Assembly (NCBI RefSeq): GCF_011751865.2
Contig: NZ_CP061770.1
Span: forward strand, 2,232,001 to 2,296,000
Direction: 5' to 3'
Source of the DNA: Salinibacterium sp. ZJ70
Lineage (GTDB): Bacteria; Actinomycetota; Actinomycetes; Actinomycetales; Microbacteriaceae
DNA length: 64,000 nt
The notes beneath the pieces are model-generated. The model was given only the letters and a program-made list of their open reading frames with translations. It was not told the origin of the DNA and made no database searches. Position numbers and translations under genes: made by a program. Below are positions 1 through 64,000 of the stretch, piece by piece. The first letter of the stretch is position 1, and the number at the start of each line of letters is the position of its first letter.

Positions 1-1282
1 CGCACTGGGCGCCGTTCCCGTCGTCGTGCTCGGCGGGTGGACGGGCCTCGGCGTGTGGCTCGGGTTCCTGCTCGTGCTCGGTGTCGCGGATGTCGTGCTC
101 GCCGGTTCCCCCGCGACTGTGCGCGCCGTGCGGGATGTGCCAGCACGCACGCGCCTCGGCGAGCGCGTCGCAACCGGCCTGCTGCTCACCAACACCGGCT
201 CGCGCACGGTGCGCGCCCTCGTGCGCGACGCGTGGCAGCCATCAGCAGGCGCCGCCCCCACACGGCAGCGCCTGACGATCCCCGCCGGTGAACGCCGCCG
301 CCTCCAGACGAGCCTCACTCCCGTGCGTCGCGGTGAGCTGCGCGCCGCCGGCGTGACGGTACGGTCGTGGGGGCCCATGCATCTCGTGGCGCGACAGCGC
401 ACGCTCCCGGCGCCCGGCGCGATCCGCGTGCTTCCGCCGTTCCACTCGCGGCGCCACCTGCCGTCGCGCATCGCCCGCCTCCGCGAGCTCGACGGCCGCA
501 CGAGCCTCATGATCCGCGGCCAGGGCACCGAGTTCGACAGCCTCCGCGAGTACGTGCGGGGCGATGACGTGCGCTCGATCGACTGGCGTGCGACCGCCCG
601 CCGCCGTGACTCCGCGGGCGGCGGCGCGAAGCTCGTGGTGCGCACCTGGCGCCCCGAGCGCGATCGCCGCATCGTGCTCGTCGTGGATTCGGGACGCACC
701 TCTGCGGCTCGCATCGCGAACGAGACGCGGCTGGATACCGCGTTCGAGGCGAGCCTGCTCCTCGCGGCGCTCGCGACGCGCGCGGGCGACCGCGTCGACC
801 TCGCCGTCTATGACCGCCGTGTGCGCGCCCGTGTGCAGGGCGCCACCGGCGCGCAGCTGCTGACGAAGATGGTCGACGCACTCGCGCCGATCGAACCGGA
901 GCTCATCGAACCCGACTGGCACGGCCTCCCCGGGCTCGTGCGCTCGATCACGCCGCACCGCGCACTCGTCGTCGTCCTGACCTCGATCGACGCCCCCGGC
1001 GCCGCGAAGCCGCTGCTCGGAATCCTCCCGGAGCTGACGAAGCGGCACACGGTGCTCGTCGCGTCGGTGAGCGATCCGGATGTGCTCGCGGCCACGACCG
1101 AGCGCCGCACGAGCGACGAGGTGTACCGCGCGGCCTCCGCGGAGCGCGCGCTTCTCGACACGGCGCGCGTCGCGTCCGCCATCCGGCGTCTCGGCGGCGA
1201 GGTCGTGACGGCCGCCCCGCTCGATCTGCCGCCTGCCCTCGCCGACCACTACCTCGCCCTCAAGGCCGCGGGGCGCCTGTAG
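1..1282 (+). CDS. DUF58 domain-containing protein (5' end outside window)
   Basis: The reading frame is open from base 2, and the residues before the first GTG (base 26) already look like a membrane segment, so the true start probably lies upstream. Visible parts are a hydrophobic stretch at about residues 10-30, a beta-rich middle, the DUF58 signature YVRGDDVRSIDWRATAR and a following VWA-like core (LVVDSGRTSA). DUF58 proteins usually sit beside MoxR AAA+ ATPases and transglutaminase-like proteins, and are thought to act in cell-envelope or metal-insertion chaperone systems; the partners would lie left of base 1. It converges with katG. The family call is firm, the exact role unknown. Confidence 0.85.
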   Translation, partial: ALGAVPVVVLGGWTGLGVWLGFLLVLGVADVVLAGSPATVRAVRDVPARTRLGERVATGLLLTNTGSRTVRALVRDAWQPSAGAAPTRQRLTIPAGERRRLQTSLTPVRRGELRAAGVTVRSWGPMHLVARQRTLPAPGAIRVLPPFHSRRHLPSRIARLRELDGRTSLMIRGQGTEFDSLREYVRGDDVRSIDWRATARRRDSAGGGAKLVVRTWRPERDRRIVLVVDSGRTSAARIANETRLDTAFEASLLLAALATRAGDRVDLAVYDRRVRARVQGATGAQLLTKMVDALAPIEPELIEPDWHGLPGLVRSITPHRALVVVLTSIDAPGAAKPLLGILPELTKRHTVLVASVSDPDVLAATTERRTSDEVYRAASAERALLDTARVASAIRRLGGEVVTAAPLDLPPALADHYLALKAAGRL

Positions 1283-1315
1283 GGCGCTCTGTCCCCCGGG
1301 ACGGCCGCGGAACGC

Positions 1316-1355
1316 CGAAGGCGGCGAGCCGGCTGCTGCCGACCCGCCGCCTTCG
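1316..1355. terminator. Hairpin between convergent DUF58 gene and katG
   Basis: A perfect 11-bp inverted repeat (CGAAGGCGGCG at 1316-1326 and its complement at 1345-1355) with a 19-nt loop lies in the convergent gap. It has no T-tract, so it would act as a GC-rich stop for either strand. Inferred from structure and position only. Confidence 0.5.
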
Positions 1356-1368
1356 AGACGGATGTGAC

Positions 1369-4899
<3,531 letters not shown>

Positions 4900-4952
4900 C
4901 CCCAGCCGCACGCATCGCTCAGGCCGGCCGCGCGCTCGCGCGGTCGGCTCGC

Positions 4953-6413
4953 GTGCGCATCCTCGCCTCGATGCTGCTCGTCGCCGCCCTCGGCATGGCG
5001 GCCGCCGGGCTCACGGCCTACCTCATCCAGCGCGAACGCATGCTCGCCCAGATCGACGAGCGCCTCGACGCCACCGTCGCCGGACTCCAGACGATCGCGA
5101 CCGGCGACGACCAGACGCCCGCCCCCACCGGGGTCGATGAGTTCCTCGAACTGGCGATGCGGCGCGTGCTGCCCGCCCACAACGAGTCCACGCTGGGACT
5201 CATCGACGGTTCGCCGCGCTACGTTCCCTCGAGCGGGATCCGGTTCCGTCTCGACGACGACCCCGCCCTCGTGGCGAGGCTCATCGCCGAGTCGCAACCC
5301 GACGCCGTCGTGCGCGGCACCGCCGAGGCGCAGGCCGGCATGCTGCGATACGTCATCATCCCCGTCGCCATCCAGGACGACCCGCGCCAGGGACTCTACG
5401 TCTCGGCATTCGACCTCGACGCCGAGCTCGCCGAGATCACCGACGCGTTCGGCACCTATGTGATCGTCGCCGTCGGGACCCTCGCGCTCGTCGGGCTCGC
5501 CGGCTGGTTCGTCTCCGGGCGCCTGCTGCGGCCCCTCCGCCTGCTGCGACGCACGGCGGCGGCGATCGGCGAAGACGACCTCGCGAGCCGCGTGCCCGTA
5601 TCCGGATCCGACGACGTCTCCGATCTCGCCCGCAGCGTCAACGCGATGCTCGATCGCCTCCAGCGTTCGTTCGACGCCCAGCGCCGCCTGCTCGACGACG
5701 TGAGCCACGAGCTGCGCACACCGGTCACGATCGTGCGCGGCCACCTGGAGCTGCTCGACGCCACCGACCCGCTCGACGTCGACGCGACGCGCACCCTCAC
5801 GATCGACGAGCTCGATCGCATGAACATGCTCATCGACGACATCGCCTTCCTCGTGAAGACCACACGCCCCGACTTCCTGCGGCGCACCGCGGTCGATGTC
5901 GCCGAGCTCACCGAGAGCGTCGTCGCCAAAGCCGCAGCCCTCAGCCCCGACCACGAGTGGCGAGCAGCCGGATCCGCGCACGTCGAGATCAATGCCGACC
6001 CGCTGCGTCTCACCCAGGCGTGGCTGCAGCTCGCCGAGAACGCCGCCAAATACGCACCTCCGGGCACCGTCATCGAGATCGGCAGCGTCGTGACGCACGA
6101 CGAATCGCCTCGCGTCGAACTGTGGGTGCGCGATCGCGGATCCGGCGTTCCGCAGGACCAGCTGGACTGGATCTTCGATCGCTTCGCGCGCGTCGAGGTG
6201 GGCCGCGGGGTGGCTGGTTCCGGGCTCGGGCTCTCGATCGTCGCCGCGATCGCGAGCGCCCACGGAGGTGCCGCCTATGCCCGGAATCCGACGGGGGGCG
6301 GCGCCCGGGTGGCGATCTGGCTGCCACTGGATCGCACCTCGCGCATCATCCTGACCGCGCCCTCGAGCCCGACCCGGAAGGAGGCAGCGGATGCCGCGCA
6401 TCCTGGTCGCTGA
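4953..6413 (+). CDS. Sensor histidine kinase (HAMP, HisKA, HATPase)
   Basis: Membrane sensor kinase, about 486 residues. Order: transmembrane helix 1 (ILASMLLVAALGMAAAGL), an extracytoplasmic sensor of about 125 residues, helix 2 (YVIVAVGTLALVGLAGWF), HAMP, the phospho-acceptor His252 in DDVSHELRTP, then the ATP-binding N box (AENAAKYAPPG), G1 (VRDRGSGVP) and G2 (GSGLGLSIV). The start is uncertain. GTG 4953 is the first standard start that leaves helix 1 intact but has no good ribosome site; a CTG at 4896 overlaps the stop of the channel gene and has AGGGG about 6 bases before it, giving 505 residues. It overlaps the response-regulator gene by 23 bases, so the two work as a pair. Confidence 0.88.
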   Translation: MRILASMLLVAALGMAAAGLTAYLIQRERMLAQIDERLDATVAGLQTIATGDDQTPAPTGVDEFLELAMRRVLPAHNESTLGLIDGSPRYVPSSGIRFRLDDDPALVARLIAESQPDAVVRGTAEAQAGMLRYVIIPVAIQDDPRQGLYVSAFDLDAELAEITDAFGTYVIVAVGTLALVGLAGWFVSGRLLRPLRLLRRTAAAIGEDDLASRVPVSGSDDVSDLARSVNAMLDRLQRSFDAQRRLLDDVSHELRTPVTIVRGHLELLDATDPLDVDATRTLTIDELDRMNMLIDDIAFLVKTTRPDFLRRTAVDVAELTESVVAKAAALSPDHEWRAAGSAHVEINADPLRLTQAWLQLAENAAKYAPPGTVIEIGSVVTHDESPRVELWVRDRGSGVPQDQLDWIFDRFARVEVGRGVAGSGLGLSIVAAIASAHGGAAYARNPTGGGARVAIWLPLDRTSRIILTAPSSPTRKEAADAAHPGR

Positions 6414-7080
6414 GGACGAGCCGCGTATCGCGTCGTTCATCGAACGCGGACTCACCTCGGCCGGCTACCACGTCGACACGGTGGAGGACGGCGTCGATGC
6501 CCTCGCGGAGGCCCGCAGCGGCGACTACGACCTGCTGCTGCTCGATCTGGGCCTCCCGGGCCTCGACGGCCACGACGTGCTGCGGCGCCTCCGCGCGAAC
6601 GATGCGGCGCTGCCCGTCATCATCCTCACCGCGCGCGACACCGCTGACGACGCCGTCGCCGGTTTCGAAGGCGGGGCGAACGACTACATGTCCAAGCCGT
6701 TCCGATTCGACGAGCTGCTTGCGCGCGTGCGCGTGCGGCTGCATGACGCCGAACGCCGGCAGCAGCCCGGCGCCCTGCAGGTGCTCACCTGCGGGGTCGT
6801 GACGCTCGATCTGCGCACCCGTCGCATCACTGGCCCCGCGGGCACCTTCGACCTCTCGGCACGCGAATACGCTCTCGCCGAGGAGTTCCTGCGCAACCCC
6901 GAGCAGGTGCTCAGCCGTGAGCAGCTCCTGAGCCGGGTGTGGGGGCTCGACTTCGACCCGGGCTCCAACGTCGTCGACGTCTATGTGCGCTACCTGCGTC
7001 GCAAGATCGGCGCAGGGCATCTGCGCACCGTGCGCGGCATGGGCTACCGCTTCACGAGCGAGGCGGAACCCGCGATGTGA
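6391..7080 (+). CDS. OmpR/PhoB-family response regulator
   Basis: Cytoplasmic transcription factor of 229 residues. The receiver domain (about 1-120) has the acidic pocket AEDE, phospho-acceptor Asp52 in LLLLDLGLPG and Lys102 in MSKPF. The C-terminal winged helix (about 130-225) ends in the typical YVRYLRRKIG and RGMGYRF. The ATG lies inside the end of the kinase gene with GGAGG nearby (GGAAGGAGGCAGCGG before ATG), so translation is coupled. Target genes are unknown; the exported-protein gene at 7130-7693 just downstream has a repeat-rich promoter region and is a natural candidate. Confidence 0.93.
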   Translation: MPRILVAEDEPRIASFIERGLTSAGYHVDTVEDGVDALAEARSGDYDLLLLDLGLPGLDGHDVLRRLRANDAALPVIILTARDTADDAVAGFEGGANDYMSKPFRFDELLARVRVRLHDAERRQQPGALQVLTCGVVTLDLRTRRITGPAGTFDLSAREYALAEEFLRNPEQVLSREQLLSRVWGLDFDPGSNVVDVYVRYLRRKIGAGHLRTVRGMGYRFTSEAEPAM

Positions 7081-7111
7081 GGTCGGCCCCCTCAGGGTGG
7101 GGCCGACCTCA
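7078..7111. terminator. Bidirectional hairpin terminator
   Basis: A perfect 13-bp stem, TGAGGTCGGCCCC / GGGGCCGACCTCA, with an 8-nt loop. It uses the stop codon of the response regulator as part of the stem and lies between two convergent genes. Confidence 0.75.
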
Positions 7112-7129
7112 CCGCCGCGGTCACGTGGA

Positions 7130-7693
7130 TCAGCGGCGCCCGCCGCCGTGACCGCTCCCGTGTCCGCGGTCCCCGTGGCCGCGGTCCCCGTGGCCGCCCG
7201 ACCATCCTCCGCGGTCACGCTCAGGCCAGCTGCGGCCGGAGTCTTCATTGCCGCCACCCTGTGCCCCGTTCCACGAGCCGTCGTGGCCGCGGCCTCCGCC
7301 GCCCTTCCCGTTGCGGTGAGGGTCTTTTCCGTCGCCCGCGCCCGGAAGAACGACGGGCGGCGGCGGCGGAACTTCGGCCACCGACTCATCGGCGGCTGGC
7401 TCCTCGGCGACTGGCTCCTCGACGACAGGCTCCTCCACCGCGGGCGCTGCGACCGCGGGAGGCTCACCGAGGGTCAGGTGCGGTTTGGCGCGCGCCGCCG
7501 AGTCCGTCGTCGCCGCGGCATCCGGATCGGGTTGAGCCGTGGGCCGGTCGACGGTGCTGACCCCCGGGCGCGACGTGGCGACGCCCGCCGTGTCGACCAC
7601 CTCGAGCGAGGCGGCGAGGCCGGCGGCTCCCACGACAGCTGTTGCGGCGAGCGCGCACACCCCCGCGAGTGTGAACACCTGCAGCCTCGACAT
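7130..7693 (-). CDS. Small exported low-complexity protein
   Basis: A 187-residue protein of unrecognised family. It opens with a signal peptide or single membrane anchor (MSRLQVFTLAGVCALAATAV and on). A variable Ala/Thr/Asp region follows, then a Pro/Glu/Val stretch with repeated VEEPVxEEP units, and a C-terminal tail very rich in Gly, His, Arg and Asp with GHGDRG repeats. This looks like an extracytoplasmic, disordered or wall-spanning protein. The start is ATG 7693 because GAAGGGA lies before it and the signal peptide begins there; the longer open frame upstream has no such features. The promoter region holds candidate sites for the neighbouring two-component system. Confidence 0.7.
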   Translation of the reverse strand: MSRLQVFTLAGVCALAATAVVGAAGLAASLEVVDTAGVATSRPGVSTVDRPTAQPDPDAAATTDSAARAKPHLTLGEPPAVAAPAVEEPVVEEPVAEEPAADESVAEVPPPPPVVLPGAGDGKDPHRNGKGGGGRGHDGSWNGAQGGGNEDSGRSWPERDRGGWSGGHGDRGHGDRGHGSGHGGGRR

Positions 7694-7744
7694 CTGCGCA
7701 TCCCTTCGGCATCGATCTCGGATGCGTCCAGCCTCACGCGCGCG

Positions 7745-7781
7745 GATGAGACAGCACCGCCACCCAGATGAGAGAACTCTC
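7745..7781. promoter_or_regulatory. Repeat cluster upstream of the exported-protein gene
   Basis: Two direct copies of GATGAGA (7745-7751 and 7767-7773, 22 bp apart), the second merging into a perfect inverted repeat GAGAG-AA-CTCTC at 7770-7781. OmpR-type regulators bind tandem direct repeats with about 10-11 bp pitch, and 22 bp is two helical turns, so this could be the operator of the response regulator at 6391-7080. Inference only. Confidence 0.4.
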
Positions 7782-7802
7782 AGAAAGACGGGCGGCGCGC
7801 CA

Positions 7803-8798
7803 TCAGGCCGAGACGATCGTGCGGGCGCCGGTCTCGAATTCCTCGAGGTCGCCCGTCTCGCCGACGCGGGCCGCCGCACGACCGAGCACCCACTGGTAGG
7901 CGAGGAATGCGGCGAGCGCGACCGTGCCGATGCCGATCTTCAGTGCCCACGGCCAGTCCTGTCGCGTGACGAAGCCCTCGATGAGCCCCGAGACGCCGAG
8001 CGCGATCACGAGCCCCACGACGACCGTGAAGAACGCGCGCCCGTCCTGCGCGAGCGCCTGCGCGCGCGTGCGCGCACCGGGCGCGATCCAGGCCCAGAAG
8101 ATCATGAGGCCCGCCGCCGCCGCGACGAAGATCGCATACAGCTCGAGCTGACCGTGCGGCGCGATGTAGAGGAAGAACTGGTCGAGACGGTCGTGGCGGT
8201 GCATGACCGCGGCCGAGGTCCCGAGCCCCTGCGCGTTCGCGAAGATGACGTACGGCACCCACAGCCCCAGGATGCCGAACATGATGCACTGCGCCGCGAT
8301 CCATGCGTTGTTCGTCCAGACCTGGGCGGCGAAGCCTGCCTCCGAGTACGCGGAGTAGTACCCCACGAAGTCCTCTTCGGCGTAGCGCTGCAGCTGATCC
8401 GGCAGACCGAGGGCGGCGAATGCGCGCGCATCCGTCGAGAGCCACACGAAGTACGCCGCGGCGATCACGATCGTCACGACCGTCACCACGAGCGTCACCC
8501 AGCGGATGCGGTAGAGCGCGGCGGGGAGCTGGATCAGGAAGAACAGGGCGGCGCCGTGCAGCGGATTGCGTCGCGCTCCCGTGAACCGAAGCCGTGCGCG
8601 CCACAGCGCGAGCGAGAGGTGCTCCCCCTGCGCCGTTCCTCCGATCGAGGTACGGATTGCTGACAGCTGCGAGGCCCCCGACTGGTAGCGATCGATGAGC
8701 TCATCCGCCTCGGCCCCGGTGAGGTGCCGCTGCTTCGCGAGCTGGGCGAGACGAACCCACTCCGCACCATGGGCGGCAGAGTAGGCGTCGAGATCCAT
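7803..8798 (-). CDS. SpoIIM-like (DUF95) integral membrane protein
   Basis: A 331-residue membrane protein of the stage II sporulation protein M / DUF95 family. The soluble N-terminal part (about 1-95) starts MDLDAYSAAHGAEW, followed by five or so hydrophobic helices, including the family-typical YIAPHGQLELYAIFVAAAAG. In bacteria that do not sporulate these proteins are found beside RDD and DUF58 proteins, as here, and are thought to act in envelope or transport functions. It is divergent from the RDD gene with only 17 bases between start codons. TATCAT lies 8 bases before the ATG, suggesting a nearly leaderless mRNA. Confidence 0.85.
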   Translation of the reverse strand: MDLDAYSAAHGAEWVRLAQLAKQRHLTGAEADELIDRYQSGASQLSAIRTSIGGTAQGEHLSLALWRARLRFTGARRNPLHGAALFFLIQLPAALYRIRWVTLVVTVVTIVIAAAYFVWLSTDARAFAALGLPDQLQRYAEEDFVGYYSAYSEAGFAAQVWTNNAWIAAQCIMFGILGLWVPYVIFANAQGLGTSAAVMHRHDRLDQFFLYIAPHGQLELYAIFVAAAAGLMIFWAWIAPGARTRAQALAQDGRAFFTVVVGLVIALGVSGLIEGFVTRQDWPWALKIGIGTVALAAFLAYQWVLGRAAARVGETGDLEEFETGARTIVSA

Positions 8799-8815
8799 CT
8801 GCTTGAATGATACTC

Positions 8816-9664
8816 ATGGCGACCGGATTCGACGACGACTGGGTCGACACCCTCGGCGAGGACGACGGCCTGCTCACGGGCGAGGCTGTCGCACTCGACC
8901 TGCGCCCGACCGGATTCGCTCTGCGCGCGGCGGGCGCCATCATCGACCTCATCGCGTCGTACATCCTCTTCACCGCGATCCTGATCGCGTTCGTGTCGAT
9001 CGCCGCGAGCGCGCAGCTCGAGGAGGCGTGGGTGGCCGCCATGATGATCACGGCGCTCGTGCTCTCGTTCGTCGTCGCACCATGCCTCGTCGAGACGTTC
9101 ACGAAGGGCAAATCGCTCGGCAGACTCGCTGTGGGTGCCCGGATCGTGCGCGACGACGGCGGTGCGGCCGGCTTCCGGCACGCCGCGATCCGCGCGCTCG
9201 TGGGCGTGATCGAGATCCTCATGACGCTCGGCGGTATCGCGGCGCTCGTCGGCCTGATGTCTCCGCGATCGAAGCGGCTGGGCGATCACATCGCGGGCAC
9301 CTACGCGCAGTACGAGCGGGCACCCCGCGTCGCGACCCCGGTGTACGGCATGCCGATCGAGCTCGCCGACTGGGCGAGCGTCGCCGACGTCGCCCGCATG
9401 CCCGATCCGCTCGCCCGGCGCATCGGCACCTTCCTCGCGACAGCGCGCGATCTCGACCCGGTGCGCCGCGGCTACCTCGCGCAGCAGCTCGCGCATGAGG
9501 CGTCGCAGTTCGTCTCGCCCCTGCCCGCGGTGCAGCCGGAGCTGTTCCTCGCGGGCGTCACGGTGCTGCGTCGCGATCGCGAGATGCGGGCGCTGCAGCT
9601 CGAGGCCGAGCGCCTGGCTCGGCTCGAACCGGTGCTGCGCGACGACCGGGCGACCGCCCGCTGA
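8816..9664 (+). CDS. RDD-family membrane protein
   Basis: About 282 residues. The N-terminal half is an RDD domain: a first helix after an Arg-Ala pair (FALRAAGAIIDLIASYILF), a second helix and the conserved GKSLGRLAVGARIV; a hydrophilic C-terminal half of about 130 residues rich in Arg, Ala and Glu follows. The family often accompanies SpoIIM and DUF58 genes and may act in transport. I choose ATG 8816 (MATGFDDDWV) rather than ATG 8807 (MILMATG), since the first gives the family-like start; neither has a clear ribosome site. Confidence 0.82.
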   Translation: MATGFDDDWVDTLGEDDGLLTGEAVALDLRPTGFALRAAGAIIDLIASYILFTAILIAFVSIAASAQLEEAWVAAMMITALVLSFVVAPCLVETFTKGKSLGRLAVGARIVRDDGGAAGFRHAAIRALVGVIEILMTLGGIAALVGLMSPRSKRLGDHIAGTYAQYERAPRVATPVYGMPIELADWASVADVARMPDPLARRIGTFLATARDLDPVRRGYLAQQLAHEASQFVSPLPAVQPELFLAGVTVLRRDREMRALQLEAERLARLEPVLRDDRATAR

Positions 9665-9683
9665 CACGCAGCACCGGATCGGC

Positions 9684-11039
9684 TCAGATCTCGGGCACTC
9701 CCGCGAGCGATGCGGTGAGCTCCTCCTCCGAGAGAGGGTCGTCCGAGAGGCGACCGGCGAGGTAGGACTCGTAGGCGCCGAGCTCGAGCAGCCCGTGGCC
9801 CGAGAGCCCCACGACGATGACGCGCTCGTCGCCCGCCTCCTTCGCCTCGAGCGCCTCGCGCCGGGCAAGCGCGAGCGCGTGCGCCGATTCGGGTGCCGGC
9901 ACGATACCCTGCGTGCGCGCGAACTCGACGCCCACCTCGAAGCACTCGCTCTGGTGGATGGCGACGGCGTCGATGAGCCCCTCGTGCACGGCGTGCGAGA
10001 CGAGCGGCGCCATGCCGTGGTAGCGGAGGCCGCCCGCGTGGATGGGGCTCGGCACGAAGTCGTGGCCGAGCGTGTACATCTTCATGAGCGGCGTCATCCC
10101 CGCCGTGTCGCCGAAGTCGTAGCGGTACTCGCCGCGCGTGATCGTGGGGCACGAGCTCGGCTCGACCGCGACGATGCGGGTGCCCGCGCCGTTCACAAGA
10201 TTCTCGCGCAGGAACGGGAACGCGAGCCCCGCGAAGTTCGAGCCGCCTCCCGCACATCCGATGACGACATCCGGGGCGCCTTCGCCTGCCTTCGCAAGCT
10301 GCTTGAGGGCCTCCTCGCCGATGACCGTCTGGTGCAGCAGCACGTGGTTGAGCACCGACCCGAGCGCGTACTTGGTGTCGTCCGCCTGGGCTGCGACCTC
10401 CACCGCCTCCGAGATGGCGATGCCGAGCGAGCCCGGGTGCCCCTCTGGGAACGCCCTGCCCGACTCGGTGAGCCGCGACGGCGAACGGTGCACCTTGCCG
10501 CCGAACACCTCGATGAGCGTGCGGCGCTGTGGCTTCGAGTCGAACGAGGCGCCCACCTGCCACACCTCGCACTCCACCCCGAAGAGCGAGCTCGCGTACG
10601 ACAGCGCGGTGCCCCACTGGCCGGCACCCGTCTCGGTCGTGAGGCGCCGGATGCCGTGCAGGGAGTTGTAGTACACCTGCGGCACCGCCGTGTTCACCTT
10701 GTGCGAGCCCGCGGGCGAGACGCCCTCGTACTTCACGTAGATGCGCGCGGAGGTGCCGAGCTTCTGCTCCCACATGCGGGCGCGGATGAGCGGGGCAGGG
10801 CGGTACTGGCGGTACACCTCGAGCACGGGCTCCGGGATGGGCACATACCGCTCGGTGGTGACCTCCTGCATGATGAGCTCGATCGGGAACAACGGCGCGA
10901 GGTCCTCCGGACCGACCGGCTCGTGCGTCGCCGGGTGCAGCGGCGGCGGAGGCGGCGTCGGCAGGTCGGCGACGATGTTGTACCAGTGGGTCACCTCCTC
11001 GTCCGGTCCGAGCGTGTAGGTCACCTGGTCGTCTGCCAC
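9684..11039 (-). CDS. trpB2: TrpB2-type tryptophan synthase beta-like enzyme
   Basis: PLP-dependent enzyme of the TrpB2 branch, 451 residues. The long N-terminal extension (about 80 residues, with a [12 protein letters not shown] segment) separates it from the usual TrpB1. The PLP lysine is Lys114 in [11 protein letters not shown]; the phosphate-binding loop is [11 protein letters not shown]. TrpB2 enzymes make tryptophan from indole and serine, or phosphoserine in some archaea, and often stand away from the trp operon as here; they may salvage indole. The GTG start at 11039 is preceded by AAGGAG at good spacing. There is no trpA next to it. Confidence 0.9.
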
Positions 11040-11154
11040 CGCGACTCCTTCGTCGTTGAGGGGATGTGTCGAGGGGCAGGCTATTGGCCGCGCCGCACCG
11101 CCCACAACTCGGCGACCCGATCGCAGGTTCGACCGTGACGCGGGCGCCGCGGCC

Positions 11155-11160
11155 TACTGT
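11155..11160 (+). promoter_or_regulatory. -10 box TACTGT for leaderless glycerate kinase
   Basis: TACTGT followed by CGAGAC (6 nt) and the ATG at 11167. There is no ribosome site before the ATG, consistent with a leaderless transcript. Confidence 0.5.
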
Positions 11161-11166
11161 CGAGAC

Positions 11167-12342
11167 ATGAGCACGCGCACCCCGGTCGTCGTGGCCGCCC
11201 CGGATTCATTCAAGGGCAGCGCCACCGCCTCGGACGCCGCCGACGCGATCGCACGAGGCGTCCTCGCTGCGCTCCCGGGTGCGGAGGTCGTGCGCATGCC
11301 GATGGCCGACGGCGGAGAGGGCACGCTCGACGCGGTGCTCGCCTCCTGGGGTGTGCAGGCGACCGCGGTCGACACGGTCGACGCCCTCGACCGGCCTCGC
11401 CGCGGTCGCATCGGATTCTCCTCAGACGGCGAGCAGTGCATCATCGAGGCGGCTGAGGCGAACGGTCTGCCCCACGTGCGCGACGTTGCGCTGCAGCCGC
11501 TGCGAGCGGACAGCTTCGGGGTCGGGATGCTGGCGCGCGCCGCGCTCGACGCGGGGGTGCGCGAGGTGCTTCTCTGCGTCGGAGGTTCGGCGAGCAGCGA
11601 CGGAGGCTCGGGAGTCCTCCGGGCGCTCGGGGCTCGCCTCCTCGATTCCGACGGTCGGGACGTCGCACGGGGAGCGCACGGCCTCGCTCAGGTGCACTCC
11701 ATCGACACCACCCAGCTGCATCGCGCGGCATCCGCGGTGCGCTGGCGCGTGGCGGTCGACGTCGACAACCCGCTCGTCGGCCCTCGCGGCGCGGCGGCCG
11801 TCTTCGGTCCGCAGAAGGGCGCGGCCCCCGAGCACATCGCGATGATCGATGAGGGTCTCGCCCACTTCGCTCGCGTGGTCGCCGACGCGCGCGGCACCGA
11901 CGCCGACGAGCTTCTCGCCGCGCCCGGCTTCGGGGCCGCCGGCGGGCTTGCCCTCGCGCTCACCGCGATCGCCGAGGTGGAGCTCGTCGCCGGCTCACAG
12001 CTCGTGGCCGACGCCGTCGGGCTCGCCGACGCACTCGACCGCGCGGACCTCGTGATCACCGGGGAAGGGCGGCTGGACGAGCAGTCGCTCGGAGGGAAGG
12101 TCGTGGATGCCGTGCGCCGGATGACACCCCGGCGCGTACCCGTGGTGGTGATCGCCGGCGGTGTCGAGCTGGATGCCGAACGCTGCCGCCGCGAAGGCAT
12201 CACCGCCGCCTTCTCGCTCTCCCGCGGAGCGTCGTCACTCGAGGAGCTGATCCCGGAGACGCTCGCACGGCTCAGCGACACGGCCGCGCAGGTGTGCGGA
12301 CTCCTCGGCTCCGCGGGAGCCTCGCGACACGTCGGTCGCTGA
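11167..12342 (+). CDS. Glycerate kinase (GarK/GlxK family)
   Basis: Cytoplasmic kinase that phosphorylates glycerate, normally to 2-phosphoglycerate in this family (type-1 glycerate kinase), 391 residues. Family features are visible: the N-terminal APDSFKGS, MPMADGGEGTLDAV, GGSASSDGGSGVLRALGA and, toward the C-terminus, TGEGRLDEQSLGGKV. It links glyoxylate or tartronate breakdown to glycolysis; no glyoxylate genes are nearby, so its source of substrate is unclear. ATG 11167 is used because the open frame before it contains no coding-like residues and a -10 box fits it. Confidence 0.93.
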   Translation: MSTRTPVVVAAPDSFKGSATASDAADAIARGVLAALPGAEVVRMPMADGGEGTLDAVLASWGVQATAVDTVDALDRPRRGRIGFSSDGEQCIIEAAEANGLPHVRDVALQPLRADSFGVGMLARAALDAGVREVLLCVGGSASSDGGSGVLRALGARLLDSDGRDVARGAHGLAQVHSIDTTQLHRAASAVRWRVAVDVDNPLVGPRGAAAVFGPQKGAAPEHIAMIDEGLAHFARVVADARGTDADELLAAPGFGAAGGLALALTAIAEVELVAGSQLVADAVGLADALDRADLVITGEGRLDEQSLGGKVVDAVRRMTPRRVPVVVIAGGVELDAERCRREGITAAFSLSRGASSLEELIPETLARLSDTAAQVCGLLGSAGASRHVGR

Positions 12343-12370
12343 CGTCGGCCGCTGCCACCCGGAACGCGAC

Positions 12371-12396
12371 GAGGGCCCCCGTCACCGGGAGCCCTC
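12371..12396. terminator. Hairpin between convergent glycerate kinase and ahcY
   Basis: GAGGGC(C)CCC and GGG(A)GCCCTC enclose a 6-nt loop GTCACC, a strong GC stem with one mismatch, midway between two convergent stop codons. Confidence 0.6.
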
Positions 12397-12414
12397 GCGC
12401 GATCCGATCCGCGA

Positions 12415-13893
<1,479 letters not shown>

Positions 13894-13954
13894 GCCCCCA
13901 TTCTCGCAGGAGCGCCCGAACATTACCTGCGCGCGGTGCCGCCCGGCCCAAGCA

Positions 13955-14160
13955 GTTCCGCAGGAACCCGCTGCGGTTCTGCAGGAAGCGGCCGCGGTTG
14001 TGCAGGAAGGGGCCGCGGTTGTGCAGGAGACCACTGCCGTTGTGCAGGACGGCGTCGCAGTCATCCCCGCCAAACCAGAGGAGTCGCCACCGGATGCCGG
14101 GGGAACGTCCTGCAGAACGGATCCGAGATCCTGCACAACGGATGGCGCTTCCTGCACAAC
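13955..14160. repeat. Array of 12-bp motifs at exact 21-bp pitch, 5 + 3 copies in opposite orientation
   Basis: Five plus-strand copies of GTTNTGCAGGA begin at 13955, 13976, 13997, 14018 and 14039, each exactly 21 bp apart (the first reads GTTCCGCAGGA). After a 56-bp gap, three copies of the reverse complement (TCCTGCANAAC core) begin at 14107, 14128 and 14149, again 21 bp apart. The 9-bp spacers differ between the arms and are not complementary, so the arms do not make one continuous hairpin. This array fills most of the 313-base space between the end of manB and the start of ahcY; I see no gene in that space. Function unknown; a protein-binding array or a lineage-specific intergenic repeat are both possible. 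Confidence 0.85.
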
Positions 14161-14206
14161 AGATCCGGGACGGGGCGGGGCGGCGCGGGCCGGCGGGGCG
14201 GGGGCG

Positions 14207-15619
14207 TCAGGCGCGAATGAGCGCGAGCACCTCGTCGCGGATCGCCGCCATCTGGCTCTCGGTAGCTGCCTCGACGTTGAGGCGCAGGAGCGGCTCGGTG
14301 TTCGAGGGGCGCACGTTGAACCACCAGAAGCCCTCGTCAGGCGCACCGGTGACGGTGAGGCCGTCGAGTTCGTCGAATTCGCCACGGCTCGCGAAGGCAT
14401 CGACGATGCGCGTGTAGGCGGAGGGGATGTCGGCGACGGTCGAGTTGATCTCACCCGAGAGCGCGTAGGGATCGTACTCGGCGGCGAACTGCGAGAGCGG
14501 CAGCGGCTGGGCGCCGAACTCGGCGAGCAGATGCATGGCCGCGAGCATGCCGTTGTCGGCTCCCCAGAAGTCGCGGAAGTAGTAGTGCGCCGAGTGCTCG
14601 CCGCCGAACACGGCGCCCGTCTCGTGCATGCGGTCCTTGATGAGCGAGTGGCCCACATTGGTGCGCACCGGGATGGCGCCCGCGTCGAGGATCGCCTCCG
14701 GAACGAACGACGAGGTGATGAGGTTGTGGATGACGTAGATGTCGCCCGTCTCCCCCGCAGCGCGCACGCGCGCGACTTCGCGCCGGGCCACGATCGCGGC
14801 GACGGCGCTTGGTGTCACAGGGGCACCGGTCTCGTCGACGACGAAGCAGCGGTCGGCGTCGCCGTCGAAGGCGAGACCGAGGTCGGCACCGTGCTCGACG
14901 ACGGCCTTCTGCAGGTCGACGAGGTTGGCGGGCTCGAGCGGGTTGGCCTCGTGGTTGGGGAACGTGCCGTCGAGTTCGAAGTAGAGCGGGATGATCTCGA
15001 GCGGGAGCTCGGGGAGGCCGGCGGCGGTGCCGAGCACGGCGGGCACGGTCATGCCTCCCATGCCGTTGCCCGCGTCAACGACGACGCGCAGCGGGCGGAT
15101 GCCGCTGAGGTCGACGAGTCCGCGCAGGTGGGCGGCGTAGTCGCCGAGCACGTCGCGGGTCGTGATCGCCCCGGGCGCGGCGACAGCAGGGACCGACCCG
15201 GCGTCGAGGTAGGCCTGGGCGCGGTCGCGGATGGCGGCGAGCCCGGTATCGAGCGAGATGCCCTGCGCACCCGCGCGGGAGAACTTGATGCCGTTGTAGG
15301 TGGCGGGGTTGTGGCTCGCGGTGAACATCGCGGCGGGGGCGTCGAGGCTCCCGGAGGCGAAGTAGGTCTCGTCGGTGGAGCACAGTCCGATGTTGATGAC
15401 GTCGGCACCGCGGGATGTCGCGCCGCGGCCGAACGCTGCGGCGAACTCCGGGCTCGAGTCGCGCATGTCGTGGCCGACGATGACGGCGCTGCCTGCCGCC
15501 CCCAGCTCATCCACGAAGCCCGCTGCGAGCGCCTCGACGACGTCGGAGGTCAGCTGAGTGCCGACGAGCCCCCGGACGTCGTAGGCTTTGACGAAAGCGG
15601 AGAGATCAGTGGTGCTCAC
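14207..15619 (-). CDS. manB: Phosphomannomutase/phosphoglucomutase (ManB)
   Basis: Interconverts mannose-6-phosphate and mannose-1-phosphate (and perhaps the glucose forms), feeding GDP-mannose for surface glycans. The 470-residue protein has the four-domain alpha-D-phosphohexomutase layout: active serine Ser102 in [11 protein letters not shown], metal loop DGDADR (252-257), sugar loop GEHSAHYYF and phosphate loop RPSNTEP. It starts 3 bases after the DUF3499 gene stops, so the two form an operon, and manA at 23395-24513 supplies the preceding step. Confidence 0.95.
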
Positions 15620-15622
15620 GGG

Positions 15623-15838
15623 TCACGACTGTAGTCCACTCACCTCGACGTGCCGCACGACCTGCCAGCCCTGCGGAACGGACATCCGCTCGGCGTGCAC
15701 GACGCACAGGTCGTAGCAGTGAGGCTCCCGGCGGATGGCGAGCGGGCCGAGGACGGCCATCGCATCCGCGTAGTCGTAGGTGAGGGTCGCGACCGCATCG
15801 CGGCCGCATGCCACCTTGCTGCACGGTCGAGCACTCAT
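15623..15838 (-). CDS. DUF3499 family protein
   Basis: A 71-residue actinobacterial protein of unknown function. It carries CSKVACGRDA near the N-terminus and CYDLCVVHAERM in the middle, so Cys and His pairs that resemble a small zinc-ribbon. The family is nearly always between manB and the zincin-like gene, in Mycobacterium as well. The start at 15838 is supported by TAGGCT seven bases upstream. Confidence 0.88.
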   Translation of the reverse strand: MSARPCSKVACGRDAVATLTYDYADAMAVLGPLAIRREPHCYDLCVVHAERMSVPQGWQVVRHVEVSGLQS

Positions 15839-15845
15839 CGCTCCG

Positions 15846-15851
15846 AGCCTA
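15846..15851 (-). promoter_or_regulatory. -10 box TAGGCT for leaderless DUF3499-manB operon
   Basis: Minus-strand TAGGCT, then CGGAGCG (7 nt), then ATG at 15838. It faces the -10 of the divergent zincin gene only 16 bp away. Confidence 0.5.
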
Positions 15852-15867
15852 CGCCTCCGCCCGCACC

Positions 15868-15873
15868 TAGACT
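15868..15873 (+). promoter_or_regulatory. -10 box TAGACT for leaderless zincin-like gene
   Basis: TAGACT, then TGCTGC (6 nt), then ATG at 15880. Confidence 0.5.
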
Positions 15874-15879
15874 TGCTGC

Positions 15880-16314
15880 ATGCCCCGCTCCACGCGTCGT
15901 GTCTCGTCTCGGACGGGCTACCGTGACCGTCATGGTCGCGGCATCCGCTCTGCGGTGACGGGCCCGCACCTGCCGATGCTGCACACGCGCCTCGACTTCT
16001 TCGACTCGTCTGTCGCCTCAGCTGTGGAGTATCTGCGCACGGTGTGGCCGGATGAACTCGCGAGCGTTCGGTTCGATGTCATGGCTCTCCCGCCCGCGCC
16101 CGCGCATCCGGACGGGGTGGAGCGCTGGCGCATCGACCGTGCGGGCTCGCGGGTGGTGCTGTTCCGGGTGCCGATCCAGCGGCTCGCGCACCTGCACCGC
16201 AACGATGACTGGCACCGCCGCTCCTACATCGAGAGCTGCGTGTTCCGGGCTGTCGCGGAGCTGCTGGGCAAGGATCCGTGGGATCTCGCGCCGGAGCGCT
16301 TCCGCCACTTCTGA
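15880..16314 (+). CDS. Zincin-like metallopeptidase family protein
   Basis: A 144-residue protein of the short zincin-like family that in actinobacteria lies divergent from DUF3499 (as in the Mycobacterium whiB2-manB region). The basic N-terminal 35 residues precede a conserved core with RLDFFDSSVASAVEYLRTVWPDEL and a C-terminal helix ending LLGKDPWDLAPERFRHF. I see no classical HExxH, so peptidase activity is not shown by the sequence. Leaderless start at 15880; an internal ATG near residue 33 is an alternative. Confidence 0.8.
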   Translation: MPRSTRRVSSRTGYRDRHGRGIRSAVTGPHLPMLHTRLDFFDSSVASAVEYLRTVWPDELASVRFDVMALPPAPAHPDGVERWRIDRAGSRVVLFRVPIQRLAHLHRNDDWHRRSYIESCVFRAVAELLGKDPWDLAPERFRHF

Positions 16315-16330
16315 GTCGCGGTGCCGCCCG

Positions 16331-17956
16331 TCAGGGTCGGACGACGATGGAGCTCTCGGCCTGTCGAGGCGATCGCACGCTCTGAGCGGCGAGCTCGCCT
16401 GTGCGCGCGTAGGAGACGCCGACACGCATCCCGGATACCTCGCGCAGCAGGTAGCCCGTCCCCGGGGCGAGGGCGACCGCCGCCGAACCCGCGGCGGGCA
16501 CGACGACCTCGAGGGGTGCGGCGCCGGCCTGCGACTCGATCGTGACGGTGCGATCCGCATCATCGGGGTTCTCGAGGGTGAGGACGGGAGACGATGCCGC
16601 GGCGGTTGCGATGAGGGTGTCGCCGCGCAGTGCGGTCGCCGACGGGAACCAGGCGAGATCGATCGGGCCGGGGCGGGTGGATCCTTCGGGCACTGCGGGT
16701 GTCGTCGAGGCGCGCACGCCCGCGACGACCGGCACCTCGGAGGCGAAGCTCACGGTGTAGGTGCCGTCGGCCAGCGGCCCCTCTCCGAGGGCGAGACCTG
16801 CGGTGAGCGCGACGTCGACGACGCGTCCCGCTGGCACCTCGATCTGGAAGGAGGTGCCGAACCCGTCGGATCCTGCGGGGCGCACGCTGATCTCCACCTC
16901 GGCGTCGGCGGTTCCGGGGTTGCCGACGCGTGCGATCGCATCGAGGTCCTCGTGGTCGAGGCGACCGAGGGCCCCGCTGACGCCTGCCGTGTCGAAGATG
17001 CGCACTCCCGGCACGACGACGCGGGTTGCCGGTGCCGCGCTGGGAGCGACGATGTCGGCTCCGCCCGGGTCGAGCACGCGGATGACGGAGGTCTGCAGCG
17101 TTGCCGCGACCTGTCCGCCCCGGGCCGTGACGCGCACGACCGGCGAGATCAGCTCGGGTGCGTACCCGGCGAGAGGGATGACGCGCTGGCTGCCGGGAGC
17201 GACGCGGAGTCCGGACATGCCGGGCGCACTGACGGATCCGCTCTCGCCCCACAGCTGCACGGTGACATCCGCCGGGACCTCCGTCGGATTGGTGAGCACG
17301 AGGAGGGTCGTGCGGCCCGTGGCGTTCGCACCCCCGACGAGCCAGGCGCTGCTCGCGGGTTCGACGCAGGATGCGACGGCGAGACCTTCGAGTCCGTCAC
17401 CACCGGCCGCGAGCTGCGACTGGGTGCCAGCGAGGGCGGCCCCGTCCGCTGCGGGGAGGTTCAGTACGGCGGCTTCTCCCGCGGATGCCCGCACGACGTC
17501 GCCGCCGATCGCCGATGCGATGACGTCCGGGGCTCCCACGGCATAGCTCTGCCCGGCGTTGGCCCCGCTTGCGTCGCCGAGTCGCAGGAGCGGCCCCGCG
17601 CACGCGCGCAGGAGGTCTGCGGGTTCAGGATCGACGGTCGTCGCGAGCGGAGCGATGCTCACGGCGGGTGCGGTCGCGAGACCGACGCCGGCCACGAGAG
17701 CGGCGGCGAGACCGAGGCCCACGAGTCCGCGCGCGACGCGAAGCGAGACCATCGCCGCGTCTCGGCCACGCGGGTCGCTCACTGTGCGTGACGGCGTCGG
17801 GTCAGCGGAACCCGCCGCGGACTCGGGCTCCGTGTCGGCTGCGGCCTGAGGTTCGAGCTCCGCGTCCTCGTGCGACGCATCGGCGGGCACCTCGACGGCG
17901 TGCTCCTGATCGAGCGGCGTCTGGTCGCCCTGCGGCGTCTGGTCGTGGTCAGCCAT
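16331..17956 (-). CDS. DUF5719 family membrane-anchored protein
   Basis: A 541-residue protein. The first 65 residues are acidic and hydrophilic (many Glu, Asp, Gln), then comes one membrane helix (GLVGLGLAAALVAGVGLATA) and a long extracytoplasmic beta-rich part with repeated segments about 100 residues long containing VxNPxxxxA motifs, like stacked Ig-type or adhesin domains. The ATG at 17956 lies inside the end of the glycosyltransferase gene (8-base overlap), so the two proteins are made together and probably act together at the membrane. Function is unknown. Confidence 0.8.
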   Translation of the reverse strand: MADHDQTPQGDQTPLDQEHAVEVPADASHEDAELEPQAAADTEPESAAGSADPTPSRTVSDPRGRDAAMVSLRVARGLVGLGLAAALVAGVGLATAPAVSIAPLATTVDPEPADLLRACAGPLLRLGDASGANAGQSYAVGAPDVIASAIGGDVVRASAGEAAVLNLPAADGAALAGTQSQLAAGGDGLEGLAVASCVEPASSAWLVGGANATGRTTLLVLTNPTEVPADVTVQLWGESGSVSAPGMSGLRVAPGSQRVIPLAGYAPELISPVVRVTARGGQVAATLQTSVIRVLDPGGADIVAPSAAPATRVVVPGVRIFDTAGVSGALGRLDHEDLDAIARVGNPGTADAEVEISVRPAGSDGFGTSFQIEVPAGRVVDVALTAGLALGEGPLADGTYTVSFASEVPVVAGVRASTTPAVPEGSTRPGPIDLAWFPSATALRGDTLIATAAASSPVLTLENPDDADRTVTIESQAGAAPLEVVVPAAGSAAVALAPGTGYLLREVSGMRVGVSYARTGELAAQSVRSPRQAESSIVVRP

Positions 17957-20777
17957 CGGTGTCCTCATCGAAGGTCGTCGCGACCGGCTCGTCGACGAGC
18001 GACGAGGTCTGCACGACGCGGCGTCGGCGGCGGGTCGGGATGGCGAGCAGAAGTGCGAAGAGCGCGATGATCGCCTGCACCGCGAGCACGACGGTGCCGT
18101 ATGCGCCTCCGTCGGCGGGAGCATCGCGGGTGCGCTCGAGCGCCCCGAACGACCACAGGGTTCCGTATCCGCTGTCGCTCTCCGCCGCGAGGTCCGGCGA
18201 TGCGTCGAGCGCGGCGACGGCGCGTTCTCGGACGGCGGTGGCCTCCTCGGTCGCGGAGGCGGGGAGCGGCTCGACGAGCACGAAGCGGATCTGCTGGCGC
18301 TGCAGCTCCGGCGCGGGGTCGTAGCCGCCACGTGATGCGAGGTTTCCCGCGAGCTCGGCGAGGGCGAGCTCGTCGTCGGCGAGCTGCGTGCGTCCGGCAT
18401 GCAGGGCCGACTGGTCGTCCAGGGTCGCCCCGTCGCCCCGCTGGAGGGTGGCACCGAGCGTGCCGTCGGGGTACGGCGTCAGCACGAGCGTTCCGACCCC
18501 CGGATCCTCGGATGCGACGACCGCGGCGAGCGCAGGGAGCGTGCGTCCATCCCCGGGGTGCACCGGGGAGCTGCCGAACACGGGAGCGGCGAGCGCCGGG
18601 AGCACTGCGAGCACAGCGGCGGCGAGCGCGAGAACGCCCACCGGCCCTGTCGCGCGGCCGAGCGCGTCGAGCGCGACGACCGCTGCCCCGACGAGGCCGA
18701 TCCAATACAGGCTGAGGGGCGCTCCCGCCCACGGGCCCACCACGTCCGGGCCGAGGCTCACGACGTGGAGCTGGGTGCTGATCCAAGCGGTCGCGAGCCC
18801 GACGGTCGCCACGACGAGCGCGGGAATGGAACGACGAGCTCCGGGAAGGAACAGCGCGAGCAGGGCGAGCGCGGCAAGCGGTGTGAGCAGCGCCGCGGGC
18901 ACGATCGTGCTCCAGATGCCGGATTCGACACCGAGCTCCGCGAGGAGCGCGTCCCAGCCACCGGAGCCCGCCTCGGGGCGGCCGATCACGAGCCCCCAGC
19001 CGCTCGGCGCATCGGAGGGCACGACGAGGCCGGGGTCGGCGAAGACCGCAAGGGGCGAACCGCGACGGAACGCGTCGATGACGAGCGGCGCGAAGAGGGC
19101 GGCGGCGGGGATCAGAACGCCGATGATGCGCGCGAACCCGCGTGGGCGCGCGAGCGCCCACGCCACGACGAGGAGGACGAGCGGCAGCAGCAGGATCGGC
19201 GACGCCGCGGTCACCCCCGCGAAGAGCAGAGCCGCCGCGGCGGCCGCGGACCACGAGTGCACGGACTCGATGAGGGCGAGCACAAGCCACGGAAGCAGGA
19301 TGTGGACGAGCACAGCACCCGGACGCCCCTCACCCAGGGCGACGAGGAACGCCGGCGCGAGACTCCACAGGAGTGCGGCGATGACCGGGGGCCACACGCG
19401 CTCGCTGAGGCGCGTCGCCGCCCACCAGGCGCCGAGCGCGGCGAGCGGGAGGGCGAGCAGCCACAGCAGCACGAGCGAGAACGACGGATCCCACCAGGTG
19501 AGGGATCCGAGGATCGCCCACAGCACGGATGCCGGATCCGCGGCACCGAGGAACGAGACGCCGATCTCGCGCTCGCCCCAGCCGACGCGGCTCCACAGCT
19601 CGCCCGCTGATCCCGCGAGGGGCGCGAGGGCTCCCCCTTCGAGGTTCGTCGCGCCGATGAGCCTCCACAGGGCGACGACACCGGTGATGAGCGCGAGCGC
19701 GACGACCCAGCTCCCTCCCCCGAGGAAGGATGCGCGCACGAGATCCGGTTCGCGCCCCGCTCGCTCGTCATCCTGGTCGCGCTCGTGCGCACGGTGCTCC
19801 CTCAGCGCCGCTCCGCGCATACGCAGAGGGGCGAGCGTGCGCCAGGAGACCTTCCGGGAACGCGCCAGTCGCAGCCGCGCGCGCCAGATCGAGCCATCGA
19901 AGGCGGCACGCAGGGCAGCGCCGATCTCGCCCGGGACGTCTCCTGGGCGCTTGCCGAGCAGATCCCCGACGACGCGGATGAGCGCGAGCGGCAGAAGGCT
20001 CAGCCAGTGCAGCGGAACAGCGAGCGCGGGAGCGTAGACCAGCCGTCGGTGCAGCTGCGCGGTGCGGGCGATGCGGCGACGCACGCGCACGTTCGCGGGC
20101 TTCCGGCGGCCGAGGTCCTCGGGGCGACGCGCCACGGCCACCCGTGCCTCGGGCACGCGCACGACGCGGTGGCCGGCGAGGCGCGCGCGGATGCCGAGAT
20201 CGAGTCCGGCATCCGTCGTGGGCAGCCCCGCATCCACTCCCCCGAGCGCGGCCCACACGTCGCGCCGCACGAGCGATCCGGCGACGTCGACCGCCATGAC
20301 GTCGGTGAGATTGTCGTACTGGGCCTGATCGAGTTCGTCGTCGACGAGGTTCACGGTCGCGCCGAGCGGCGAGACGGTGACTCCGTAGGAGCGGATCCGC
20401 GCCGTCTCGTCGAAGTCGACGAGCTTCGGACCGGCGATGACGACGGAGGGCGCGAGTTCGACGGCCACGAGCAGCGCGCGCAGCGCGTCGGGGGCGGGCG
20501 CGGTGTCCGCTCGCAGGAGCCACAGCCACTCATCGGATCCCTGCGCGGGGGATGCCGAGAGAGCTCGGGCGACCGCGTCGCCATAGGAGCCGCCCGTCGC
20601 GGTGACAACCTGGGTGATTCCGGCAGCGGCGAGCGCGTCGGGGTCGAAGCTGAGGCTCGGCTCCGCGACGAGCACGACGGAGTCGGGCCTACGGTCGAGG
20701 CCAGCGAGGGCACCGAGGGTGCCGTCGAGCCATCGGGCGCCGTCTTGGACGACGAGGATCGCGGTGACTCTGGGCAT
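17949..20777 (-). CDS. Glycosyltransferase family 2 fused to a polytopic membrane domain
   Basis: A 942-residue protein. Residues 1-250 are a GT2 (GT-A fold) domain: PRVTAILVVQDGARWLDGTL at the N-terminus, an LLRADTAPAPDAL segment with the metal-binding acidic residues and a GVDAGLPTTDAGLDLGIRAR acceptor region. After a basic linker, residues 370-900 hold about a dozen hydrophobic helices. Such fusions transfer sugars to lipid-linked or wall glycans in actinobacteria. It lies in the conserved block whiB2 - this gene - DUF5719. Start at 20777, with TAGCGT seven bases upstream; the longer frame from 20822 lacks family-like residues. Confidence 0.87.
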   Translation of the reverse strand: MPRVTAILVVQDGARWLDGTLGALAGLDRRPDSVVLVAEPSLSFDPDALAAAGITQVVTATGGSYGDAVARALSASPAQGSDEWLWLLRADTAPAPDALRALLVAVELAPSVVIAGPKLVDFDETARIRSYGVTVSPLGATVNLVDDELDQAQYDNLTDVMAVDVAGSLVRRDVWAALGGVDAGLPTTDAGLDLGIRARLAGHRVVRVPEARVAVARRPEDLGRRKPANVRVRRRIARTAQLHRRLVYAPALAVPLHWLSLLPLALIRVVGDLLGKRPGDVPGEIGAALRAAFDGSIWRARLRLARSRKVSWRTLAPLRMRGAALREHRAHERDQDDERAGREPDLVRASFLGGGSWVVALALITGVVALWRLIGATNLEGGALAPLAGSAGELWSRVGWGEREIGVSFLGAADPASVLWAILGSLTWWDPSFSLVLLWLLALPLAALGAWWAATRLSERVWPPVIAALLWSLAPAFLVALGEGRPGAVLVHILLPWLVLALIESVHSWSAAAAAALLFAGVTAASPILLLPLVLLVVAWALARPRGFARIIGVLIPAAALFAPLVIDAFRRGSPLAVFADPGLVVPSDAPSGWGLVIGRPEAGSGGWDALLAELGVESGIWSTIVPAALLTPLAALALLALFLPGARRSIPALVVATVGLATAWISTQLHVVSLGPDVVGPWAGAPLSLYWIGLVGAAVVALDALGRATGPVGVLALAAAVLAVLPALAAPVFGSSPVHPGDGRTLPALAAVVASEDPGVGTLVLTPYPDGTLGATLQRGDGATLDDQSALHAGRTQLADDELALAELAGNLASRGGYDPAPELQRQQIRFVLVEPLPASATEEATAVRERAVAALDASPDLAAESDSGYGTLWSFGALERTRDAPADGGAYGTVVLAVQAIIALFALLLAIPTRRRRRVVQTSSLVDEPVATTFDEDTDG

Positions 20778-20784
20778 CGCATCC

Positions 20785-20790
20785 ACGCTA
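20785..20790 (-). promoter_or_regulatory. -10 box TAGCGT for leaderless membrane glycosyltransferase
   Basis: Minus-strand TAGCGT, then GGATGCG (7 nt), then ATG at 20777. Confidence 0.5.
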
Positions 20791-20848
20791 GGCGCGGCGA
20801 GGCTGTGACGTGTCCGCGACACGCGTCAGACGCAAGTGCGAACCCGAA

Positions 20849-21175
20849 TCAGGCAATGCGGCTGCGGCGGAGCTTGCGGCGCTCGCGCTCGCTGAGTCCG
20901 CCCCAGATCCCGAAGCGCTCATCGTTGGAGAGCGCATATTCGAGGCAGTCACCGCGCACGCTGCATCCCTGACAGATGCGCTTGGCGTCGCGCGTCGAGC
21001 CGCCCTTCTCGGGGAAGAAGGCTTCCGGATCGGTCTGCGCGCACAGTGCGTCGGTCTGCCAGGCGAGTTCGCTGCCCTCGTCGGGAACGGCCGAGCGGAT
21101 GCCGGGCATTCCGAGACGGATGGGGTCGACGAACCAGTCCTCGGGGACGGAGGGCTGGTACTCGTTCTTCGACAT
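20849..21175 (-). CDS. whiB2: WhiB-family iron-sulfur regulator (WhiB2/WhmD type)
   Basis: Iron-sulfur transcription regulator of 108 residues that works with the principal sigma factor; WhiB2/WhmD members act in septation and cell division. The four cluster cysteines are Cys45, Cys68, Cys71 and Cys77 (C..CxxCx5C), followed by the turn GIWGGLSERERRKLRR that binds sigma and DNA. AAGGAGG precedes the ATG by 6 bases. Position next to manB/DUF3499/zincin matches Mycobacterium whiB2, which supports the subfamily. Confidence 0.93.
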   Translation of the reverse strand: MSKNEYQPSVPEDWFVDPIRLGMPGIRSAVPDEGSELAWQTDALCAQTDPEAFFPEKGGSTRDAKRICQGCSVRGDCLEYALSNDERFGIWGGLSERERRKLRRSRIA

Positions 21176-21217
21176 CCGCCCCTCCTTCTTCCGCGATCCG
21201 GCCGATCACTGCCCCTA

Positions 21218-21246
21218 ATTACACCCGTGTGATTCGCTCGCGTCAA
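21218..21246 (-). promoter_or_regulatory. Sigma-A type promoter of whiB2
   Basis: On the minus strand TTGACG (complement of 21241-21246), a 17-bp spacer, then TGTAAT (complement of 21218-21223). This is the best -35/-10 pair seen in the window and gives a leader of roughly 35 bases before the whiB2 ATG. Confidence 0.65.
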
Positions 21247-21317
21247 GTCGCGGAATGGTACCGGCGGCGCGTTCGGGCGTGTCGCGGCGCGCCGAGCACG
21301 CGATTGTCGATGAGTTC

Positions 21318-22280
21318 TCAGCTCGTGGCGGTGCGTGCCGCCCACGCGCTCGCGACCATGTCGTCGAGCGTGTGACGCATCATCCAGCCGAGGTCGCGCG
21401 CGGCGAGTTCGCCCGAGGCGACGATGCGCGAAGGGTCGCCCGCGCGACGTGCCCCGATCTGCGGGGTGAAGTCGATGCCCGTGACACGAGCCATGGCCTC
21501 CATGATCTGCCTCACGGATGCGCCGTCACCCGAGCCGAGGTTGTACGCGGGGGCGAGTTCGCGCCCCTCCGCGAGCGCCTGAGCCGCGGAGACGTGGGCG
21601 AGCGCGAGGTCTGCCACGTGGATGTAGTCGCGCACATTGGTGCCGTCGGGCGTCGGGTAGTCGTCGCCGTTGATGCGGGGCGTGCGCCCGTCGACGAGGG
21701 CGTCGAACACGAGCGGGAACAGATTGTGCGGGCTCGTGTCGAAGACGTCCGGGTAACCCGATCCGACGACGTTGAAATAGCGCAACGATGTGTGGGCGAG
21801 ACCCGTCGCGACGCCCTGGTCGCGCAGCAGCCATTCGCCGATGAGCTTCGACTCGCCATAGGGCGACGTGGGGCTCTTCGGCGTGTCCTCGGTGACGAGA
21901 TCGACGTCGGTGTTGCCGTACACGGCGGCGGACGACGAGAAGACGATCTTGTCGACGCCCACCTCAGCCATGGCCGCGAGCAGCACGCGTGTGCCCTCGA
22001 CGTTCTGCTCGTAGGTATGCAGCGGCTTCTCGACCGAGACGCCGGCGTACTTGAAGCCCGCCACGTGGATGACCCCCGCGACGTCGTGCTCGCGCATCGC
22101 GGCGACGAGGAGCGCGCGGTCGAGGATCGTTCCCTCGATGAAGGGCGTGTCAGCGGATACGAAGCTCCGGTGCCCACTCGACAGATCGTCGACGACGACC
22201 GCGCCGATGCCCGCCTCCTGGAGGGCGCGCACCACATGCGCACCGATGTAGCCTGCACCGCCGGTCACGAGCCATGTCAT
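21318..22280 (-). CDS. galE: UDP-glucose 4-epimerase
   Basis: NAD-dependent SDR enzyme interconverting UDP-glucose and UDP-galactose (or their N-acetyl forms), 320 residues. The Rossmann glycine motif is VTGGAGYIGAHV, catalytic serine region SSAAVYG, and Tyr-x-x-x-Lys is SPYGESK. The C-terminal NLGSGDGASVRQIMEAM is typical of GalE. ATG 22280 begins MTWLVTGGAG and has TACGCT six bases upstream; the open frame above it is not coding. It may supply galactose units to the glycan locus downstream. Confidence 0.93.
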   Translation of the reverse strand: MTWLVTGGAGYIGAHVVRALQEAGIGAVVVDDLSSGHRSFVSADTPFIEGTILDRALLVAAMREHDVAGVIHVAGFKYAGVSVEKPLHTYEQNVEGTRVLLAAMAEVGVDKIVFSSSAAVYGNTDVDLVTEDTPKSPTSPYGESKLIGEWLLRDQGVATGLAHTSLRYFNVVGSGYPDVFDTSPHNLFPLVFDALVDGRTPRINGDDYPTPDGTNVRDYIHVADLALAHVSAAQALAEGRELAPAYNLGSGDGASVRQIMEAMARVTGIDFTPQIGARRAGDPSRIVASGELAARDLGWMMRHTLDDMVASAWAARTATS

Positions 22281-22286
22281 GGATCC

Positions 22287-22292
22287 AGCGTA
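22287..22292 (-). promoter_or_regulatory. -10 box TACGCT for leaderless galE
   Basis: Minus-strand TACGCT, then GGATCC (6 nt), then ATG at 22280. Confidence 0.5.
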
Positions 22293-22299
22293 ACGGGGC

Positions 22300-22353
22300 G
22301 TGGCAGGAAATCTATGCATTGCAGGTTCCCGCCACGAGTGGCATGATCGCCAC
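22300..22353. promoter_or_regulatory. Clustered GTGGC/GCCAC half-sites between galE and the AraC-type regulator
   Basis: GTGGC occurs at 22300-22304 and 22338-22342, and GCCAC at 22331-22335 and 22349-22353. They build two nested inverted repeats, GCCAC-GA-GTGGC and GTGGC-ATGATC-GCCAC. This lies 30-85 bases before the regulator start, so it may be its operator. Inference from symmetry only. Confidence 0.35.
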
Positions 22354-22383
22354 AGATCATCGAATAACCGCCAAGGAGGCCGC

Positions 22384-23337
22384 GTGCTCCAGAAGGTCGT
22401 CTGCCTCGCCATCCCCGGGATGGCCCCGTTCGAGTTCGGCGTCATCTGCGAGGTGTTCGGGATCGACCGCGGCAACGTGGGAGCCCCGGTGTTCGACTTC
22501 ACCGTCGCCACCGCAGAGCCGGGGGCGGTGCCGCTCAGCCTCGGGTTCTCGCTCGTGATCGAGCAGGGCCTCGATGTCGCCGATGACGCCGACCTCGTCG
22601 CCGTCCCCGCGTACGGTCTCGGCGACCTCGACGACCGCTACCTCGAGGTGATCCGCGCTGCCGCGGAGCGGGGCGCCTGGGTGCTGAGCGTGTGCTCAGG
22701 CGCGTTCGCGCTGGCCCGCGCGGGTGTTCTCGATGGCCGCCGCGCCACGACCCACTGGATGTACGCCGACCGGCTCGCACGCGAGTTCCCCGAGATCGAC
22801 GTCGACCCCGACGTGCTGTTCGTGCACGACGGCAACATCGTCACCGGCGCGGGCACCGCCGCAGGAATCGACGCCGCCCTGCACATCGTGCGCGAAGAGC
22901 ATGGCGCCGCGGCGACCAACGTCATCGCGCGGCGCATGGTCGTGCCGCCGCAGCGCGACGGCGGACAGTCGCAGTACATCCCCACCCCGGTTCCCGAATG
23001 CCGTAGCGACAGCTTCGCGCTCGTACTCGAGTGGATGCTCGAGAACCTCGACCAGGAGCTCACCGTCGACCAGCTGGCCCGGCGCGCGCTCATGTCGAGC
23101 CGCACCTTCGCGCGCCGCTTCCGCGCCGAGACCGGCACCACGCCCGCAGCCTGGCTCAACCGCCAGCGGATCCTCCGCGCCCAGACCGACCTCGAGCAGA
23201 CCGACGACGGGCTCGAGCAGATCGCCCAGCGCGCCGGCTTCGGCACCGCCGCCGTCATGCGGCACCACTTCCTCAAGGTGCTGCAGACGACGCCCACCGC
23301 CTACCGGCGCACCTTCGGGGCGCGCGCGGCGAGCTGA
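22384..23337 (+). CDS. GlxA-type transcription regulator (DJ-1/PfpI + AraC)
   Basis: A 317-residue regulator. The N-terminal 170 residues are a DJ-1/PfpI-like (class I glutaminase-like) sensor domain with the nucleophile-elbow LSVCSGAFALARAG; the C-terminal 100 residues hold two AraC helix-turn-helices (LARRALMSSRTFARRFRAE and a second with IAQRAGFGTAAVMRHHF). Members control catabolic genes such as choline, arginine or carnitine use; the ligand here is unknown. The GTG at 22384 follows AAGGAGG at close spacing, which decides the start. Genes it may control are galE, which is divergent, and itself. Confidence 0.88.
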   Translation: MLQKVVCLAIPGMAPFEFGVICEVFGIDRGNVGAPVFDFTVATAEPGAVPLSLGFSLVIEQGLDVADDADLVAVPAYGLGDLDDRYLEVIRAAAERGAWVLSVCSGAFALARAGVLDGRRATTHWMYADRLAREFPEIDVDPDVLFVHDGNIVTGAGTAAGIDAALHIVREEHGAAATNVIARRMVVPPQRDGGQSQYIPTPVPECRSDSFALVLEWMLENLDQELTVDQLARRALMSSRTFARRFRAETGTTPAAWLNRQRILRAQTDLEQTDDGLEQIAQRAGFGTAAVMRHHFLKVLQTTPTAYRRTFGARAAS

Positions 23338-23394
23338 GGGCGACGGGCGATCGCAGCCGTCATGGCGAGCGACGCGTACGGCCGATCGCCTCTG

Positions 23395-24513
23395 TCAGGC
23401 CGCGGGAGCAACCGACGCGACGAAGACCCGACCCGAACCCCGCAGCGCGAGACTCGGTTCGCCCCCCGCGAACACCGCCGTGCCGCGCGTGAGCATGGGT
23501 CCGTTGTCGATGGCGACCTCACCCTCGGTGCACAGCGCGATCGCGGGGCCATCGAGCGGGATGCGGAGGCCGCGCGACAGCGCGTCCGATTCGACCACCA
23601 TGAGCTGGAAATCGGGGACACCGGGCCGGAATGCGCGCACGCCCGGCTCGACCTCCTCGGGCGCGAGGTAGGGGGCAGGCCCGGGCGTGAAATCGAGCAC
23701 CTCGAGCAGCTCCGGCACATCCACGTGCTTCGGGGTGAGCCCGCCGCGCAGCACGTTGTCACTCGAGGCCATGAGCTCGATGCCGAGCCCCTCGAGGTAG
23801 GCGTGGATATTGCCCGCCGGCAGGTACAGCGCCTCACCGGGGGCGAGCTCCACCGTGTGCAGAAGGAGCGAGATGGCGATGCCCGGGTCTCCCGGGAAGT
23901 GCTCGGCGAGAGTGCGGACGGTCTCCCAGCTCGGCCCGTCCGCGGTCGCCGATGCTTCGACCACCGCGGCGACGAGGTCGTCGACGTCGGAGCCGCCCGC
24001 AAGCAGCCAGGCGAAAACGTCACGCAGTGCGTCGTCACCCGTGAGGCGATCCGCGAGAGGCCGCATGCGCGGGTCGTCCTCGACCGGCGCGAGCACGGCG
24101 CGCGTTTCGGCAACGGGTCGGAACCCCGACAGCGCGCGGAACGGGTCCGACAGCGCGTAGATGAGCTCGGGCTTGTGGAAGGCGTCCTTGTAGTTGCGGT
24201 GCGGAGCGTCGAGCGGAACCCCCGCAGCGTTCTCGCGCGCGAACCCCTCGGCGGCCTGCGCCATCGTCGGATGCGCCTGCAGTGAAAGAGGCGCGGCAGC
24301 CGCGAGCACCTTCAGCAGGAAGGGAAGCCGGTCGCCCGCGACGTCGAGCAGCGTGCGCTCCTCCCCCACGAGGCGCGCGGGGGAACCCGGGTGCGCGCCG
24401 AGCCACAGCTCCGCCTCGGGGGCGCCGGAGGCGGGCGTGCCGAGCAGCTCGGAGATCGCCGTCCGCGACCCCCACGCGTAATCGCGGGGGGTGTTGGTGA
24501 TCTCGACGAACAT
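23395..24513 (-). CDS. manA: Mannose-6-phosphate isomerase, class I
   Basis: Zinc enzyme linking fructose-6-phosphate and mannose-6-phosphate, the step before ManB. The 372 residues show zinc ligands in SLQAHPT (Gln, His), FHKPELIYAL (Glu) and LPAGNIHAYLEG (His). Start ATG 24513 (MFVEITNTPRDYAWGS) follows AGAGGAGGCGC, a strong ribosome site. It converges with the AraC-type gene and diverges from the acyl-CoA dehydrogenase gene. Confidence 0.94.
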   Translation of the reverse strand: MFVEITNTPRDYAWGSRTAISELLGTPASGAPEAELWLGAHPGSPARLVGEERTLLDVAGDRLPFLLKVLAAAAPLSLQAHPTMAQAAEGFARENAAGVPLDAPHRNYKDAFHKPELIYALSDPFRALSGFRPVAETRAVLAPVEDDPRMRPLADRLTGDDALRDVFAWLLAGGSDVDDLVAAVVEASATADGPSWETVRTLAEHFPGDPGIAISLLLHTVELAPGEALYLPAGNIHAYLEGLGIELMASSDNVLRGGLTPKHVDVPELLEVLDFTPGPAPYLAPEEVEPGVRAFRPGVPDFQLMVVESDALSRGLRIPLDGPAIALCTEGEVAIDNGPMLTRGTAVFAGGEPSLALRGSGRVFVASVAPAA

Positions 24514-24625
24514 GGCGCCTCCTCTGCGCGAGCGGATTGGATCAAAGTACCAATCCCCTTGGAGCGCACCCGACCGCTCCATAGGCTCCGGAGTACCCAC
24601 ATCCGGATACGAGGGAGTCTCCCGC

Positions 24626-25804
24626 ATGACCTTCACGCCGCTCGCCAGCGATTTCTATGGCTTCTCGAACCAGCTCACCGATGTGGAGCGCGACGCACTC
24701 ACCGGCCTGCGCGCCTGGCTCGAAGCCGAGGTGAAGCCCGTCGTCAACGACTACTGGGACCGCGCCGAGTTCCCCACGCAGATCCTCCCCGCGTTCCATC
24801 AGCAGCCGGTCTTCGGCATGCAGTGGGATGAGACGAAGGCGTTCGAGAACTCTGCGGTGTACCGCGGGTGGGCTGCGCTCGAGATGAGCCGCATCGACGC
24901 GTCGATCTCGACCTACGTGGGCGTGCAGAACGGCCTCGCGCTCGGTGCGATCGCCGTGACCGGTTCTCCCGAGCAGCGCGCAGAGTGGCTGCCGAAGCTC
25001 GCGAAGGGCGAGGTGATCGGCGCGTTCGGCCTCACCGAGCCGCTCTCCGGATCCGACAGCGCGCAGGGTCTGCGCACGACGGCCACACGCGACGGCGACG
25101 AGTGGGTGCTGAACGGCGAGAAGCGCTGGATCGGCAACGCCACCTGGAGCGACATCGTCGTGATCTGGGCGAAGGACACCGCCGACGGCCAGGTGAAGGG
25201 CTTCATCGTCCCGACCGCCACCCCCGGATACGCAGCCACCAAGATCGAGCGAAAGCAGTCCCTGCGCATCGTGCAGAACGCCGACATCGTGCTCACCGAT
25301 GTGCGCGTCCCCGAGACACTGCGCCTGCAGAACGCGAACTCGTTCCGCGACACCGCCGCGGTGCTGCGACTCACCCGCGCGGAGGTGGCGTGGTCGGCTG
25401 TCGGCGTCGCGATCGGCGCCTACGAGGCCGCCCTCGCCTACGCGAACGAGCGCATCCAGTTCGGCAAGCCCATCGCCGCGCACCAGCTCGTGCAGCAGCA
25501 CCTCGCCGAGATGATGGGCGCCATCACCGCGTGCATCGCCATGTGCACGCGCGTCTCGGAGATGCTCGACGAGGGCACCCAGAAAGACGAGCACGCCGCG
25601 CTCGCGAAGGCTTACACGACGGCCCGGATGCGCGAGATCGTGGCGCGTGCCCGCGAGATCATGGGCGGCAACGGCATCGTGCTCGACTACGACGCCGCAC
25701 GTTTCATGGCCGACGCCGAGGCCCTCTACTCCTACGAGGGCACACGCGAGATGAACACCCTGATCGTCGGTCGCGCCCTCACCGGCAAGGCTGCGTTCGT
25801 CTGA
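24626..25804 (+). CDS. Acyl-CoA dehydrogenase (glutaryl-CoA dehydrogenase-like)
   Basis: FAD flavoprotein of 392 residues that oxidises an acyl-CoA at C2-C3. Visible features are GAFGLTEPLSGSD (FAD-contact), RWIGNATWSD, IQFGKPIAAHQLVQQHLAEM and the catalytic Glu371 in ALYSYEGTREMN. The SYEGT context and IGNA motif bring it close to glutaryl-CoA dehydrogenases, but the substrate cannot be read with certainty. The GGGAG before ATG 24626 is at slightly long spacing. No beta-oxidation partners lie nearby. Confidence 0.9.
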   Translation: MTFTPLASDFYGFSNQLTDVERDALTGLRAWLEAEVKPVVNDYWDRAEFPTQILPAFHQQPVFGMQWDETKAFENSAVYRGWAALEMSRIDASISTYVGVQNGLALGAIAVTGSPEQRAEWLPKLAKGEVIGAFGLTEPLSGSDSAQGLRTTATRDGDEWVLNGEKRWIGNATWSDIVVIWAKDTADGQVKGFIVPTATPGYAATKIERKQSLRIVQNADIVLTDVRVPETLRLQNANSFRDTAAVLRLTRAEVAWSAVGVAIGAYEAALAYANERIQFGKPIAAHQLVQQHLAEMMGAITACIAMCTRVSEMLDEGTQKDEHAALAKAYTTARMREIVARAREIMGGNGIVLDYDAARFMADAEALYSYEGTREMNTLIVGRALTGKAAFV

Positions 25805-25830
25805 GTCTTCTCGCGCCGCACAGGCCAACG

Positions 25831-25866
25831 AGAAGGGGGCGGGACCTATCGGTCCCGCCCCCTTCT
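25831..25866. terminator. Strong bidirectional terminator
   Basis: A perfect 16-bp stem, AGAAGGGGGCGGGACC / GGTCCCGCCCCCTTCT, with the 4-nt loop TATC, between two convergent genes. Confidence 0.85.
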
Positions 25867-25876
25867 GAGGTCTGCG

Positions 25877-26677
25877 TCAGCCTCGCGCGATGATCTCGCC
25901 GTGGGGCATGAGCATCCACCCGTCGGCGTCATCGCGCCAGCCGAGCCATCCGTCGCGCACGAGGTCGAGCGTCGCACGGTCGCCGATGCCCGTCGCGATG
26001 ACACCCGCCGCGTACTCGGACTCGACCGCACGGTCGGCCCACAGGCCGCCCCACCAGTCGCGCGTGGGCTGATCAGTCCAGCACCAGACAGAGGCTCCCG
26101 CCTCGACCTCGGTGAAGCCCGCCTCACGAGCCCAGGACTTCATCCGGCGGCCCGCATCCGGGCTGCCGCCGTTCTGACGCGCGAGGCGCACGTACGTGTC
26201 ACGCCAGGCTGCGATGCCCTCGGAATCCGGGAAGACGATGCTGCCGACGTAGTCGCAGTCGCGCGCGGCCACGATGCCATCGGGCGAGACGAGTCGGCGC
26301 CAGGCGGCGAGGGCCTCGACAGGCCGACCGAGGTGCTGCAGCACCTGGTGCGCGTGCACGACATCGAACGAGCCCTCATCGAATCCCGGGTCGTAGGCGT
26401 CCGCGACGCGGAACTCGACGTTCTCCACCCCCTGCGCCTCGGCGAGTCGCGTCGCTTCGTCGACGACGGCCTCCGAGGCGTCGATGCCGATCACGCGGCC
26501 CGGGAACACGAGTCGAGCGAGGTCGACCGTGATCGTGCCGGGCCCCGATCCCACGTCGAGTACGTTCATGCCCGGTCGCAGGTACGGCAACAGGTAGGAG
26601 ACCGAGTTCTCGGCAGTACGCCACCGATGGGAGCGAAGCACGCTCTCGTGGTGGCCGAGGGTGTAACGCTCGGGCAT
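25877..26677 (-). CDS. Class I SAM-dependent methyltransferase (small-molecule type)
   Basis: A 266-residue methyltransferase. Motif I is NVLDVGSGPGTITVDLA, the acidic residue after strand 2 is in GIDASEAVVDEA, and the post-motif FDVVHAHQVLQHLGRP is typical of UbiE/Methyltransf_11 types. The substrate is unknown. The start at 26677 has TACCCT six bases upstream and stands 56 bases from the divergent start of the ligase-like gene at 26734. Confidence 0.85.
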   Translation of the reverse strand: MPERYTLGHHESVLRSHRWRTAENSVSYLLPYLRPGMNVLDVGSGPGTITVDLARLVFPGRVIGIDASEAVVDEATRLAEAQGVENVEFRVADAYDPGFDEGSFDVVHAHQVLQHLGRPVEALAAWRRLVSPDGIVAARDCDYVGSIVFPDSEGIAAWRDTYVRLARQNGGSPDAGRRMKSWAREAGFTEVEAGASVWCWTDQPTRDWWGGLWADRAVESEYAAGVIATGIGDRATLDLVRDGWLGWRDDADGWMLMPHGEIIARG

Positions 26678-26683
26678 GACCCC

Positions 26684-26689
26684 AGGGTA
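26684..26689 (-). promoter_or_regulatory. -10 box TACCCT for leaderless methyltransferase gene
   Basis: Minus-strand TACCCT, then GGGGTC (6 nt), then ATG at 26677. Confidence 0.5.
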
Positions 26690-26721
26690 TGCGCTTCGCG
26701 CGTCTGCTACCTCCGCGGCGC

Positions 26722-26727
26722 TAGCCT
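26722..26727 (+). promoter_or_regulatory. -10 box TAGCCT for leaderless polysaccharide operon
   Basis: TAGCCT, then GAGGTC (6 nt), then ATG at 26734. This would be the first promoter of the polysaccharide locus. Confidence 0.5.
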
Positions 26728-26733
26728 GAGGTC

Positions 26734-28056
26734 ATGCGAACCGCCAGCCGATACCAGCGCACTCTGGCGGGCCTCGGGTTCTTCTCCCTCGCCGCGGGCG
26801 ACCTGTGGCGCAACCTGCTCGGCTGGTGGGGCTGGGGGGCCGTCATCGGTGCGCTGCTGGCGCTCTCGATCGTCGAGCTCGTTCGCACTCGCACCGACAT
26901 CCGTCGGGTTCCGCTGACGCTCAAGGTGTTCCTGGGCCTCGCAGTGCTCTCAATCGCGTGGTCGGCGTACCCCGGCGCCTCGGCGATCGGCTCGCTCGTG
27001 ACCATCGCCACCGCCGCGGGCGCGCTCTTCTTCGCGGCATGCTTCACGTGGGACGAGATCCTCGAGGTGTTCAGCTCGGCGATCCGCTGGGTGCTCGGGC
27101 TCTCCCTGCTGTTCGAGCTCGTCGTCGCCACGATCATCCGCCGCCCCGTGCTGCCGCTCTGGGTGGACTACAGCGACCTCGAGAAAATCCCGATGGCCTT
27201 CTACTGGTCTCGCAATCTGCTGTTCGAGGGCGGCCGCATCCAGGGCGTCGTGGGCAACGCGAACCTGCTCGCGATGGTGGCTCTGCTCGGTCTCATCGTC
27301 TTCGTTGCGCGCCTGCTCGCCCACTCGGGCGCCCGCGGATGGGGCTGGTTCTGGATCGGGGCGGCGGTCATCACGCTCGTGCTCACCGGCTCGGCCACCA
27401 TCATCGCGACGGCCGTCGTCGTCGCAGTCGCCGCGGTGTTCGTGCTCATCGTCCGCGCCACGAGCGGACGCACGCGCCGCGCCGTGATCGTCGGCGGCGT
27501 CGGTCTCGCTGTCGTCGGCGGCGCCGGGGTGTACCTCGCCCGCGACGTGCTCCTGTCGCTGCTCGGCCGCTCCCCCGACCTCACCAACCGGCTCACGATC
27601 TGGGAGACGGTCGCCGAGCTCGCGGTGCAGCGCCCCGTCGCCGGCTGGGGGTGGGTGAGCTACTGGGCACCGTGGGTCGAGCCGTTCGAGAACCTGCTGA
27701 CGATCAAGGGCGTCACCTACCTGCAGGCGCACAACGCCTGGCTCGACGTCTTCCTGCAGCTCGGCGTCATCGGCGTGCTCGTGTTCGGCGCCTTCGTGCT
27801 CGGCGCATTCCTGCGCAGCTGGGGCCTCGCGATCGAGACCCCTCACCCCCGGATGGGCACCGTGACCCTGCGCTGGCCGCTCGCGATCGCGCCCTTCCTG
27901 CTCATGGTGGCGCTCCTCGTGCAGAGCCTCGCCGAGAGCCGGATGCTCATCGAACTCGGCTTCGCCCTCCTGTGCCTCATCGCTATCAAGACCGGCGTGC
28001 GCGATTCGGGAACGGCGAACGGGATCAGCGAGCGTTCGAGGTCGGCTCGACCGTGA
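26734..28056 (+). CDS. O-antigen ligase/polymerase family membrane protein (first copy)
   Basis: A 440-residue protein with 10-12 hydrophobic helices and the family pattern: a periplasmic loop carrying NRLTIWETVAELAVQRP-VAGWGWVSYWAPW, i.e. the (T)xRxxxW...GxGxG signature of the Wzy_C/RfaL superfamily. Such proteins join or polymerise lipid-linked oligosaccharides on the outer face of the membrane. Next to glycan genes it is most likely a polymerase (Wzy) or a transfer enzyme that attaches glycan to the wall. GTGA overlap with the next, related gene. Confidence 0.85.
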   Translation: MRTASRYQRTLAGLGFFSLAAGDLWRNLLGWWGWGAVIGALLALSIVELVRTRTDIRRVPLTLKVFLGLAVLSIAWSAYPGASAIGSLVTIATAAGALFFAACFTWDEILEVFSSAIRWVLGLSLLFELVVATIIRRPVLPLWVDYSDLEKIPMAFYWSRNLLFEGGRIQGVVGNANLLAMVALLGLIVFVARLLAHSGARGWGWFWIGAAVITLVLTGSATIIATAVVVAVAAVFVLIVRATSGRTRRAVIVGGVGLAVVGGAGVYLARDVLLSLLGRSPDLTNRLTIWETVAELAVQRPVAGWGWVSYWAPWVEPFENLLTIKGVTYLQAHNAWLDVFLQLGVIGVLVFGAFVLGAFLRSWGLAIETPHPRMGTVTLRWPLAIAPFLLMVALLVQSLAESRMLIELGFALLCLIAIKTGVRDSGTANGISERSRSARP

Positions 28057-29363
28057 CCCCGGCCGACCGCTTTCGCATCGGAGCCGCGTTTGTCGCGCTG
28101 GCGCGCAACCCGCGGTTCGCGGCGGCGCTCGCCACGATCGGGGTCGGTATCTCAGCACTCGGGTTCCTGCTCGTGCGCCTCATGGGCTGGCCCGGCTACC
28201 TGGCGGCACTGACACTCGTCATCGCGCTCATGGTCGGCGTGCTGTGGGCCCGCTGGGATGAGATCGAGCACGACGTGCCGCCGCTCTCGCTGCTCGCCTT
28301 CCTCGGGTGGGTCGCGATATCGGTCATCTGGAGCGAGTACCAGTGGGTGACGCTCGGCGGCGTCTCCTCGCTCCTCGCCTTCACATTCATCGGGCTCTTC
28401 ATCGCCCACACGCGCGACACCCTGCAGACGGTGCGCACATGGGGCGATGTGCTTCGGGTCGTGCTCGGCGGATCCCTCGCGATGGAGATCTTCGCTGGCA
28501 TCATCATCGACACCGCGATCCCGTATCTCAGCATCCAGGCGCGCATCGCCGAGCTCGGACCCATCTCGGGCCTGCTGCAGACGCGCAACCAGCTGGGGCT
28601 TCTGGCGCTGGTCGGCGCCGTCACGTTCGCGACCGAGCTGCGCACCCGCTCGATCCGGACGCTGACCGGGGTGCTCTCGCTCGTCGGCGCCGGACTCATC
28701 ATCGTGTTCACGCGCTCACCCATCATCATCGCCGCAGCTGGAATCATCGCCGTCGCGGCCGCCGTCCTGTACGGTGTGCGGCGCGTGCGGCCCGAGCATC
28801 GGCAGGCGTGGCAGTTCACGCTCCTGGGGCTGACTGTCGCACTCATCGTGAGTGCGTGGGCGCTGCGCGGAGCGCTCGTGACGCTCTTCAACGCGGAAGG
28901 CGCTCTCACCTACCGACTCAACCTCTGGCAGAAGATCGTCGCGCTTCTGCCCGGCAACGTCATCGAAGGGTGGGGCTGGACGGGTCGCTGGCACGCGGAT
29001 GTGCCGCCGTACATCGCACTCACCACCAGCAGTCATCGGCCCGCGTCATCCGCCCTCAACGCCTACCTCGACGTGCTCTTCCAGGCAGGCATCGTCGGGC
29101 TCGTCATCTTCGTCGGCGTTCTGGGCCTCGCGTTCGTGCGCTCCTGGCTGCTTGCAGGACACCGCCGTTCGATCCTCTACGCGTGGCCCGCGCTCGTAAT
29201 GATCGCGCTCCTCGTGGTCGCGCTCGCCGAGAGCTCGATCCTCACCGATTTCGGATGGCTCACGTTCACCGTCTGCTGCGTCAGCGCATCACGCGAGCTC
29301 AGTTGGCGCAAGGCGCTCTCACCGCCCCCTCCCGTCGACGATCTGCCACACCTCCTGGACTGA
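28053..29363 (+). CDS. O-antigen ligase/polymerase family membrane protein (second copy)
   Basis: A 436-residue relative of the preceding protein, also with 10-12 helices and the signature region LTYRLNLWQKIVALLPG followed by IEGWGWTGRW and the loop SALNAYLDVLFQAGI. It overlaps the first copy by four bases (GTGA), so they are co-translated. Two tandem members could divide the work (one polymerase, one ligase), or act as a complex; the sequence does not decide. The start is GTG 28053. Confidence 0.85.
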   Translation: MTPADRFRIGAAFVALARNPRFAAALATIGVGISALGFLLVRLMGWPGYLAALTLVIALMVGVLWARWDEIEHDVPPLSLLAFLGWVAISVIWSEYQWVTLGGVSSLLAFTFIGLFIAHTRDTLQTVRTWGDVLRVVLGGSLAMEIFAGIIIDTAIPYLSIQARIAELGPISGLLQTRNQLGLLALVGAVTFATELRTRSIRTLTGVLSLVGAGLIIVFTRSPIIIAAAGIIAVAAAVLYGVRRVRPEHRQAWQFTLLGLTVALIVSAWALRGALVTLFNAEGALTYRLNLWQKIVALLPGNVIEGWGWTGRWHADVPPYIALTTSSHRPASSALNAYLDVLFQAGIVGLVIFVGVLGLAFVRSWLLAGHRRSILYAWPALVMIALLVVALAESSILTDFGWLTFTVCCVSASRELSWRKALSPPPPVDDLPHLLD

Positions 29364-29393
29364 CACCCTGCGATTCACCCCATTGCGAGCCGC

Positions 29394-29420
29394 TAAGATG
29401 TTCGCGGGCCGCTCGGCCCG
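29394..29420 (+). promoter_or_regulatory. Possible promoter and leader hairpin before the Wlb genes
   Basis: TAAGAT (29394-29399) could be a -10 box; the leader then contains the small hairpin CGGGCC-GCTC-GGCCCG (29405-29420) before the CTGGAG ribosome site of the gene at 29444. No good -35 is seen. Confidence 0.35.
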
Positions 29421-29443
29421 ATTCCCGATCCGCTGGAGCGCAG

Positions 29444-30055
29444 ATGGCATCGTCCACGTTCGTCCATGAGACTGCGGATGTCTCTCCCGACGCGACTCTC
29501 GGCGCCGGATCGAAGATCTGGCACTACGCACAGGTGCGCGAGGGAGCGCGCCTCGGCTCGAACGTCATCGTCGGCCGTGGCGCCTACGTCGGAACCGGCG
29601 TCCAGATGGGCGACGGCTGCAAGGTGCAGAACTACGCCCTCGTGTACGAGCCGGCGAAGCTCGGCAATGGCGTATTCATCGGCCCGGCTGTCGTGCTCAC
29701 CAACGACCACTTCCCCCGCGCGATCAACCCGGACGGCTCCCAGAAGTCGGCATCCGATTGGGAGGCCGTCGGCGTCACGATCGGCGACGGTGCCTCGATC
29801 GGCGCGAGCGCGACATGCGTCGCCCCGGTGACGATCGGCAGCTGGGCTCTCGTCGGATCCGGCTCCGTCGTCATCAAGGATGTCCCCGAGTTCGCCATCG
29901 TCGTCGGCAGCCCCGCTCGCCGTGTCGGCTGGGTCGGCAAGGCCGGCCAGCCGCTGACCGACGCGGGCGACGGAACCTGGAAGTGCCCCGTCGACGGTTC
30001 TCTCTACCGTCAGACGGACGACAACACGCTCATCGAGATGGAGACGTCATCATGA
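29444..30055 (+). CDS. UDP-3-amino-uronic acid N-acetyltransferase (WbpD/WlbB-like)
   Basis: A 203-residue left-handed beta-helix acyltransferase with many hexapeptide repeats (for example LGAGSKIWHYAQVREGARLG). The motif VLTNDHFPRAINPDG and the extended C-terminal CPVDGSLYR are typical of the WbpD/WlbB branch, which acetylates the 3-amino group of UDP-2-acetamido-3-amino-uronic acid. The next two genes are the matching aminotransferase and dehydrogenase, so all three make a UDP-2,3-diacetamido uronic acid. It overlaps the next gene by ATGA. Confidence 0.88.
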   Translation: MASSTFVHETADVSPDATLGAGSKIWHYAQVREGARLGSNVIVGRGAYVGTGVQMGDGCKVQNYALVYEPAKLGNGVFIGPAVVLTNDHFPRAINPDGSQKSASDWEAVGVTIGDGASIGASATCVAPVTIGSWALVGSGSVVIKDVPEFAIVVGSPARRVGWVGKAGQPLTDAGDGTWKCPVDGSLYRQTDDNTLIEMETSS

Positions 30056-31131
30056 TTCCCGCAGCACGCCCCGAGATCGGAATCGACGAGGCGGACGCGG
30101 CTCATCGCGTCGTCATGAGCGGCATGCTCGCGCAGGGCCCCGAGGTCGCCGCGTTCGAGCAGGAGTTCGCCGACGAGGTGGTTCCCGGTACGCACGCTGT
30201 GGCCGTCAACTCGGGCACCTCTGCGCTGCACATGGCGTTCGTCGCAGCCGGCATCGGCCCGGGCGATGAGGTCATCGTGCCGTCATTCAGCTTCGCCGCG
30301 ACCGCGAACGCCGTAGGCCTCACAGGCGCGACGCCCGTCTTCGTCGACATCGAGCCCGACACATTCAATGCGTCGCCCGCAGCCATCGAAGCCGCCATCA
30401 CGGAGCGCACCCGCGCCGTCATGCCCGTGCACCTGTACGGCCACCCGGCCGACCTCCCCGCGATCTCGGCGATCGCCGAACGACACGACCTCCTCCTCTT
30501 CGAGGACGCCGCGCAGGCGCACGCCGCCGCCGTCGACGGTCGCCCTGTCGGCAGCTGGGGCGTGGCCGGGTCGTTCTCGTTCTACCCCACCAAGAACATG
30601 ACCAGCGGCGAGGGAGGCATCGTCACCACGGGCGACGCCGAGCTGGCCCGCGCCGTGCGCGTTCTGCGCAACCAGGGCATGGAGCGCCGCTACGAGAACG
30701 AGGTCATCGGCTTCAACACCCGCATGACCGACATCCACGCGGCGATCGGCCGCGTGCAGCTCACCAAGCTCGCCGGTTGGACGGCGAAGCGCCAGCAGAA
30801 CGCCGAGTTCCTCAACGCGAACCTCGAAGGCGTCGTCGTCCCCACGGTGCGCGAGAACGCCGTCCACGTCTGGCACCAGTACACGATCCGCGTCGTCGAC
30901 CACGACCGCGACGCGTTCGCTGCTGCGCTCGCCGAGCGCGGGGTCGGCAGCGGCGTCTACTACCCGACGCCCATCCATCGCCTGCCGTCGTTCGGACTCG
31001 AGCTCGACCTTCCCGAGACCGAACGCGCGGCGCGCGAAGTGCTCTCGCTTCCCGTGTTCCCGAGCCTCACCGAGGATGAGCTGTCGACGATCGTCGAAGC
31101 CGTCAATGCGGTCGCGAAGGCGGGCGCCTGA
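30052..31131 (+). CDS. DegT/DnrJ/EryC1/StrS sugar aminotransferase (WbpE/WlbC-like)
   Basis: PLP aminotransferase of 359 residues that would add the 3-amino group from glutamate to a UDP-3-keto-uronic acid, releasing 2-oxoglutarate. Seen are the N-terminal IPAARPEIGIDEADA, the PLP-phosphate region NSGTSALHMAF, the Asp in FEDAAQAHAA and the PLP lysine in SFYPTKNMTSGEGG. Overlaps on both sides (ATGA before, TGATG after) bind it to its neighbours in one operon. Confidence 0.9.
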   Translation: MIPAARPEIGIDEADAAHRVVMSGMLAQGPEVAAFEQEFADEVVPGTHAVAVNSGTSALHMAFVAAGIGPGDEVIVPSFSFAATANAVGLTGATPVFVDIEPDTFNASPAAIEAAITERTRAVMPVHLYGHPADLPAISAIAERHDLLLFEDAAQAHAAAVDGRPVGSWGVAGSFSFYPTKNMTSGEGGIVTTGDAELARAVRVLRNQGMERRYENEVIGFNTRMTDIHAAIGRVQLTKLAGWTAKRQQNAEFLNANLEGVVVPTVRENAVHVWHQYTIRVVDHDRDAFAAALAERGVGSGVYYPTPIHRLPSFGLELDLPETERAAREVLSLPVFPSLTEDELSTIVEAVNAVAKAGA

Positions 31132-32111
31132 TGACGCTGCGCGCCGGAGTCCTCGGCCTCGGAGTGATGGGACGCAACCACGCCCGCGTGCTCGCCGGGC
31201 TCGAGGGCGTGGAATTCGCGGGTGTCTTCGACCCGGCGCCCAACGTCCCCGCGACCGTGCACGACCGTCCCGTAGTAGGCGACCTCGATGCGTTCATCGA
31301 CCTCAAGCTCGACTACGCGGTCGTCGCGGCGCCCACCGTGTACCACCTCGACATGGCCACGCGCCTCGCGAACGAGGGTATCCACGCCCTCATCGAGAAG
31401 CCCGTCGCCTCGACGTCCGAGGACGCCACGGCGCTTCGCGACCTGTTCGCCGAGAAGGGACTCATTGGCGGCGTCGGACACATCGAGCGCTATAACCCCG
31501 CCCTGCAGGCGGCGCGCACCCGCATCGAAGACGGGCTCATCGGCGACATCTACCAGATAACGACGCGTCGCCAGGGGCCGTTCCCCGGTCGCATCGCCGA
31601 TGTGGGTGTCATCAAGGATCTCGCCTCCCACGACATCGACCTCACCGCATGGGTCGCACAGCAGTCCTTCGTCTCCGTCAACGCGCGCACCACCCACCGC
31701 AGCGGCCGCCCGCACGAGGACATGGTCGTCGCCGTCGGCACGCTGTCGAGCGGCACCATCACCTCGCACACGGTGAACTGGCTGACCCCGTTCAAGGAGC
31801 GTGTCACCATCATCACCGGCGAGAAGGGCGTCCTCGTCGCAGACACCCTGACGGCTGATCTCACCTTCTATATCAACGGCACGATCCAGAACACCTGGGA
31901 TCAAGCGGCATCGTTCCGAGGAGTCACCGAGGGCGATGTCACACGATTCGCGCTGGAGCGCAAGGAGCCGCTCGTCGCCGAGCACGAGGCGTTCCGAGAC
32001 TCCGTGCTCGCCGGCTCGCCGCAGGGCATCGTCACGCTCGCCGAGGGCACTCGCGTGGTCGAGATCGCCGAGCAGATGGTAGCCGAAGGCCTGAACTGGC
32101 GCCTCACCTGA
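31131..32111 (+). CDS. Gfo/Idh/MocA oxidoreductase (WbpB/WlbA-like UDP-sugar 3-dehydrogenase)
   Basis: NAD(P)-dependent dehydrogenase of 326 residues. The Rossmann motif is GVLGLGVMGRNHARVL and the family EKP motif is ALIEKPVAST; a conserved His occurs in GVGHIERYNPAL. In the known pathway this enzyme oxidises C3 of UDP-N-acetyl-glucosaminuronic acid. Some members keep NADH bound and recycle it by reducing 2-oxoglutarate to 2-hydroxyglutarate, which makes the hydroxyglutarate oxidase gene at 36689-37870 noteworthy. The family is established, the exact substrate inferred from neighbours. Confidence 0.87.
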   Translation: MTLRAGVLGLGVMGRNHARVLAGLEGVEFAGVFDPAPNVPATVHDRPVVGDLDAFIDLKLDYAVVAAPTVYHLDMATRLANEGIHALIEKPVASTSEDATALRDLFAEKGLIGGVGHIERYNPALQAARTRIEDGLIGDIYQITTRRQGPFPGRIADVGVIKDLASHDIDLTAWVAQQSFVSVNARTTHRSGRPHEDMVVAVGTLSSGTITSHTVNWLTPFKERVTIITGEKGVLVADTLTADLTFYINGTIQNTWDQAASFRGVTEGDVTRFALERKEPLVAEHEAFRDSVLAGSPQGIVTLAEGTRVVEIAEQMVAEGLNWRLT

Positions 32112-32128
32112 CGCGCCGGCAAGACGAT

Positions 32129-33091
32129 ATGAACAGCGCATCCGAGCAGTCGCCCCTCTGGGCGTGCCCACGCTGCCACGCGGAGCTCGACCCGAGCACG
32201 CTGGCGACGTCGGGCGACCACACCCTCCCCCTCGAGGCGGCTACGCGCACCGTGCACACGTCGGCGTCGCTCGATCACTACCCCGGGGCGTGCGCCCAGT
32301 GCGGCCTCCCCTACGCCAACGTCGGGTCGCGCCGCTTCGCCTATCCGTACCGTCAGCTCCTCGGCACCATCGACCAGAAACGGTTCCTCCGCTGGTCGGC
32401 TGCCCAGAACAACGGATTCGTCTCGTACTCCCTCATGAAGGGCAGCTCGTGCTCGGTCGACGGGCGCGAGGACGCACGCCAGTTCGCGGACTTCATCACC
32501 GATCGCATCGGCGCCGATACGAAGGTCGCGCTCGACCTGGGCTGCGGCCCGCTCGAGCGCCCCGCGTATCTGCCGGCGCTTGCTGCTGACGCCACCCTCA
32601 TCGGAGTCGACCCCTTCGAGAGCAGCTGGAACGGCAGCTTCGTCCAGGGAGTCGGCGAGTTCCTCCCGGTTCGCAGCGCGAGCGTCGACCTCGTGATCGC
32701 CGCCACCGCGCTCGACCACACGCTCGACCTCGGTCGCTCACTTGCGGAGATCGCGCGCGTCACCCGCTCGGGCGGCGACCTGATGGTGTGGGACCACATC
32801 TTCCCGTCCCGCGCGAAGCACCTGCTCAACGTGCTCATCGGGCTCGTGCTACCCTCGCCGCTGTCGTCGAAGATCCGCGACTTCCGCAGCAACTTCATGC
32901 GCGAGCGCGTGCGCCTCTACGACAACGGCGTCGTCCTCTGGACGCCGCCCGGATACGCTGACCCGTTCCACGAGCCGCGGTCACGGCGACGGTCATGGCC
33001 CCGACGCCTGCATGGGGAGATCACCCGCGCCGGCTTCCGGCTGGCGGGAACCGACGAGACGCTCGGCTTCAGCCACTACGTGCGCGACTGA
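32129..33091 (+). CDS. SAM-dependent methyltransferase with N-terminal zinc ribbon
   Basis: A 320-residue protein. The first 75 residues have two Cys pairs (WACPRCHAEL and CAQCGLPY) that form a probable zinc ribbon like those on sugar methyltransferases; then a class I fold with motif I in ALDLGCGPLERPA and the later VDLVIAATALDHTLDL. As the last gene of the Wlb block it probably methylates a glycan or lipid-linked sugar. No strong ribosome site; start ATG 32129 follows the previous stop by 17 bases. Confidence 0.82.
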   Translation: MNSASEQSPLWACPRCHAELDPSTLATSGDHTLPLEAATRTVHTSASLDHYPGACAQCGLPYANVGSRRFAYPYRQLLGTIDQKRFLRWSAAQNNGFVSYSLMKGSSCSVDGREDARQFADFITDRIGADTKVALDLGCGPLERPAYLPALAADATLIGVDPFESSWNGSFVQGVGEFLPVRSASVDLVIAATALDHTLDLGRSLAEIARVTRSGGDLMVWDHIFPSRAKHLLNVLIGLVLPSPLSSKIRDFRSNFMRERVRLYDNGVVLWTPPGYADPFHEPRSRRRSWPRRLHGEITRAGFRLAGTDETLGFSHYVRD

Positions 33092-33122
33092 CAGGCTGCG
33101 GCTCCGCATCCTCGACCGGAGG

Positions 33123-33148
33123 GCGCGGAACCGTTCCGGTTCGCGCGC
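33123..33148. terminator. Weak hairpin between convergent genes
   Basis: GCGCGGAACC (33123-33132) and GGTTCGCGCGC (33138-33148) can pair with one bulge around the loop GTTCC. Low certainty. Confidence 0.3.
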
Positions 33149-33206
33149 GAAGCGCGGGTGCTCACGCGATGCAATGACACAACGCGCCGCGTAAGCTGTG
33201 CGTGCG

Positions 33207-36200
33207 CTACTGCGCGCCGATGGCGGTCGCGTTGAGGGCGCCCGCCAGGGCGAACCCGAGCGTGCCGTTGCCGGCCACCTGCGCCGTGAGGTACTTCCCG
33301 CGATCCGCCGAGACCGCCGTGTACGTGGTCCCGTTCGCACCCGGGATCGCCGTGCACCCGGCGGGCACGGTCGTATAGGCCGTCGTGATCGGCTGGTCGC
33401 ACCGCAGCCAGTAAATGACGATCGTCGGCGTGGGGCTGCCGGTCCACGAGCCCGTGTTCACCGTCCACACGGAGCCCACGGTCGAGTCGCCCGACACTGT
33501 CGGGGCCACAACGTTCGCGGGCAGGGTCGGCGTGGAAGGCGGTGGCGGCGCCGAGACCGCACCCGAGACGATCTGCGTGGAGTTGAGGGCACCCGCGATC
33601 GCGAACCCGAGCGGACTGTTACCCGCTACCTGCGCCGTCAGATACTTCCCGACATCCCCCGACGCAGCCGTGTACGACGTCGACGTCGCACCCGGAATCG
33701 CCGCACAGCCAGCCGGAACCGTCGTGTACGTCACCGTGATCGGCTGATCGCACCGCAGCCAGTAGATCGCCATCGTCGGCACCGGGTTGCCCGACCACGT
33801 ACCCGTGTTCACCGTCCACACGGAGCCCACGGCCGCATTACCCGACACCGTCGGCTTCACCACATTCGCCGGAAGCGCAGCAGCAGCAGACACGATCTGC
33901 GTGGAGTTGAGGGCACCCGCGATCGCGAACCCGAGCGGACTGTTACCCGCTACCTGCGCCGTCAGATACTTCCCGACATCCCCCGACGCAGCCGTGTACG
34001 ACGTCGACGTCGCACCCGGAATCGCCGCACAGCCAGCCGGAACCGTCGTGTACGTCACCGTGATCGGCTGATCGCACCGCAGCCAGTAGATCGCCATCGT
34101 CGGCACCGGGTTGCCCGACCACGTACCCGTGTTCACCGTCCACACGGAGCCCACGGCCGCATTACCCGACACCGTCGGCTTCACCACATTCGCCGGAAGC
34201 GCAGCAGCAGCAGACACGATCTGCGTGGAGTTGAGGGCACCCGCGATCGCGAACCCGAGCGGACTGTTACCCGCTACCTGCGCCGTCAGATACTTCCCGA
34301 CATCCCCCGACGCAGCCGTGTACGACGTCGACGTCGCACCCGGAATCGCCGCACAGCCAGCCGGAACCGTCGTGTACGTCACCGTGATCGGCTGATCGCA
34401 CCGCAGCCAGTAGATCGCCATCGTCGGCACCGGGTTGCCCGACCACGTACCCGTGTTCACCGTCCACACGGAGCCCACGGCCGCATTACCCGACACCGTC
34501 GGCTTCACCACATTCGCCGGAAGCGCAGCAGCAGCAGACACGATCTGCGTGGAGTTGAGGGCACCCGCGATCGCGAACCCGAGCGGACTGTTACCCGCTA
34601 CCTGCGCCGTCAGATACTTCCCGACATCCCCCGACGCAGCCGTGTACGACGTCGACGTCGCACCCGGAATCGCCGCACAGCCAGCCGGAACCGTCGTGTA
34701 CGTCACCGTGATCGGCTGATCGCACCGCAGCCAGTAGATCGCCATCGTCGGCACCGGGTTGCCCGACCACGTACCCGTGTTCACCGTCCACACGGAGCCC
34801 ACGGCCGCATTACCCGACACCGTCGGCTTCACCACATTCGCCGGAAGCGCAGCAGCAGCAGACACGATCTGCGTGGAGTTGAGGGCACCCGCGATCGCGA
34901 ACCCGAGCGGACTGTTACCCGCTACCTGCGCCGTCAGGTACAAACCGACGTCGGCAAGCGTGGTCACGTACGTCGCAGAGGTCGCCCCGCTGATGGCGAC
35001 GCAGCCCGCGGGAACGGTCGTGTAGCCGGTCGTGATCGGTTGCGAGCAGCGAAGCCAGTGGATCGCCATCGTCGGCGTCGGATCACCCACCCACGTTCCC
35101 GGGTTCGCCGTCCAGGTCGCGCCAACCTTCGGAGCACCGGAGACCGTGGGCGCGGAGACGTTCACTGGGAATCCGACCGGGCGCTGCGACATGGCGCCCG
35201 CGAGCGCGAATCCGAGGGAGTTGTTGCCCGCGACCTGCGCAGTCAGATAGGTGTCGCGATCAGCAGTCGTGACCGTGTACGTGGTTCCGTTCGCCCCCGG
35301 GATGACGGCGCACCCCACCGGGACAGTGGTGAAGGTCGCCGAGATGGGCATCTGGCACCGCAGCCAGTAGATCGCGATGGTGGGCGTCGGCGTGCCAGCC
35401 CAGCCGCCGGTGTTCAGGGTGAGCGTGCTGCCCACCGCGGCGATCCCGGAGATCGTCGGAACGGCCGTGTTGACGGGCGTGCCGATCGCGCTGGCGTACA
35501 CACCGCCAGCGGACATCGCGCCGTAGGAATTCGTCGCGGTGACGAGGACCCCGATGAACCTCCCGGCGTCCGAGCCCGTGGTCACATACGTCGGCCCCGT
35601 CGCTCCGGAGATCGCCGTGCAGCCTGCGGGGATCTGATCGAGGAACGTCCCAGGCTTGCTCGCGCACGACACCCAGGTCTGTGTGAAGGTCGGGGAACCC
35701 GTCCAGGCACCCGCGTTGAGGGTCAGCGTCGAGCCGACGGAGGAGGCGCCGGAGATCGTCGGGCCCACCACTACGTGCGGCTCAGTGATCGACTGCGTGC
35801 TGCCGAACCAGGTCTGGTAGAAGTACCAGAAGTTCCGGTTTCCGTACGAAGAGCATGAGTCGCCGATGCCCGGCATGTTGGCCATCGCGGCCGCGTTCGG
35901 CTGGTACGGGGTGTAGTTGTAGAGCGCCGCGGTCGCGTAATTCTGGACGTAAACCGCCGAGCTACCGCACGCCGCGTTCGGATGCCATTGGATCTGGTGC
36001 ACGCCGGGCTGACGCCCGAAACGGCTCGCCTTGTAGGTGTTGAGCTGGAGCGTGCCCGCGTAGACCTGATTCCCAAAGCCGAGCGTCGTCGGCGCACACG
36101 GCGCTGTGTCCGGGCACGCATAGCCCATCGCGCGGTCGAGCGCCGTCTGCGAGGGGTTGCGGGCCGTGATGAGCCCCTGCTCCTTGTGCAGAGTGACGAG

Positions 36201-36599
36201 GATCACCTTGGCGCTGATGCCGCAGGAGGTCTGCGCGCGATAGATGATCGTCGAGGCGAGAAGCGAGGAACCGCCCTCGAATGCTTCACACTTCACGTTC
36301 CCGGTGTCAGCAGAGATCGATCGGGCTCGGCTTCCGACGCTGAACGTCATCCCCGCGAGGGCGCTGCCCTTCGCAACGAGGAAGGCCTGGATGTCGCTCT
36401 CGCTCATCGCAGTGCGGTCGTAGAACAGCGTGTCACTGATGATCACGCCGGGGTTGAAGTCCGCCGCTGCGACTGCCTCAGCGGGCTCGGGCGCGTCGGC
36501 GGACACGAAAACGGCGCTCAGCAGGGTCACCGCCAGCACCGTGCTCACGATACCCCGAATTCGATGCTTCATCGCGTTGCCACGTCTGCTCTCCCGCAT
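33207..36599 (-). CDS. Secreted protein: lysozyme-like N-terminal region plus eight Ig-like repeats
   Basis: A 1130-residue exported protein of no recognised name. A signal peptide (RIRGIVSTVLAVTLLSAVFV) is followed at about 45-270 by a globular domain with paired Cys, the sentence ISAKVILVTLHKEQGLIT and YQTWFGST at its end; the KEQGL segment resembles the catalytic-Glu helix of transglycosylase/lysozyme folds (inference). Then come eight Ig/beta-sandwich repeats of about 100 residues, each with PTxSGxxxVGSxxT, WxGxPxPT and a CysxxI..Cys pair; repeats 4-7 are identical. No LPxTG or membrane anchor at the C-terminus. Start 36599 has GCGGGGA upstream; 36572 (MKHRIRG) is the alternative. It has its own space for a promoter (36600-36688). 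Confidence 0.85.
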   Translation of the reverse strand: MRESRRGNAMKHRIRGIVSTVLAVTLLSAVFVSADAPEPAEAVAAADFNPGVIISDTLFYDRTAMSESDIQAFLVAKGSALAGMTFSVGSRARSISADTGNVKCEAFEGGSSLLASTIIYRAQTSCGISAKVILVTLHKEQGLITARNPSQTALDRAMGYACPDTAPCAPTTLGFGNQVYAGTLQLNTYKASRFGRQPGVHQIQWHPNAACGSSAVYVQNYATAALYNYTPYQPNAAAMANMPGIGDSCSSYGNRNFWYFYQTWFGSTQSITEPHVVVGPTISGASSVGSTLTLNAGAWTGSPTFTQTWVSCASKPGTFLDQIPAGCTAISGATGPTYVTTGSDAGRFIGVLVTATNSYGAMSAGGVYASAIGTPVNTAVPTISGIAAVGSTLTLNTGGWAGTPTPTIAIYWLRCQMPISATFTTVPVGCAVIPGANGTTYTVTTADRDTYLTAQVAGNNSLGFALAGAMSQRPVGFPVNVSAPTVSGAPKVGATWTANPGTWVGDPTPTMAIHWLRCSQPITTGYTTVPAGCVAISGATSATYVTTLADVGLYLTAQVAGNSPLGFAIAGALNSTQIVSAAAALPANVVKPTVSGNAAVGSVWTVNTGTWSGNPVPTMAIYWLRCDQPITVTYTTVPAGCAAIPGATSTSYTAASGDVGKYLTAQVAGNSPLGFAIAGALNSTQIVSAAAALPANVVKPTVSGNAAVGSVWTVNTGTWSGNPVPTMAIYWLRCDQPITVTYTTVPAGCAAIPGATSTSYTAASGDVGKYLTAQVAGNSPLGFAIAGALNSTQIVSAAAALPANVVKPTVSGNAAVGSVWTVNTGTWSGNPVPTMAIYWLRCDQPITVTYTTVPAGCAAIPGATSTSYTAASGDVGKYLTAQVAGNSPLGFAIAGALNSTQIVSAAAALPANVVKPTVSGNAAVGSVWTVNTGTWSGNPVPTMAIYWLRCDQPITVTYTTVPAGCAAIPGATSTSYTAASGDVGKYLTAQVAGNSPLGFAIAGALNSTQIVSGAVSAPPPPSTPTLPANVVAPTVSGDSTVGSVWTVNTGSWTGSPTPTIVIYWLRCDQPITTAYTTVPAGCTAIPGANGTTYTAVSADRGKYLTAQVAGNGTLGFALAGALNATAIGAQ
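33568..34937. repeat. 324-bp perfect tandem repeats inside the Ig-like protein gene
   Basis: From 33568 to 34937 the sequence repeats with a 324-bp period (108 codons), about 4.2 units. As far as I can read, the copies agree base for base, including silent positions, while the outer repeats differ. Such identity points to recent unequal crossing-over or gene conversion. Copy number may vary between strains or be misassembled. Confidence 0.92.
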
Positions 36600-36688
36600 G
36601 GTTCCCCGCTGTCCTGCCTCCGACGAGGCTCTCTCTATATTGACGGGAGGGCAACCCCTCGGTCGTACGACGCGCCTGTGTGGCGGGG

Positions 36689-37870
36689 TCAGTCGATGAG
36701 GCTCGCGATGTGCGCAGCGATTTCCAGAGCGCTCGTCGCGGCGGGGGAAGGCGCATTGAGAACGTGGATCTGGTTGCGATTCTGCTGGATCACGAAATCG
36801 TCGACGAGGCGCCCGTCGCGGCTGAACGCCTGCGCACGGACTCCCGCCCCCGACGGTACGAGGTCGCGGGTGGTGATCTCAGGTACGAGCCGAGCGAGGT
36901 CACGCGCGAAGGTCTTCTGGGAGAACGACCGCACGATCTCGTTCATGCCCGTCCCGACGTTCTGTGATGCGAACCTGAGGAAGCCGGGGTAGCTGAGCGT
37001 GGCGAACACGTCGCGCGGCGAGATCTTCGTCCACGTGTAGCCCTCGCGCGCGAGCGCCAGCACGGCGTTGGGGCCGGCGTGCACCGCGCCGTCGATCATG
37101 CGCGTCAGGTGGACCCCGAGGAACGGCATGTCCGGATCCGGAACGGGGTAGATGAGTCCCTGCACCAGGTGCTTGCTGGAGTCGCTGAGCTCGAAGTACT
37201 CGCCGCGGAACGGAACGATCCGCACCTCGGGTGTGAAGCCCGCGAGACGGGCGACCGAGTCACTGTGCAGTCCGGCCGCGTTGATGAGCAGGTCGGAGGT
37301 GACCTCGCCGTTGTCGTGGCCGACGACCACCTGGGATCCGGAGTTGCGGATCGAGCGCACCGTGGTGCCGAGGAGCAGCTCCGCGCCATCGGCGGCGGCG
37401 AGCTCCGCCAGCTTCGCGGAGACGGCCTTGTAGTCGATGATGCCCGTGTTCTCAACGCGCAGCGCCTTGACGCCGCCGACGTGCGGCTCGAACTCGCGTG
37501 CCTCCTCCATCGAGATCAGTCGGCACGTCACGCCGTTCGCCGAGGCCCGCGCGGCGAGGGCGTCGAGACGCGCCACTTGGTCGTCGGCCGTGGCGACGAT
37601 GAGCTTGCCGTTCTTCTCGTGGGCGATGCCATGCTCGCGGGCGAACTCGGTCATGGAGACGTTGCCGGCGAGGCACATGGTCGCCTTGAGCGAGCCGGGC
37701 TTGTAGTACGGCCCGGCGTGGATGACGCCCGAGTTGTGCCCGGTCTGATGCGCAGCCCAGTGCGCTTCCTTCTCGAGCACGGTCACGCCGAATCCGCTCG
37801 AAGAGAGGCGGTGGGCGAGGGCGAGCCCGATGATCCCTCCGCCGATAATCGTGACAGTTCTGCGCGTCAC
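36689..37870 (-). CDS. lhgO: L-2-hydroxyglutarate oxidase (LhgO family)
   Basis: FAD-dependent oxidase/dehydrogenase of 393 residues that turns L-2-hydroxyglutarate into 2-oxoglutarate. The FAD-binding motif is TIIGGGIIGLALAHRL, followed by family residues HQTGHNSGVIHAGPYYKPGS, NAAGLHSD, and the C-terminal PSGAGVRAQAFSRDGRLVDDF. It is the last gene of the minus-strand glycan operon; its GTG start overlaps the stop of the glycosyltransferase gene by GTGA. In this place it may reclaim 2-hydroxyglutarate produced by the WlbA-like enzyme. Family call firm; role in the glycan pathway inferred. Confidence 0.9.
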   Translation of the reverse strand: MTRRTVTIIGGGIIGLALAHRLSSSGFGVTVLEKEAHWAAHQTGHNSGVIHAGPYYKPGSLKATMCLAGNVSMTEFAREHGIAHEKNGKLIVATADDQVARLDALAARASANGVTCRLISMEEAREFEPHVGGVKALRVENTGIIDYKAVSAKLAELAAADGAELLLGTTVRSIRNSGSQVVVGHDNGEVTSDLLINAAGLHSDSVARLAGFTPEVRIVPFRGEYFELSDSSKHLVQGLIYPVPDPDMPFLGVHLTRMIDGAVHAGPNAVLALAREGYTWTKISPRDVFATLSYPGFLRFASQNVGTGMNEIVRSFSQKTFARDLARLVPEITTRDLVPSGAGVRAQAFSRDGRLVDDFVIQQNRNQIHVLNAPSPAATSALEIAAHIASLID

Positions 37871-39021
37871 TTCTCGTCTCCAGTTCTGTTGTGCTCGGCG
37901 CCAAGAGCGCGCCGATAGTCGTTGGCGATGCGGGTGGCGATCTGACGTGGACCGTGCCAGCGCTCTGCGAAAGCGCGGCTCCTCCGCGCATGCTCGAGGA
38001 GCTCCGCGCGAGGCATATCAAGTATGCGCCGCAGCGTCTGCGTGATCGTTGTGGGCGTCGCGACGAGGAGCGGCAGCTCTTCGGCCATCCCCGCGGGCAG
38101 GTGCACCAGATCCTGCTCGCGAATGTAGGCGACGACCGGCTTGCCGAGCGCCATCGCCTCGAGCGCGACCCCGCCGTACCATCCGGCATACAGCTGGTCG
38201 ATGACGACGTCGGCGCCGGCGTAGCGTGCGAGCGCCTCGTCGTTGCCGATGCCCTCGATCAGATCGACATCGAAGTCGCGGCCTTCGGCACGCAGCTCGT
38301 CGAGGGCCCCGAGGATGAGGTCGGTTCCCTTCACCCGCCGGTTGCTCGGCGCGTGGGCGAACACGAGCCGCTCGTGCTGCTCCTGGGTGTAGGCGGGGGC
38401 GATCGCGTCGAGATCGATGTGCCCATACGGCACGAACTCGGCCGACGGCGGGAGCACATGCATGAGGTCGGGGTTGACCGCGTAGATGCCCGCGGCGCGC
38501 GCGGCGAGGAACGCGATCTGCCGACGCTTCCGTTCGTCGGACTCGGGGGTGTAGTAGCCCGGCGGAACCTGCGTGGCGATGCTGATCTCGAAGTGTTCGA
38601 GCGAGTAGTCGCCCTGCCGCGCGTCGTCGCCCTGATAGTGCACGAAGAACGGGATCCCGCGCATCCGGAGAACGCCGAGCTCGATCCGCTGCAGCGCGCC
38701 GAGCGCGAGGTTGACGAGCCGCGCCGCGATGCGTCCAGCAGCGCCGCGGCCGGCCAGCGGAAGCCGCGCCGAGAAGAGCGTGCTGCCGAAGTTGTAGTGC
38801 ACCACGTCCCAGCGCCCGAATACGTACCGCAGCGCCGCGATCGCCTTCAGCGCCCGGACCGGAGAGGGGAGGCTCTCGTCGGCGATGACGCGGTCAGCCG
38901 GATAGTTGAGGTAGTTCTGCGTGATCGTCCAGACCTCGGACTCGATCCCCAGCTGCCGCAGCTGATGACTAAGACCGGAGGGATTGCCCCCGACTGTTGT
39001 TGGAAGGTGGAGGACCCGCAT
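37867..39021 (-). CDS. Glycosyltransferase, GT4-like (GT-B fold)
   Basis: A 384-residue cytoplasmic transferase. N-terminal MRVLHLPTTVGGNPSGLS has the acceptor-side glycine loop; C-terminal half has FAHAPSNRRVKGTDLIL, then ADVVIDQLYAGWYGGVALEAMALGKPVV, the conserved E-x7-E like nucleotide-sugar region (first acidic residue replaced by Gln-Leu-Tyr-Ala-Gly context). Sugar and acceptor are unknown. It overlaps both neighbours (1 base with the SDR gene, 4 with lhgO), so it is within one operon. Confidence 0.84.
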   Translation of the reverse strand: MRVLHLPTTVGGNPSGLSHQLRQLGIESEVWTITQNYLNYPADRVIADESLPSPVRALKAIAALRYVFGRWDVVHYNFGSTLFSARLPLAGRGAAGRIAARLVNLALGALQRIELGVLRMRGIPFFVHYQGDDARQGDYSLEHFEISIATQVPPGYYTPESDERKRRQIAFLAARAAGIYAVNPDLMHVLPPSAEFVPYGHIDLDAIAPAYTQEQHERLVFAHAPSNRRVKGTDLILGALDELRAEGRDFDVDLIEGIGNDEALARYAGADVVIDQLYAGWYGGVALEAMALGKPVVAYIREQDLVHLPAGMAEELPLLVATPTTITQTLRRILDMPRAELLEHARRSRAFAERWHGPRQIATRIANDYRRALGAEHNRTGDEK

Positions 39022-39893
39022 CAGCCGCGGATGTCGGCGAGCGCATCACGGAGTGTGATGGTCGGCCGAGCAAGCAGCTCGCTCATCCGGTCGATCGATG
39101 CGATCAAGTCGGTGGCCGGTCCCTCGCTCCCCTCAAAGACGGCAGCGCGGCCAAGGTCGCTCGCGAAGATCTCGCCCACCTCGCGCAGCGAGACCACCTG
39201 CGGCCCCGCGATGTTGGAGGTGGTGCGTCCTTCGACCGCGGCAGCCGCGATCGTGGCGGCGGCGGCGTCCGCCGCGTGCACCGGGTTGATGCGCATGCCG
39301 TGCTCGCCCTGCAGAGTGATGGCCTCGCCGTTGCGCACGCGGTCGTACAGTCGCGGCACGAGCATGCCGCGGGCCTGGTCAGGGCCATAGATGAAGAAGT
39401 AGCGCAGGCACGCGGTCGAGAATTCGGAGGCGTAGCTGTTGACGAGGGCCTCGCTCGAGAGCTTGGTGCCGAGATAGAAGCCCAGCTTCTCGGGGCGCTG
39501 CACGGGAGCGTCCTCGGTGAGCGGCTCACCCGCCGCGCCCTCGTAGACGCCGCCCGACGAGGCGTACACGAAGCTCGACGCGCCAGCCTTGCCCGCGTAG
39601 TCGAGCAGGCCGACGGTCGACGCCACGTTGATCGCGAACGTCGCCGGCGCGCCGCCGGGGAAGTCGCGGAACTCGCGCGCCTGCGCGAGGTGGAAGATCG
39701 CATCCACCTGCGCGGGCAGCGCGCTCGAGTCGATCGGCTGTGACAGGTCGCCGCTGTGGAACTGGACGTCGTCGCGGAAGCCCTGCGACGCATCGCGGAC
39801 GAGTGCGTGGACCTCGACACCCGCATCCGCGAGCGCGTCGACGGTCGCCTTCCCCAGAAGTCCGGCGGCGCCGGTCACCAGTGCAGTCTTCAT
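39021..39893 (-). CDS. NAD-dependent epimerase/dehydratase (SDR)
   Basis: A 290-residue extended-type SDR. The Rossmann motif is ALVTGAAGLLGKAT, the substrate serine region is YASSGGVYEG, and the catalytic Tyr-x-x-x-Lys is FYLGTKLSSE. It would epimerise, dehydrate or reduce a nucleotide sugar for the glycan; the exact reaction cannot be read. It starts 7 bases after the upstream glycosyltransferase gene stops. Confidence 0.85.
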   Translation of the reverse strand: MKTALVTGAAGLLGKATVDALADAGVEVHALVRDASQGFRDDVQFHSGDLSQPIDSSALPAQVDAIFHLAQAREFRDFPGGAPATFAINVASTVGLLDYAGKAGASSFVYASSGGVYEGAAGEPLTEDAPVQRPEKLGFYLGTKLSSEALVNSYASEFSTACLRYFFIYGPDQARGMLVPRLYDRVRNGEAITLQGEHGMRINPVHAADAAAATIAAAAVEGRTTSNIAGPQVVSLREVGEIFASDLGRAAVFEGSEGPATDLIASIDRMSELLARPTITLRDALADIRG

Positions 39894-39900
39894 GCGAGCA

Positions 39901-41304
39901 TCATCCGTTCTCGAGGCGGGAGGTGTTGAGCAGTGCAGCCCAGCGCCCGGGATCCGCGGAACCGGGCGAGTAGGAGCCGTCGATGAGCTGATCGTAGAGC
40001 TCGCGCTGGAGGGCGGCGGTGATCGCCGGAGAGTGGCGCTCCAGCAGCCACGTGCGGTAGACGGCGCGCGTCTCGTCGATGACGGTGTCGCGCCCGCGGG
40101 CGACCATGTCCTCGAGCACGCCGCTGGTCTGGCGCACGATGTCGTCGGTCGTCGTCGCGTTCAGCCACGGGACGGGGCCGCCGATGAGCGCCTCGCCGAT
40201 CGGGGCGAGTCCGCGGCTCACGAGGGGCGTACCCTGCTCCATCGCCCGCAGCGCGAGCGCGCCGAAGGCGTCGAGGCCGAACTGGTCCCACACCACGTCG
40301 ACGTTCGCCATCATCCGCTGCAGGCCGAAGCGCGCCATCGGCGCGATCCAGGCGACGTTGTCACCGACGCGGGCCTTCGCGAGGAACTCCTTCGACTCCG
40401 CGAGCTGCAGACCCCACTCGACGGCGACGAGTCCGACGTCGATGCCGCGCTTGCGCAGCTCGACGAACGCGTTGAGCGCCTTGATCGAGCCCTTGTCGTG
40501 CTGCTTGCTCCAGTTCTGGCTCGAGGGGAGCAGCACGAGGTGCTGAGAGCGGGTCTGTGCGAGCAGCTCGTCGCGCGCCTCCTGCGACGTGGCGAACGGC
40601 ACCCGCTCGTCGGGCATGAACGGATGCGGGAGCACCGACCAGCGTCCGGGGACGAGGTCCTCGGCGATCTCCAGCGTGCGCGGGTCGAGGTTGGTGACCC
40701 ACAGATGCTGCGACGCCTTCACCTGCCGACGGTACGCGTGACGCAGGGCGCGGGAGTCCGCACCGCCGTCGGCGCTCCAGCGGATGGTGCCGTGCTCCAG
40801 GTACACCGTGCGCTTGGGTGATCGGGGCATCTTCACCCACGCCAACGAGTCGCCGCCGTAGAGCATGTTGATGTGGTCATCGGGCTCGGTGAGCTCGTTG
40901 CGCCGCGCGAGCATCTGCCGATCGCGCAGGTCGAAGATCGGCTCGGCCCAGCGCTTGCCGCGCATGGGGGCGACGAGGTTGCGGCGCACCCAGTCCATCG
41001 CCCGTGGAAAGCGGTCGGGGATGATGTGCGCGTCGAGCTCCGCGCCGAAGACCGACGGGGCGGCGATGTCCGAGTACTCGGAGTTGATCGCCACCGCCTC
41101 GGGGAACATCGACCAGTCCGGGGAGCTGACCCACTCGGCGGTGGGCACGGCGAAGTCGTGCACCTCCCACGCGGGGGCGGACATGCCGTGGCCGAGCCCG
41201 AACATGGAGATCGGAAGGGTCGATTCGATGCCCTCGTAGCGGCGCAACAGACACACGTTGTGGAACGCGTTGTTCGCGGTGTTCCCCAGGTGCCGGACTC
41301 TCAT
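39901..41304 (-). CDS. Glycosyltransferase-like protein of the surface-glycan operon
   Basis: A 467-residue protein. The N-terminal RVRHLGNTANNAFHNVCLL resembles the start of GT4-type enzymes that bind an acceptor; the C-terminal half has HLVLLPSSQNWSKQHDKGS, then VDVVWDQFGLDAFGALALRAMEQGTPLVSR, which matches the nucleotide-sugar binding region of GT-B transferases. About 80 residues longer than common GT4 enzymes, the extra length being in the middle. Sugar specificity unknown. Confidence 0.78.
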   Translation of the reverse strand: MRVRHLGNTANNAFHNVCLLRRYEGIESTLPISMFGLGHGMSAPAWEVHDFAVPTAEWVSSPDWSMFPEAVAINSEYSDIAAPSVFGAELDAHIIPDRFPRAMDWVRRNLVAPMRGKRWAEPIFDLRDRQMLARRNELTEPDDHINMLYGGDSLAWVKMPRSPKRTVYLEHGTIRWSADGGADSRALRHAYRRQVKASQHLWVTNLDPRTLEIAEDLVPGRWSVLPHPFMPDERVPFATSQEARDELLAQTRSQHLVLLPSSQNWSKQHDKGSIKALNAFVELRKRGIDVGLVAVEWGLQLAESKEFLAKARVGDNVAWIAPMARFGLQRMMANVDVVWDQFGLDAFGALALRAMEQGTPLVSRGLAPIGEALIGGPVPWLNATTTDDIVRQTSGVLEDMVARGRDTVIDETRAVYRTWLLERHSPAITAALQRELYDQLIDGSYSPGSADPGRWAALLNTSRLENG

Positions 41305-41344
41305 AGATGTATCCCTGTCGTTCGGAGGTCGCCTCGACGAGTAG

Positions 41345-43228
41345 TCAGGCGCTCGGACGGGTCTGAGTCATCCATTCGTGGATGCTCAGCAGGCCCCACA
41401 CCAGCAGGCGGCGGTTCTCGGCACCGCTCAGGTGCGACTCGAGCGCCACGTTCACGGCGTCGTGATCGAGGATGTCGTAGATGGGGCTCGCGCCGTTCAG
41501 CTGACGACGCACGAAGTCGATGCTCTCCCCCTTGAACCAGCTGGCGTCGGGCGACGAGAAGCCCTGCTTTTCGCGACCCGTGACCGACTCGGGGATGTGG
41601 CGGGCCATCGCGTCGCGCAGGATCTGTTTGCCGTCCTTTGTGCGCTGGAAGAACTTCTCGGCCTTGGCGCCCGTCTCGTTCTCGTTGAGACGGGTGACCT
41701 CGGCGAGGTTGTTGAGCTTGTACTTCACCGGCACGCGCATCGCGAAGTCGACGAGGTCGTTGTCCATGAAGGGAACGCGCGTCTCGAGGCCGTGAGCCAT
41801 CGAGATCTTATCCTCGACGATGAAGAGACCGTGAAGGAAGGTCTTCGCCTCGAAGTACAGCGACTGGTTGATGTAGTCCTCGGGCCGGTCCAGCGAACCC
41901 GGGTCGGCCGGGTAGACGCTACGGAAGACGTCGCGCGTCGAGACGCCGGCGACCTCGTCGAGGATCGGTGAGACGAAGGCCTGCAGCTCATCGGGGCGCG
42001 TGAGGCGCTGCCAGTAGCCGTAGTACGCGTCGACGTACTCCTCGAAGCTCGCGTGGTTGGTCGCCCGGTAGTACCGCCACGGGTAGCCGCCGAACAGCTC
42101 GTCGCCGCCAGCTCCCGAGAGCACGACCTTCACGAACTTGCTGGCGAGGCTCGCCGCGTACCAGTTCGGGTAGCTCTGGCCGACGCGCGGCTCCTCAAGG
42201 TGGTGGTTGAGCGCCGAGATCGACCGCTCCATGTCACCCGACTTCAGGACGACCTCGTACTGCTCCGTCTTGAACACGGCCGACATCGCCTCGGCGGCGG
42301 CGCGCTCGTCGAACGAGAGCTCCATGCCCGAGGCGCTGCTCAGGTCGAAGCCGCACGTGAAGGTCTTGAGGTTCGGGATCGACGCCGCAGCGACCGCAGT
42401 GATGGAACCGCTGTCCATGCCGCCGCTCAGGTAGCTGCCGAGCTCGACGTCGCTCAGGAGCTGACGGTTGACGGCCTGAGTGAACAGGCGGTCGAGCTCC
42501 TCGACGTACTCCGCGTGGGTGCCCTCGGGCGACTCCTCGCGGAAGTCGAAGTCCCAGTAGCGGCTGACGGTGAGTCGCGGCGTGGTCGCTCGCAGGTCGA
42601 GGTACCCATACGTTCCCGCCGGGAGGAGCTCGATGTCCTGCAGGAGGGTGCGCTCCGAGATGATGTTCTGGAACGTCAGGTACTCCATGAGCGCCGACTT
42701 GTCCATGCGGCGCACGAACGACGACCGGGCGAGGATCGCCTTCTGCTCGGAGCCGAAGGCGAACACGCCGCCCTGCTCGCTGACGTACAGCGGCTTGATG
42801 CCGTACCGGTCGCGTGCGAGGAGGAGCTTGCGCTCGAGCGAATCGTAGAACCCGACCGCGAACATGCCGTTGAAGCGCAGGAGCGCGTCGGGACCCCACT
42901 CAATGAGGGCGTTCAGCACCACCTCGGTGTCGCTCGTCGAACGGAAGCGATGACCACGCGCCTCGAGCTCCGCGCGGAGCTCTCGGTGGTTGTAGATCAT
43001 CCCGTTGAACGTGAGCGCGTACCGAGAGTCGCGCGACACCATCGGCTGGTGCCCGAGGGGCGACAGGTCGATGATCGCGAGACGCCGGTGCCCCAGACCC
43101 ACGTTCTCGTGGATCCAGTGACCTTCACCGTCCGGGCCGCGGTGGGCCAGGGCGTCGGTCATCGCCTGAAGCAGGACAGGCGAGACGCCGTCCCCGTTGA
43201 GGTTGACGATTCCGGCGATTCCGCACAT
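41345..43228 (-). CDS. Asparagine synthase-like glutamine amidotransferase (first copy)
   Basis: A 627-residue two-domain enzyme. The class II glutaminase part begins MCGIAGIVNLNG with catalytic Cys2 and keeps HRGPDGEGHW and LTFNGMIYNHRELR; the synthetase part has the ATP-binding SYLSGGMDSGSITAVAA and later LSGAGGDELFGGYPWRYY. Homologues in O-antigen loci amidate uronic acids rather than aspartate, and this one lies amid uronic-acid genes, so it probably makes a uronamide. Asparagine synthesis cannot be excluded. In the same operon as the epimerase and glycosyltransferases. Confidence 0.9.
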   Translation of the reverse strand: MCGIAGIVNLNGDGVSPVLLQAMTDALAHRGPDGEGHWIHENVGLGHRRLAIIDLSPLGHQPMVSRDSRYALTFNGMIYNHRELRAELEARGHRFRSTSDTEVVLNALIEWGPDALLRFNGMFAVGFYDSLERKLLLARDRYGIKPLYVSEQGGVFAFGSEQKAILARSSFVRRMDKSALMEYLTFQNIISERTLLQDIELLPAGTYGYLDLRATTPRLTVSRYWDFDFREESPEGTHAEYVEELDRLFTQAVNRQLLSDVELGSYLSGGMDSGSITAVAAASIPNLKTFTCGFDLSSASGMELSFDERAAAEAMSAVFKTEQYEVVLKSGDMERSISALNHHLEEPRVGQSYPNWYAASLASKFVKVVLSGAGGDELFGGYPWRYYRATNHASFEEYVDAYYGYWQRLTRPDELQAFVSPILDEVAGVSTRDVFRSVYPADPGSLDRPEDYINQSLYFEAKTFLHGLFIVEDKISMAHGLETRVPFMDNDLVDFAMRVPVKYKLNNLAEVTRLNENETGAKAEKFFQRTKDGKQILRDAMARHIPESVTGREKQGFSSPDASWFKGESIDFVRRQLNGASPIYDILDHDAVNVALESHLSGAENRRLLVWGLLSIHEWMTQTRPSA

Positions 43229-43245
43229 GAAGCGGCCCCTCGGGG

Positions 43246-44223
43246 TTACTCGGCGCCCGGGTTCGAGGCGCGCCAGTCGATGAGCGCCTGGAGCCCGTCA
43301 CGCAGGGAGTCCTGGTAGTGGAAGCCCAGGTCACGCTCGGCCTTGTCGATCGAGCCGATTCGGTTCTGCACGAGTCGACGCGCGTCCTCCTCGCTGTACG
43401 GACGGTAGTCGACCGTGAGGTCGGAGCCCGTGAGCTCGAGGATGAGGTCGCAGAGCTCGCGGATGCTCGTCTGCACGCCGGTTCCGACGTTGTAGAACTC
43501 GTCGGCGATTTCGCTCTTGAGCGCCAGGACGTTGCAGCGCGCCACGTCGCGGGCGGTCACGAAGTCATACGCCTGCGAGCCGTCGCCGTTGATGACGGGG
43601 GGCTCGTTGGCCTCGATCTTGTTGAGCATGATCGGAATGACGCCCGTGTAGGCGGCCGTCTGGTCCTGGTGGGGGCCGTAGACGTTCATGTAGCGCAGGC
43701 CCACGTAGCTGAGGCCGTAGCGGTCGTTGAACGCGCGGGCCATCGCCTCGCCGGCGATCTTGGTAGCGCCGTAGAAGTTGCGGTTGTTGAAGGGGTGCTC
43801 TTCCGTCATCGGAACGGTGACGGCGTCGCCGTAGACGCTCGCCGAGCTCGAGAAGACGAGACGCTCGATGTCGTTGTTAACACAGGCCTCGAGGACGTTG
43901 AACACGCCCGCAACGTTGACATCGAACGCCGTACGCGGGTAATCCTTGCAGTGCAGCAGCCACATCGCGGCGAGGTCGATGACCCCATCGGCGTCCTTGA
44001 GTGCGGCGTTGAGGACATCGATCTCGCGGATGTCGCCGCCGTCGGGGAAGATGCTGCAGCGCGGGTCCTCGAGCATCTTCGCGATGTTCGAGCGCTTGCC
44101 GCGAGCGAAGTTGTCGTAGACCGTCACTCGCCCGACATCTGTCGCGAGAAGCTCCTCGACGACATGGCTGCCGATGAATCCTGCGCCGCCGATCACGACG
44201 ATGTGCTTGCCTGCAATTTCCAT
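43246..44223 (-). CDS. NAD-dependent sugar-nucleotide epimerase/dehydratase
   Basis: A 325-residue SDR with the motif VVIGGAGFIGSHVVEELL, SSSASVYGD, catalytic NFYGATKIAGE and RYMNVYGPHQDQ. It is close to the UDP-glucuronate decarboxylase/epimerase and WbpP-like group, and would make or convert a UDP-sugar for the glycan. Start ATG 44223 (MEIAGKHIVVIGG). A TAGGAT on the minus strand of about 44310-44315 could be a separate promoter with a long leader, in the 139-base space behind the ABC gene. Confidence 0.87.
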   Translation of the reverse strand: MEIAGKHIVVIGGAGFIGSHVVEELLATDVGRVTVYDNFARGKRSNIAKMLEDPRCSIFPDGGDIREIDVLNAALKDADGVIDLAAMWLLHCKDYPRTAFDVNVAGVFNVLEACVNNDIERLVFSSSASVYGDAVTVPMTEEHPFNNRNFYGATKIAGEAMARAFNDRYGLSYVGLRYMNVYGPHQDQTAAYTGVIPIMLNKIEANEPPVINGDGSQAYDFVTARDVARCNVLALKSEIADEFYNVGTGVQTSIRELCDLILELTGSDLTVDYRPYSEEDARRLVQNRIGSIDKAERDLGFHYQDSLRDGLQALIDWRASNPGAE

Positions 44224-44362
44224 TGGAGTCCATTTCTCGCGAGCTGAGGAGCCTGCGGTCGCGTTTGGCCGCGCGCTCGAAAAGCGGGGCTGCGGGCAGG
44301 CAAGCCACAATCCTAGGCCCAACGACTCGGGAGTTTCCTCCACGGGACGCGGCGGGTCGGTG

Positions 44363-46138
44363 TCAGACGAGGCCAGCCAGCTGCGCCTGCTTGGCGAAGT
44401 CCGGGTGCTGCTCCACCAGTTCGTCGAAGGTGCCTTCGCCCGCGACCACCCCGTCGCGCATGAAGAAGATGCGATCCGAGTGCATGATCGTGGCCAGACG
44501 GTGCGCGACGACGATCTTCGTGATCCCCTCAAGCCCCCGGATGGCTTCCGTCACCTGCGACTCGGTATGGGTGTCGAGTGCACTCGTGGCCTCGTCCATG
44601 ACGAGTACGAACGGCTCGGAGTAGAGGGCACGGGCAATGCCGAGGCGCTGGCGCTGACCTCCAGAGAGTGAGAGGCCGCGCTCACCGACCCGAGACTGAA
44701 GCCCGCCCTCACGGGCCGACACCAGATCCCACAGGCGCGCACGCTCGAGAGCGAGTTGCACCCGCTGAGGGTCGTAGTCGTCGCCCCACGTGAGCGCCAC
44801 ATTCTGGGCGATGCTCGCGTCGAAGAGCGCGACTTCCTGCGGCACGTATCCCATCCGGGAGCGCCACGCAGTGCGCAGCTCCGTCAGCGGAATCCCGTCG
44901 ATGCTGACCGTGCCCGCAGTGGGCTCCAGCAAGCTGAGGAGAAGATCGATCATCGTGGATTTGCCGGAGCCCGATGCCCCGACGAAGGCGACGGTGGATC
45001 CGAGAGGGATCTCGAGCGAGACGTTCTTCACTGCGGGCGTGGCATCAGGCGCATAGCTAAAGGTGACGTTCTTCAGCGTGATGGCGCGAGGGGACTCCGG
45101 CAACGAACGGACGGTGCGCTCGGTGACCTCCGCTTGTCCACGCTCAGCATCCTTCAGCTCAGCAAGCACCTGCTTCGGGAACTCGGAGATCGCGATCATG
45201 TGGGAGACAACGGTCTGAAAGCGAATGATCGAGGGCGCCACCCGGAACCCGGCGAGCGCGAACAGAGCGACCGCGGTGATCGCCTGCTCGAATCCTCCGA
45301 GAAGCAGGCCTGCTCCACCGACCACCACAAAGCCACCGATGAGTCCCGCCTCGAGCGCGTAGCGGGGAAGCTGCCCGAGGAAGTAGATGTTCGCGCGGGC
45401 GCGGGCGCTCATCGTTCGCGTGCGCTCGACGATATCGGCGACCTCGTTCTCCTTGTTACGGAGGGTCACCTCCTTCATCGCAGAGATGATCTCGAGGATG
45501 AGCCGGGAGGTGCGGATCGAGTTCTCGATGTTCACCTCGCCTGCTACGCGCGCGTGGCGGGCGATCCAGAAGTAGAGCACCGCACCGAGGAGGAGCAAAT
45601 ACACCAGTGTCGTCAGCGCCAGGAACGGCTGCACGACGCTCAGCGTGACCACGACGACCACCAGGCTGACCAGCTCGCTCAGCAGCGTGGCGCCAGGGAG
45701 GATGAAGCCGTTTACGGTGATGTCGACGCCACCGTCCGAGAACCGCATGATGTCGCTCGAGTTCTTCTTCAGACGATCGCGCCACGGTGCTCTGAGGTAC
45801 GCACGGAGCAGCCGGTCGCCGATCGCGACCTCATATCGAGGGATTCGCCGAGTTGCCCACCAGGTGACGAGCGTCGCGAGCACGCCCTTCAGCACCATCA
45901 GCACGCAGATGACCGCGATCGCCCAGACGACTCCAGTGTCGTCGAGTTCACCGATGAGAGGAATCGTGACGGGGACACCAGCCGAGATTGGCGCGATGAC
46001 GAGCGCCAGAAGACCGAGCGCGGCCGCGTCGAAAACGGCAAGCGAAGCAAGAAGCCACGAGTAGCGGAGCAGGAAGCTCCGCCCTCCCTCAGGGAAGACC
46101 TCGAGGACTTGCCGGTAGAGCGAGATCACGGACTTCAC
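44363..46138 (-). CDS. ABC transporter, fused permease-ATPase (glycan flippase/exporter-like)
   Basis: A 591-residue half-transporter: about six membrane helices in residues 20-320, then an ATPase with Walker A FVGASGSGKST, signature LSLSGGQRQRLGIARAL, Walker B FVLVMDEATSALD and the switch His in VVAHRLATI. In a glycan locus this layout recalls PglK-type flippases of lipid-linked oligosaccharides, though a polypeptide or lipid exporter is possible. GTG 46138 follows GGAGGGCC at good spacing; TAGGAT (minus strand of 46169-46174) is a likely -10 box. First gene of the minus-strand operon that runs to lhgO. Confidence 0.88.
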   Translation of the reverse strand: MKSVISLYRQVLEVFPEGGRSFLLRYSWLLASLAVFDAAALGLLALVIAPISAGVPVTIPLIGELDDTGVVWAIAVICVLMVLKGVLATLVTWWATRRIPRYEVAIGDRLLRAYLRAPWRDRLKKNSSDIMRFSDGGVDITVNGFILPGATLLSELVSLVVVVVTLSVVQPFLALTTLVYLLLLGAVLYFWIARHARVAGEVNIENSIRTSRLILEIISAMKEVTLRNKENEVADIVERTRTMSARARANIYFLGQLPRYALEAGLIGGFVVVGGAGLLLGGFEQAITAVALFALAGFRVAPSIIRFQTVVSHMIAISEFPKQVLAELKDAERGQAEVTERTVRSLPESPRAITLKNVTFSYAPDATPAVKNVSLEIPLGSTVAFVGASGSGKSTMIDLLLSLLEPTAGTVSIDGIPLTELRTAWRSRMGYVPQEVALFDASIAQNVALTWGDDYDPQRVQLALERARLWDLVSAREGGLQSRVGERGLSLSGGQRQRLGIARALYSEPFVLVMDEATSALDTHTESQVTEAIRGLEGITKIVVAHRLATIMHSDRIFFMRDGVVAGEGTFDELVEQHPDFAKQAQLAGLV

Positions 46139-46271
46139 AGCGGCCCTCCAGAGTTGCTGAACCCGGCAATCCTACTCACCGCTGCCTGTGTGATCTCCGG
46201 CTGCCGCTCCCGGGGACGTCCCATCCCGCGGCGGTAGGGTGGGTTCGTCCCGACGAGGAGAGTACGTACGC
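46139..46271. promoter_or_regulatory. Divergent promoter region between the two glycan arms
   Basis: On the minus strand TAGGAT (46169-46174) precedes the ABC gene by about 31 bases; on the plus strand TAGGGT (46235-46240) precedes the glycosyltransferase ATG by 31 bases. Two -10 boxes about 60 bp apart, with equal leader lengths, make this a hub from which both arms are transcribed. No -35 consensus is clear. Confidence 0.45.
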
Positions 46272-47435
46272 ATGCCCGAACCCGAGCCCGCCACCACCGC
46301 GCGCGGACGCATCCTCTGCATCTCGTTCTCGCCTCTGCGACAGGACGCGAGGGTGCAACGGCAGATCGGCGTTCTTCGTGATTTCGGCGACGTCACCACG
46401 ATCGGATACGGCTCCGCGCCGGAGGGCGCCGTGGATCACATCGAGATCCCGACATCCGCCCCCTCTCTCCCGCAGACGCCGATCGGTGTCCTCCGTCTTG
46501 CCCTGCGCATGTACGCGACTCTCCCGCTCACCGCGCCGGGGGAGAAAGCCGCACTCGATAGGGCAGTCGGGCATGGGCCGTACGACCTCGTCGTGGCGAA
46601 CGACGCCCGCGCACTCCCGCTCGCGCGTGCACTCGCCGGATCCGCGCCGATCCTCGCTGATCTGCACGAGTGGGCTCCCGAGGAGAACGCCACCAATCTG
46701 ATCTGGCGCGTGCTCGTGAAGCCGTACATGACATGGCTTTGCAGGAGCCAGCTCCCTCACATGGCAGCCGTCACAACGGTCAACCAGTCGATTGCCGACC
46801 TTTATCAGCAGCGCTTCGGCGTGCGTGCGGCAGTTGTCCGCAATGCTGGCCAGTTCCGCGTTCTGTCCCCGTCCCCTGCTGAACCGGGTCGCGTGCGGCT
46901 GGTGCACAGCGGCATCGCAGTTCCCGGACGCAATGTCGAGGCTCTCATCGACGCGACGTTGGCGCTTCCAGCGCGATTCAGCCTGGATCTATATCTCATC
47001 GGCAGCGACGCGCAACTCGCGCAGCTGCGCGCGCGTGCCGGAGGCGATCCGCGCATCACCTTCCACGAGCCTGTCGCACCCGACGCTCTCCCCGCGACCC
47101 TCAACAAGTACGACCTCGGTGTCTTCCTCCTTCCGCCCCGCACCATCAATATGCGCCTGATGCTTCCCAACAAGTTCTTCGATTTCGTCCAGGCACGACT
47201 CGGTGTCGTGTTCGGCCCCGCACTCGAGACCGATCGGCTCATCCGCGAGCACGGTCTGGGCGTCGTTACGCGGGACTGGTCCGCCGAAGCGCTCGTCAGC
47301 TCCCTCGCGACGCTGTCGGACGACGACGTGGCCGGGTTCAAGGCAGCGTCACACGCATCCTCGACGGCGCTCAGCAACGGGACCGATATCGCGACGCTTC
47401 GCTCCGTCATCAGCGGACTCGTGAAGGCCGATTGA
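46272..47435 (+). CDS. Glycosyltransferase, GT-B fold
   Basis: A 387-residue cytoplasmic protein. The N-terminal half includes ILCISFSPLRQDARVQRQI, a pattern of GT4-type enzymes that act in surface glycan assembly, and ILADLHEWAPEE; the C-terminal half has LVHSGIAVPGRNVEALIDA and LPNKFFDFVQARLGVVFGPALE, the nucleotide-sugar side. ATG 46272 follows GAGGAG by about 11 bases, slightly long, and an in-frame GTG at 46239 exists. Sugar unknown. Confidence 0.83.
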   Translation: MPEPEPATTARGRILCISFSPLRQDARVQRQIGVLRDFGDVTTIGYGSAPEGAVDHIEIPTSAPSLPQTPIGVLRLALRMYATLPLTAPGEKAALDRAVGHGPYDLVVANDARALPLARALAGSAPILADLHEWAPEENATNLIWRVLVKPYMTWLCRSQLPHMAAVTTVNQSIADLYQQRFGVRAAVVRNAGQFRVLSPSPAEPGRVRLVHSGIAVPGRNVEALIDATLALPARFSLDLYLIGSDAQLAQLRARAGGDPRITFHEPVAPDALPATLNKYDLGVFLLPPRTINMRLMLPNKFFDFVQARLGVVFGPALETDRLIREHGLGVVTRDWSAEALVSSLATLSDDDVAGFKAASHASSTALSNGTDIATLRSVISGLVKAD

Positions 47436-47437
47436 GA

Positions 47438-48595
47438 ATGCGCGTCACCATCATCAGCCGCGTCTACGCACCCGAAGTGTCGGCTGCCTCGGGGATCCTC
47501 CAAAGCTGGGCAGAGGCGTTCCGCGATCGGGGCGCCGAGGTCACTGTCGTGACGGCGAAGCCTCCGAAGGGCATACCGCTGTCTGATCCCGAGGGGATCA
47601 CTGTACGGCGCGCGCCAGTCATCCGCGACCGGCAGCAGTACGTGCGGGGCTATCTCTCATACATGAGCTTCGATATCCCCCTTGCTTTCCGTCTCCTCTT
47701 CTCGCGTCGCTCCGATCTGTACGTCGTCGAGCCGCCGCCCACGACGGTCGCCGTCGTGCGGGTGATCGCGGCCCTCAAGCGCACACCGTACGTCGTCGAC
47801 GCCGCAGACCTGTGGTCGGATGCCGCAGCGATGGCGACCGACTCACGCATCGTGCTCACCCTGCTCCGGTGGATCGAGCGCTGGGGACTGCGCGGCGCCC
47901 GACATCTCTTCGCGGCCCATCAGCCTCTCGTCGACCGTTTCCGCGATGTCGGAATCGACACTCCCGCTACCCCCATCGGGTTCGGCGCAGACACCCGCGT
48001 CTTCCATTACGCGCCGCAGCCGCCGCCCGCGCACCCGACCTTCGTGTACGCGGGGACGCACTCCGAATGGCACGGCGCAGGCATCTTCGTGGACGCTTTC
48101 GCGAACGTCCTCGAGGAATCCCCCTCCGCCCGCCTCGTCTTCATCGGCAACGGACAGGACCGGGAGGCACTGGAGTCTCGAGCGGTCGAGCTCGACATCG
48201 CGGACTCCGTCGACTTCCACGCGCCCATCCATCCCGCCGCACTGGCTCCGATCCTCGCTGGCGCGACCGCCTCACTCGCGAGCCTCAAGCCAAAGCAAGG
48301 CTACGACTACGCGTTCACCACCAAGGTCTACTCCTCTTTGGCGGCCGGGTGCCCGGTGATCTTCGCCGGGGTGGGGCCCACCGTCCCCTTCCTGCGAGAT
48401 TCGGGGAATCCGGACGTCGGGGTCGCCGTCGAATACGCTGTGACTCCTGTCGCGCAGGCGATGCTAGCCGCCGCGCGGGCTCCCCTCGCCCCGAACGCAC
48501 GCTCGGCGCTGAGCTCTTGGGCGAGCGAACGGTACTCACTGACCGCACTCGCGAGCAGGGTGGCCGACAGCAGCCTCGAAGCCATCCGACGATAG
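47438..48595 (+). CDS. Glycosyltransferase, GT4 family (WbuB-like)
   Basis: A 385-residue transferase: MRVTIISRVYAPEVSAASGI at the N-terminus, VVDAADLWSDAA, TFVYAGTHSEWHGAGIFVDAF at the start of the donor half, and GYDYAFTTKVYSSLAAGCPVIFAG in the nucleotide-sugar region. It resembles WbuB-type enzymes that add amino-sugars (FucNAc, GalNAc). ATG 47438 begins two bases after the previous stop; an in-frame TTG at 47432 overlaps it. Confidence 0.87.
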   Translation: MRVTIISRVYAPEVSAASGILQSWAEAFRDRGAEVTVVTAKPPKGIPLSDPEGITVRRAPVIRDRQQYVRGYLSYMSFDIPLAFRLLFSRRSDLYVVEPPPTTVAVVRVIAALKRTPYVVDAADLWSDAAAMATDSRIVLTLLRWIERWGLRGARHLFAAHQPLVDRFRDVGIDTPATPIGFGADTRVFHYAPQPPPAHPTFVYAGTHSEWHGAGIFVDAFANVLEESPSARLVFIGNGQDREALESRAVELDIADSVDFHAPIHPAALAPILAGATASLASLKPKQGYDYAFTTKVYSSLAAGCPVIFAGVGPTVPFLRDSGNPDVGVAVEYAVTPVAQAMLAAARAPLAPNARSALSSWASERYSLTALASRVADSSLEAIRR

Positions 48596-48598
48596 GAT
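48593..48598 (+). promoter_or_regulatory. -10 box TAGGAT before the leader peptide and dehydrogenase gene
   Basis: TAGGAT overlaps the stop of the upstream gene; seven bases later is the ATG of the 8-codon reading frame at 48606. This could start a leaderless internal transcript. Confidence 0.4.
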
Positions 48599-48605
48599 TT
48601 CCCTC

Positions 48606-48632
48606 ATGACCCGCCGACTGGAGAACGCATGA
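48606..48632 (+). CDS. Possible 8-codon leader peptide MTRRLENA
   Basis: ATG at 48606 opens MTRRLENA and stops with a TGA that overlaps the ATG of the dehydrogenase (ATGA). Its CTGGAG is also the ribosome site of the dehydrogenase, 5 bases before ATG 48629. With TAGGAT seven bases upstream it has the leaderless pattern. If translated, it would couple initiation of the downstream gene. No evidence beyond the arrangement. Confidence 0.35.
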   Translation: MTRRLENA

Positions 48633-49936
48633 AGATCGCCGTAATCGCCCTCGGAAAGATCGGCCTGCCCCTGGCTGTCCAGTTTGCGAGCAAGGGGCAC
48701 GATGTGGTGGGTGTCGACGTCAACCAGAACGTCGTCGATCTCATCAACCAGGGAATCGAGCCTTTCCCCGGCGAAGCCGAACTGCAGGAGCGACTTCAGG
48801 AGCTCGTGGCAGCGGGCCGTCTGCGTGCGACCACCGACTATGGCGATGCAGTGCCCCACGCAGACGCCATCGTCCTGGTCGTGCCGCTGTTCGTCGACGA
48901 GCAGACAGCGAAGCCCGACTTCGGATGGATGGACGGCGCGACCCGCTCGCTCGCCGCACACCTCACCCCGGGCACCCTTGTCTCCTATGAGACCACGCTA
49001 CCCGTGGGGACGACGCGTACGCGCTGGAAGCCGATGCTCGAAGAGGTCTCTGGGCTTGTCGAGGGACGCGACTTCCACCTGGTCTTCTCCCCGGAGCGCG
49101 TCCTCACGGGCCGCATCTTCGCCGACCTGCGCAAGTACCCGAAGCTCGTCGGAGGCCTGTCCCCCGCCGGAGCTGCGCAAGCTGTCGAGTTCTACAAGGC
49201 TGTGCTCGACTTCGATGAGCGCCCTGACCTGCCTCGTCCCAACGGGGTGTGGGATCTCGGCTCCGCGGAGGCTGCTGAGCTCGCGAAGCTTGCCGAGACC
49301 ACGTACCGCGACGTCAACATCGGCCTCGCGAACCAGTTCGCTCGCTTCGCCGGCGCGAACGGCATCGACATCTATCAAGTTATCGAGGCCTCGAATTCAC
49401 AGCCGTACAGCCACATTCACCAGCCTGGAATCGCGGTGGGGGGCCACTGCATCCCCGTCTACCCCCGTCTCTACCTCTGGAACGACCCGGACGCGACGGT
49501 CGTGCGGGCAGCACGTGAGGCGAACGCGGGCATGCCTGACTATGCGGTGACTCTCCTCGAAGGCGCGTACGGCGATCTGACGGGCGCCCGAGTTGTCGTT
49601 CTCGGCGCCGCCTACCGCGGCGGAGTGAAGGAGACCGCGTTCTCCGGGGTCTTCGCGACCGTCGCCGGACTCAACGCACGAGGTGCCACGGTGACAGTCC
49701 ATGACCCGCTGTACACACCTGAGGAGCTCGAGCGCTTGGGCTTCACGCCGCACCACATGGGGGATGCCGCCGACGCGATCGTCGTACAGGCCGACCACCC
49801 GGAGTACCGCGAACTCACGGCGTCGGACATCCCCGGCGTCCGAGCCATCGTCGATGGTCGCCGTGCGCTGAACGCGGACAGCTGGCCAGATGCGGTCTAC
49901 CGTGTGATCGGCACCTCGCCGACCACCGCCTCCTGA
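48629..49936 (+). CDS. UDP-sugar 6-dehydrogenase (UDP-GlcNAc/ManNAc dehydrogenase type)
   Basis: A 435-residue NAD-dependent enzyme that oxidises C6 of a UDP-N-acetylhexosamine twice to the uronic acid. Residues: Rossmann VIALGKIGLPLA (first Gly of GxGxxG is Ala here), VFSPERVLTGRI, Lys220 in ELAKLAETTYRDVNI and nucleophile Cys274 in AVGGHCIPVYP. The residues around Cys and the length agree with the WbpA/WecC branch rather than UDP-glucose dehydrogenase. It would provide UDP-HexNAcA for the Wlb-type genes at 29444-32111. Confidence 0.88.
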   Translation: MKIAVIALGKIGLPLAVQFASKGHDVVGVDVNQNVVDLINQGIEPFPGEAELQERLQELVAAGRLRATTDYGDAVPHADAIVLVVPLFVDEQTAKPDFGWMDGATRSLAAHLTPGTLVSYETTLPVGTTRTRWKPMLEEVSGLVEGRDFHLVFSPERVLTGRIFADLRKYPKLVGGLSPAGAAQAVEFYKAVLDFDERPDLPRPNGVWDLGSAEAAELAKLAETTYRDVNIGLANQFARFAGANGIDIYQVIEASNSQPYSHIHQPGIAVGGHCIPVYPRLYLWNDPDATVVRAAREANAGMPDYAVTLLEGAYGDLTGARVVVLGAAYRGGVKETAFSGVFATVAGLNARGATVTVHDPLYTPEELERLGFTPHHMGDAADAIVVQADHPEYRELTASDIPGVRAIVDGRRALNADSWPDAVYRVIGTSPTTAS

Positions 49937-49952
49937 CCGGCGCGGCGCACCC

Positions 49953-51833
49953 ATGTGCGGCATAGCAGGAGGCTGGGCCCGCGTCGGGAGCTCCGGGGAC
50001 AGCGCGCGGCTGCGTGCAGGTCTCGACGCGATCAGGCATCGCGGACCTGATGACCTCGGAGAGTTTCACTGGGAGGACCCGGTCTCCGGCGCGCGCGTCG
50101 ACCTCGGGCTGACGCGCCTCGCGATTCTGGATCTGAGCTCGGCAGGTCATCAGCCGATGACGCTTCCCGACAACCGGTTCACGATCAGCTTCAACGGCGA
50201 GATCACCAACTACGTCGAGATCCGGCAGGAGCTCATCGACCTGGGCGAGCACTTCAGCTCGCGCACCGACACCGAAGTGTTGCTCAAAGCCTGGGCGCGT
50301 TGGGGCCGCGCCGCGCTCGATCGGCTCGAGGGCATGTTCGCATTCGCGGTGCTCGACACCCGCGAAGGCACTCTCACCCTCGTTCGCGACCCGTTCGGCA
50401 TCAAGCCGTTGTTCTATGCGCTCACCTCCGATCGACTCGTTTTCAACAGCGAGCTCGCAGGGCTGACCGCATCGCTCGGGAGAACCCCGCGACTCGACTG
50501 GCAGACGGCCGTCGACTACCTGCAGTGGGGATCATACGACCACACTTCGGCCACCTTCCTCTCTGGCGTCAAGCAGCTGCGCCCTGGGCACCTTCTGGTG
50601 CTCGATGTAGGGACAGGCGCGACCGGGGGGCCAGAGCGTTACTGGTGGCCCGACGTGCAGACGAGCTTCGACGGTTCCTATGGCGACGGAGTGGAACGCG
50701 TCCGCTCGATGTTCCTTGAATCGGTGAATCGCAACCTGCGCAGCGATGTTCCCCTGGGAATCGCGCTCTCTGGGGGCATCGATTCGTCAGCGATCGTGGG
50801 TGCTGTGCGCCGCCTCGAGCCCGACCTGCCGATTCAGGCTTTCAGCTTCATCGCACCCGGCTTCGCGCGTTCAGAGCACGAGTGGATCGAGCGCGTCGCC
50901 ACGAGCCTGCGAGCGACCTCGCACACCGTGCAGGCCTCCCCCGAGGACCTCGAACACGATCTCGATGACTTGATCCAGTCTCAGGGCGAGCCTTTCGGGT
51001 CCACAAGCATCTACGCGCAGTATCGCGTGTTCCGTCTCGCACGCGAGCACGGCGTGGTGGTCACACTCGACGGACAGGGCGGCGACGAGCTCTTCGCCGG
51101 ATACTCCGGCTACCCCGCCCAGCGTATGCACACCCTCATCGAGTCGGGGAGATGGGCGACGGCCGCCAAATATGCGGGTGCCTGGGCGACCTGGCCCGAT
51201 CGCAGTCTCGGGTTCATGGCAGTGGAGACCGCCGCGCAGTTCGCACCGTTGCGTACACGGCACGCTGTGCGCCGCCCGTTGCGTTCCCCACTGCTGGACT
51301 ATCGGGCACTTGCGGAGCGAGGCGTGGATCTCGGCTTCCCCGCAGTCGGGGCCGAACCCATTCGCCGCGAGCGGCTCAAGACGCATCTGCGCTCGACGAT
51401 GACGGGCTACGGCCTCCCTGCGCTGCTGCGCCACGGCGACCGCAACTCGATGCGGTTCTCGATCGAGAGTCGTGTCCCCTTCCTTGACCGAAGACTCGCA
51501 GAGTTTCTGATGACCGTCCCCGAGGACTGGCTGACGGGCCCTGACGGAACGTCGAAGCGGATCCTCCGTGACGCAGTGCGCGGCCTGGTCGGTGACGAGA
51601 TCATCGATCGGCGCGACAAGGTGGGCTTCGAGACCCCGGAGAACGACTGGCTGTCTCGGCTCGGCTCCCGCACCGTCGACCGCGAACACCCGATCGGGTT
51701 CCTTCGGGCGGGTCGCAGCGACACGCTCACGGGCGGCCTGCGGGAGGCTGAGATCCGTTGGGGAGGCCGCTCACATTGGCGCCTCATCAACCTCCGCCGC
51801 TGGGTGGCGCTCAACGGAGTCGACGCGAGCTGA
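49953..51833 (+). CDS. Asparagine synthase-like glutamine amidotransferase (second copy)
   Basis: A 626-residue enzyme with the same plan as the one at 41345-43228 but clearly different in sequence. Catalytic Cys2 in MCGIAGGWARVG, HRGPDDLGEFHW, SFNGEITNYVEIR; ATP loop GIALSGGIDSSAIVGAVRR; TLDGQGGDELFAGYSGYP. It lies 16 bases after the dehydrogenase gene, so it probably acts on the uronic acid made by that enzyme. A true asparagine synthase role is possible. Confidence 0.9.
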   Translation: MCGIAGGWARVGSSGDSARLRAGLDAIRHRGPDDLGEFHWEDPVSGARVDLGLTRLAILDLSSAGHQPMTLPDNRFTISFNGEITNYVEIRQELIDLGEHFSSRTDTEVLLKAWARWGRAALDRLEGMFAFAVLDTREGTLTLVRDPFGIKPLFYALTSDRLVFNSELAGLTASLGRTPRLDWQTAVDYLQWGSYDHTSATFLSGVKQLRPGHLLVLDVGTGATGGPERYWWPDVQTSFDGSYGDGVERVRSMFLESVNRNLRSDVPLGIALSGGIDSSAIVGAVRRLEPDLPIQAFSFIAPGFARSEHEWIERVATSLRATSHTVQASPEDLEHDLDDLIQSQGEPFGSTSIYAQYRVFRLAREHGVVVTLDGQGGDELFAGYSGYPAQRMHTLIESGRWATAAKYAGAWATWPDRSLGFMAVETAAQFAPLRTRHAVRRPLRSPLLDYRALAERGVDLGFPAVGAEPIRRERLKTHLRSTMTGYGLPALLRHGDRNSMRFSIESRVPFLDRRLAEFLMTVPEDWLTGPDGTSKRILRDAVRGLVGDEIIDRRDKVGFETPENDWLSRLGSRTVDREHPIGFLRAGRSDTLTGGLREAEIRWGGRSHWRLINLRRWVALNGVDAS

Positions 51834-51849
51834 TCGACAGTGATCATGT

Positions 51850-51901
51850 TCGGCCGCTGCTCGGCCGACGATGTGCCTCAGCCTTCGACCGTCTGACGGT
51901 C
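51850..51901. terminator. Two small hairpins after the second amidotransferase gene
   Basis: TCGGCCG-CTGCT-CGGCCGA (51850-51868) and GACCGT-CTG-ACGGTC (51887-51901) lie between the amidotransferase stop and the insertion sequence. No T-run. The rest of this 177-base space shows no other signal. Confidence 0.35.
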
Positions 51902-52010
51902 CCGCGCGCCCCCTAGCTGTACTGAGCCGGATCGTTGTTGACGTAGGGGAGACCTCCGGGGTCGAGTTGGAGCTGTCTAGTTCTTCGACTCGGAGCAACG
52001 GAGGTCTCTC

Positions 52011-52961
52011 GTGTCTCACGCTAATACCGGGCTTACTCCGGCTCGCAGGTTGATCATGGTTCAGCGCATCGAATCCGGGCGTGCGGTCGCGCGTGTCGCG
52101 TCGGAGATGGGCCTCTCGCGCACGACGGCGTGGCGGTGGTGGCGGCGTTTTCGCGACCGAGGGCGGGCGGGACCGGTCGACCGGTCCAATGTTGCCCGGT
52201 CGCATCCGCGGCGGACCGGGCCGTGCCTGCAGACGCGGGTGTGGATCATGCGGCATCTCACCCGCCGCGGGCCGGTGTTCATCGCTGGCAGGCTCGGGAT
52301 GCAGGCGTCGACTGTCGGTCGTGTGTTGCGCCGTCATCGGGCGCCGCTGCTGCGTGAGCTGGACCCGCTCAGCGGGCTCAGGATCCGCGCCACCCGTAAC
52401 TCCGCGCAACGCTATGAACACGATCAGCCCCGCTCGCTTATCCACGTCGATGTCAAGAAACTCGGCCGCATCACGGACGCGGTGAGCACCCCAACCGGAA
52501 ACGAGGGCTCGGCTACGACTACGTCCACACCGTCATCGACGACCAGTCCCGGTCGCCTACGCCGAGATCCATGACGACGAGAAAGGCACCACTGCCGCCG
52601 GTGTGCTGGAACGGGCCATCGCGTTCTATGCGCGCCTCGAAGTGAGGATTGAGCGCGTCATCAGCGACAACGCGTTCGCCTACCGCCACTCGACCGCATT
52701 CCGCAGCGTCATCGACGCGCACGGCATCCAGCACAAGTCCATCCGCCCGCACTGCCCCTGGGGACCAACGGCGAGGTCGAACGCCTAAACCGCACCCTCG
52801 CCACTGAATGGGCCTACGCCCGATCCTGGACCACGAACACCGACCGGGCCGCAGCCTTGCCCGGATGGGTTGACTCCTACAACCTAGACAGGCGCCACCT
52901 CGGCGTCGGAGGCCAACCCCCCATCGACCGAATCAACAACGGTCGAGGTCAGTCCACCTAG
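52011..52961 (+). pseudogene. IS481-family transposase, broken by frameshifts
   Basis: The first part (MSHANTGLTPARRLIMVQRI, helix-turn-helix ASEMGLSRTTAWRWWRR) is in one frame to about 52500. The catalytic core then continues in other frames: GYDYVHTVIDD from 52511, AYAEIHDDEKGTT from 52555, SDNAFAYRHSTAFR, and after 52761 NGEVERLNRTLATEW and GWVDSYNLDRRHLG, ending at TAG 52959. At least three frame changes, so no full transposase can be made by normal reading. The DDE residues are still visible in pieces. I could not define terminal repeats or a target duplication; the right end lies near 52965 and cuts into the DUF2142 gene. Confidence 0.88.
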
Positions 52962-54452
52962 CACCCGCAGTACCGTGATGATCAGTGCGATGAAGATGGC
53001 GGATCCGCCCACCCAGACCGACATCGGCCCGAACGCGACGCCTGTCCACCACCACTCGGCGCCGGCGTCGAGGTTCGTTCCCTGCGCGTCGGCACCCGTG
53101 ACGTACCGACGGATGTTCACCTGAAGAGCGACGAGATGCGCGACAGCGAGGGCACCTCCGATGACGACGAGCTGGGCGCGTGTGAAGGTAATGCGGCTCG
53201 GACCGGGGGTGGTCAGCATCACGAGTGCGAACAACACGATCAGCGGGAACAGGTAACGCGGTTGAAGCTGCTCGCCGACCTGGTTGCCTCCGACAGTCAG
53301 CACGTACACAGGCAGGACGACGAGCACGGCGAAGACACCCGACGCCGCGATGAGCTTCCGACGATCCATCCGTCCGAGCCCTGTGAAGACAACGACGACG
53401 AACGCGGCAACTGCCGCCCAGGGCACGATTGCGGGAAGGCTGGTGTCGAACCATCCGAGGCCCCATGTTCCCCACACACCCGTCCAGAGGAACGGGAGCA
53501 TGAGGAGGTTGTAGGCCAGAAGCGCGAAGCCGGAGTGCCCAGGCGTCTCATCTCCCCCTGTCAGCTGTCCCGTCGGGTCGCCGCCTCCTGGGCTGAAGCC
53601 GACCGCGCCGACGCCGGACTGCGACGCTGTCAGGAAGAAGACGATCGCAAGGGTGATACCCACAGCAGGCAACAGCGCACGCTTGGCCGCCTCGCGCGTG
53701 AGCGGGGCCGCGATGATCATCGCGGTGACCGTCGCCCCGACCGCATAGACCGCGGCGTCGCCCCGCGACCCGGCCGCCATCGTCATCCCGACGAGGTACA
53801 TGGCGCCCAGTACCCAGCGGCGACGACCATCCGTCTCATACCAGCCGAGCATGGCGAGGAACGCGGTCGCAACTCCCATCGTCGCCCAACCGCTCGGGTT
53901 GTTGGAGGCGATGATGAACATCCCGAATGGCACAAGTGTGACGAGCCACGCCCAGAGGAGTGTCTGCCTGCGACGCGGGGGAAGCAGCCACCAGAGCGCG
54001 GTTGCGATTCCGACGAAGATGGCCGCGTTGACCATGCGCATCACCAGTGCGCTGACCTGAAGATCGTCACCTGCGAGCAGCCGCATCGCCGAGTAGTAGA
54101 CAGGCGGGTATTCGCCGGAGAAGTTCCCCCGGGTGGTCTCGAAGAAATCATCGTCGGCCCAGAGCTGTTCCTGACATGCGGCGCTCGCATCGCCATTCTG
54201 CGCGTAGCAGTCGACGTGCTTGAACTCCGTCGGCAGTATGCGAGTGTTCTCGTCAGAACCGGGCTGGCACTGCTCGCTGCCGCCGTTGGCACACCAGATG
54301 CTCACCAGGTGGTAATCGTCATCGGGCCCTGCTCCGATGGGCGACGCGAAAGCCCACGCTCCGAGCGCGAGGAAGGCGAACAGCGGCACGAAGAGTCGCC
54401 GTAGCAGAGTCGCACGCGGAACCGCAGTGCGACTCACATCAGATGTCGTCAC
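52884..54452 (-). CDS. DUF2142 membrane protein, copy A, with C-terminus replaced by IS sequence
   Basis: About 522 residues and 11-13 hydrophobic helices. After helix 1 comes SPIGAGPDDDYHLVSIWC (acidic motif 43-48), then four Cys in the first external loop, RGNFSGEYPPVYYSAM, and later LQPRYLFPLIVLF and NIRRYVTG, all shared with copies B and C. The last 25 codons lie on the IS481 remnant, so the original C-terminus and stop were lost; the tail TVVDSVDGGLASDAEVAPV is IS-derived. The start is unclear: GTG 54452 (overlap with DUF2304 gene) or GTG 54437. DUF2142 proteins have no proven function; see the cluster finding. Confidence 0.85.
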   Translation of the reverse strand: MTTSDVSRTAVPRATLLRRLFVPLFAFLALGAWAFASPIGAGPDDDYHLVSIWCANGGSEQCQPGSDENTRILPTEFKHVDCYAQNGDASAACQEQLWADDDFFETTRGNFSGEYPPVYYSAMRLLAGDDLQVSALVMRMVNAAIFVGIATALWWLLPPRRRQTLLWAWLVTLVPFGMFIIASNNPSGWATMGVATAFLAMLGWYETDGRRRWVLGAMYLVGMTMAAGSRGDAAVYAVGATVTAMIIAAPLTREAAKRALLPAVGITLAIVFFLTASQSGVGAVGFSPGGGDPTGQLTGGDETPGHSGFALLAYNLLMLPFLWTGVWGTWGLGWFDTSLPAIVPWAAVAAFVVVVFTGLGRMDRRKLIAASGVFAVLVVLPVYVLTVGGNQVGEQLQPRYLFPLIVLFALVMLTTPGPSRITFTRAQLVVIGGALAVAHLVALQVNIRRYVTGADAQGTNLDAGAEWWWTGVAFGPMSVWVGGSAIFIALIITVLRVLGGLTSTVVDSVDGGLASDAEVAPV

Positions 54453-54783
54453 GGGACTCGCGCTTCTCGAGTTCGAGCGCCAGTTGCTGGAGCGCCTGGC
54501 GCAACTCGTCGCGCGTTCGCGCGAGCTCAAGAGTGATCTGCATGAGGAGCAGGAACACTACGAAGAAGGCACCGACGAACAGCAGGTTGATGGGCTGCTC
54601 TATGCCGAAGAAACGACTCACTGCGTCGAGCAGACCGGGCCACGCGGACAGGACGATCGCCACCACCACAGCGGCCAGCCAGACGACCGCATACTTCTCT
54701 GGCAGCACATAGGAGCGCAGCAGGAGAATCACCGAGATGAGGAATACGACGGCGAGGGCGATGGCCAGGATCTGAGGAGTCAC
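54439..54783 (-). CDS. DUF2304 small membrane protein
   Basis: A 114-residue protein with three hydrophobic helices (IALAVVFLISVILLL, YAVVWLAAVVVAIVL, LLFVGAFFVVFLLLM) and a C-terminal charged, probably coiled-coil tail (LARTRDELRQALQQLALELE). DUF2304 genes are commonly next to DPM1-like glycosyltransferases, as here, where GTG 54783 overlaps that gene's stop by four bases. It may serve as membrane partner of the transferase, comparable to GtrA in function; this is inference. Confidence 0.85.
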   Translation of the reverse strand: MTPQILAIALAVVFLISVILLLRSYVLPEKYAVVWLAAVVVAIVLSAWPGLLDAVSRFFGIEQPINLLFVGAFFVVFLLLMQITLELARTRDELRQALQQLALELEKRESRDDI

Positions 54784-55523
54784 GAGACTTCACCTGCGTC
54801 ATTGCGCGCCGCCATCTGGCGGAGCTGGGGCGGAACGCTGCGGATCCCTGCGAGAACAAGGATGAACAGAATGCGGGCCGTGTGGAGCATAGCCCGTAGA
54901 GCCGACTGCGAGGGATTGCCGCCGGCGCGTGCGTTCATGCCCACCGGAACCTCACTGACACGAAGCCCTTGACGGGTCACGAGCACGATCGACTCGACGG
55001 TGTCGCCCAGCCACTCGACAGGGTAATGCTGCGCGAACACGCGCAGCGCGCGTGGACCTGCCGCGCGGAAGCCACTCGTGGCGTCTGTGAGCTTCGTCCG
55101 CGCATACAACGAGACCACCCACGCGATGACCCGCTGGATTCCTCGGCGAGCGGCCGACGAGCGGTAGTCACCGACACCGGCGTAGCGACTGCCGATGACG
55201 ACATCGGCATCCTCGAGCGCGTCGATCAGCTCCGCAATGTGCTCAGGGCGGTGTTGCCCGTCGCCGTCGAACTGGACCACAGCCTCGTAGCCGTTCTGCG
55301 CGGCGAATCTGAACGCGGTGCCCATGGCGGCACCCACCCCGAGGTTGATGGCGTGTGACAGCACCCGTGCGCCAGCGGCACGGGCAATACGGGAAGTGTC
55401 GTCTCGAGAACCGTCATCCACCACGACGACGTCATCGAGTGGATGGACCTTCGAGAGCGACTCGAGGACCGATCCGATGGCCGCTTCCTCATTGAGCGCC
55501 GGAATCGCGACGAGATACCTCAC
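54780..55523 (-). CDS. Glycosyltransferase family 2, DPM1-like (polyprenyl-phosphate sugar synthase type)
   Basis: A 247-residue GT-A enzyme: LVAIPALNEEAAIGSVLESL, acidic VVVDDGSRDDT, metal motif VVQFDGDGQHRPEH (DxD), SRYAGVGDYRSSAARRG. It lacks the two large C-terminal membrane helices of GtrB but has one hydrophobic segment (ILFILVLAGI). Enzymes of this kind load a sugar from a nucleotide onto polyprenyl phosphate. The neighbours DUF2304 and DUF2142 would then use this lipid-linked sugar. GTG start 11 bases after the DUF2142-B gene stops. Confidence 0.88.
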   Translation of the reverse strand: MRYLVAIPALNEEAAIGSVLESLSKVHPLDDVVVVDDGSRDDTSRIARAAGARVLSHAINLGVGAAMGTAFRFAAQNGYEAVVQFDGDGQHRPEHIAELIDALEDADVVIGSRYAGVGDYRSSAARRGIQRVIAWVVSLYARTKLTDATSGFRAAGPRALRVFAQHYPVEWLGDTVESIVLVTRQGLRVSEVPVGMNARAGGNPSQSALRAMLHTARILFILVLAGIRSVPPQLRQMAARNDAGEVS

Positions 55524-55534
55524 AACGACCCAGC

Positions 55535-57055
55535 CTAGGCCAGCTGCCGCTCATAGTCTGCCACTCGATCAAGGGCTAGACGGGGCATTCGGAGGGCGAG
55601 GAGCACAAGAAGTCCCGTATAGGCGATCGCTCCCGTCGCCCAGATAGCCATCGGTCCGACCGGGATATCCCACCACCACTCGGGCGACGCATCGAGATCA
55701 AGGCCCCCCACTCCTGCGCCCGTGAGGTAGCGGCGGATGTTCATATGCAACGCGACCGCGTGCGCGACGCTCAGCACGGACGCGACGATCAGAAGCTGCG
55801 CACGGGTCCATGCGATCACAGGCGCACCGAGGGCCAGGAGGCCGCCGAGCATCACGATGAGGGGAAGCAGATACCGAGGCTGAACCTGCTCACCCACGAT
55901 GTGCCCCCCTTGCTGAAGCACGTACACCGGCAGAATCGTCAGCACGAGCACCGTCGCGGCGACAATGATGGACTTGCGCGGATTGAGCTGACCGATGCCG
56001 AGGAACCCAGCCAGCGCGAAAGCAGCGACGGCGCAGACGATGACCACCGCCGGCATGGCCGTATCGAGCCACCCCAGACCCCACTCCCCGAATGCGCCGA
56101 GCCACAGCAGTGGCACGTTCAGCAGGTTGTACGCGAGCTGAGCGAAACCATTCATCGGTTGCAGGTCTCCCGAGCCCCGTCCTCCGCTCATCGGGGCCAT
56201 GTCGGTCATACCCTGCACCGAGCCCGCCTGCCTCGACGCGAGCAGAAACGCGAGAGCGACGAGTCCCATCACTGCGGGAAGGATCGCCTGGATGAAGTAG
56301 CTCTTCTGCCGCCGGAACGTGAACACGAGCACGAGCGCCGTCGCGAACCCGACATACACCGCGGCGTCTCCACGACTTCCGGCCGCCATCACCACAGCGA
56401 GCGCATACAGGGCTCCGAGAGCGATCCGGCGTCGACCTGTCGTCTCGAAGTAGCCGAGAAGAGCGATCCACGCCGTTCCGACGCCGATGACCGCCCACGC
56501 GCTCGGGTTGTTGGAGGCGAGGATGAAGACGCCGAGTGGGATGGTCGTGATGACCCAGCCGATCAGGAGCGTCGATCGACGAGCCACCGGCAGCAGCAGG
56601 TACAGCGCGGTCATCATGGACACGAACAGCACGATCGTGAAGATGCGCATCGCCAAGGCGGACGCCTGGATGTCGAGGCTCGTGAAGAGGCCCGTCACGG
56701 CGTGGTAGACCGGGGGATACTCCCGGGTGAAGTTGCCGCGATCCGTCGCGACGACCGAGTCGAGAAGATCGTCCGAGAACAGCTCGTCCTGGCATGCCGC
56801 GCTCTCGGTGGCGTCTCGCGCGAAGCACGAGATGTCCACGAGTGCGCGGGGCACCAGGTGGACGCCGTCGCCCTCGTCGGGAGCAGACGCACAGGTCTCG
56901 CTCGCGGTCGGGCCGGCGCACCATGAACTCACCAGGTGGTAGTCATCGTCCGGCCCGGCTCCGATCGGCGAGGCGAAGGCCCACGAGACGAGCGCGACGA
57001 ACGCGAGCACCGGCGCAAGCGCCATCACGGGGATCCGTCTCATCGCACGCTTCAT
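55535..57055 (-). CDS. DUF2142 membrane protein, copy B
   Basis: A 506-residue polytopic protein and complete paralog. Helix 1 (ALAPVLAFVALVSWAF) leads to SPIGAGPDDDYHLVSSWC with the acidic motif at 35-40; four Cys stand in the first external loop (SSWC, ETC, ISCF, AACQ). Further shared marks are RGNFTREYPPVYHAV, ASNNPSAWAVIG, GSRGDAAVY, VQPRYLLPLIV and NIRRYLTG. Its cytoplasmic C-terminal end (RLALDRVADYERQLA) shows what copy A has lost. It overlaps copy C by ATGA. Confidence 0.87.
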   Translation of the reverse strand: MKRAMRRIPVMALAPVLAFVALVSWAFASPIGAGPDDDYHLVSSWCAGPTASETCASAPDEGDGVHLVPRALVDISCFARDATESAACQDELFSDDLLDSVVATDRGNFTREYPPVYHAVTGLFTSLDIQASALAMRIFTIVLFVSMMTALYLLLPVARRSTLLIGWVITTIPLGVFILASNNPSAWAVIGVGTAWIALLGYFETTGRRRIALGALYALAVVMAAGSRGDAAVYVGFATALVLVFTFRRQKSYFIQAILPAVMGLVALAFLLASRQAGSVQGMTDMAPMSGGRGSGDLQPMNGFAQLAYNLLNVPLLWLGAFGEWGLGWLDTAMPAVVIVCAVAAFALAGFLGIGQLNPRKSIIVAATVLVLTILPVYVLQQGGHIVGEQVQPRYLLPLIVMLGGLLALGAPVIAWTRAQLLIVASVLSVAHAVALHMNIRRYLTGAGVGGLDLDASPEWWWDIPVGPMAIWATGAIAYTGLLVLLALRMPRLALDRVADYERQLA

Positions 57056-58629
57056 CGACGCACCTCCTGCAGGTCGAGCGCGTCGGCGAGCTGTTCGACG
57101 ACGTCCTCACGTTGTTCGAACGCGCGCTCACGTCGCTCGAGCTCGACAGCGTGATCTCGCCCGAGCGTGAGGACGAGAAGAACGGCGAAGCTCAGCGAGC
57201 CGAGCACCCACACGGTGAGCGGCGATGCGAATCCGCTCCACCACCACTCGATGCTTCCGTCGAGATCGACCCCGAGGTCGTCGAACCCGGTCACATAGCG
57301 CGACAGCTGCAGGAAGAGAGCCACCGCGTGCGCCATCGCGAGCGAACCGATGACGATGAGCCGTTGCGGCCGGCTGAACGTGATCGACTTTCCCTCGGGC
57401 ACCCAGAAGAGCACGCCCGCGAACAGGACGATGAGGGGAAGGAGGTAGCGCGGCTGGAGGTTCTCGCCCACCGCCTCGCCCGCCGCGACCAGCACGGCCG
57501 TCGGGAAGGCGAGAAGGACGATGACGCCTCCGCCGAGAACGAGCGCCTTGCGCACATCCGCGCGGGTCCCGGCAGTGAGACCGGCGCCGAGGAAGCATGA
57601 GAGCGCCGCAACCCAGACCAGCGCCGGCATTGCGGTGTCGACCCACCCGAGCCCCCAGCCCCTGCCGAAGACGCCCATCCACAGACCGGGGATGTCGAAC
57701 AGCGTCGGGATCACCCGTGAGAAGACTGAGACGACGGGGCTGTCTTCTCCTCCCCCGCCACCTCCGCTGGGAAGGCCCTGCGTGATGGCTTCTGGGGGCC
57801 GCGACACCCGGAATGCGAATGCGCAGTAGATGACAGCCGCCAGCGGGAGGATGGACTCCAGCAGGTATCGCCGACTCCGGCGGACCGTCAGCACGATCGT
57901 CGCGACGATGGCGAGTGCCATGTACATCGACGCGTCTCCTCGCGAGCCGGTCGCCATGATGACGGAGAGCGCGAACAGGGCTGCGAGCCCGACCTTGCGC
58001 CACCCCTGGGATTCGAAGAATCCGGCGAGGGCCAGCCATCCGAATCCGACTCCGGCGATCGCCCACGTGCTGGGGTTCACCGAAGCCACGATGAAGAGAC
58101 CGATGGGGACCATGGTGACCGCCCAGCTCCACACGAGCGTGGGGCGCCGATGCGGGGGGAGCAGATAGAAGAGCGCACTCGCCAACGCGGTGAAGATGAT
58201 CGAGATCGCCACACGCATCGTCAGGACCGACACTTCGATGTGATCGCCGACGAACAGGCTCAGGACGCTGTGGAAGAGGGGCGGGTAGCCGCCGTAGAAG
58301 TTGCCGCGCTCCGTCTCGGAGTCAGGCGCACCGGTGAAGTCGATCCCCCGCTGGCATGCGGCGCTCGTGTCGGAGTCGAACGCGAAGCAGGCGACCTCGA
58401 GCAGCGCCTCGGGCACCGTGGCTGAGTCCTCGTCTGCGCTCATCTCGCACGCCGCAGGATCCTCCGTCTCGCACCAGATGCTCACGAGGTGATAGTCCTC
58501 GTCCGGAGACGACCCCACCGGGGAGGAGAACGCCCACGCGATGAGAGTGAGGAGGAGAAGTGCCGGCGCGAGAAGGATGAGTCGTCGGGAGGTCACGAAT
58601 CTCTGCACTCGTCTCGCCACCGAATCCAC
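57052..58629 (-). CDS. DUF2142 membrane protein, copy C
   Basis: A 525-residue paralog and first gene of the DUF2142 group. SPVGSSPDEDYHLVSIWC has the acidic motif at 42-47; four loop Cys (SIWC, AACE, VACF, AACQ) match the other copies; RGNFYGGYPPLFHSV, ASVNPSTWAIAG, GSRGDASMY and LQPRYLLPLIVLF follow. The C-terminus carries a charged helix of about 45 residues (ELERRERAFEQREDVVEQLA) that copies A and B lack or have shorter. GTG start at 58629; 53 bases separate it from the flippase gene upstream, with GGGAAG in that space as a possible ribosome site. Confidence 0.87.
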   Translation of the reverse strand: MDSVARRVQRFVTSRRLILLAPALLLLTLIAWAFSSPVGSSPDEDYHLVSIWCETEDPAACEMSADEDSATVPEALLEVACFAFDSDTSAACQRGIDFTGAPDSETERGNFYGGYPPLFHSVLSLFVGDHIEVSVLTMRVAISIIFTALASALFYLLPPHRRPTLVWSWAVTMVPIGLFIVASVNPSTWAIAGVGFGWLALAGFFESQGWRKVGLAALFALSVIMATGSRGDASMYMALAIVATIVLTVRRSRRYLLESILPLAAVIYCAFAFRVSRPPEAITQGLPSGGGGGGEDSPVVSVFSRVIPTLFDIPGLWMGVFGRGWGLGWVDTAMPALVWVAALSCFLGAGLTAGTRADVRKALVLGGGVIVLLAFPTAVLVAAGEAVGENLQPRYLLPLIVLFAGVLFWVPEGKSITFSRPQRLIVIGSLAMAHAVALFLQLSRYVTGFDDLGVDLDGSIEWWWSGFASPLTVWVLGSLSFAVLLVLTLGRDHAVELERRERAFEQREDVVEQLADALDLQEVRR

Positions 58630-58682
58630 GGTAGACGGGCTTCCCGAGAATTCGCCTGAGGCGCGTCAGCGGGGGACGGATG

Positions 58683-59942
58683 TCATGACGAAGACGAGGA
58701 GCGGCGGAGCAGCCCGAGCAGCAGCAGCCCTTGCCCGACCCCGGAGGCGAGTTCCGCGATCCCGAGTCCCCATGCGGCGCCAGCCGCACCCCACAGCGTG
58801 CCGCCAGCGAGCAGTCCGGCGACACCCAGGCCGGAGGCCGCGAGCACGCAGAACATGAAGGTGCGACGTGCACCCAGCGTGATGAGTCCGATCCGGCCGC
58901 ACGCGGTCCCGAGCGCGATGCCGAGGGTCGCGACTCCGAAGCCGAGCGCGGTCGGCAGGTCGATTGCGACCGATTCGCCGAAAAGCAGGCGCGTGAGCCA
59001 TGGCCCCAGCGTCGCGAAGGCCAGCAGTCCGGCCGTACCGAGCCCTGCGTGGAGAATGACGGCGACCCGGATCCGGTGCACGAGGAGCGCTGGCTCGCGG
59101 AGCCCTTCCGCCACCCAACCCTGAAGCGCGTTTCCGAGTGAGGACACCGCGTACTGGCCGATGCGGTAGGTCTTGTCGCCGGAGACGTAGGCTGCGGCCT
59201 GCATGACGGGAGCCACGGCAGCCACGAGCGTGACAGCGAGCGCGTTATACGCCCCGGCTGCCGACTCCGCGACGATCGCCGGGGGGTGCGCGCGAAGCAC
59301 CCCGGCGACCTCAGCTCGCGACACCGAGATGAGTTCGCTACCCGCGATGCGCACATAGACCCACGCCGGGCCGGCGATCATCGCGACGGCGAGGAGGAGC
59401 GGATACCAGATCGCTCCCCCACCGCTCAGAAGCACGACCGTGGCGGCGAGAGAGGCCAGCATGCGCGGCACCACCTCCGCGGCGAGGATCGGCAGAGCTC
59501 GGCCGACGCCGATCCAGTACCAGGTCGGCGAGAGCGCAGCGGCGCTCATGACGATCGCCATCGCGACCGCTTCGCCGCGGTGGCTCGCAGGCGCCACCAG
59601 GTACGCGATGAACGCCGCGGCGATGGCTGCGACGATCCACACCGGCACGCGAGCGTGCAGGCTCGTCGCCACGATCCGGCGCCGGTCCAGCGCGTGCGCG
59701 AGCGCCACCCGCGGAGGAGCGAGCGTGGGGTAGCCGAGTCCTGCGACAAGCGCGGCAAACCCGCCGATCGACTGTCCGAGTGCGATCGCGACCCAGGCGT
59801 CCGCGCCTGCGACGCGCGCGAGGGCGGGCAGGAAGAGGAATGGCGCGAGCAGAGAGAGGAACGGGATACCGGCGAACGCCAGTATGCGGCGCATGAGCCC
59901 TTGCGCGCCGCCCGCAGGAGGCGGAGTGACCGCCTCCGTCAT
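58683..59942 (-). CDS. Polysaccharide flippase-like membrane protein (Wzx/MATE-type)
   Basis: A 419-residue protein with 11-12 hydrophobic helices starting RRILAFAGIPFLSLLAPFLF, and the pattern of the polysaccharide-transport (Wzx/RfbX) superfamily, for example AAAYVSGDKTYRIGQYAVSSLGNALQGW. It would flip lipid-linked repeat units across the membrane. The start ATG 59942 ([15 protein letters not shown]) overlaps the previous stop by ATGA. The locus thus has two export candidates, this and the ABC type. Confidence 0.82.
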   Translation of the reverse strand: MTEAVTPPPAGGAQGLMRRILAFAGIPFLSLLAPFLFLPALARVAGADAWVAIALGQSIGGFAALVAGLGYPTLAPPRVALAHALDRRRIVATSLHARVPVWIVAAIAAAFIAYLVAPASHRGEAVAMAIVMSAAALSPTWYWIGVGRALPILAAEVVPRMLASLAATVVLLSGGGAIWYPLLLAVAMIAGPAWVYVRIAGSELISVSRAEVAGVLRAHPPAIVAESAAGAYNALAVTLVAAVAPVMQAAAYVSGDKTYRIGQYAVSSLGNALQGWVAEGLREPALLVHRIRVAVILHAGLGTAGLLAFATLGPWLTRLLFGESVAIDLPTALGFGVATLGIALGTACGRIGLITLGARRTFMFCVLAASGLGVAGLLAGGTLWGAAGAAWGLGIAELASGVGQGLLLLGLLRRSSSSS

Positions 59943-61318
59943 CGACGCCTCAGCCGACCGCGCACGCGGCGGGCGAGCTCGCCGATGCCGCCGTGGCGCA
60001 GATGATGCCAGGCCATCCTCAGATCGTGGGCGAGACCCGGGCGACCCTCCGGCTCCGCGCGCAGGCCCGACGCCGCGGCGAGCGCCGCGCGAGAACCCGC
60101 GACCTCCACATCGGCCGCTCGTCGCGGCTGGGCCGCGATCGCGAGCAGCGGAGCCATGGCACGCTCCCACACGAAGCGCTCGCGCACCTCGGCCACACGC
60201 TCCCGCGCAGCCGCCGCGAATTCGGCGTCGTAGAGGACCTTTTCGAGCGCGTCCGCGAGCGCCTGAACGTCGTTCGCCGGCACGACCACGCCGAGCGACT
60301 CCTCAGCGACGAGGTCAGCGAAGGAGTCCCCCTCGGTCACGACCATGGGAAGCCCCGCCCACAGGTAGTCGAGGATGCGGGTGCGGAACGAGAACTCCGT
60401 CTCGATGTGCGTGTGGTGGGTCGAGACGCCCGCGTCGGCCTCCGTGAGATGGTTCTGCCGCTCGTCGTAGGGGATCCATCCCTCGTTGAAGATCACTTCC
60501 CGACCGAGCACGCCCAGTTCGGTCGCGAGATCGATCGACTCCTTGACGATTCCCATCGGCGCGACGCCCGGATGCTTCGTGCCGAGGAACACGAGCCGCG
60601 TCTGCGGGCGACGCTCAGCGAGCGACGCGACGGCCCGGATCAGAGTCTGGGGGTCGAACCAGCTGTACAGGCCGCCGCCCCACACGACGATGCGGTCGTC
60701 GGCGGCGAGATTCGGCACCACGCCGCGCAGCACGTCGCGCTCGTGGCGCGGCGGCACGCTCTCGAGGCCGAAGGGAGCGAGCGCGATGAGGCGCTCGAGA
60801 TGCGGGTCGTCCTCGTACGTGACGGGCGAGATCCGGCCGAGCGCGGCGAGTTGGCCGAGGTAGAAGAGCCGCTGGCGCGGCGACGCGCACAGGATGAGGT
60901 CAGCGCGCGACAGCTGCTGGTTGAGCAGCGCCGTCCGCGAGCGGACGAGCATCTCCCAGGTGGCGCGGGGCTGCTCCCGCCCCTGCTCGAGCATCTCGAG
61001 GTGCATGGGGTCGTAGCAGTCGGCGACGACGACCCGGTCGGTCTCCGCGAGCGCTGGGAACTGCTCCATCGCATGACCCTGGAAGACGATGACATCCGTC
61101 TCGCGTTCGAGCTCCGCGAAGGCCGCGGCATCCCCTGGCCGCAGCGACAGCATCCGATAAGGCCCCGGCTCCGCCTCCGCCTCGAGCGTCGATGTCGTGG
61201 CGAGCACCACCTCGTGCCCCGCATCTCCCAGGACACGAGCCATCGAGCGGGCGCGGATCGCCGGCCCCGCCATCCGGGCGCCCAGCTCTCCGCCCGTGAT
61301 GACGAGGACACGTGTCAT
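59939..61318 (-). CDS. Glycosyltransferase, GT4-type
   Basis: A 459-residue transferase. N-terminal [20 protein letters not shown] has the acceptor glycine loop; [20 protein letters not shown] begins the donor half, and [24 protein letters not shown] is the nucleotide-sugar region. The C-terminal 60 residues are basic. The [10 protein letters not shown] context resembles enzymes that add rhamnose or similar sugars in actinobacterial wall glycans; next to rmlA/rmlC that fits, but it is only a hint. ATGA overlaps on both ends. Confidence 0.86.
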
Positions 61319-62175
61319 GACACAAGCCCCAGCAGGTAGCTTCCGTAGCCGGACTTCACGAGCGGTGCCGCGAGGGCTCGCAGCTCGTCGTCGTCGATCC
61401 AGCCGTTGCGCCAGGCGATCTCCTCGATGCAGCCGATCTTGACGCCCTGTCGGTCCTCGATGACGCGCACGAACTCGGTGGCCTGCACCATCGACTCGAT
61501 CGTGCCGGTGTCGAGCCACGCGGTGCCGCGGTCGAGCACGACGACCTGCAGTCGCCCCTCACGCAGGTAGCGGTCGTTGATCGAGCTGATCTCGAGCTCG
61601 CCGCGCGCGCTGGGGGTGATCGACGCCGCGATCTCGACCACATCGTTGTCGTAGAAGTAGAGTCCGGGAACCGCGTAGCGGCTCTTGGGCTCGAGCGGCT
61701 TCTCCTCGATGGAGATCGCGCGGCCGTCCTGGTCGAACTCGACGACGCCGTAGGCGCTCGGGTCGCGCACCTGATAGGCGAAGACGAGGCCCCCGTCGAC
61801 GTCGTTGTGCCCCACGAGGCTGCTGCTGAGGGTGTCGCCGTGGAAGATGTTGTCGCCGAGGACGAGCGCGACCTTCTCGTCGCCGATGAAGTCCTTGCCG
61901 ATGATGAAGGCCTGGGCGAGCCCTTCGGGCTTCGGCTGCGCGGCGTACTCGAGGCGGATGCCGAGATCGCTGCCGTCGCCGAGGAGGCGGCGGAAGGCGT
62001 CCTGGTCCTCCGGTGTCGTGATCACGAGGACCTCGCGGATGCCCGCACTCATGAGCGTCGCCAGCGGGTAGTAGACCATCGGCTTGTCGTAGATGGGCAT
62101 GAGCTGCTTCGAGATGCCCTTGGTGATGGGCCAGAGCCGTGTGCCGCTTCCGCCGGCGAGGATGATGCCGCGCAT
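61315..62175 (-). CDS. rmlA: Glucose-1-phosphate thymidylyltransferase
   Basis: Makes dTDP-glucose from glucose-1-phosphate and dTTP, the first step to dTDP-rhamnose. The 286 residues match RmlA: nucleotide loop [39 protein letters not shown] and the C-terminal [12 protein letters not shown] 62175 ([11 protein letters not shown]) lies 1 base after the rmlC stop. The order rmlC-rmlA with downstream glycosyltransferase makes one operon. Confidence 0.95.
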
Positions 62176-62176
62176 G

Positions 62177-62782
62177 TCAGTCTCTCCATTCCCTGCCGGC
62201 GTACGTGCGTACGTCCTCCCAGAGGGGGAGTGCACCGGCGGCGAGCGCCTCGGCAAGTGTCGGGGCCTGGCGGTCCTTCTCGGAGACGATGACCTCGGCG
62301 AGGTCGATCGGCAGCTCGAGACCGAGGGCAGGGTCGAGCGGGGAGATGCCGTGCTCGCGCCCCGGGCTGAACGTGCTCGAGACGAGGTAGCTCACCGTCG
62401 TGTCGTCCTCGAGGGCGATGAACGCGTGGCCGAGTCCCTCGGCGAGGTACACCGCACGGCGGTCGACGGTGTCGAGCAGTACAGACTCCACGCGTCCGAA
62501 GGTCGGCGAGCCGACGCGGATGTCGACGATGATGTCGAGAGCAGCACCACGCGTCGCGGTGACGTGCTTCGCCTGTCCGGGCGGGACGTCGGCGTAGTGC
62601 ACGCCGCGCAGCACCCCGCGCTTCGAGACGGAAGTGTTCGCCTGACGCAACCCGATGCCCACGCCGAACTGCTCGTCGAGGAGATCACCCCGGTACCACT
62701 CGAGGAAGACACCGCGGTCGTCCTCCCACTGTCGAGGGGTCAGCTCATATGCGCCAGCGATGCCGAGAGGCCGAATTTCCAC
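62177..62782 (-). CDS. rmlC: dTDP-4-dehydrorhamnose 3,5-epimerase
   Basis: Cupin-fold epimerase of 201 residues acting on the dTDP-4-keto-6-deoxyglucose intermediate of rhamnose synthesis. Seen are [24 protein letters not shown] with the catalytic His region, [11 protein letters not shown] and [13 protein letters not shown] 62782 ([14 protein letters not shown]) is chosen because TATGCT stands six bases before it; GTG 62788 is close by. The partner genes rmlB and rmlD are not within this window. Confidence 0.92.
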
Positions 62783-62788
62783 CCGCAC

Positions 62789-62794
62789 AGCATA
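62789..62794 (-). promoter_or_regulatory. -10 box TATGCT for leaderless rmlC operon
   Basis: Minus-strand TATGCT, then GTGCGG (6 nt), then GTG at 62782. This would drive the long minus-strand operon down to the DUF2142 genes. Confidence 0.5.
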
Positions 62795-62817
62795 CCGACG
62801 GCCCGCTGAGTGGCACT

Positions 62818-63834
62818 TCAGACAGGCTGGACCAGGTCGCGCAGCACGTCTTGCGCGCCGAGCCCGAACTCGCGATAGCGCCCAGTGCGCCACTCCCGCA
62901 GCACGGGCACCACTCGAGCAAGCCGGACCGCCGGCAGGCGCTCGCGAGCCAGCTCGTGTGAGAGCTTCTCGCGCGCGGAGGCCAGGTGCTCTGCAGGGAT
63001 CCGGTCACCGAACTCCTCGACGCGCGTGACGAGGGATCGAGCACGCCGGACGAGCCTCTCATTCCGCTGCGTGCGGGGCTCTCGAAGACGGGCGACGCGC
63101 GTCGACCAGTCGAGCTTGCGCGCCCCGATCTGATTGCGCCCGTGCTGTCGATAGTCGACGACGCTCTCCCGGACGACGACTGTGCGCCCGAGCGCACCGG
63201 CGACGACCGCCATCCACTCGTCATGGATCCAGCCGTCGGGGATCGGGAGCGCCGCCCGCACCAGTTCTCGTGTCACGGCGGCGGTCGCGCCCGTCACGAG
63301 GTTGCGGCGCAGCAGCGCATCGAAGCCGCGGCCCGCATCGATCTCGGCGAGCTCGCTCTCCCGCACCCCCAGCGCCTCGAAGAGCGTCACTCCGAGCGGT
63401 TCGCCCGCGGCGTCCACCAGGCGGGCGTCCGCATGCATGAGCCCCGCGTCGGGGTGCGCGGCGAGCGCCGCGAGGCTCACGGCGATGCGCTCGGAAACCC
63501 AGCGGTCGTCCTGGTCGGAGAGCACGATCACGTCCCCCGTTGCGGCGGCGAGCGCCCGCGCGAAGTTGCCGGCGACGCCGAACGGCTCCGGATGCTCGGC
63601 CGGGTCCCGCGTCAGGATGCGGAGTTCGAGCGGCGCTCCCCCGGAGCGGTGGTGCTCGTCGACGAGCTCGCGGACGATCGAGAGCGTCGCGTCGCGCGAC
63701 GCATCATCGCCCACCACGAGCTCGTGAGGAGGCACGGTCTGGCTGAGGATCGACGCAACCTGCTCGGCCACGAACTCGGCTCCCTGGTAGGTGCACATCA
63801 CCACGGAGATGCGCGGGGAGTCGCTCAGAACCAT
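62818..63834 (-). CDS. Glycosyltransferase family 2 (rhamnosyltransferase-like)
   Basis: A 338-residue GT-A transferase: PRISVVMCTYQGAEFVAEQV, VVGDDASRDATL, IVLSDQDDRWV with the acidic DQDD metal site, and GWIHDEWMAVVAGALG acceptor region. The family includes WbbL/RfbF-like rhamnosyltransferases, and rml genes stand next to it. Start ATG 63834 (MVLSDSPRISVV) has TAGCAT seven bases upstream; the longer frame to 63930 would overlap the divergent gene. Confidence 0.88.
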   Translation of the reverse strand: MVLSDSPRISVVMCTYQGAEFVAEQVASILSQTVPPHELVVGDDASRDATLSIVRELVDEHHRSGGAPLELRILTRDPAEHPEPFGVAGNFARALAAATGDVIVLSDQDDRWVSERIAVSLAALAAHPDAGLMHADARLVDAAGEPLGVTLFEALGVRESELAEIDAGRGFDALLRRNLVTGATAAVTRELVRAALPIPDGWIHDEWMAVVAGALGRTVVVRESVVDYRQHGRNQIGARKLDWSTRVARLREPRTQRNERLVRRARSLVTRVEEFGDRIPAEHLASAREKLSHELARERLPAVRLARVVPVLREWRTGRYREFGLGAQDVLRDLVQPV

Positions 63835-63841
63835 GCCTCGG

Positions 63842-63847
63842 ATGCTA
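63842..63847 (-). promoter_or_regulatory. -10 box TAGCAT for leaderless GT2 gene
   Basis: Minus-strand TAGCAT, then CCGAGGC (7 nt), then ATG at 63834. Confidence 0.5.
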
Positions 63848-63907
63848 CCCGCCCTCGCGATCGCGTCGGAGCAGGCGTCCAGCGCGCACGAGTACGATGG
63901 GCGGGCC

Positions 63908-64000
63908 ATGACCGACGAGACGACAACCACGCCTCCCCGCCTGGGAGTGGTGACGGTGAGCTACGGATCGGACGACGTGCTGCCCGGGCTGCTTGCCAGC
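63908..64000 (+). CDS. Glycosyltransferase family 2, N-terminal fragment (runs off the window)
   Basis: From ATG 63908 the frame is open to the last base and encodes 31 residues; after the first 12 comes LGVVTVSYGSDDVLPGLLAS, the typical first strand and helix of GT2 enzymes. TACGAT (63893-63898) stands nine bases before the ATG and may be its -10 box. The gene diverges from the GT2 gene at 62818-63834. Confidence 0.7.
   Translation, partial: MTDETTTTPPRLGVVTVSYGSDDVLPGLLAS

Follow-up and report, generated by a model that had tools for sequence, protein, structure and literature searches.

A cluster of three DUF2142 genes, one GT2 gene and one DUF2304 gene in the window (the whole 64,000-nucleotide stretch of Salinibacterium sp. 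ZJ70 DNA that was analysed) probably encodes a system that glycosylates the cell wall across the membrane, of the GacI-GacJ-GacK-GacL or WpsA-WpsB-WpsG-WpsJ kind. The composition of the cluster, first proposed in an earlier note made from the sequence, was borne out by Pfam (DUF2142 cut-off, 30.1 bits) and by a profile search of the whole genome (E <= 0.001), which found three DUF2142 matches and one DUF2304 match, all at this locus (Table 1). The cluster genes overlap by 4 bases or have nearly touching ends. The open reading frame of paralog A (52884-54530, minus strand) opens at TTG 54530, which is probably too far upstream; a start near 54437-54452 is likelier and joins the gene to DUF2304.

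Table 1. Positions (in window coordinates) of the genes and DUF2142 motifs of the locus, with the evidence for each call.
Feature	Position	Strand	Evidence
DUF2142 paralog A, predicted GT-C glycosyltransferase	52884..54437	-	Pfam DUF2142, 201.1 bits
PDDDYH motif of A, first external loop	54309..54326	-	read from ORF
DUF2304 small membrane protein, inferred GacJ/WpsB-type helper	54439..54783	-	Pfam DUF2304, 73.9 bits
GT2, probable polyprenyl-phosphate sugar synthase (DPM1/GacI/PpgS type)	54780..55523	-	Glycos_transf_2, 83.1 bits
DUF2142 paralog B, predicted GT-C glycosyltransferase	55535..57055	-	Pfam DUF2142, 179.7 bits
Four-cysteine stretch, first external loop of B (C46, C55, C77, C88)	56792..56920	-	
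PDDDYH motif of B	56936..56953	-	read from ORF
DUF2142 paralog C, predicted GT-C glycosyltransferase	57052..58629	-	Pfam DUF2142, 191.7 bits
PDEDYH motif of C	58489..58506	-	read from ORF
Wzx-like flippase candidate	58683..59942	-	start picked, ATG 59942; support via relatives
GT4 glycosyltransferase, start uncertain	59939..61519	-	Pfam Glyco_trans_1_4, 48.1 bits
rmlA, glucose-1-phosphate thymidylyltransferase, start uncertain	61315..62256	-	NCBIfam RfbA, 466.6 bits
rmlC-like dTDP-4-dehydrorhamnose 3,5-epimerase, start uncertain	62177..62893	-	Pfam dTDP_sugar_isom, 175.8 bits

AlphaFold2 models of paralogs B and C reached pLDDT values of 91 and 92, using alignments of 113 and 91 sequences that had been thinned by hand from the relatives found. 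On structural re-alignment, GT-C glycosyltransferases filled ranks 1-49 (B) and 1-41 (C) among the best 50 entries, with ArnT, Pmt4, AftD and ALG12 among the top matches; over these ranks the identity was 5-15%. Foldseek alone gave no significant match for the DUF2142 model, a viral structure library none at E <= 0.001, and the DUF2142 profile had no sequence-level match among PDB chains at E 10. The models and the structural comparison support a GT-C-like fold for B and C, as had been suggested for the DUF2142 proteins. Pfam places DUF2142 in its GT-C clan, and PIG-U is GT-C-like.

The acidic motif, four cysteines in the first external loop and two further motifs, all reported previously, were each read in A, B and C. 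RGNF..YPP takes the forms RGNFSGEYPP, RGNFTREYPP and RGNFYGGYPP in the three paralogs, QPRYL.PLIV the forms QPRYLFPLIV, QPRYLLPLIV and QPRYLLPLIV, and the loop cysteines stand at 49/57/77/88 in A, 46/55/77/88 in B and 53/61/81/92 in C. The pattern is not due to chance, as shown by counting conservation over 281 aligned DUF2142 proteins, which are close relatives, most apparently of the host family: three from the window, 51 from other loci (69 ORFs minus 18 duplicates) and 227 database relatives. D36 and H40 were invariant in the 276 rows that have a residue at these sites, and all 276 had D or E at position 37, but position 38 varied (D in 261/276, P in 10/276), so the fixed core of the motif is D-[DE]-x-x-H and not the whole acidic run first described. 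Run on the 13 DUF2142 loci fetched from beyond the host family, the family profile recovered DUF2142 in only 5; the distant loci are therefore far from the set in which the motifs were counted.

Lys/Arg bias predicts that the acidic motif lies on the outer side of the membrane, in agreement with the external, as opposed to cytoplasmic, position claimed for it. By range offsets in the structural re-alignment, the motif of B falls within one residue of D55/E56 of ArnT, a pair described in passages of PMC7801869. The expectation of a first external loop with four cysteines also held, all four being present in 265 of 281 rows. The first pair was jointly absent in 14 rows, a further row read CCxC, and one row lacking all four was a short protein of 373 residues. 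C46 was missing from 12 of the 51 other-locus proteins, at least five of which sit in a 12-row clade of the DUF2142 tree; the joint loss of the first two cysteines was thus probably one evolutionary event. The joint absence suggests that the disulfides probably pair C46 with C55 and C77 with C88.

The Wzx-like protein itself matched only DUF3464, below cut-off; a 90% identical relative (P0231) scored 30.8 bits for Polysacc_synt against a cut-off of 28.2, another relative (P0234) scored 27.8, just under it, and many relatives carry the name O-antigen/teichoic acid export membrane protein. Through the close relative, the locus contains a predicted Wzx-type flippase. The GT4 gene overlaps the Wzx-like gene by 4 bases, and GT4 relatives lie near DUF2142 in several family loci. 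The window rmlA exceeded the NCBIfam RfbA cut-off of 360.65, and the rmlC-like gene scored 134.7 on the NCBIfam rmlC model, under its cut-off of 155.75. RgpF had no match in the whole genome at E <= 0.001 (Lactococcus lactis control positive), and we therefore class the cluster with the Gac and Wps decoration systems without reading it as a rhamnan route. The locus showed no Wzm-type exporter gene, since all six ABC2_membrane matches of the genome lie outside the window.

The three paralogs are mutually 40-46% identical and fell into separate clades, each with proteins of other genomes, in a quick tree built without bootstrap that included 24 of the 227 database proteins (smallest clades: A, 6 rows, SH-aLRT 100; B, 6 rows, 99; C, 2 rows, 100). 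This identity and the separate clades rule out a recent tandem duplication. Three old, separate DUF2142 lineages would probably make three different transfers, which may be three linkages or, equally well, a split of A, B and C into polymerase, ligase and decorator. A scheme built on the second option has the GT2 and DUF2304 proteins do no more than prime a polyprenyl-phosphate oligosaccharide, with the DUF2142 proteins acting as polymeriser, wall-joiner and side-sugar adder, and we give it a little less than an even chance. The separate clades and the Wzx-like gene and further glycosyltransferases adjoining the cluster are consistent with it. So are the lactococcal precedents: passages of PMC10821137 have WpsA/WpsB-made GlcNAc-P-C55 extended by cytoplasmic transferases before flipping, and passages of PMC12599335 treat WpsI (proposed polymerase) and WpsJ (proposed ligase) as DUF2142 proteins, although the former source differs from the latter in assigning polymerisation to WpsH and control of chain length to WpsI. 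Against the scheme, three copies are not the rule, three or more matches being found in at least 13 of the 132 DUF2142-bearing family genomes.

DUF2142 and DUF2304 co-occur in the host family, Microbacteriaceae (odds ratio 7.9 over 299 genomes, with related genomes counted as independent); a genus-level test, which assumes one genome per genus, also supports the tie. Among the 150 matches listed for each, at least 120 DUF2142 matches lay within 15 kb of DUF2304 and at least 41 had a listed DUF2304 no more than 1 kb away, both counts being lower bounds. Phylum-wide, no association between the two was found (odds ratio 0.60, p 0.19), and a general tie at that level is rejected. A link of DUF2142 to GT2 and DUF2304 in other genomes, which the earlier note had anticipated, is thus strong within the family and absent across the phylum. 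A scan of named genomes for related loci returned a single distant locus.

The phylum-level result leaves room for a reading in which the genes share a surface-polysaccharide locus and nothing closer, the DUF2142 proteins drawing their donor from other glycosyltransferases or from polyprenyl-diphosphate-linked units. DUF2304 alone in 55 of the 299 family genomes and DUF2142 alone in 27 are in keeping with it, as is the position of OST enzymes, which use diphosphate-linked donors, about one Z unit under ArnT in the structural comparison. We nevertheless consider this unlikely, given the family matches within 1 kb, the overlapping or nearly touching genes of the window, and the 13 genomes from outside the family that have both DUF2142 and DUF2304, 5 of which carry the two no more than 15 kb apart on a single contig.

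The best NCBIfam model for the GT2 was PpgS (equivalog NF058614), at 118.2 bits against a cut-off of 370, and GT2 residues 3-204 matched the dolichol-P-mannose synthase 5mlz (E 4.7e-8); the protein is probably a polyprenyl-phosphate sugar synthase. PF10066 (DUF2304) was the only Pfam family of the small membrane protein, with no GtrA match in the Pfam search. A GT2 gene adjoined DUF2304 in all ten other-genome loci fetched for DUF2304, and the six loci with a long DUF2304 frame all carried DUF2304-GT2 fusions, two of them confirmed by Pfam. Passages of PMC8327497 and PMC10821137 present DUF2304 as typical of GacJ-like helpers of GT2 synthases, GacJ and WpsB being activators or anchors. Because such fusions occur and a Wzx-like gene lies next door, the role of a GacJ/WpsB-type GT2 helper suits the DUF2304 protein better than the GtrA-like one first assigned to it. 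A GtrA/GtrB/GtrC-type system with DUF2304 as the flippase-like component is very improbable: a small hydrophobic protein does adjoin GT2 and GT-C genes, and a true GtrA_DPMS_TM gene (94.4 bits) is found some 7 kb beyond the end of the window and not in the operon, but the PF10066-only match, the fusions, the published GacJ-type role and an adjacent Wzx-like gene that can do the flipping speak against the DUF2304 protein as that flippase.

In the glycosylation system that we favour, the GT2, located at the inner membrane face and stimulated by DUF2304, would load a sugar onto polyprenyl phosphate, and the Wzx-like protein would flip the charged lipid, carrying either this sugar or an oligosaccharide grown from it. 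The DUF2142 proteins may then take the lipid-linked sugar at an outward site formed by D-[DE]-x-x-H and conserved arginines, placed outside by predicted topology, within a first external loop presumably braced by the two disulfides, and pass it to a surface glycopolymer. The nearby dTDP-rhamnose genes suggest a rhamnose-containing polymer as the possible acceptor. More speculatively, and on balance doubtfully, DUF2142 may be a disulfide-braced GT-C family whose three long-separated lineages work in sequence on one donor pool charged by GT2/DUF2304, forming an assembly line outside the cell that polymerises, attaches and decorates an uncharacterised wall glycopolymer of the family, made without the RgpF rhamnan route.

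Pfam still labels DUF2142 and DUF2304 'predicted membrane protein' and 'uncharacterized', and among open-licence full texts DUF2142 turned up in 3 papers, two of them, both on lactic acid bacteria, discussing a role, and DUF2304 in 1 review. The outer site defined by a confident GT-C model points to residues worth testing, and the cluster makes surface glycopolymers accessible to genetics in a family that has DUF2142 in 132 of 299 sampled genomes. Wall sugars of this sort can be important to phages: according to passages of PMC9671496, deletion of Corynebacterium glutamicum decoration genes blocks phage Cog.

Among known systems, the solved GT-C enzymes ArnT, Pmt4, AftD, ALG12 and others resemble DUF2142 in predicted fold, in an acidic pair in the first external loop and in conserved outer-side residues, but are remote in sequence, as noted above. 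GtrA/GtrB/GtrC needs a GtrA-family flippase in the operon, where the window has DUF2304 instead. PpgS/Rv3632/Rv3779 and C. glutamicum ppgS/cgp_0393/cgp_0658 also have an actinobacterial GT2 and a small membrane protein feeding a wall-decorating membrane glycosyltransferase (passages of PMC9671496 and PMC3485146), but the window GT2 falls below the PpgS cut-off and the C. glutamicum control was positive for DUF2304 and negative for DUF2142. The group A carbohydrate genes GacI/GacJ/GacK/GacL share the GT2, the GacJ-type helper, a Wzx-type flippase and a GT-C enzyme (passages of PMC8035078 and PMC8327497); GacL, however, is a Pfam PMT-2 protein in PMC8035078, not DUF2142, and is one GT-C enzyme against three. 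Lactococcal pellicle synthesis by WpsA/WpsB/WpsG/WpsJ (with WpsI) combines, like the window, a GT2 and GacJ-type helper, a Wzx-type flippase, DUF2142/GT-C proteins and dTDP-rhamnose supply (passages of PMC10821137 and PMC12599335), and the L. lactis control was positive for both DUF2142 and DUF2304. Unlike that system, the window has three DUF2142 proteins of separate lineages, lacks RgpF and belongs to a different phylum. Thus, the cluster is probably an actinobacterial system of the GacI-J-K-L or WpsA-B-G-J kind with three old DUF2142 lineages, largely anticipated by the lactococcal work.

The gene set belongs to a locus for surface polysaccharide that also provides dTDP-rhamnose. Its minus-strand genes run, downstream, RmlC-like, RmlA, GT4, Wzx-like, C, B, GT2, DUF2304 and A, where A, B and C are the DUF2142 paralogs; from GT4 to A they overlap by 4 bases or lie at most 53 bases apart, with start codons of our choosing. 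Just past the window end stand a GT2, an RmlB-like gene (PF16363), a LytR-CpsA-Psr protein, and RmlD-like and GT4-like genes, both assigned by reading ORFs. The genome (2.84 Mb, single contig) has three DUF2142 matches and one DUF2304 match in total, every one in this cluster; the earlier note had described the gene set correctly. Named protein relatives come from Microbacteriaceae (Pseudolysinimonas, Microcella, Glaciihabitans and others) and a few Demequinaceae, which fits Microbacteriaceae as the probable family of the genome.

Features of the polysaccharide region and its surroundings (window positions unless a locus is named)
Feature	Position	Strand	Remark
Asparagine-synthase-like	41345-43228	-	assigned from protein start and length
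ABC half-transporter	44363-46138	-	fused membrane and ATPase parts; PglK/MsbA-like by reading; second flippase candidate of the region
Asparagine-synthase-like	49953-51833	+	PF00733 match
Transposase-like piece	52011-52574	+	adjoins A; HTH_23 match passes its threshold; IS481 leucine zipper falls slightly short (19.6 against 22.2 bits)
Short ORF	52603-52788	+	reads as continuation of the piece; the pair is probably a degraded insertion element
DUF2142 A	52884-54437 (ORF from 54530; start near 54437-54452 more likely)	-	
DUF2304	54439-54783	-	
GT2	54780-55523	-	
DUF2142 B	55535-57055	-	
DUF2142 C	57052-58629	-	
Wzx-like	58683-59942	-	
GT4	59939-61519 (start uncertain)	-	
GtrA_DPMS_TM gene	L004:17952-18509 (about window 70952)		beyond window end; adjoins a purK-like gene (ORF reading)

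Confident predicted models of B and C support the proposal that DUF2142 proteins are GT-C-type. In an alignment of 281 relatives (B numbering), D36 and H40 were invariant in all 276 lettered rows and position 37 was always acidic (233 D, 43 E), with position 38 variable. Lys/Arg per residue was 0.219 on inner and 0.032 on outer segments of the predicted topology, with inner exceeding outer in 281/281 rows; the acidic motif therefore lies outside, as had been claimed. From structural-alignment start offsets, D36 of B falls on residue 55 (5f15) or 56 (5ezm) and D43 of C on residue 56 in both, a match to D55/E56 of the GT-C enzyme ArnT within one residue, provided no gap intervenes. Outer positions conserved at 97% or more include R137, N183, R228, W329, Q392, R394, R442 and W462, and position 331, also outer, is acidic in 276/281; R360 and W25 are also conserved but lie on the inner side and in TM1, respectively. 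Arginines bind lipid phosphate in GT-C enzymes (PMC7801869, excerpt), and by analogy the outer arginines of DUF2142 may do so.

All four loop cysteines were present in 265 of the 281 rows. Because 14 rows lacked exactly the first two, the alignment suggests the pairs 46-55 and 77-88, the joint loss being probably one clade's event. A divergent clade of 12 locus proteins (from loci L015, L059, L060, L061, L065 and L066) matches the group without the first pair, and several of its genes share clusters with ordinary DUF2142 genes.

The paralogs are 40–46% identical pairwise and fall in separate clades, each with proteins of other genomes. The lineages are old and have been kept, which speaks for different jobs. 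For lactococcal DUF2142 proteins both a polymerase role (WpsI) and a ligase role (WpsJ) have been proposed (PMC12599335, excerpt), so A, B and C may just as plausibly form an assembly line as add three decorations; PMC10821137 (excerpt) gives the names WpsH and WpsI other meanings.

A relative of the window GT2 adjoined DUF2304 in 10/10 other-genome loci fetched around DUF2304. Among 20 further loci, picked mostly for carrying the cluster and including two genomes of the first set, tblastn found DUF2304 in 11, with a GT2 match at most 90 bases away in 11/11. Across 299 Microbacteriaceae genomes, 105 had DUF2142 and DUF2304, 55 DUF2304 only, 27 DUF2142 only and 112 neither (odds ratio 7.9, P = 5 × 10−16); with one genome per genus the counts were 34, 17, 5 and 29 (odds ratio 11.6, P = 2 × 10−6). 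Among the 150 DUF2142 matches listed, at least 120, 94 and 41 lay within 15, 5 and 1 kb, respectively, of a listed DUF2304. The order C, DUF2142, GT2, DUF2304, A is retained in another genus (genome G236), where the first and last DUF2142 belong to the clades of C and A and the middle one falls outside B's. DUF2142, GT2, DUF2304 and rml-like genes also occur together in a very small genome (L063 of G015, one 0.93 Mb contig), perhaps as a minimal version.

Phylum-wide, however, there was no DUF2142–DUF2304 association among 296 Actinomycetota genomes (14, 32, 105 and 145 in the same order; odds ratio 0.60, P = 0.19). In 5 of the 13 non-window phylum genomes with both, the two lay under 15 kb apart on one contig, and a GT2 profile search found GT2 around 7/13 DUF2142 genes of DUF2304-less genomes. 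Thus, the expected tie held within the family and failed across the phylum: the partnership is a trait of Microbacteriaceae clusters, not of DUF2142 as such. One DUF2142 relative (P0173) is annotated with both DUF2142 and PF10101 (DUF2339).

Of seven DUF2304 loci fetched from the phylum, six were chosen for a long frame of 348–385 residues, and in each of these the frame reads DUF2304 then GT2 (five by profiles, the sixth by Pfam place; two confirmed by Pfam). In the seventh locus, where the DUF2304 frame has 174 residues, the genes are adjacent. GacJ-like proteins typically carry a DUF2304 domain (PMC8327497, excerpt). WpsB raises WpsA activity, a WpsB–WpsA fusion is functional and the reverse order is not, and the last WpsB helix touches WpsA in a published model (PMC10821137, excerpts). 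The fusions and these likenesses speak for DUF2304 as a helper of GT2, and its putative coiled-coil tail may correspond to that helix. A better candidate for the flippase is the adjacent Wzx-like protein, a 90%-identical relative of which scores above the Polysacc_synt threshold; the GtrA_DPMS_TM gene is an alternative outside the operon. The GtrA-like role given to DUF2304 by the earlier note is dropped on the helper evidence and the adjacent Wzx-like gene.

Though our searches of an open-licence library turned up no earlier account of the DUF2142/GT2/DUF2304 set in actinobacteria, the system belongs to an already known type.
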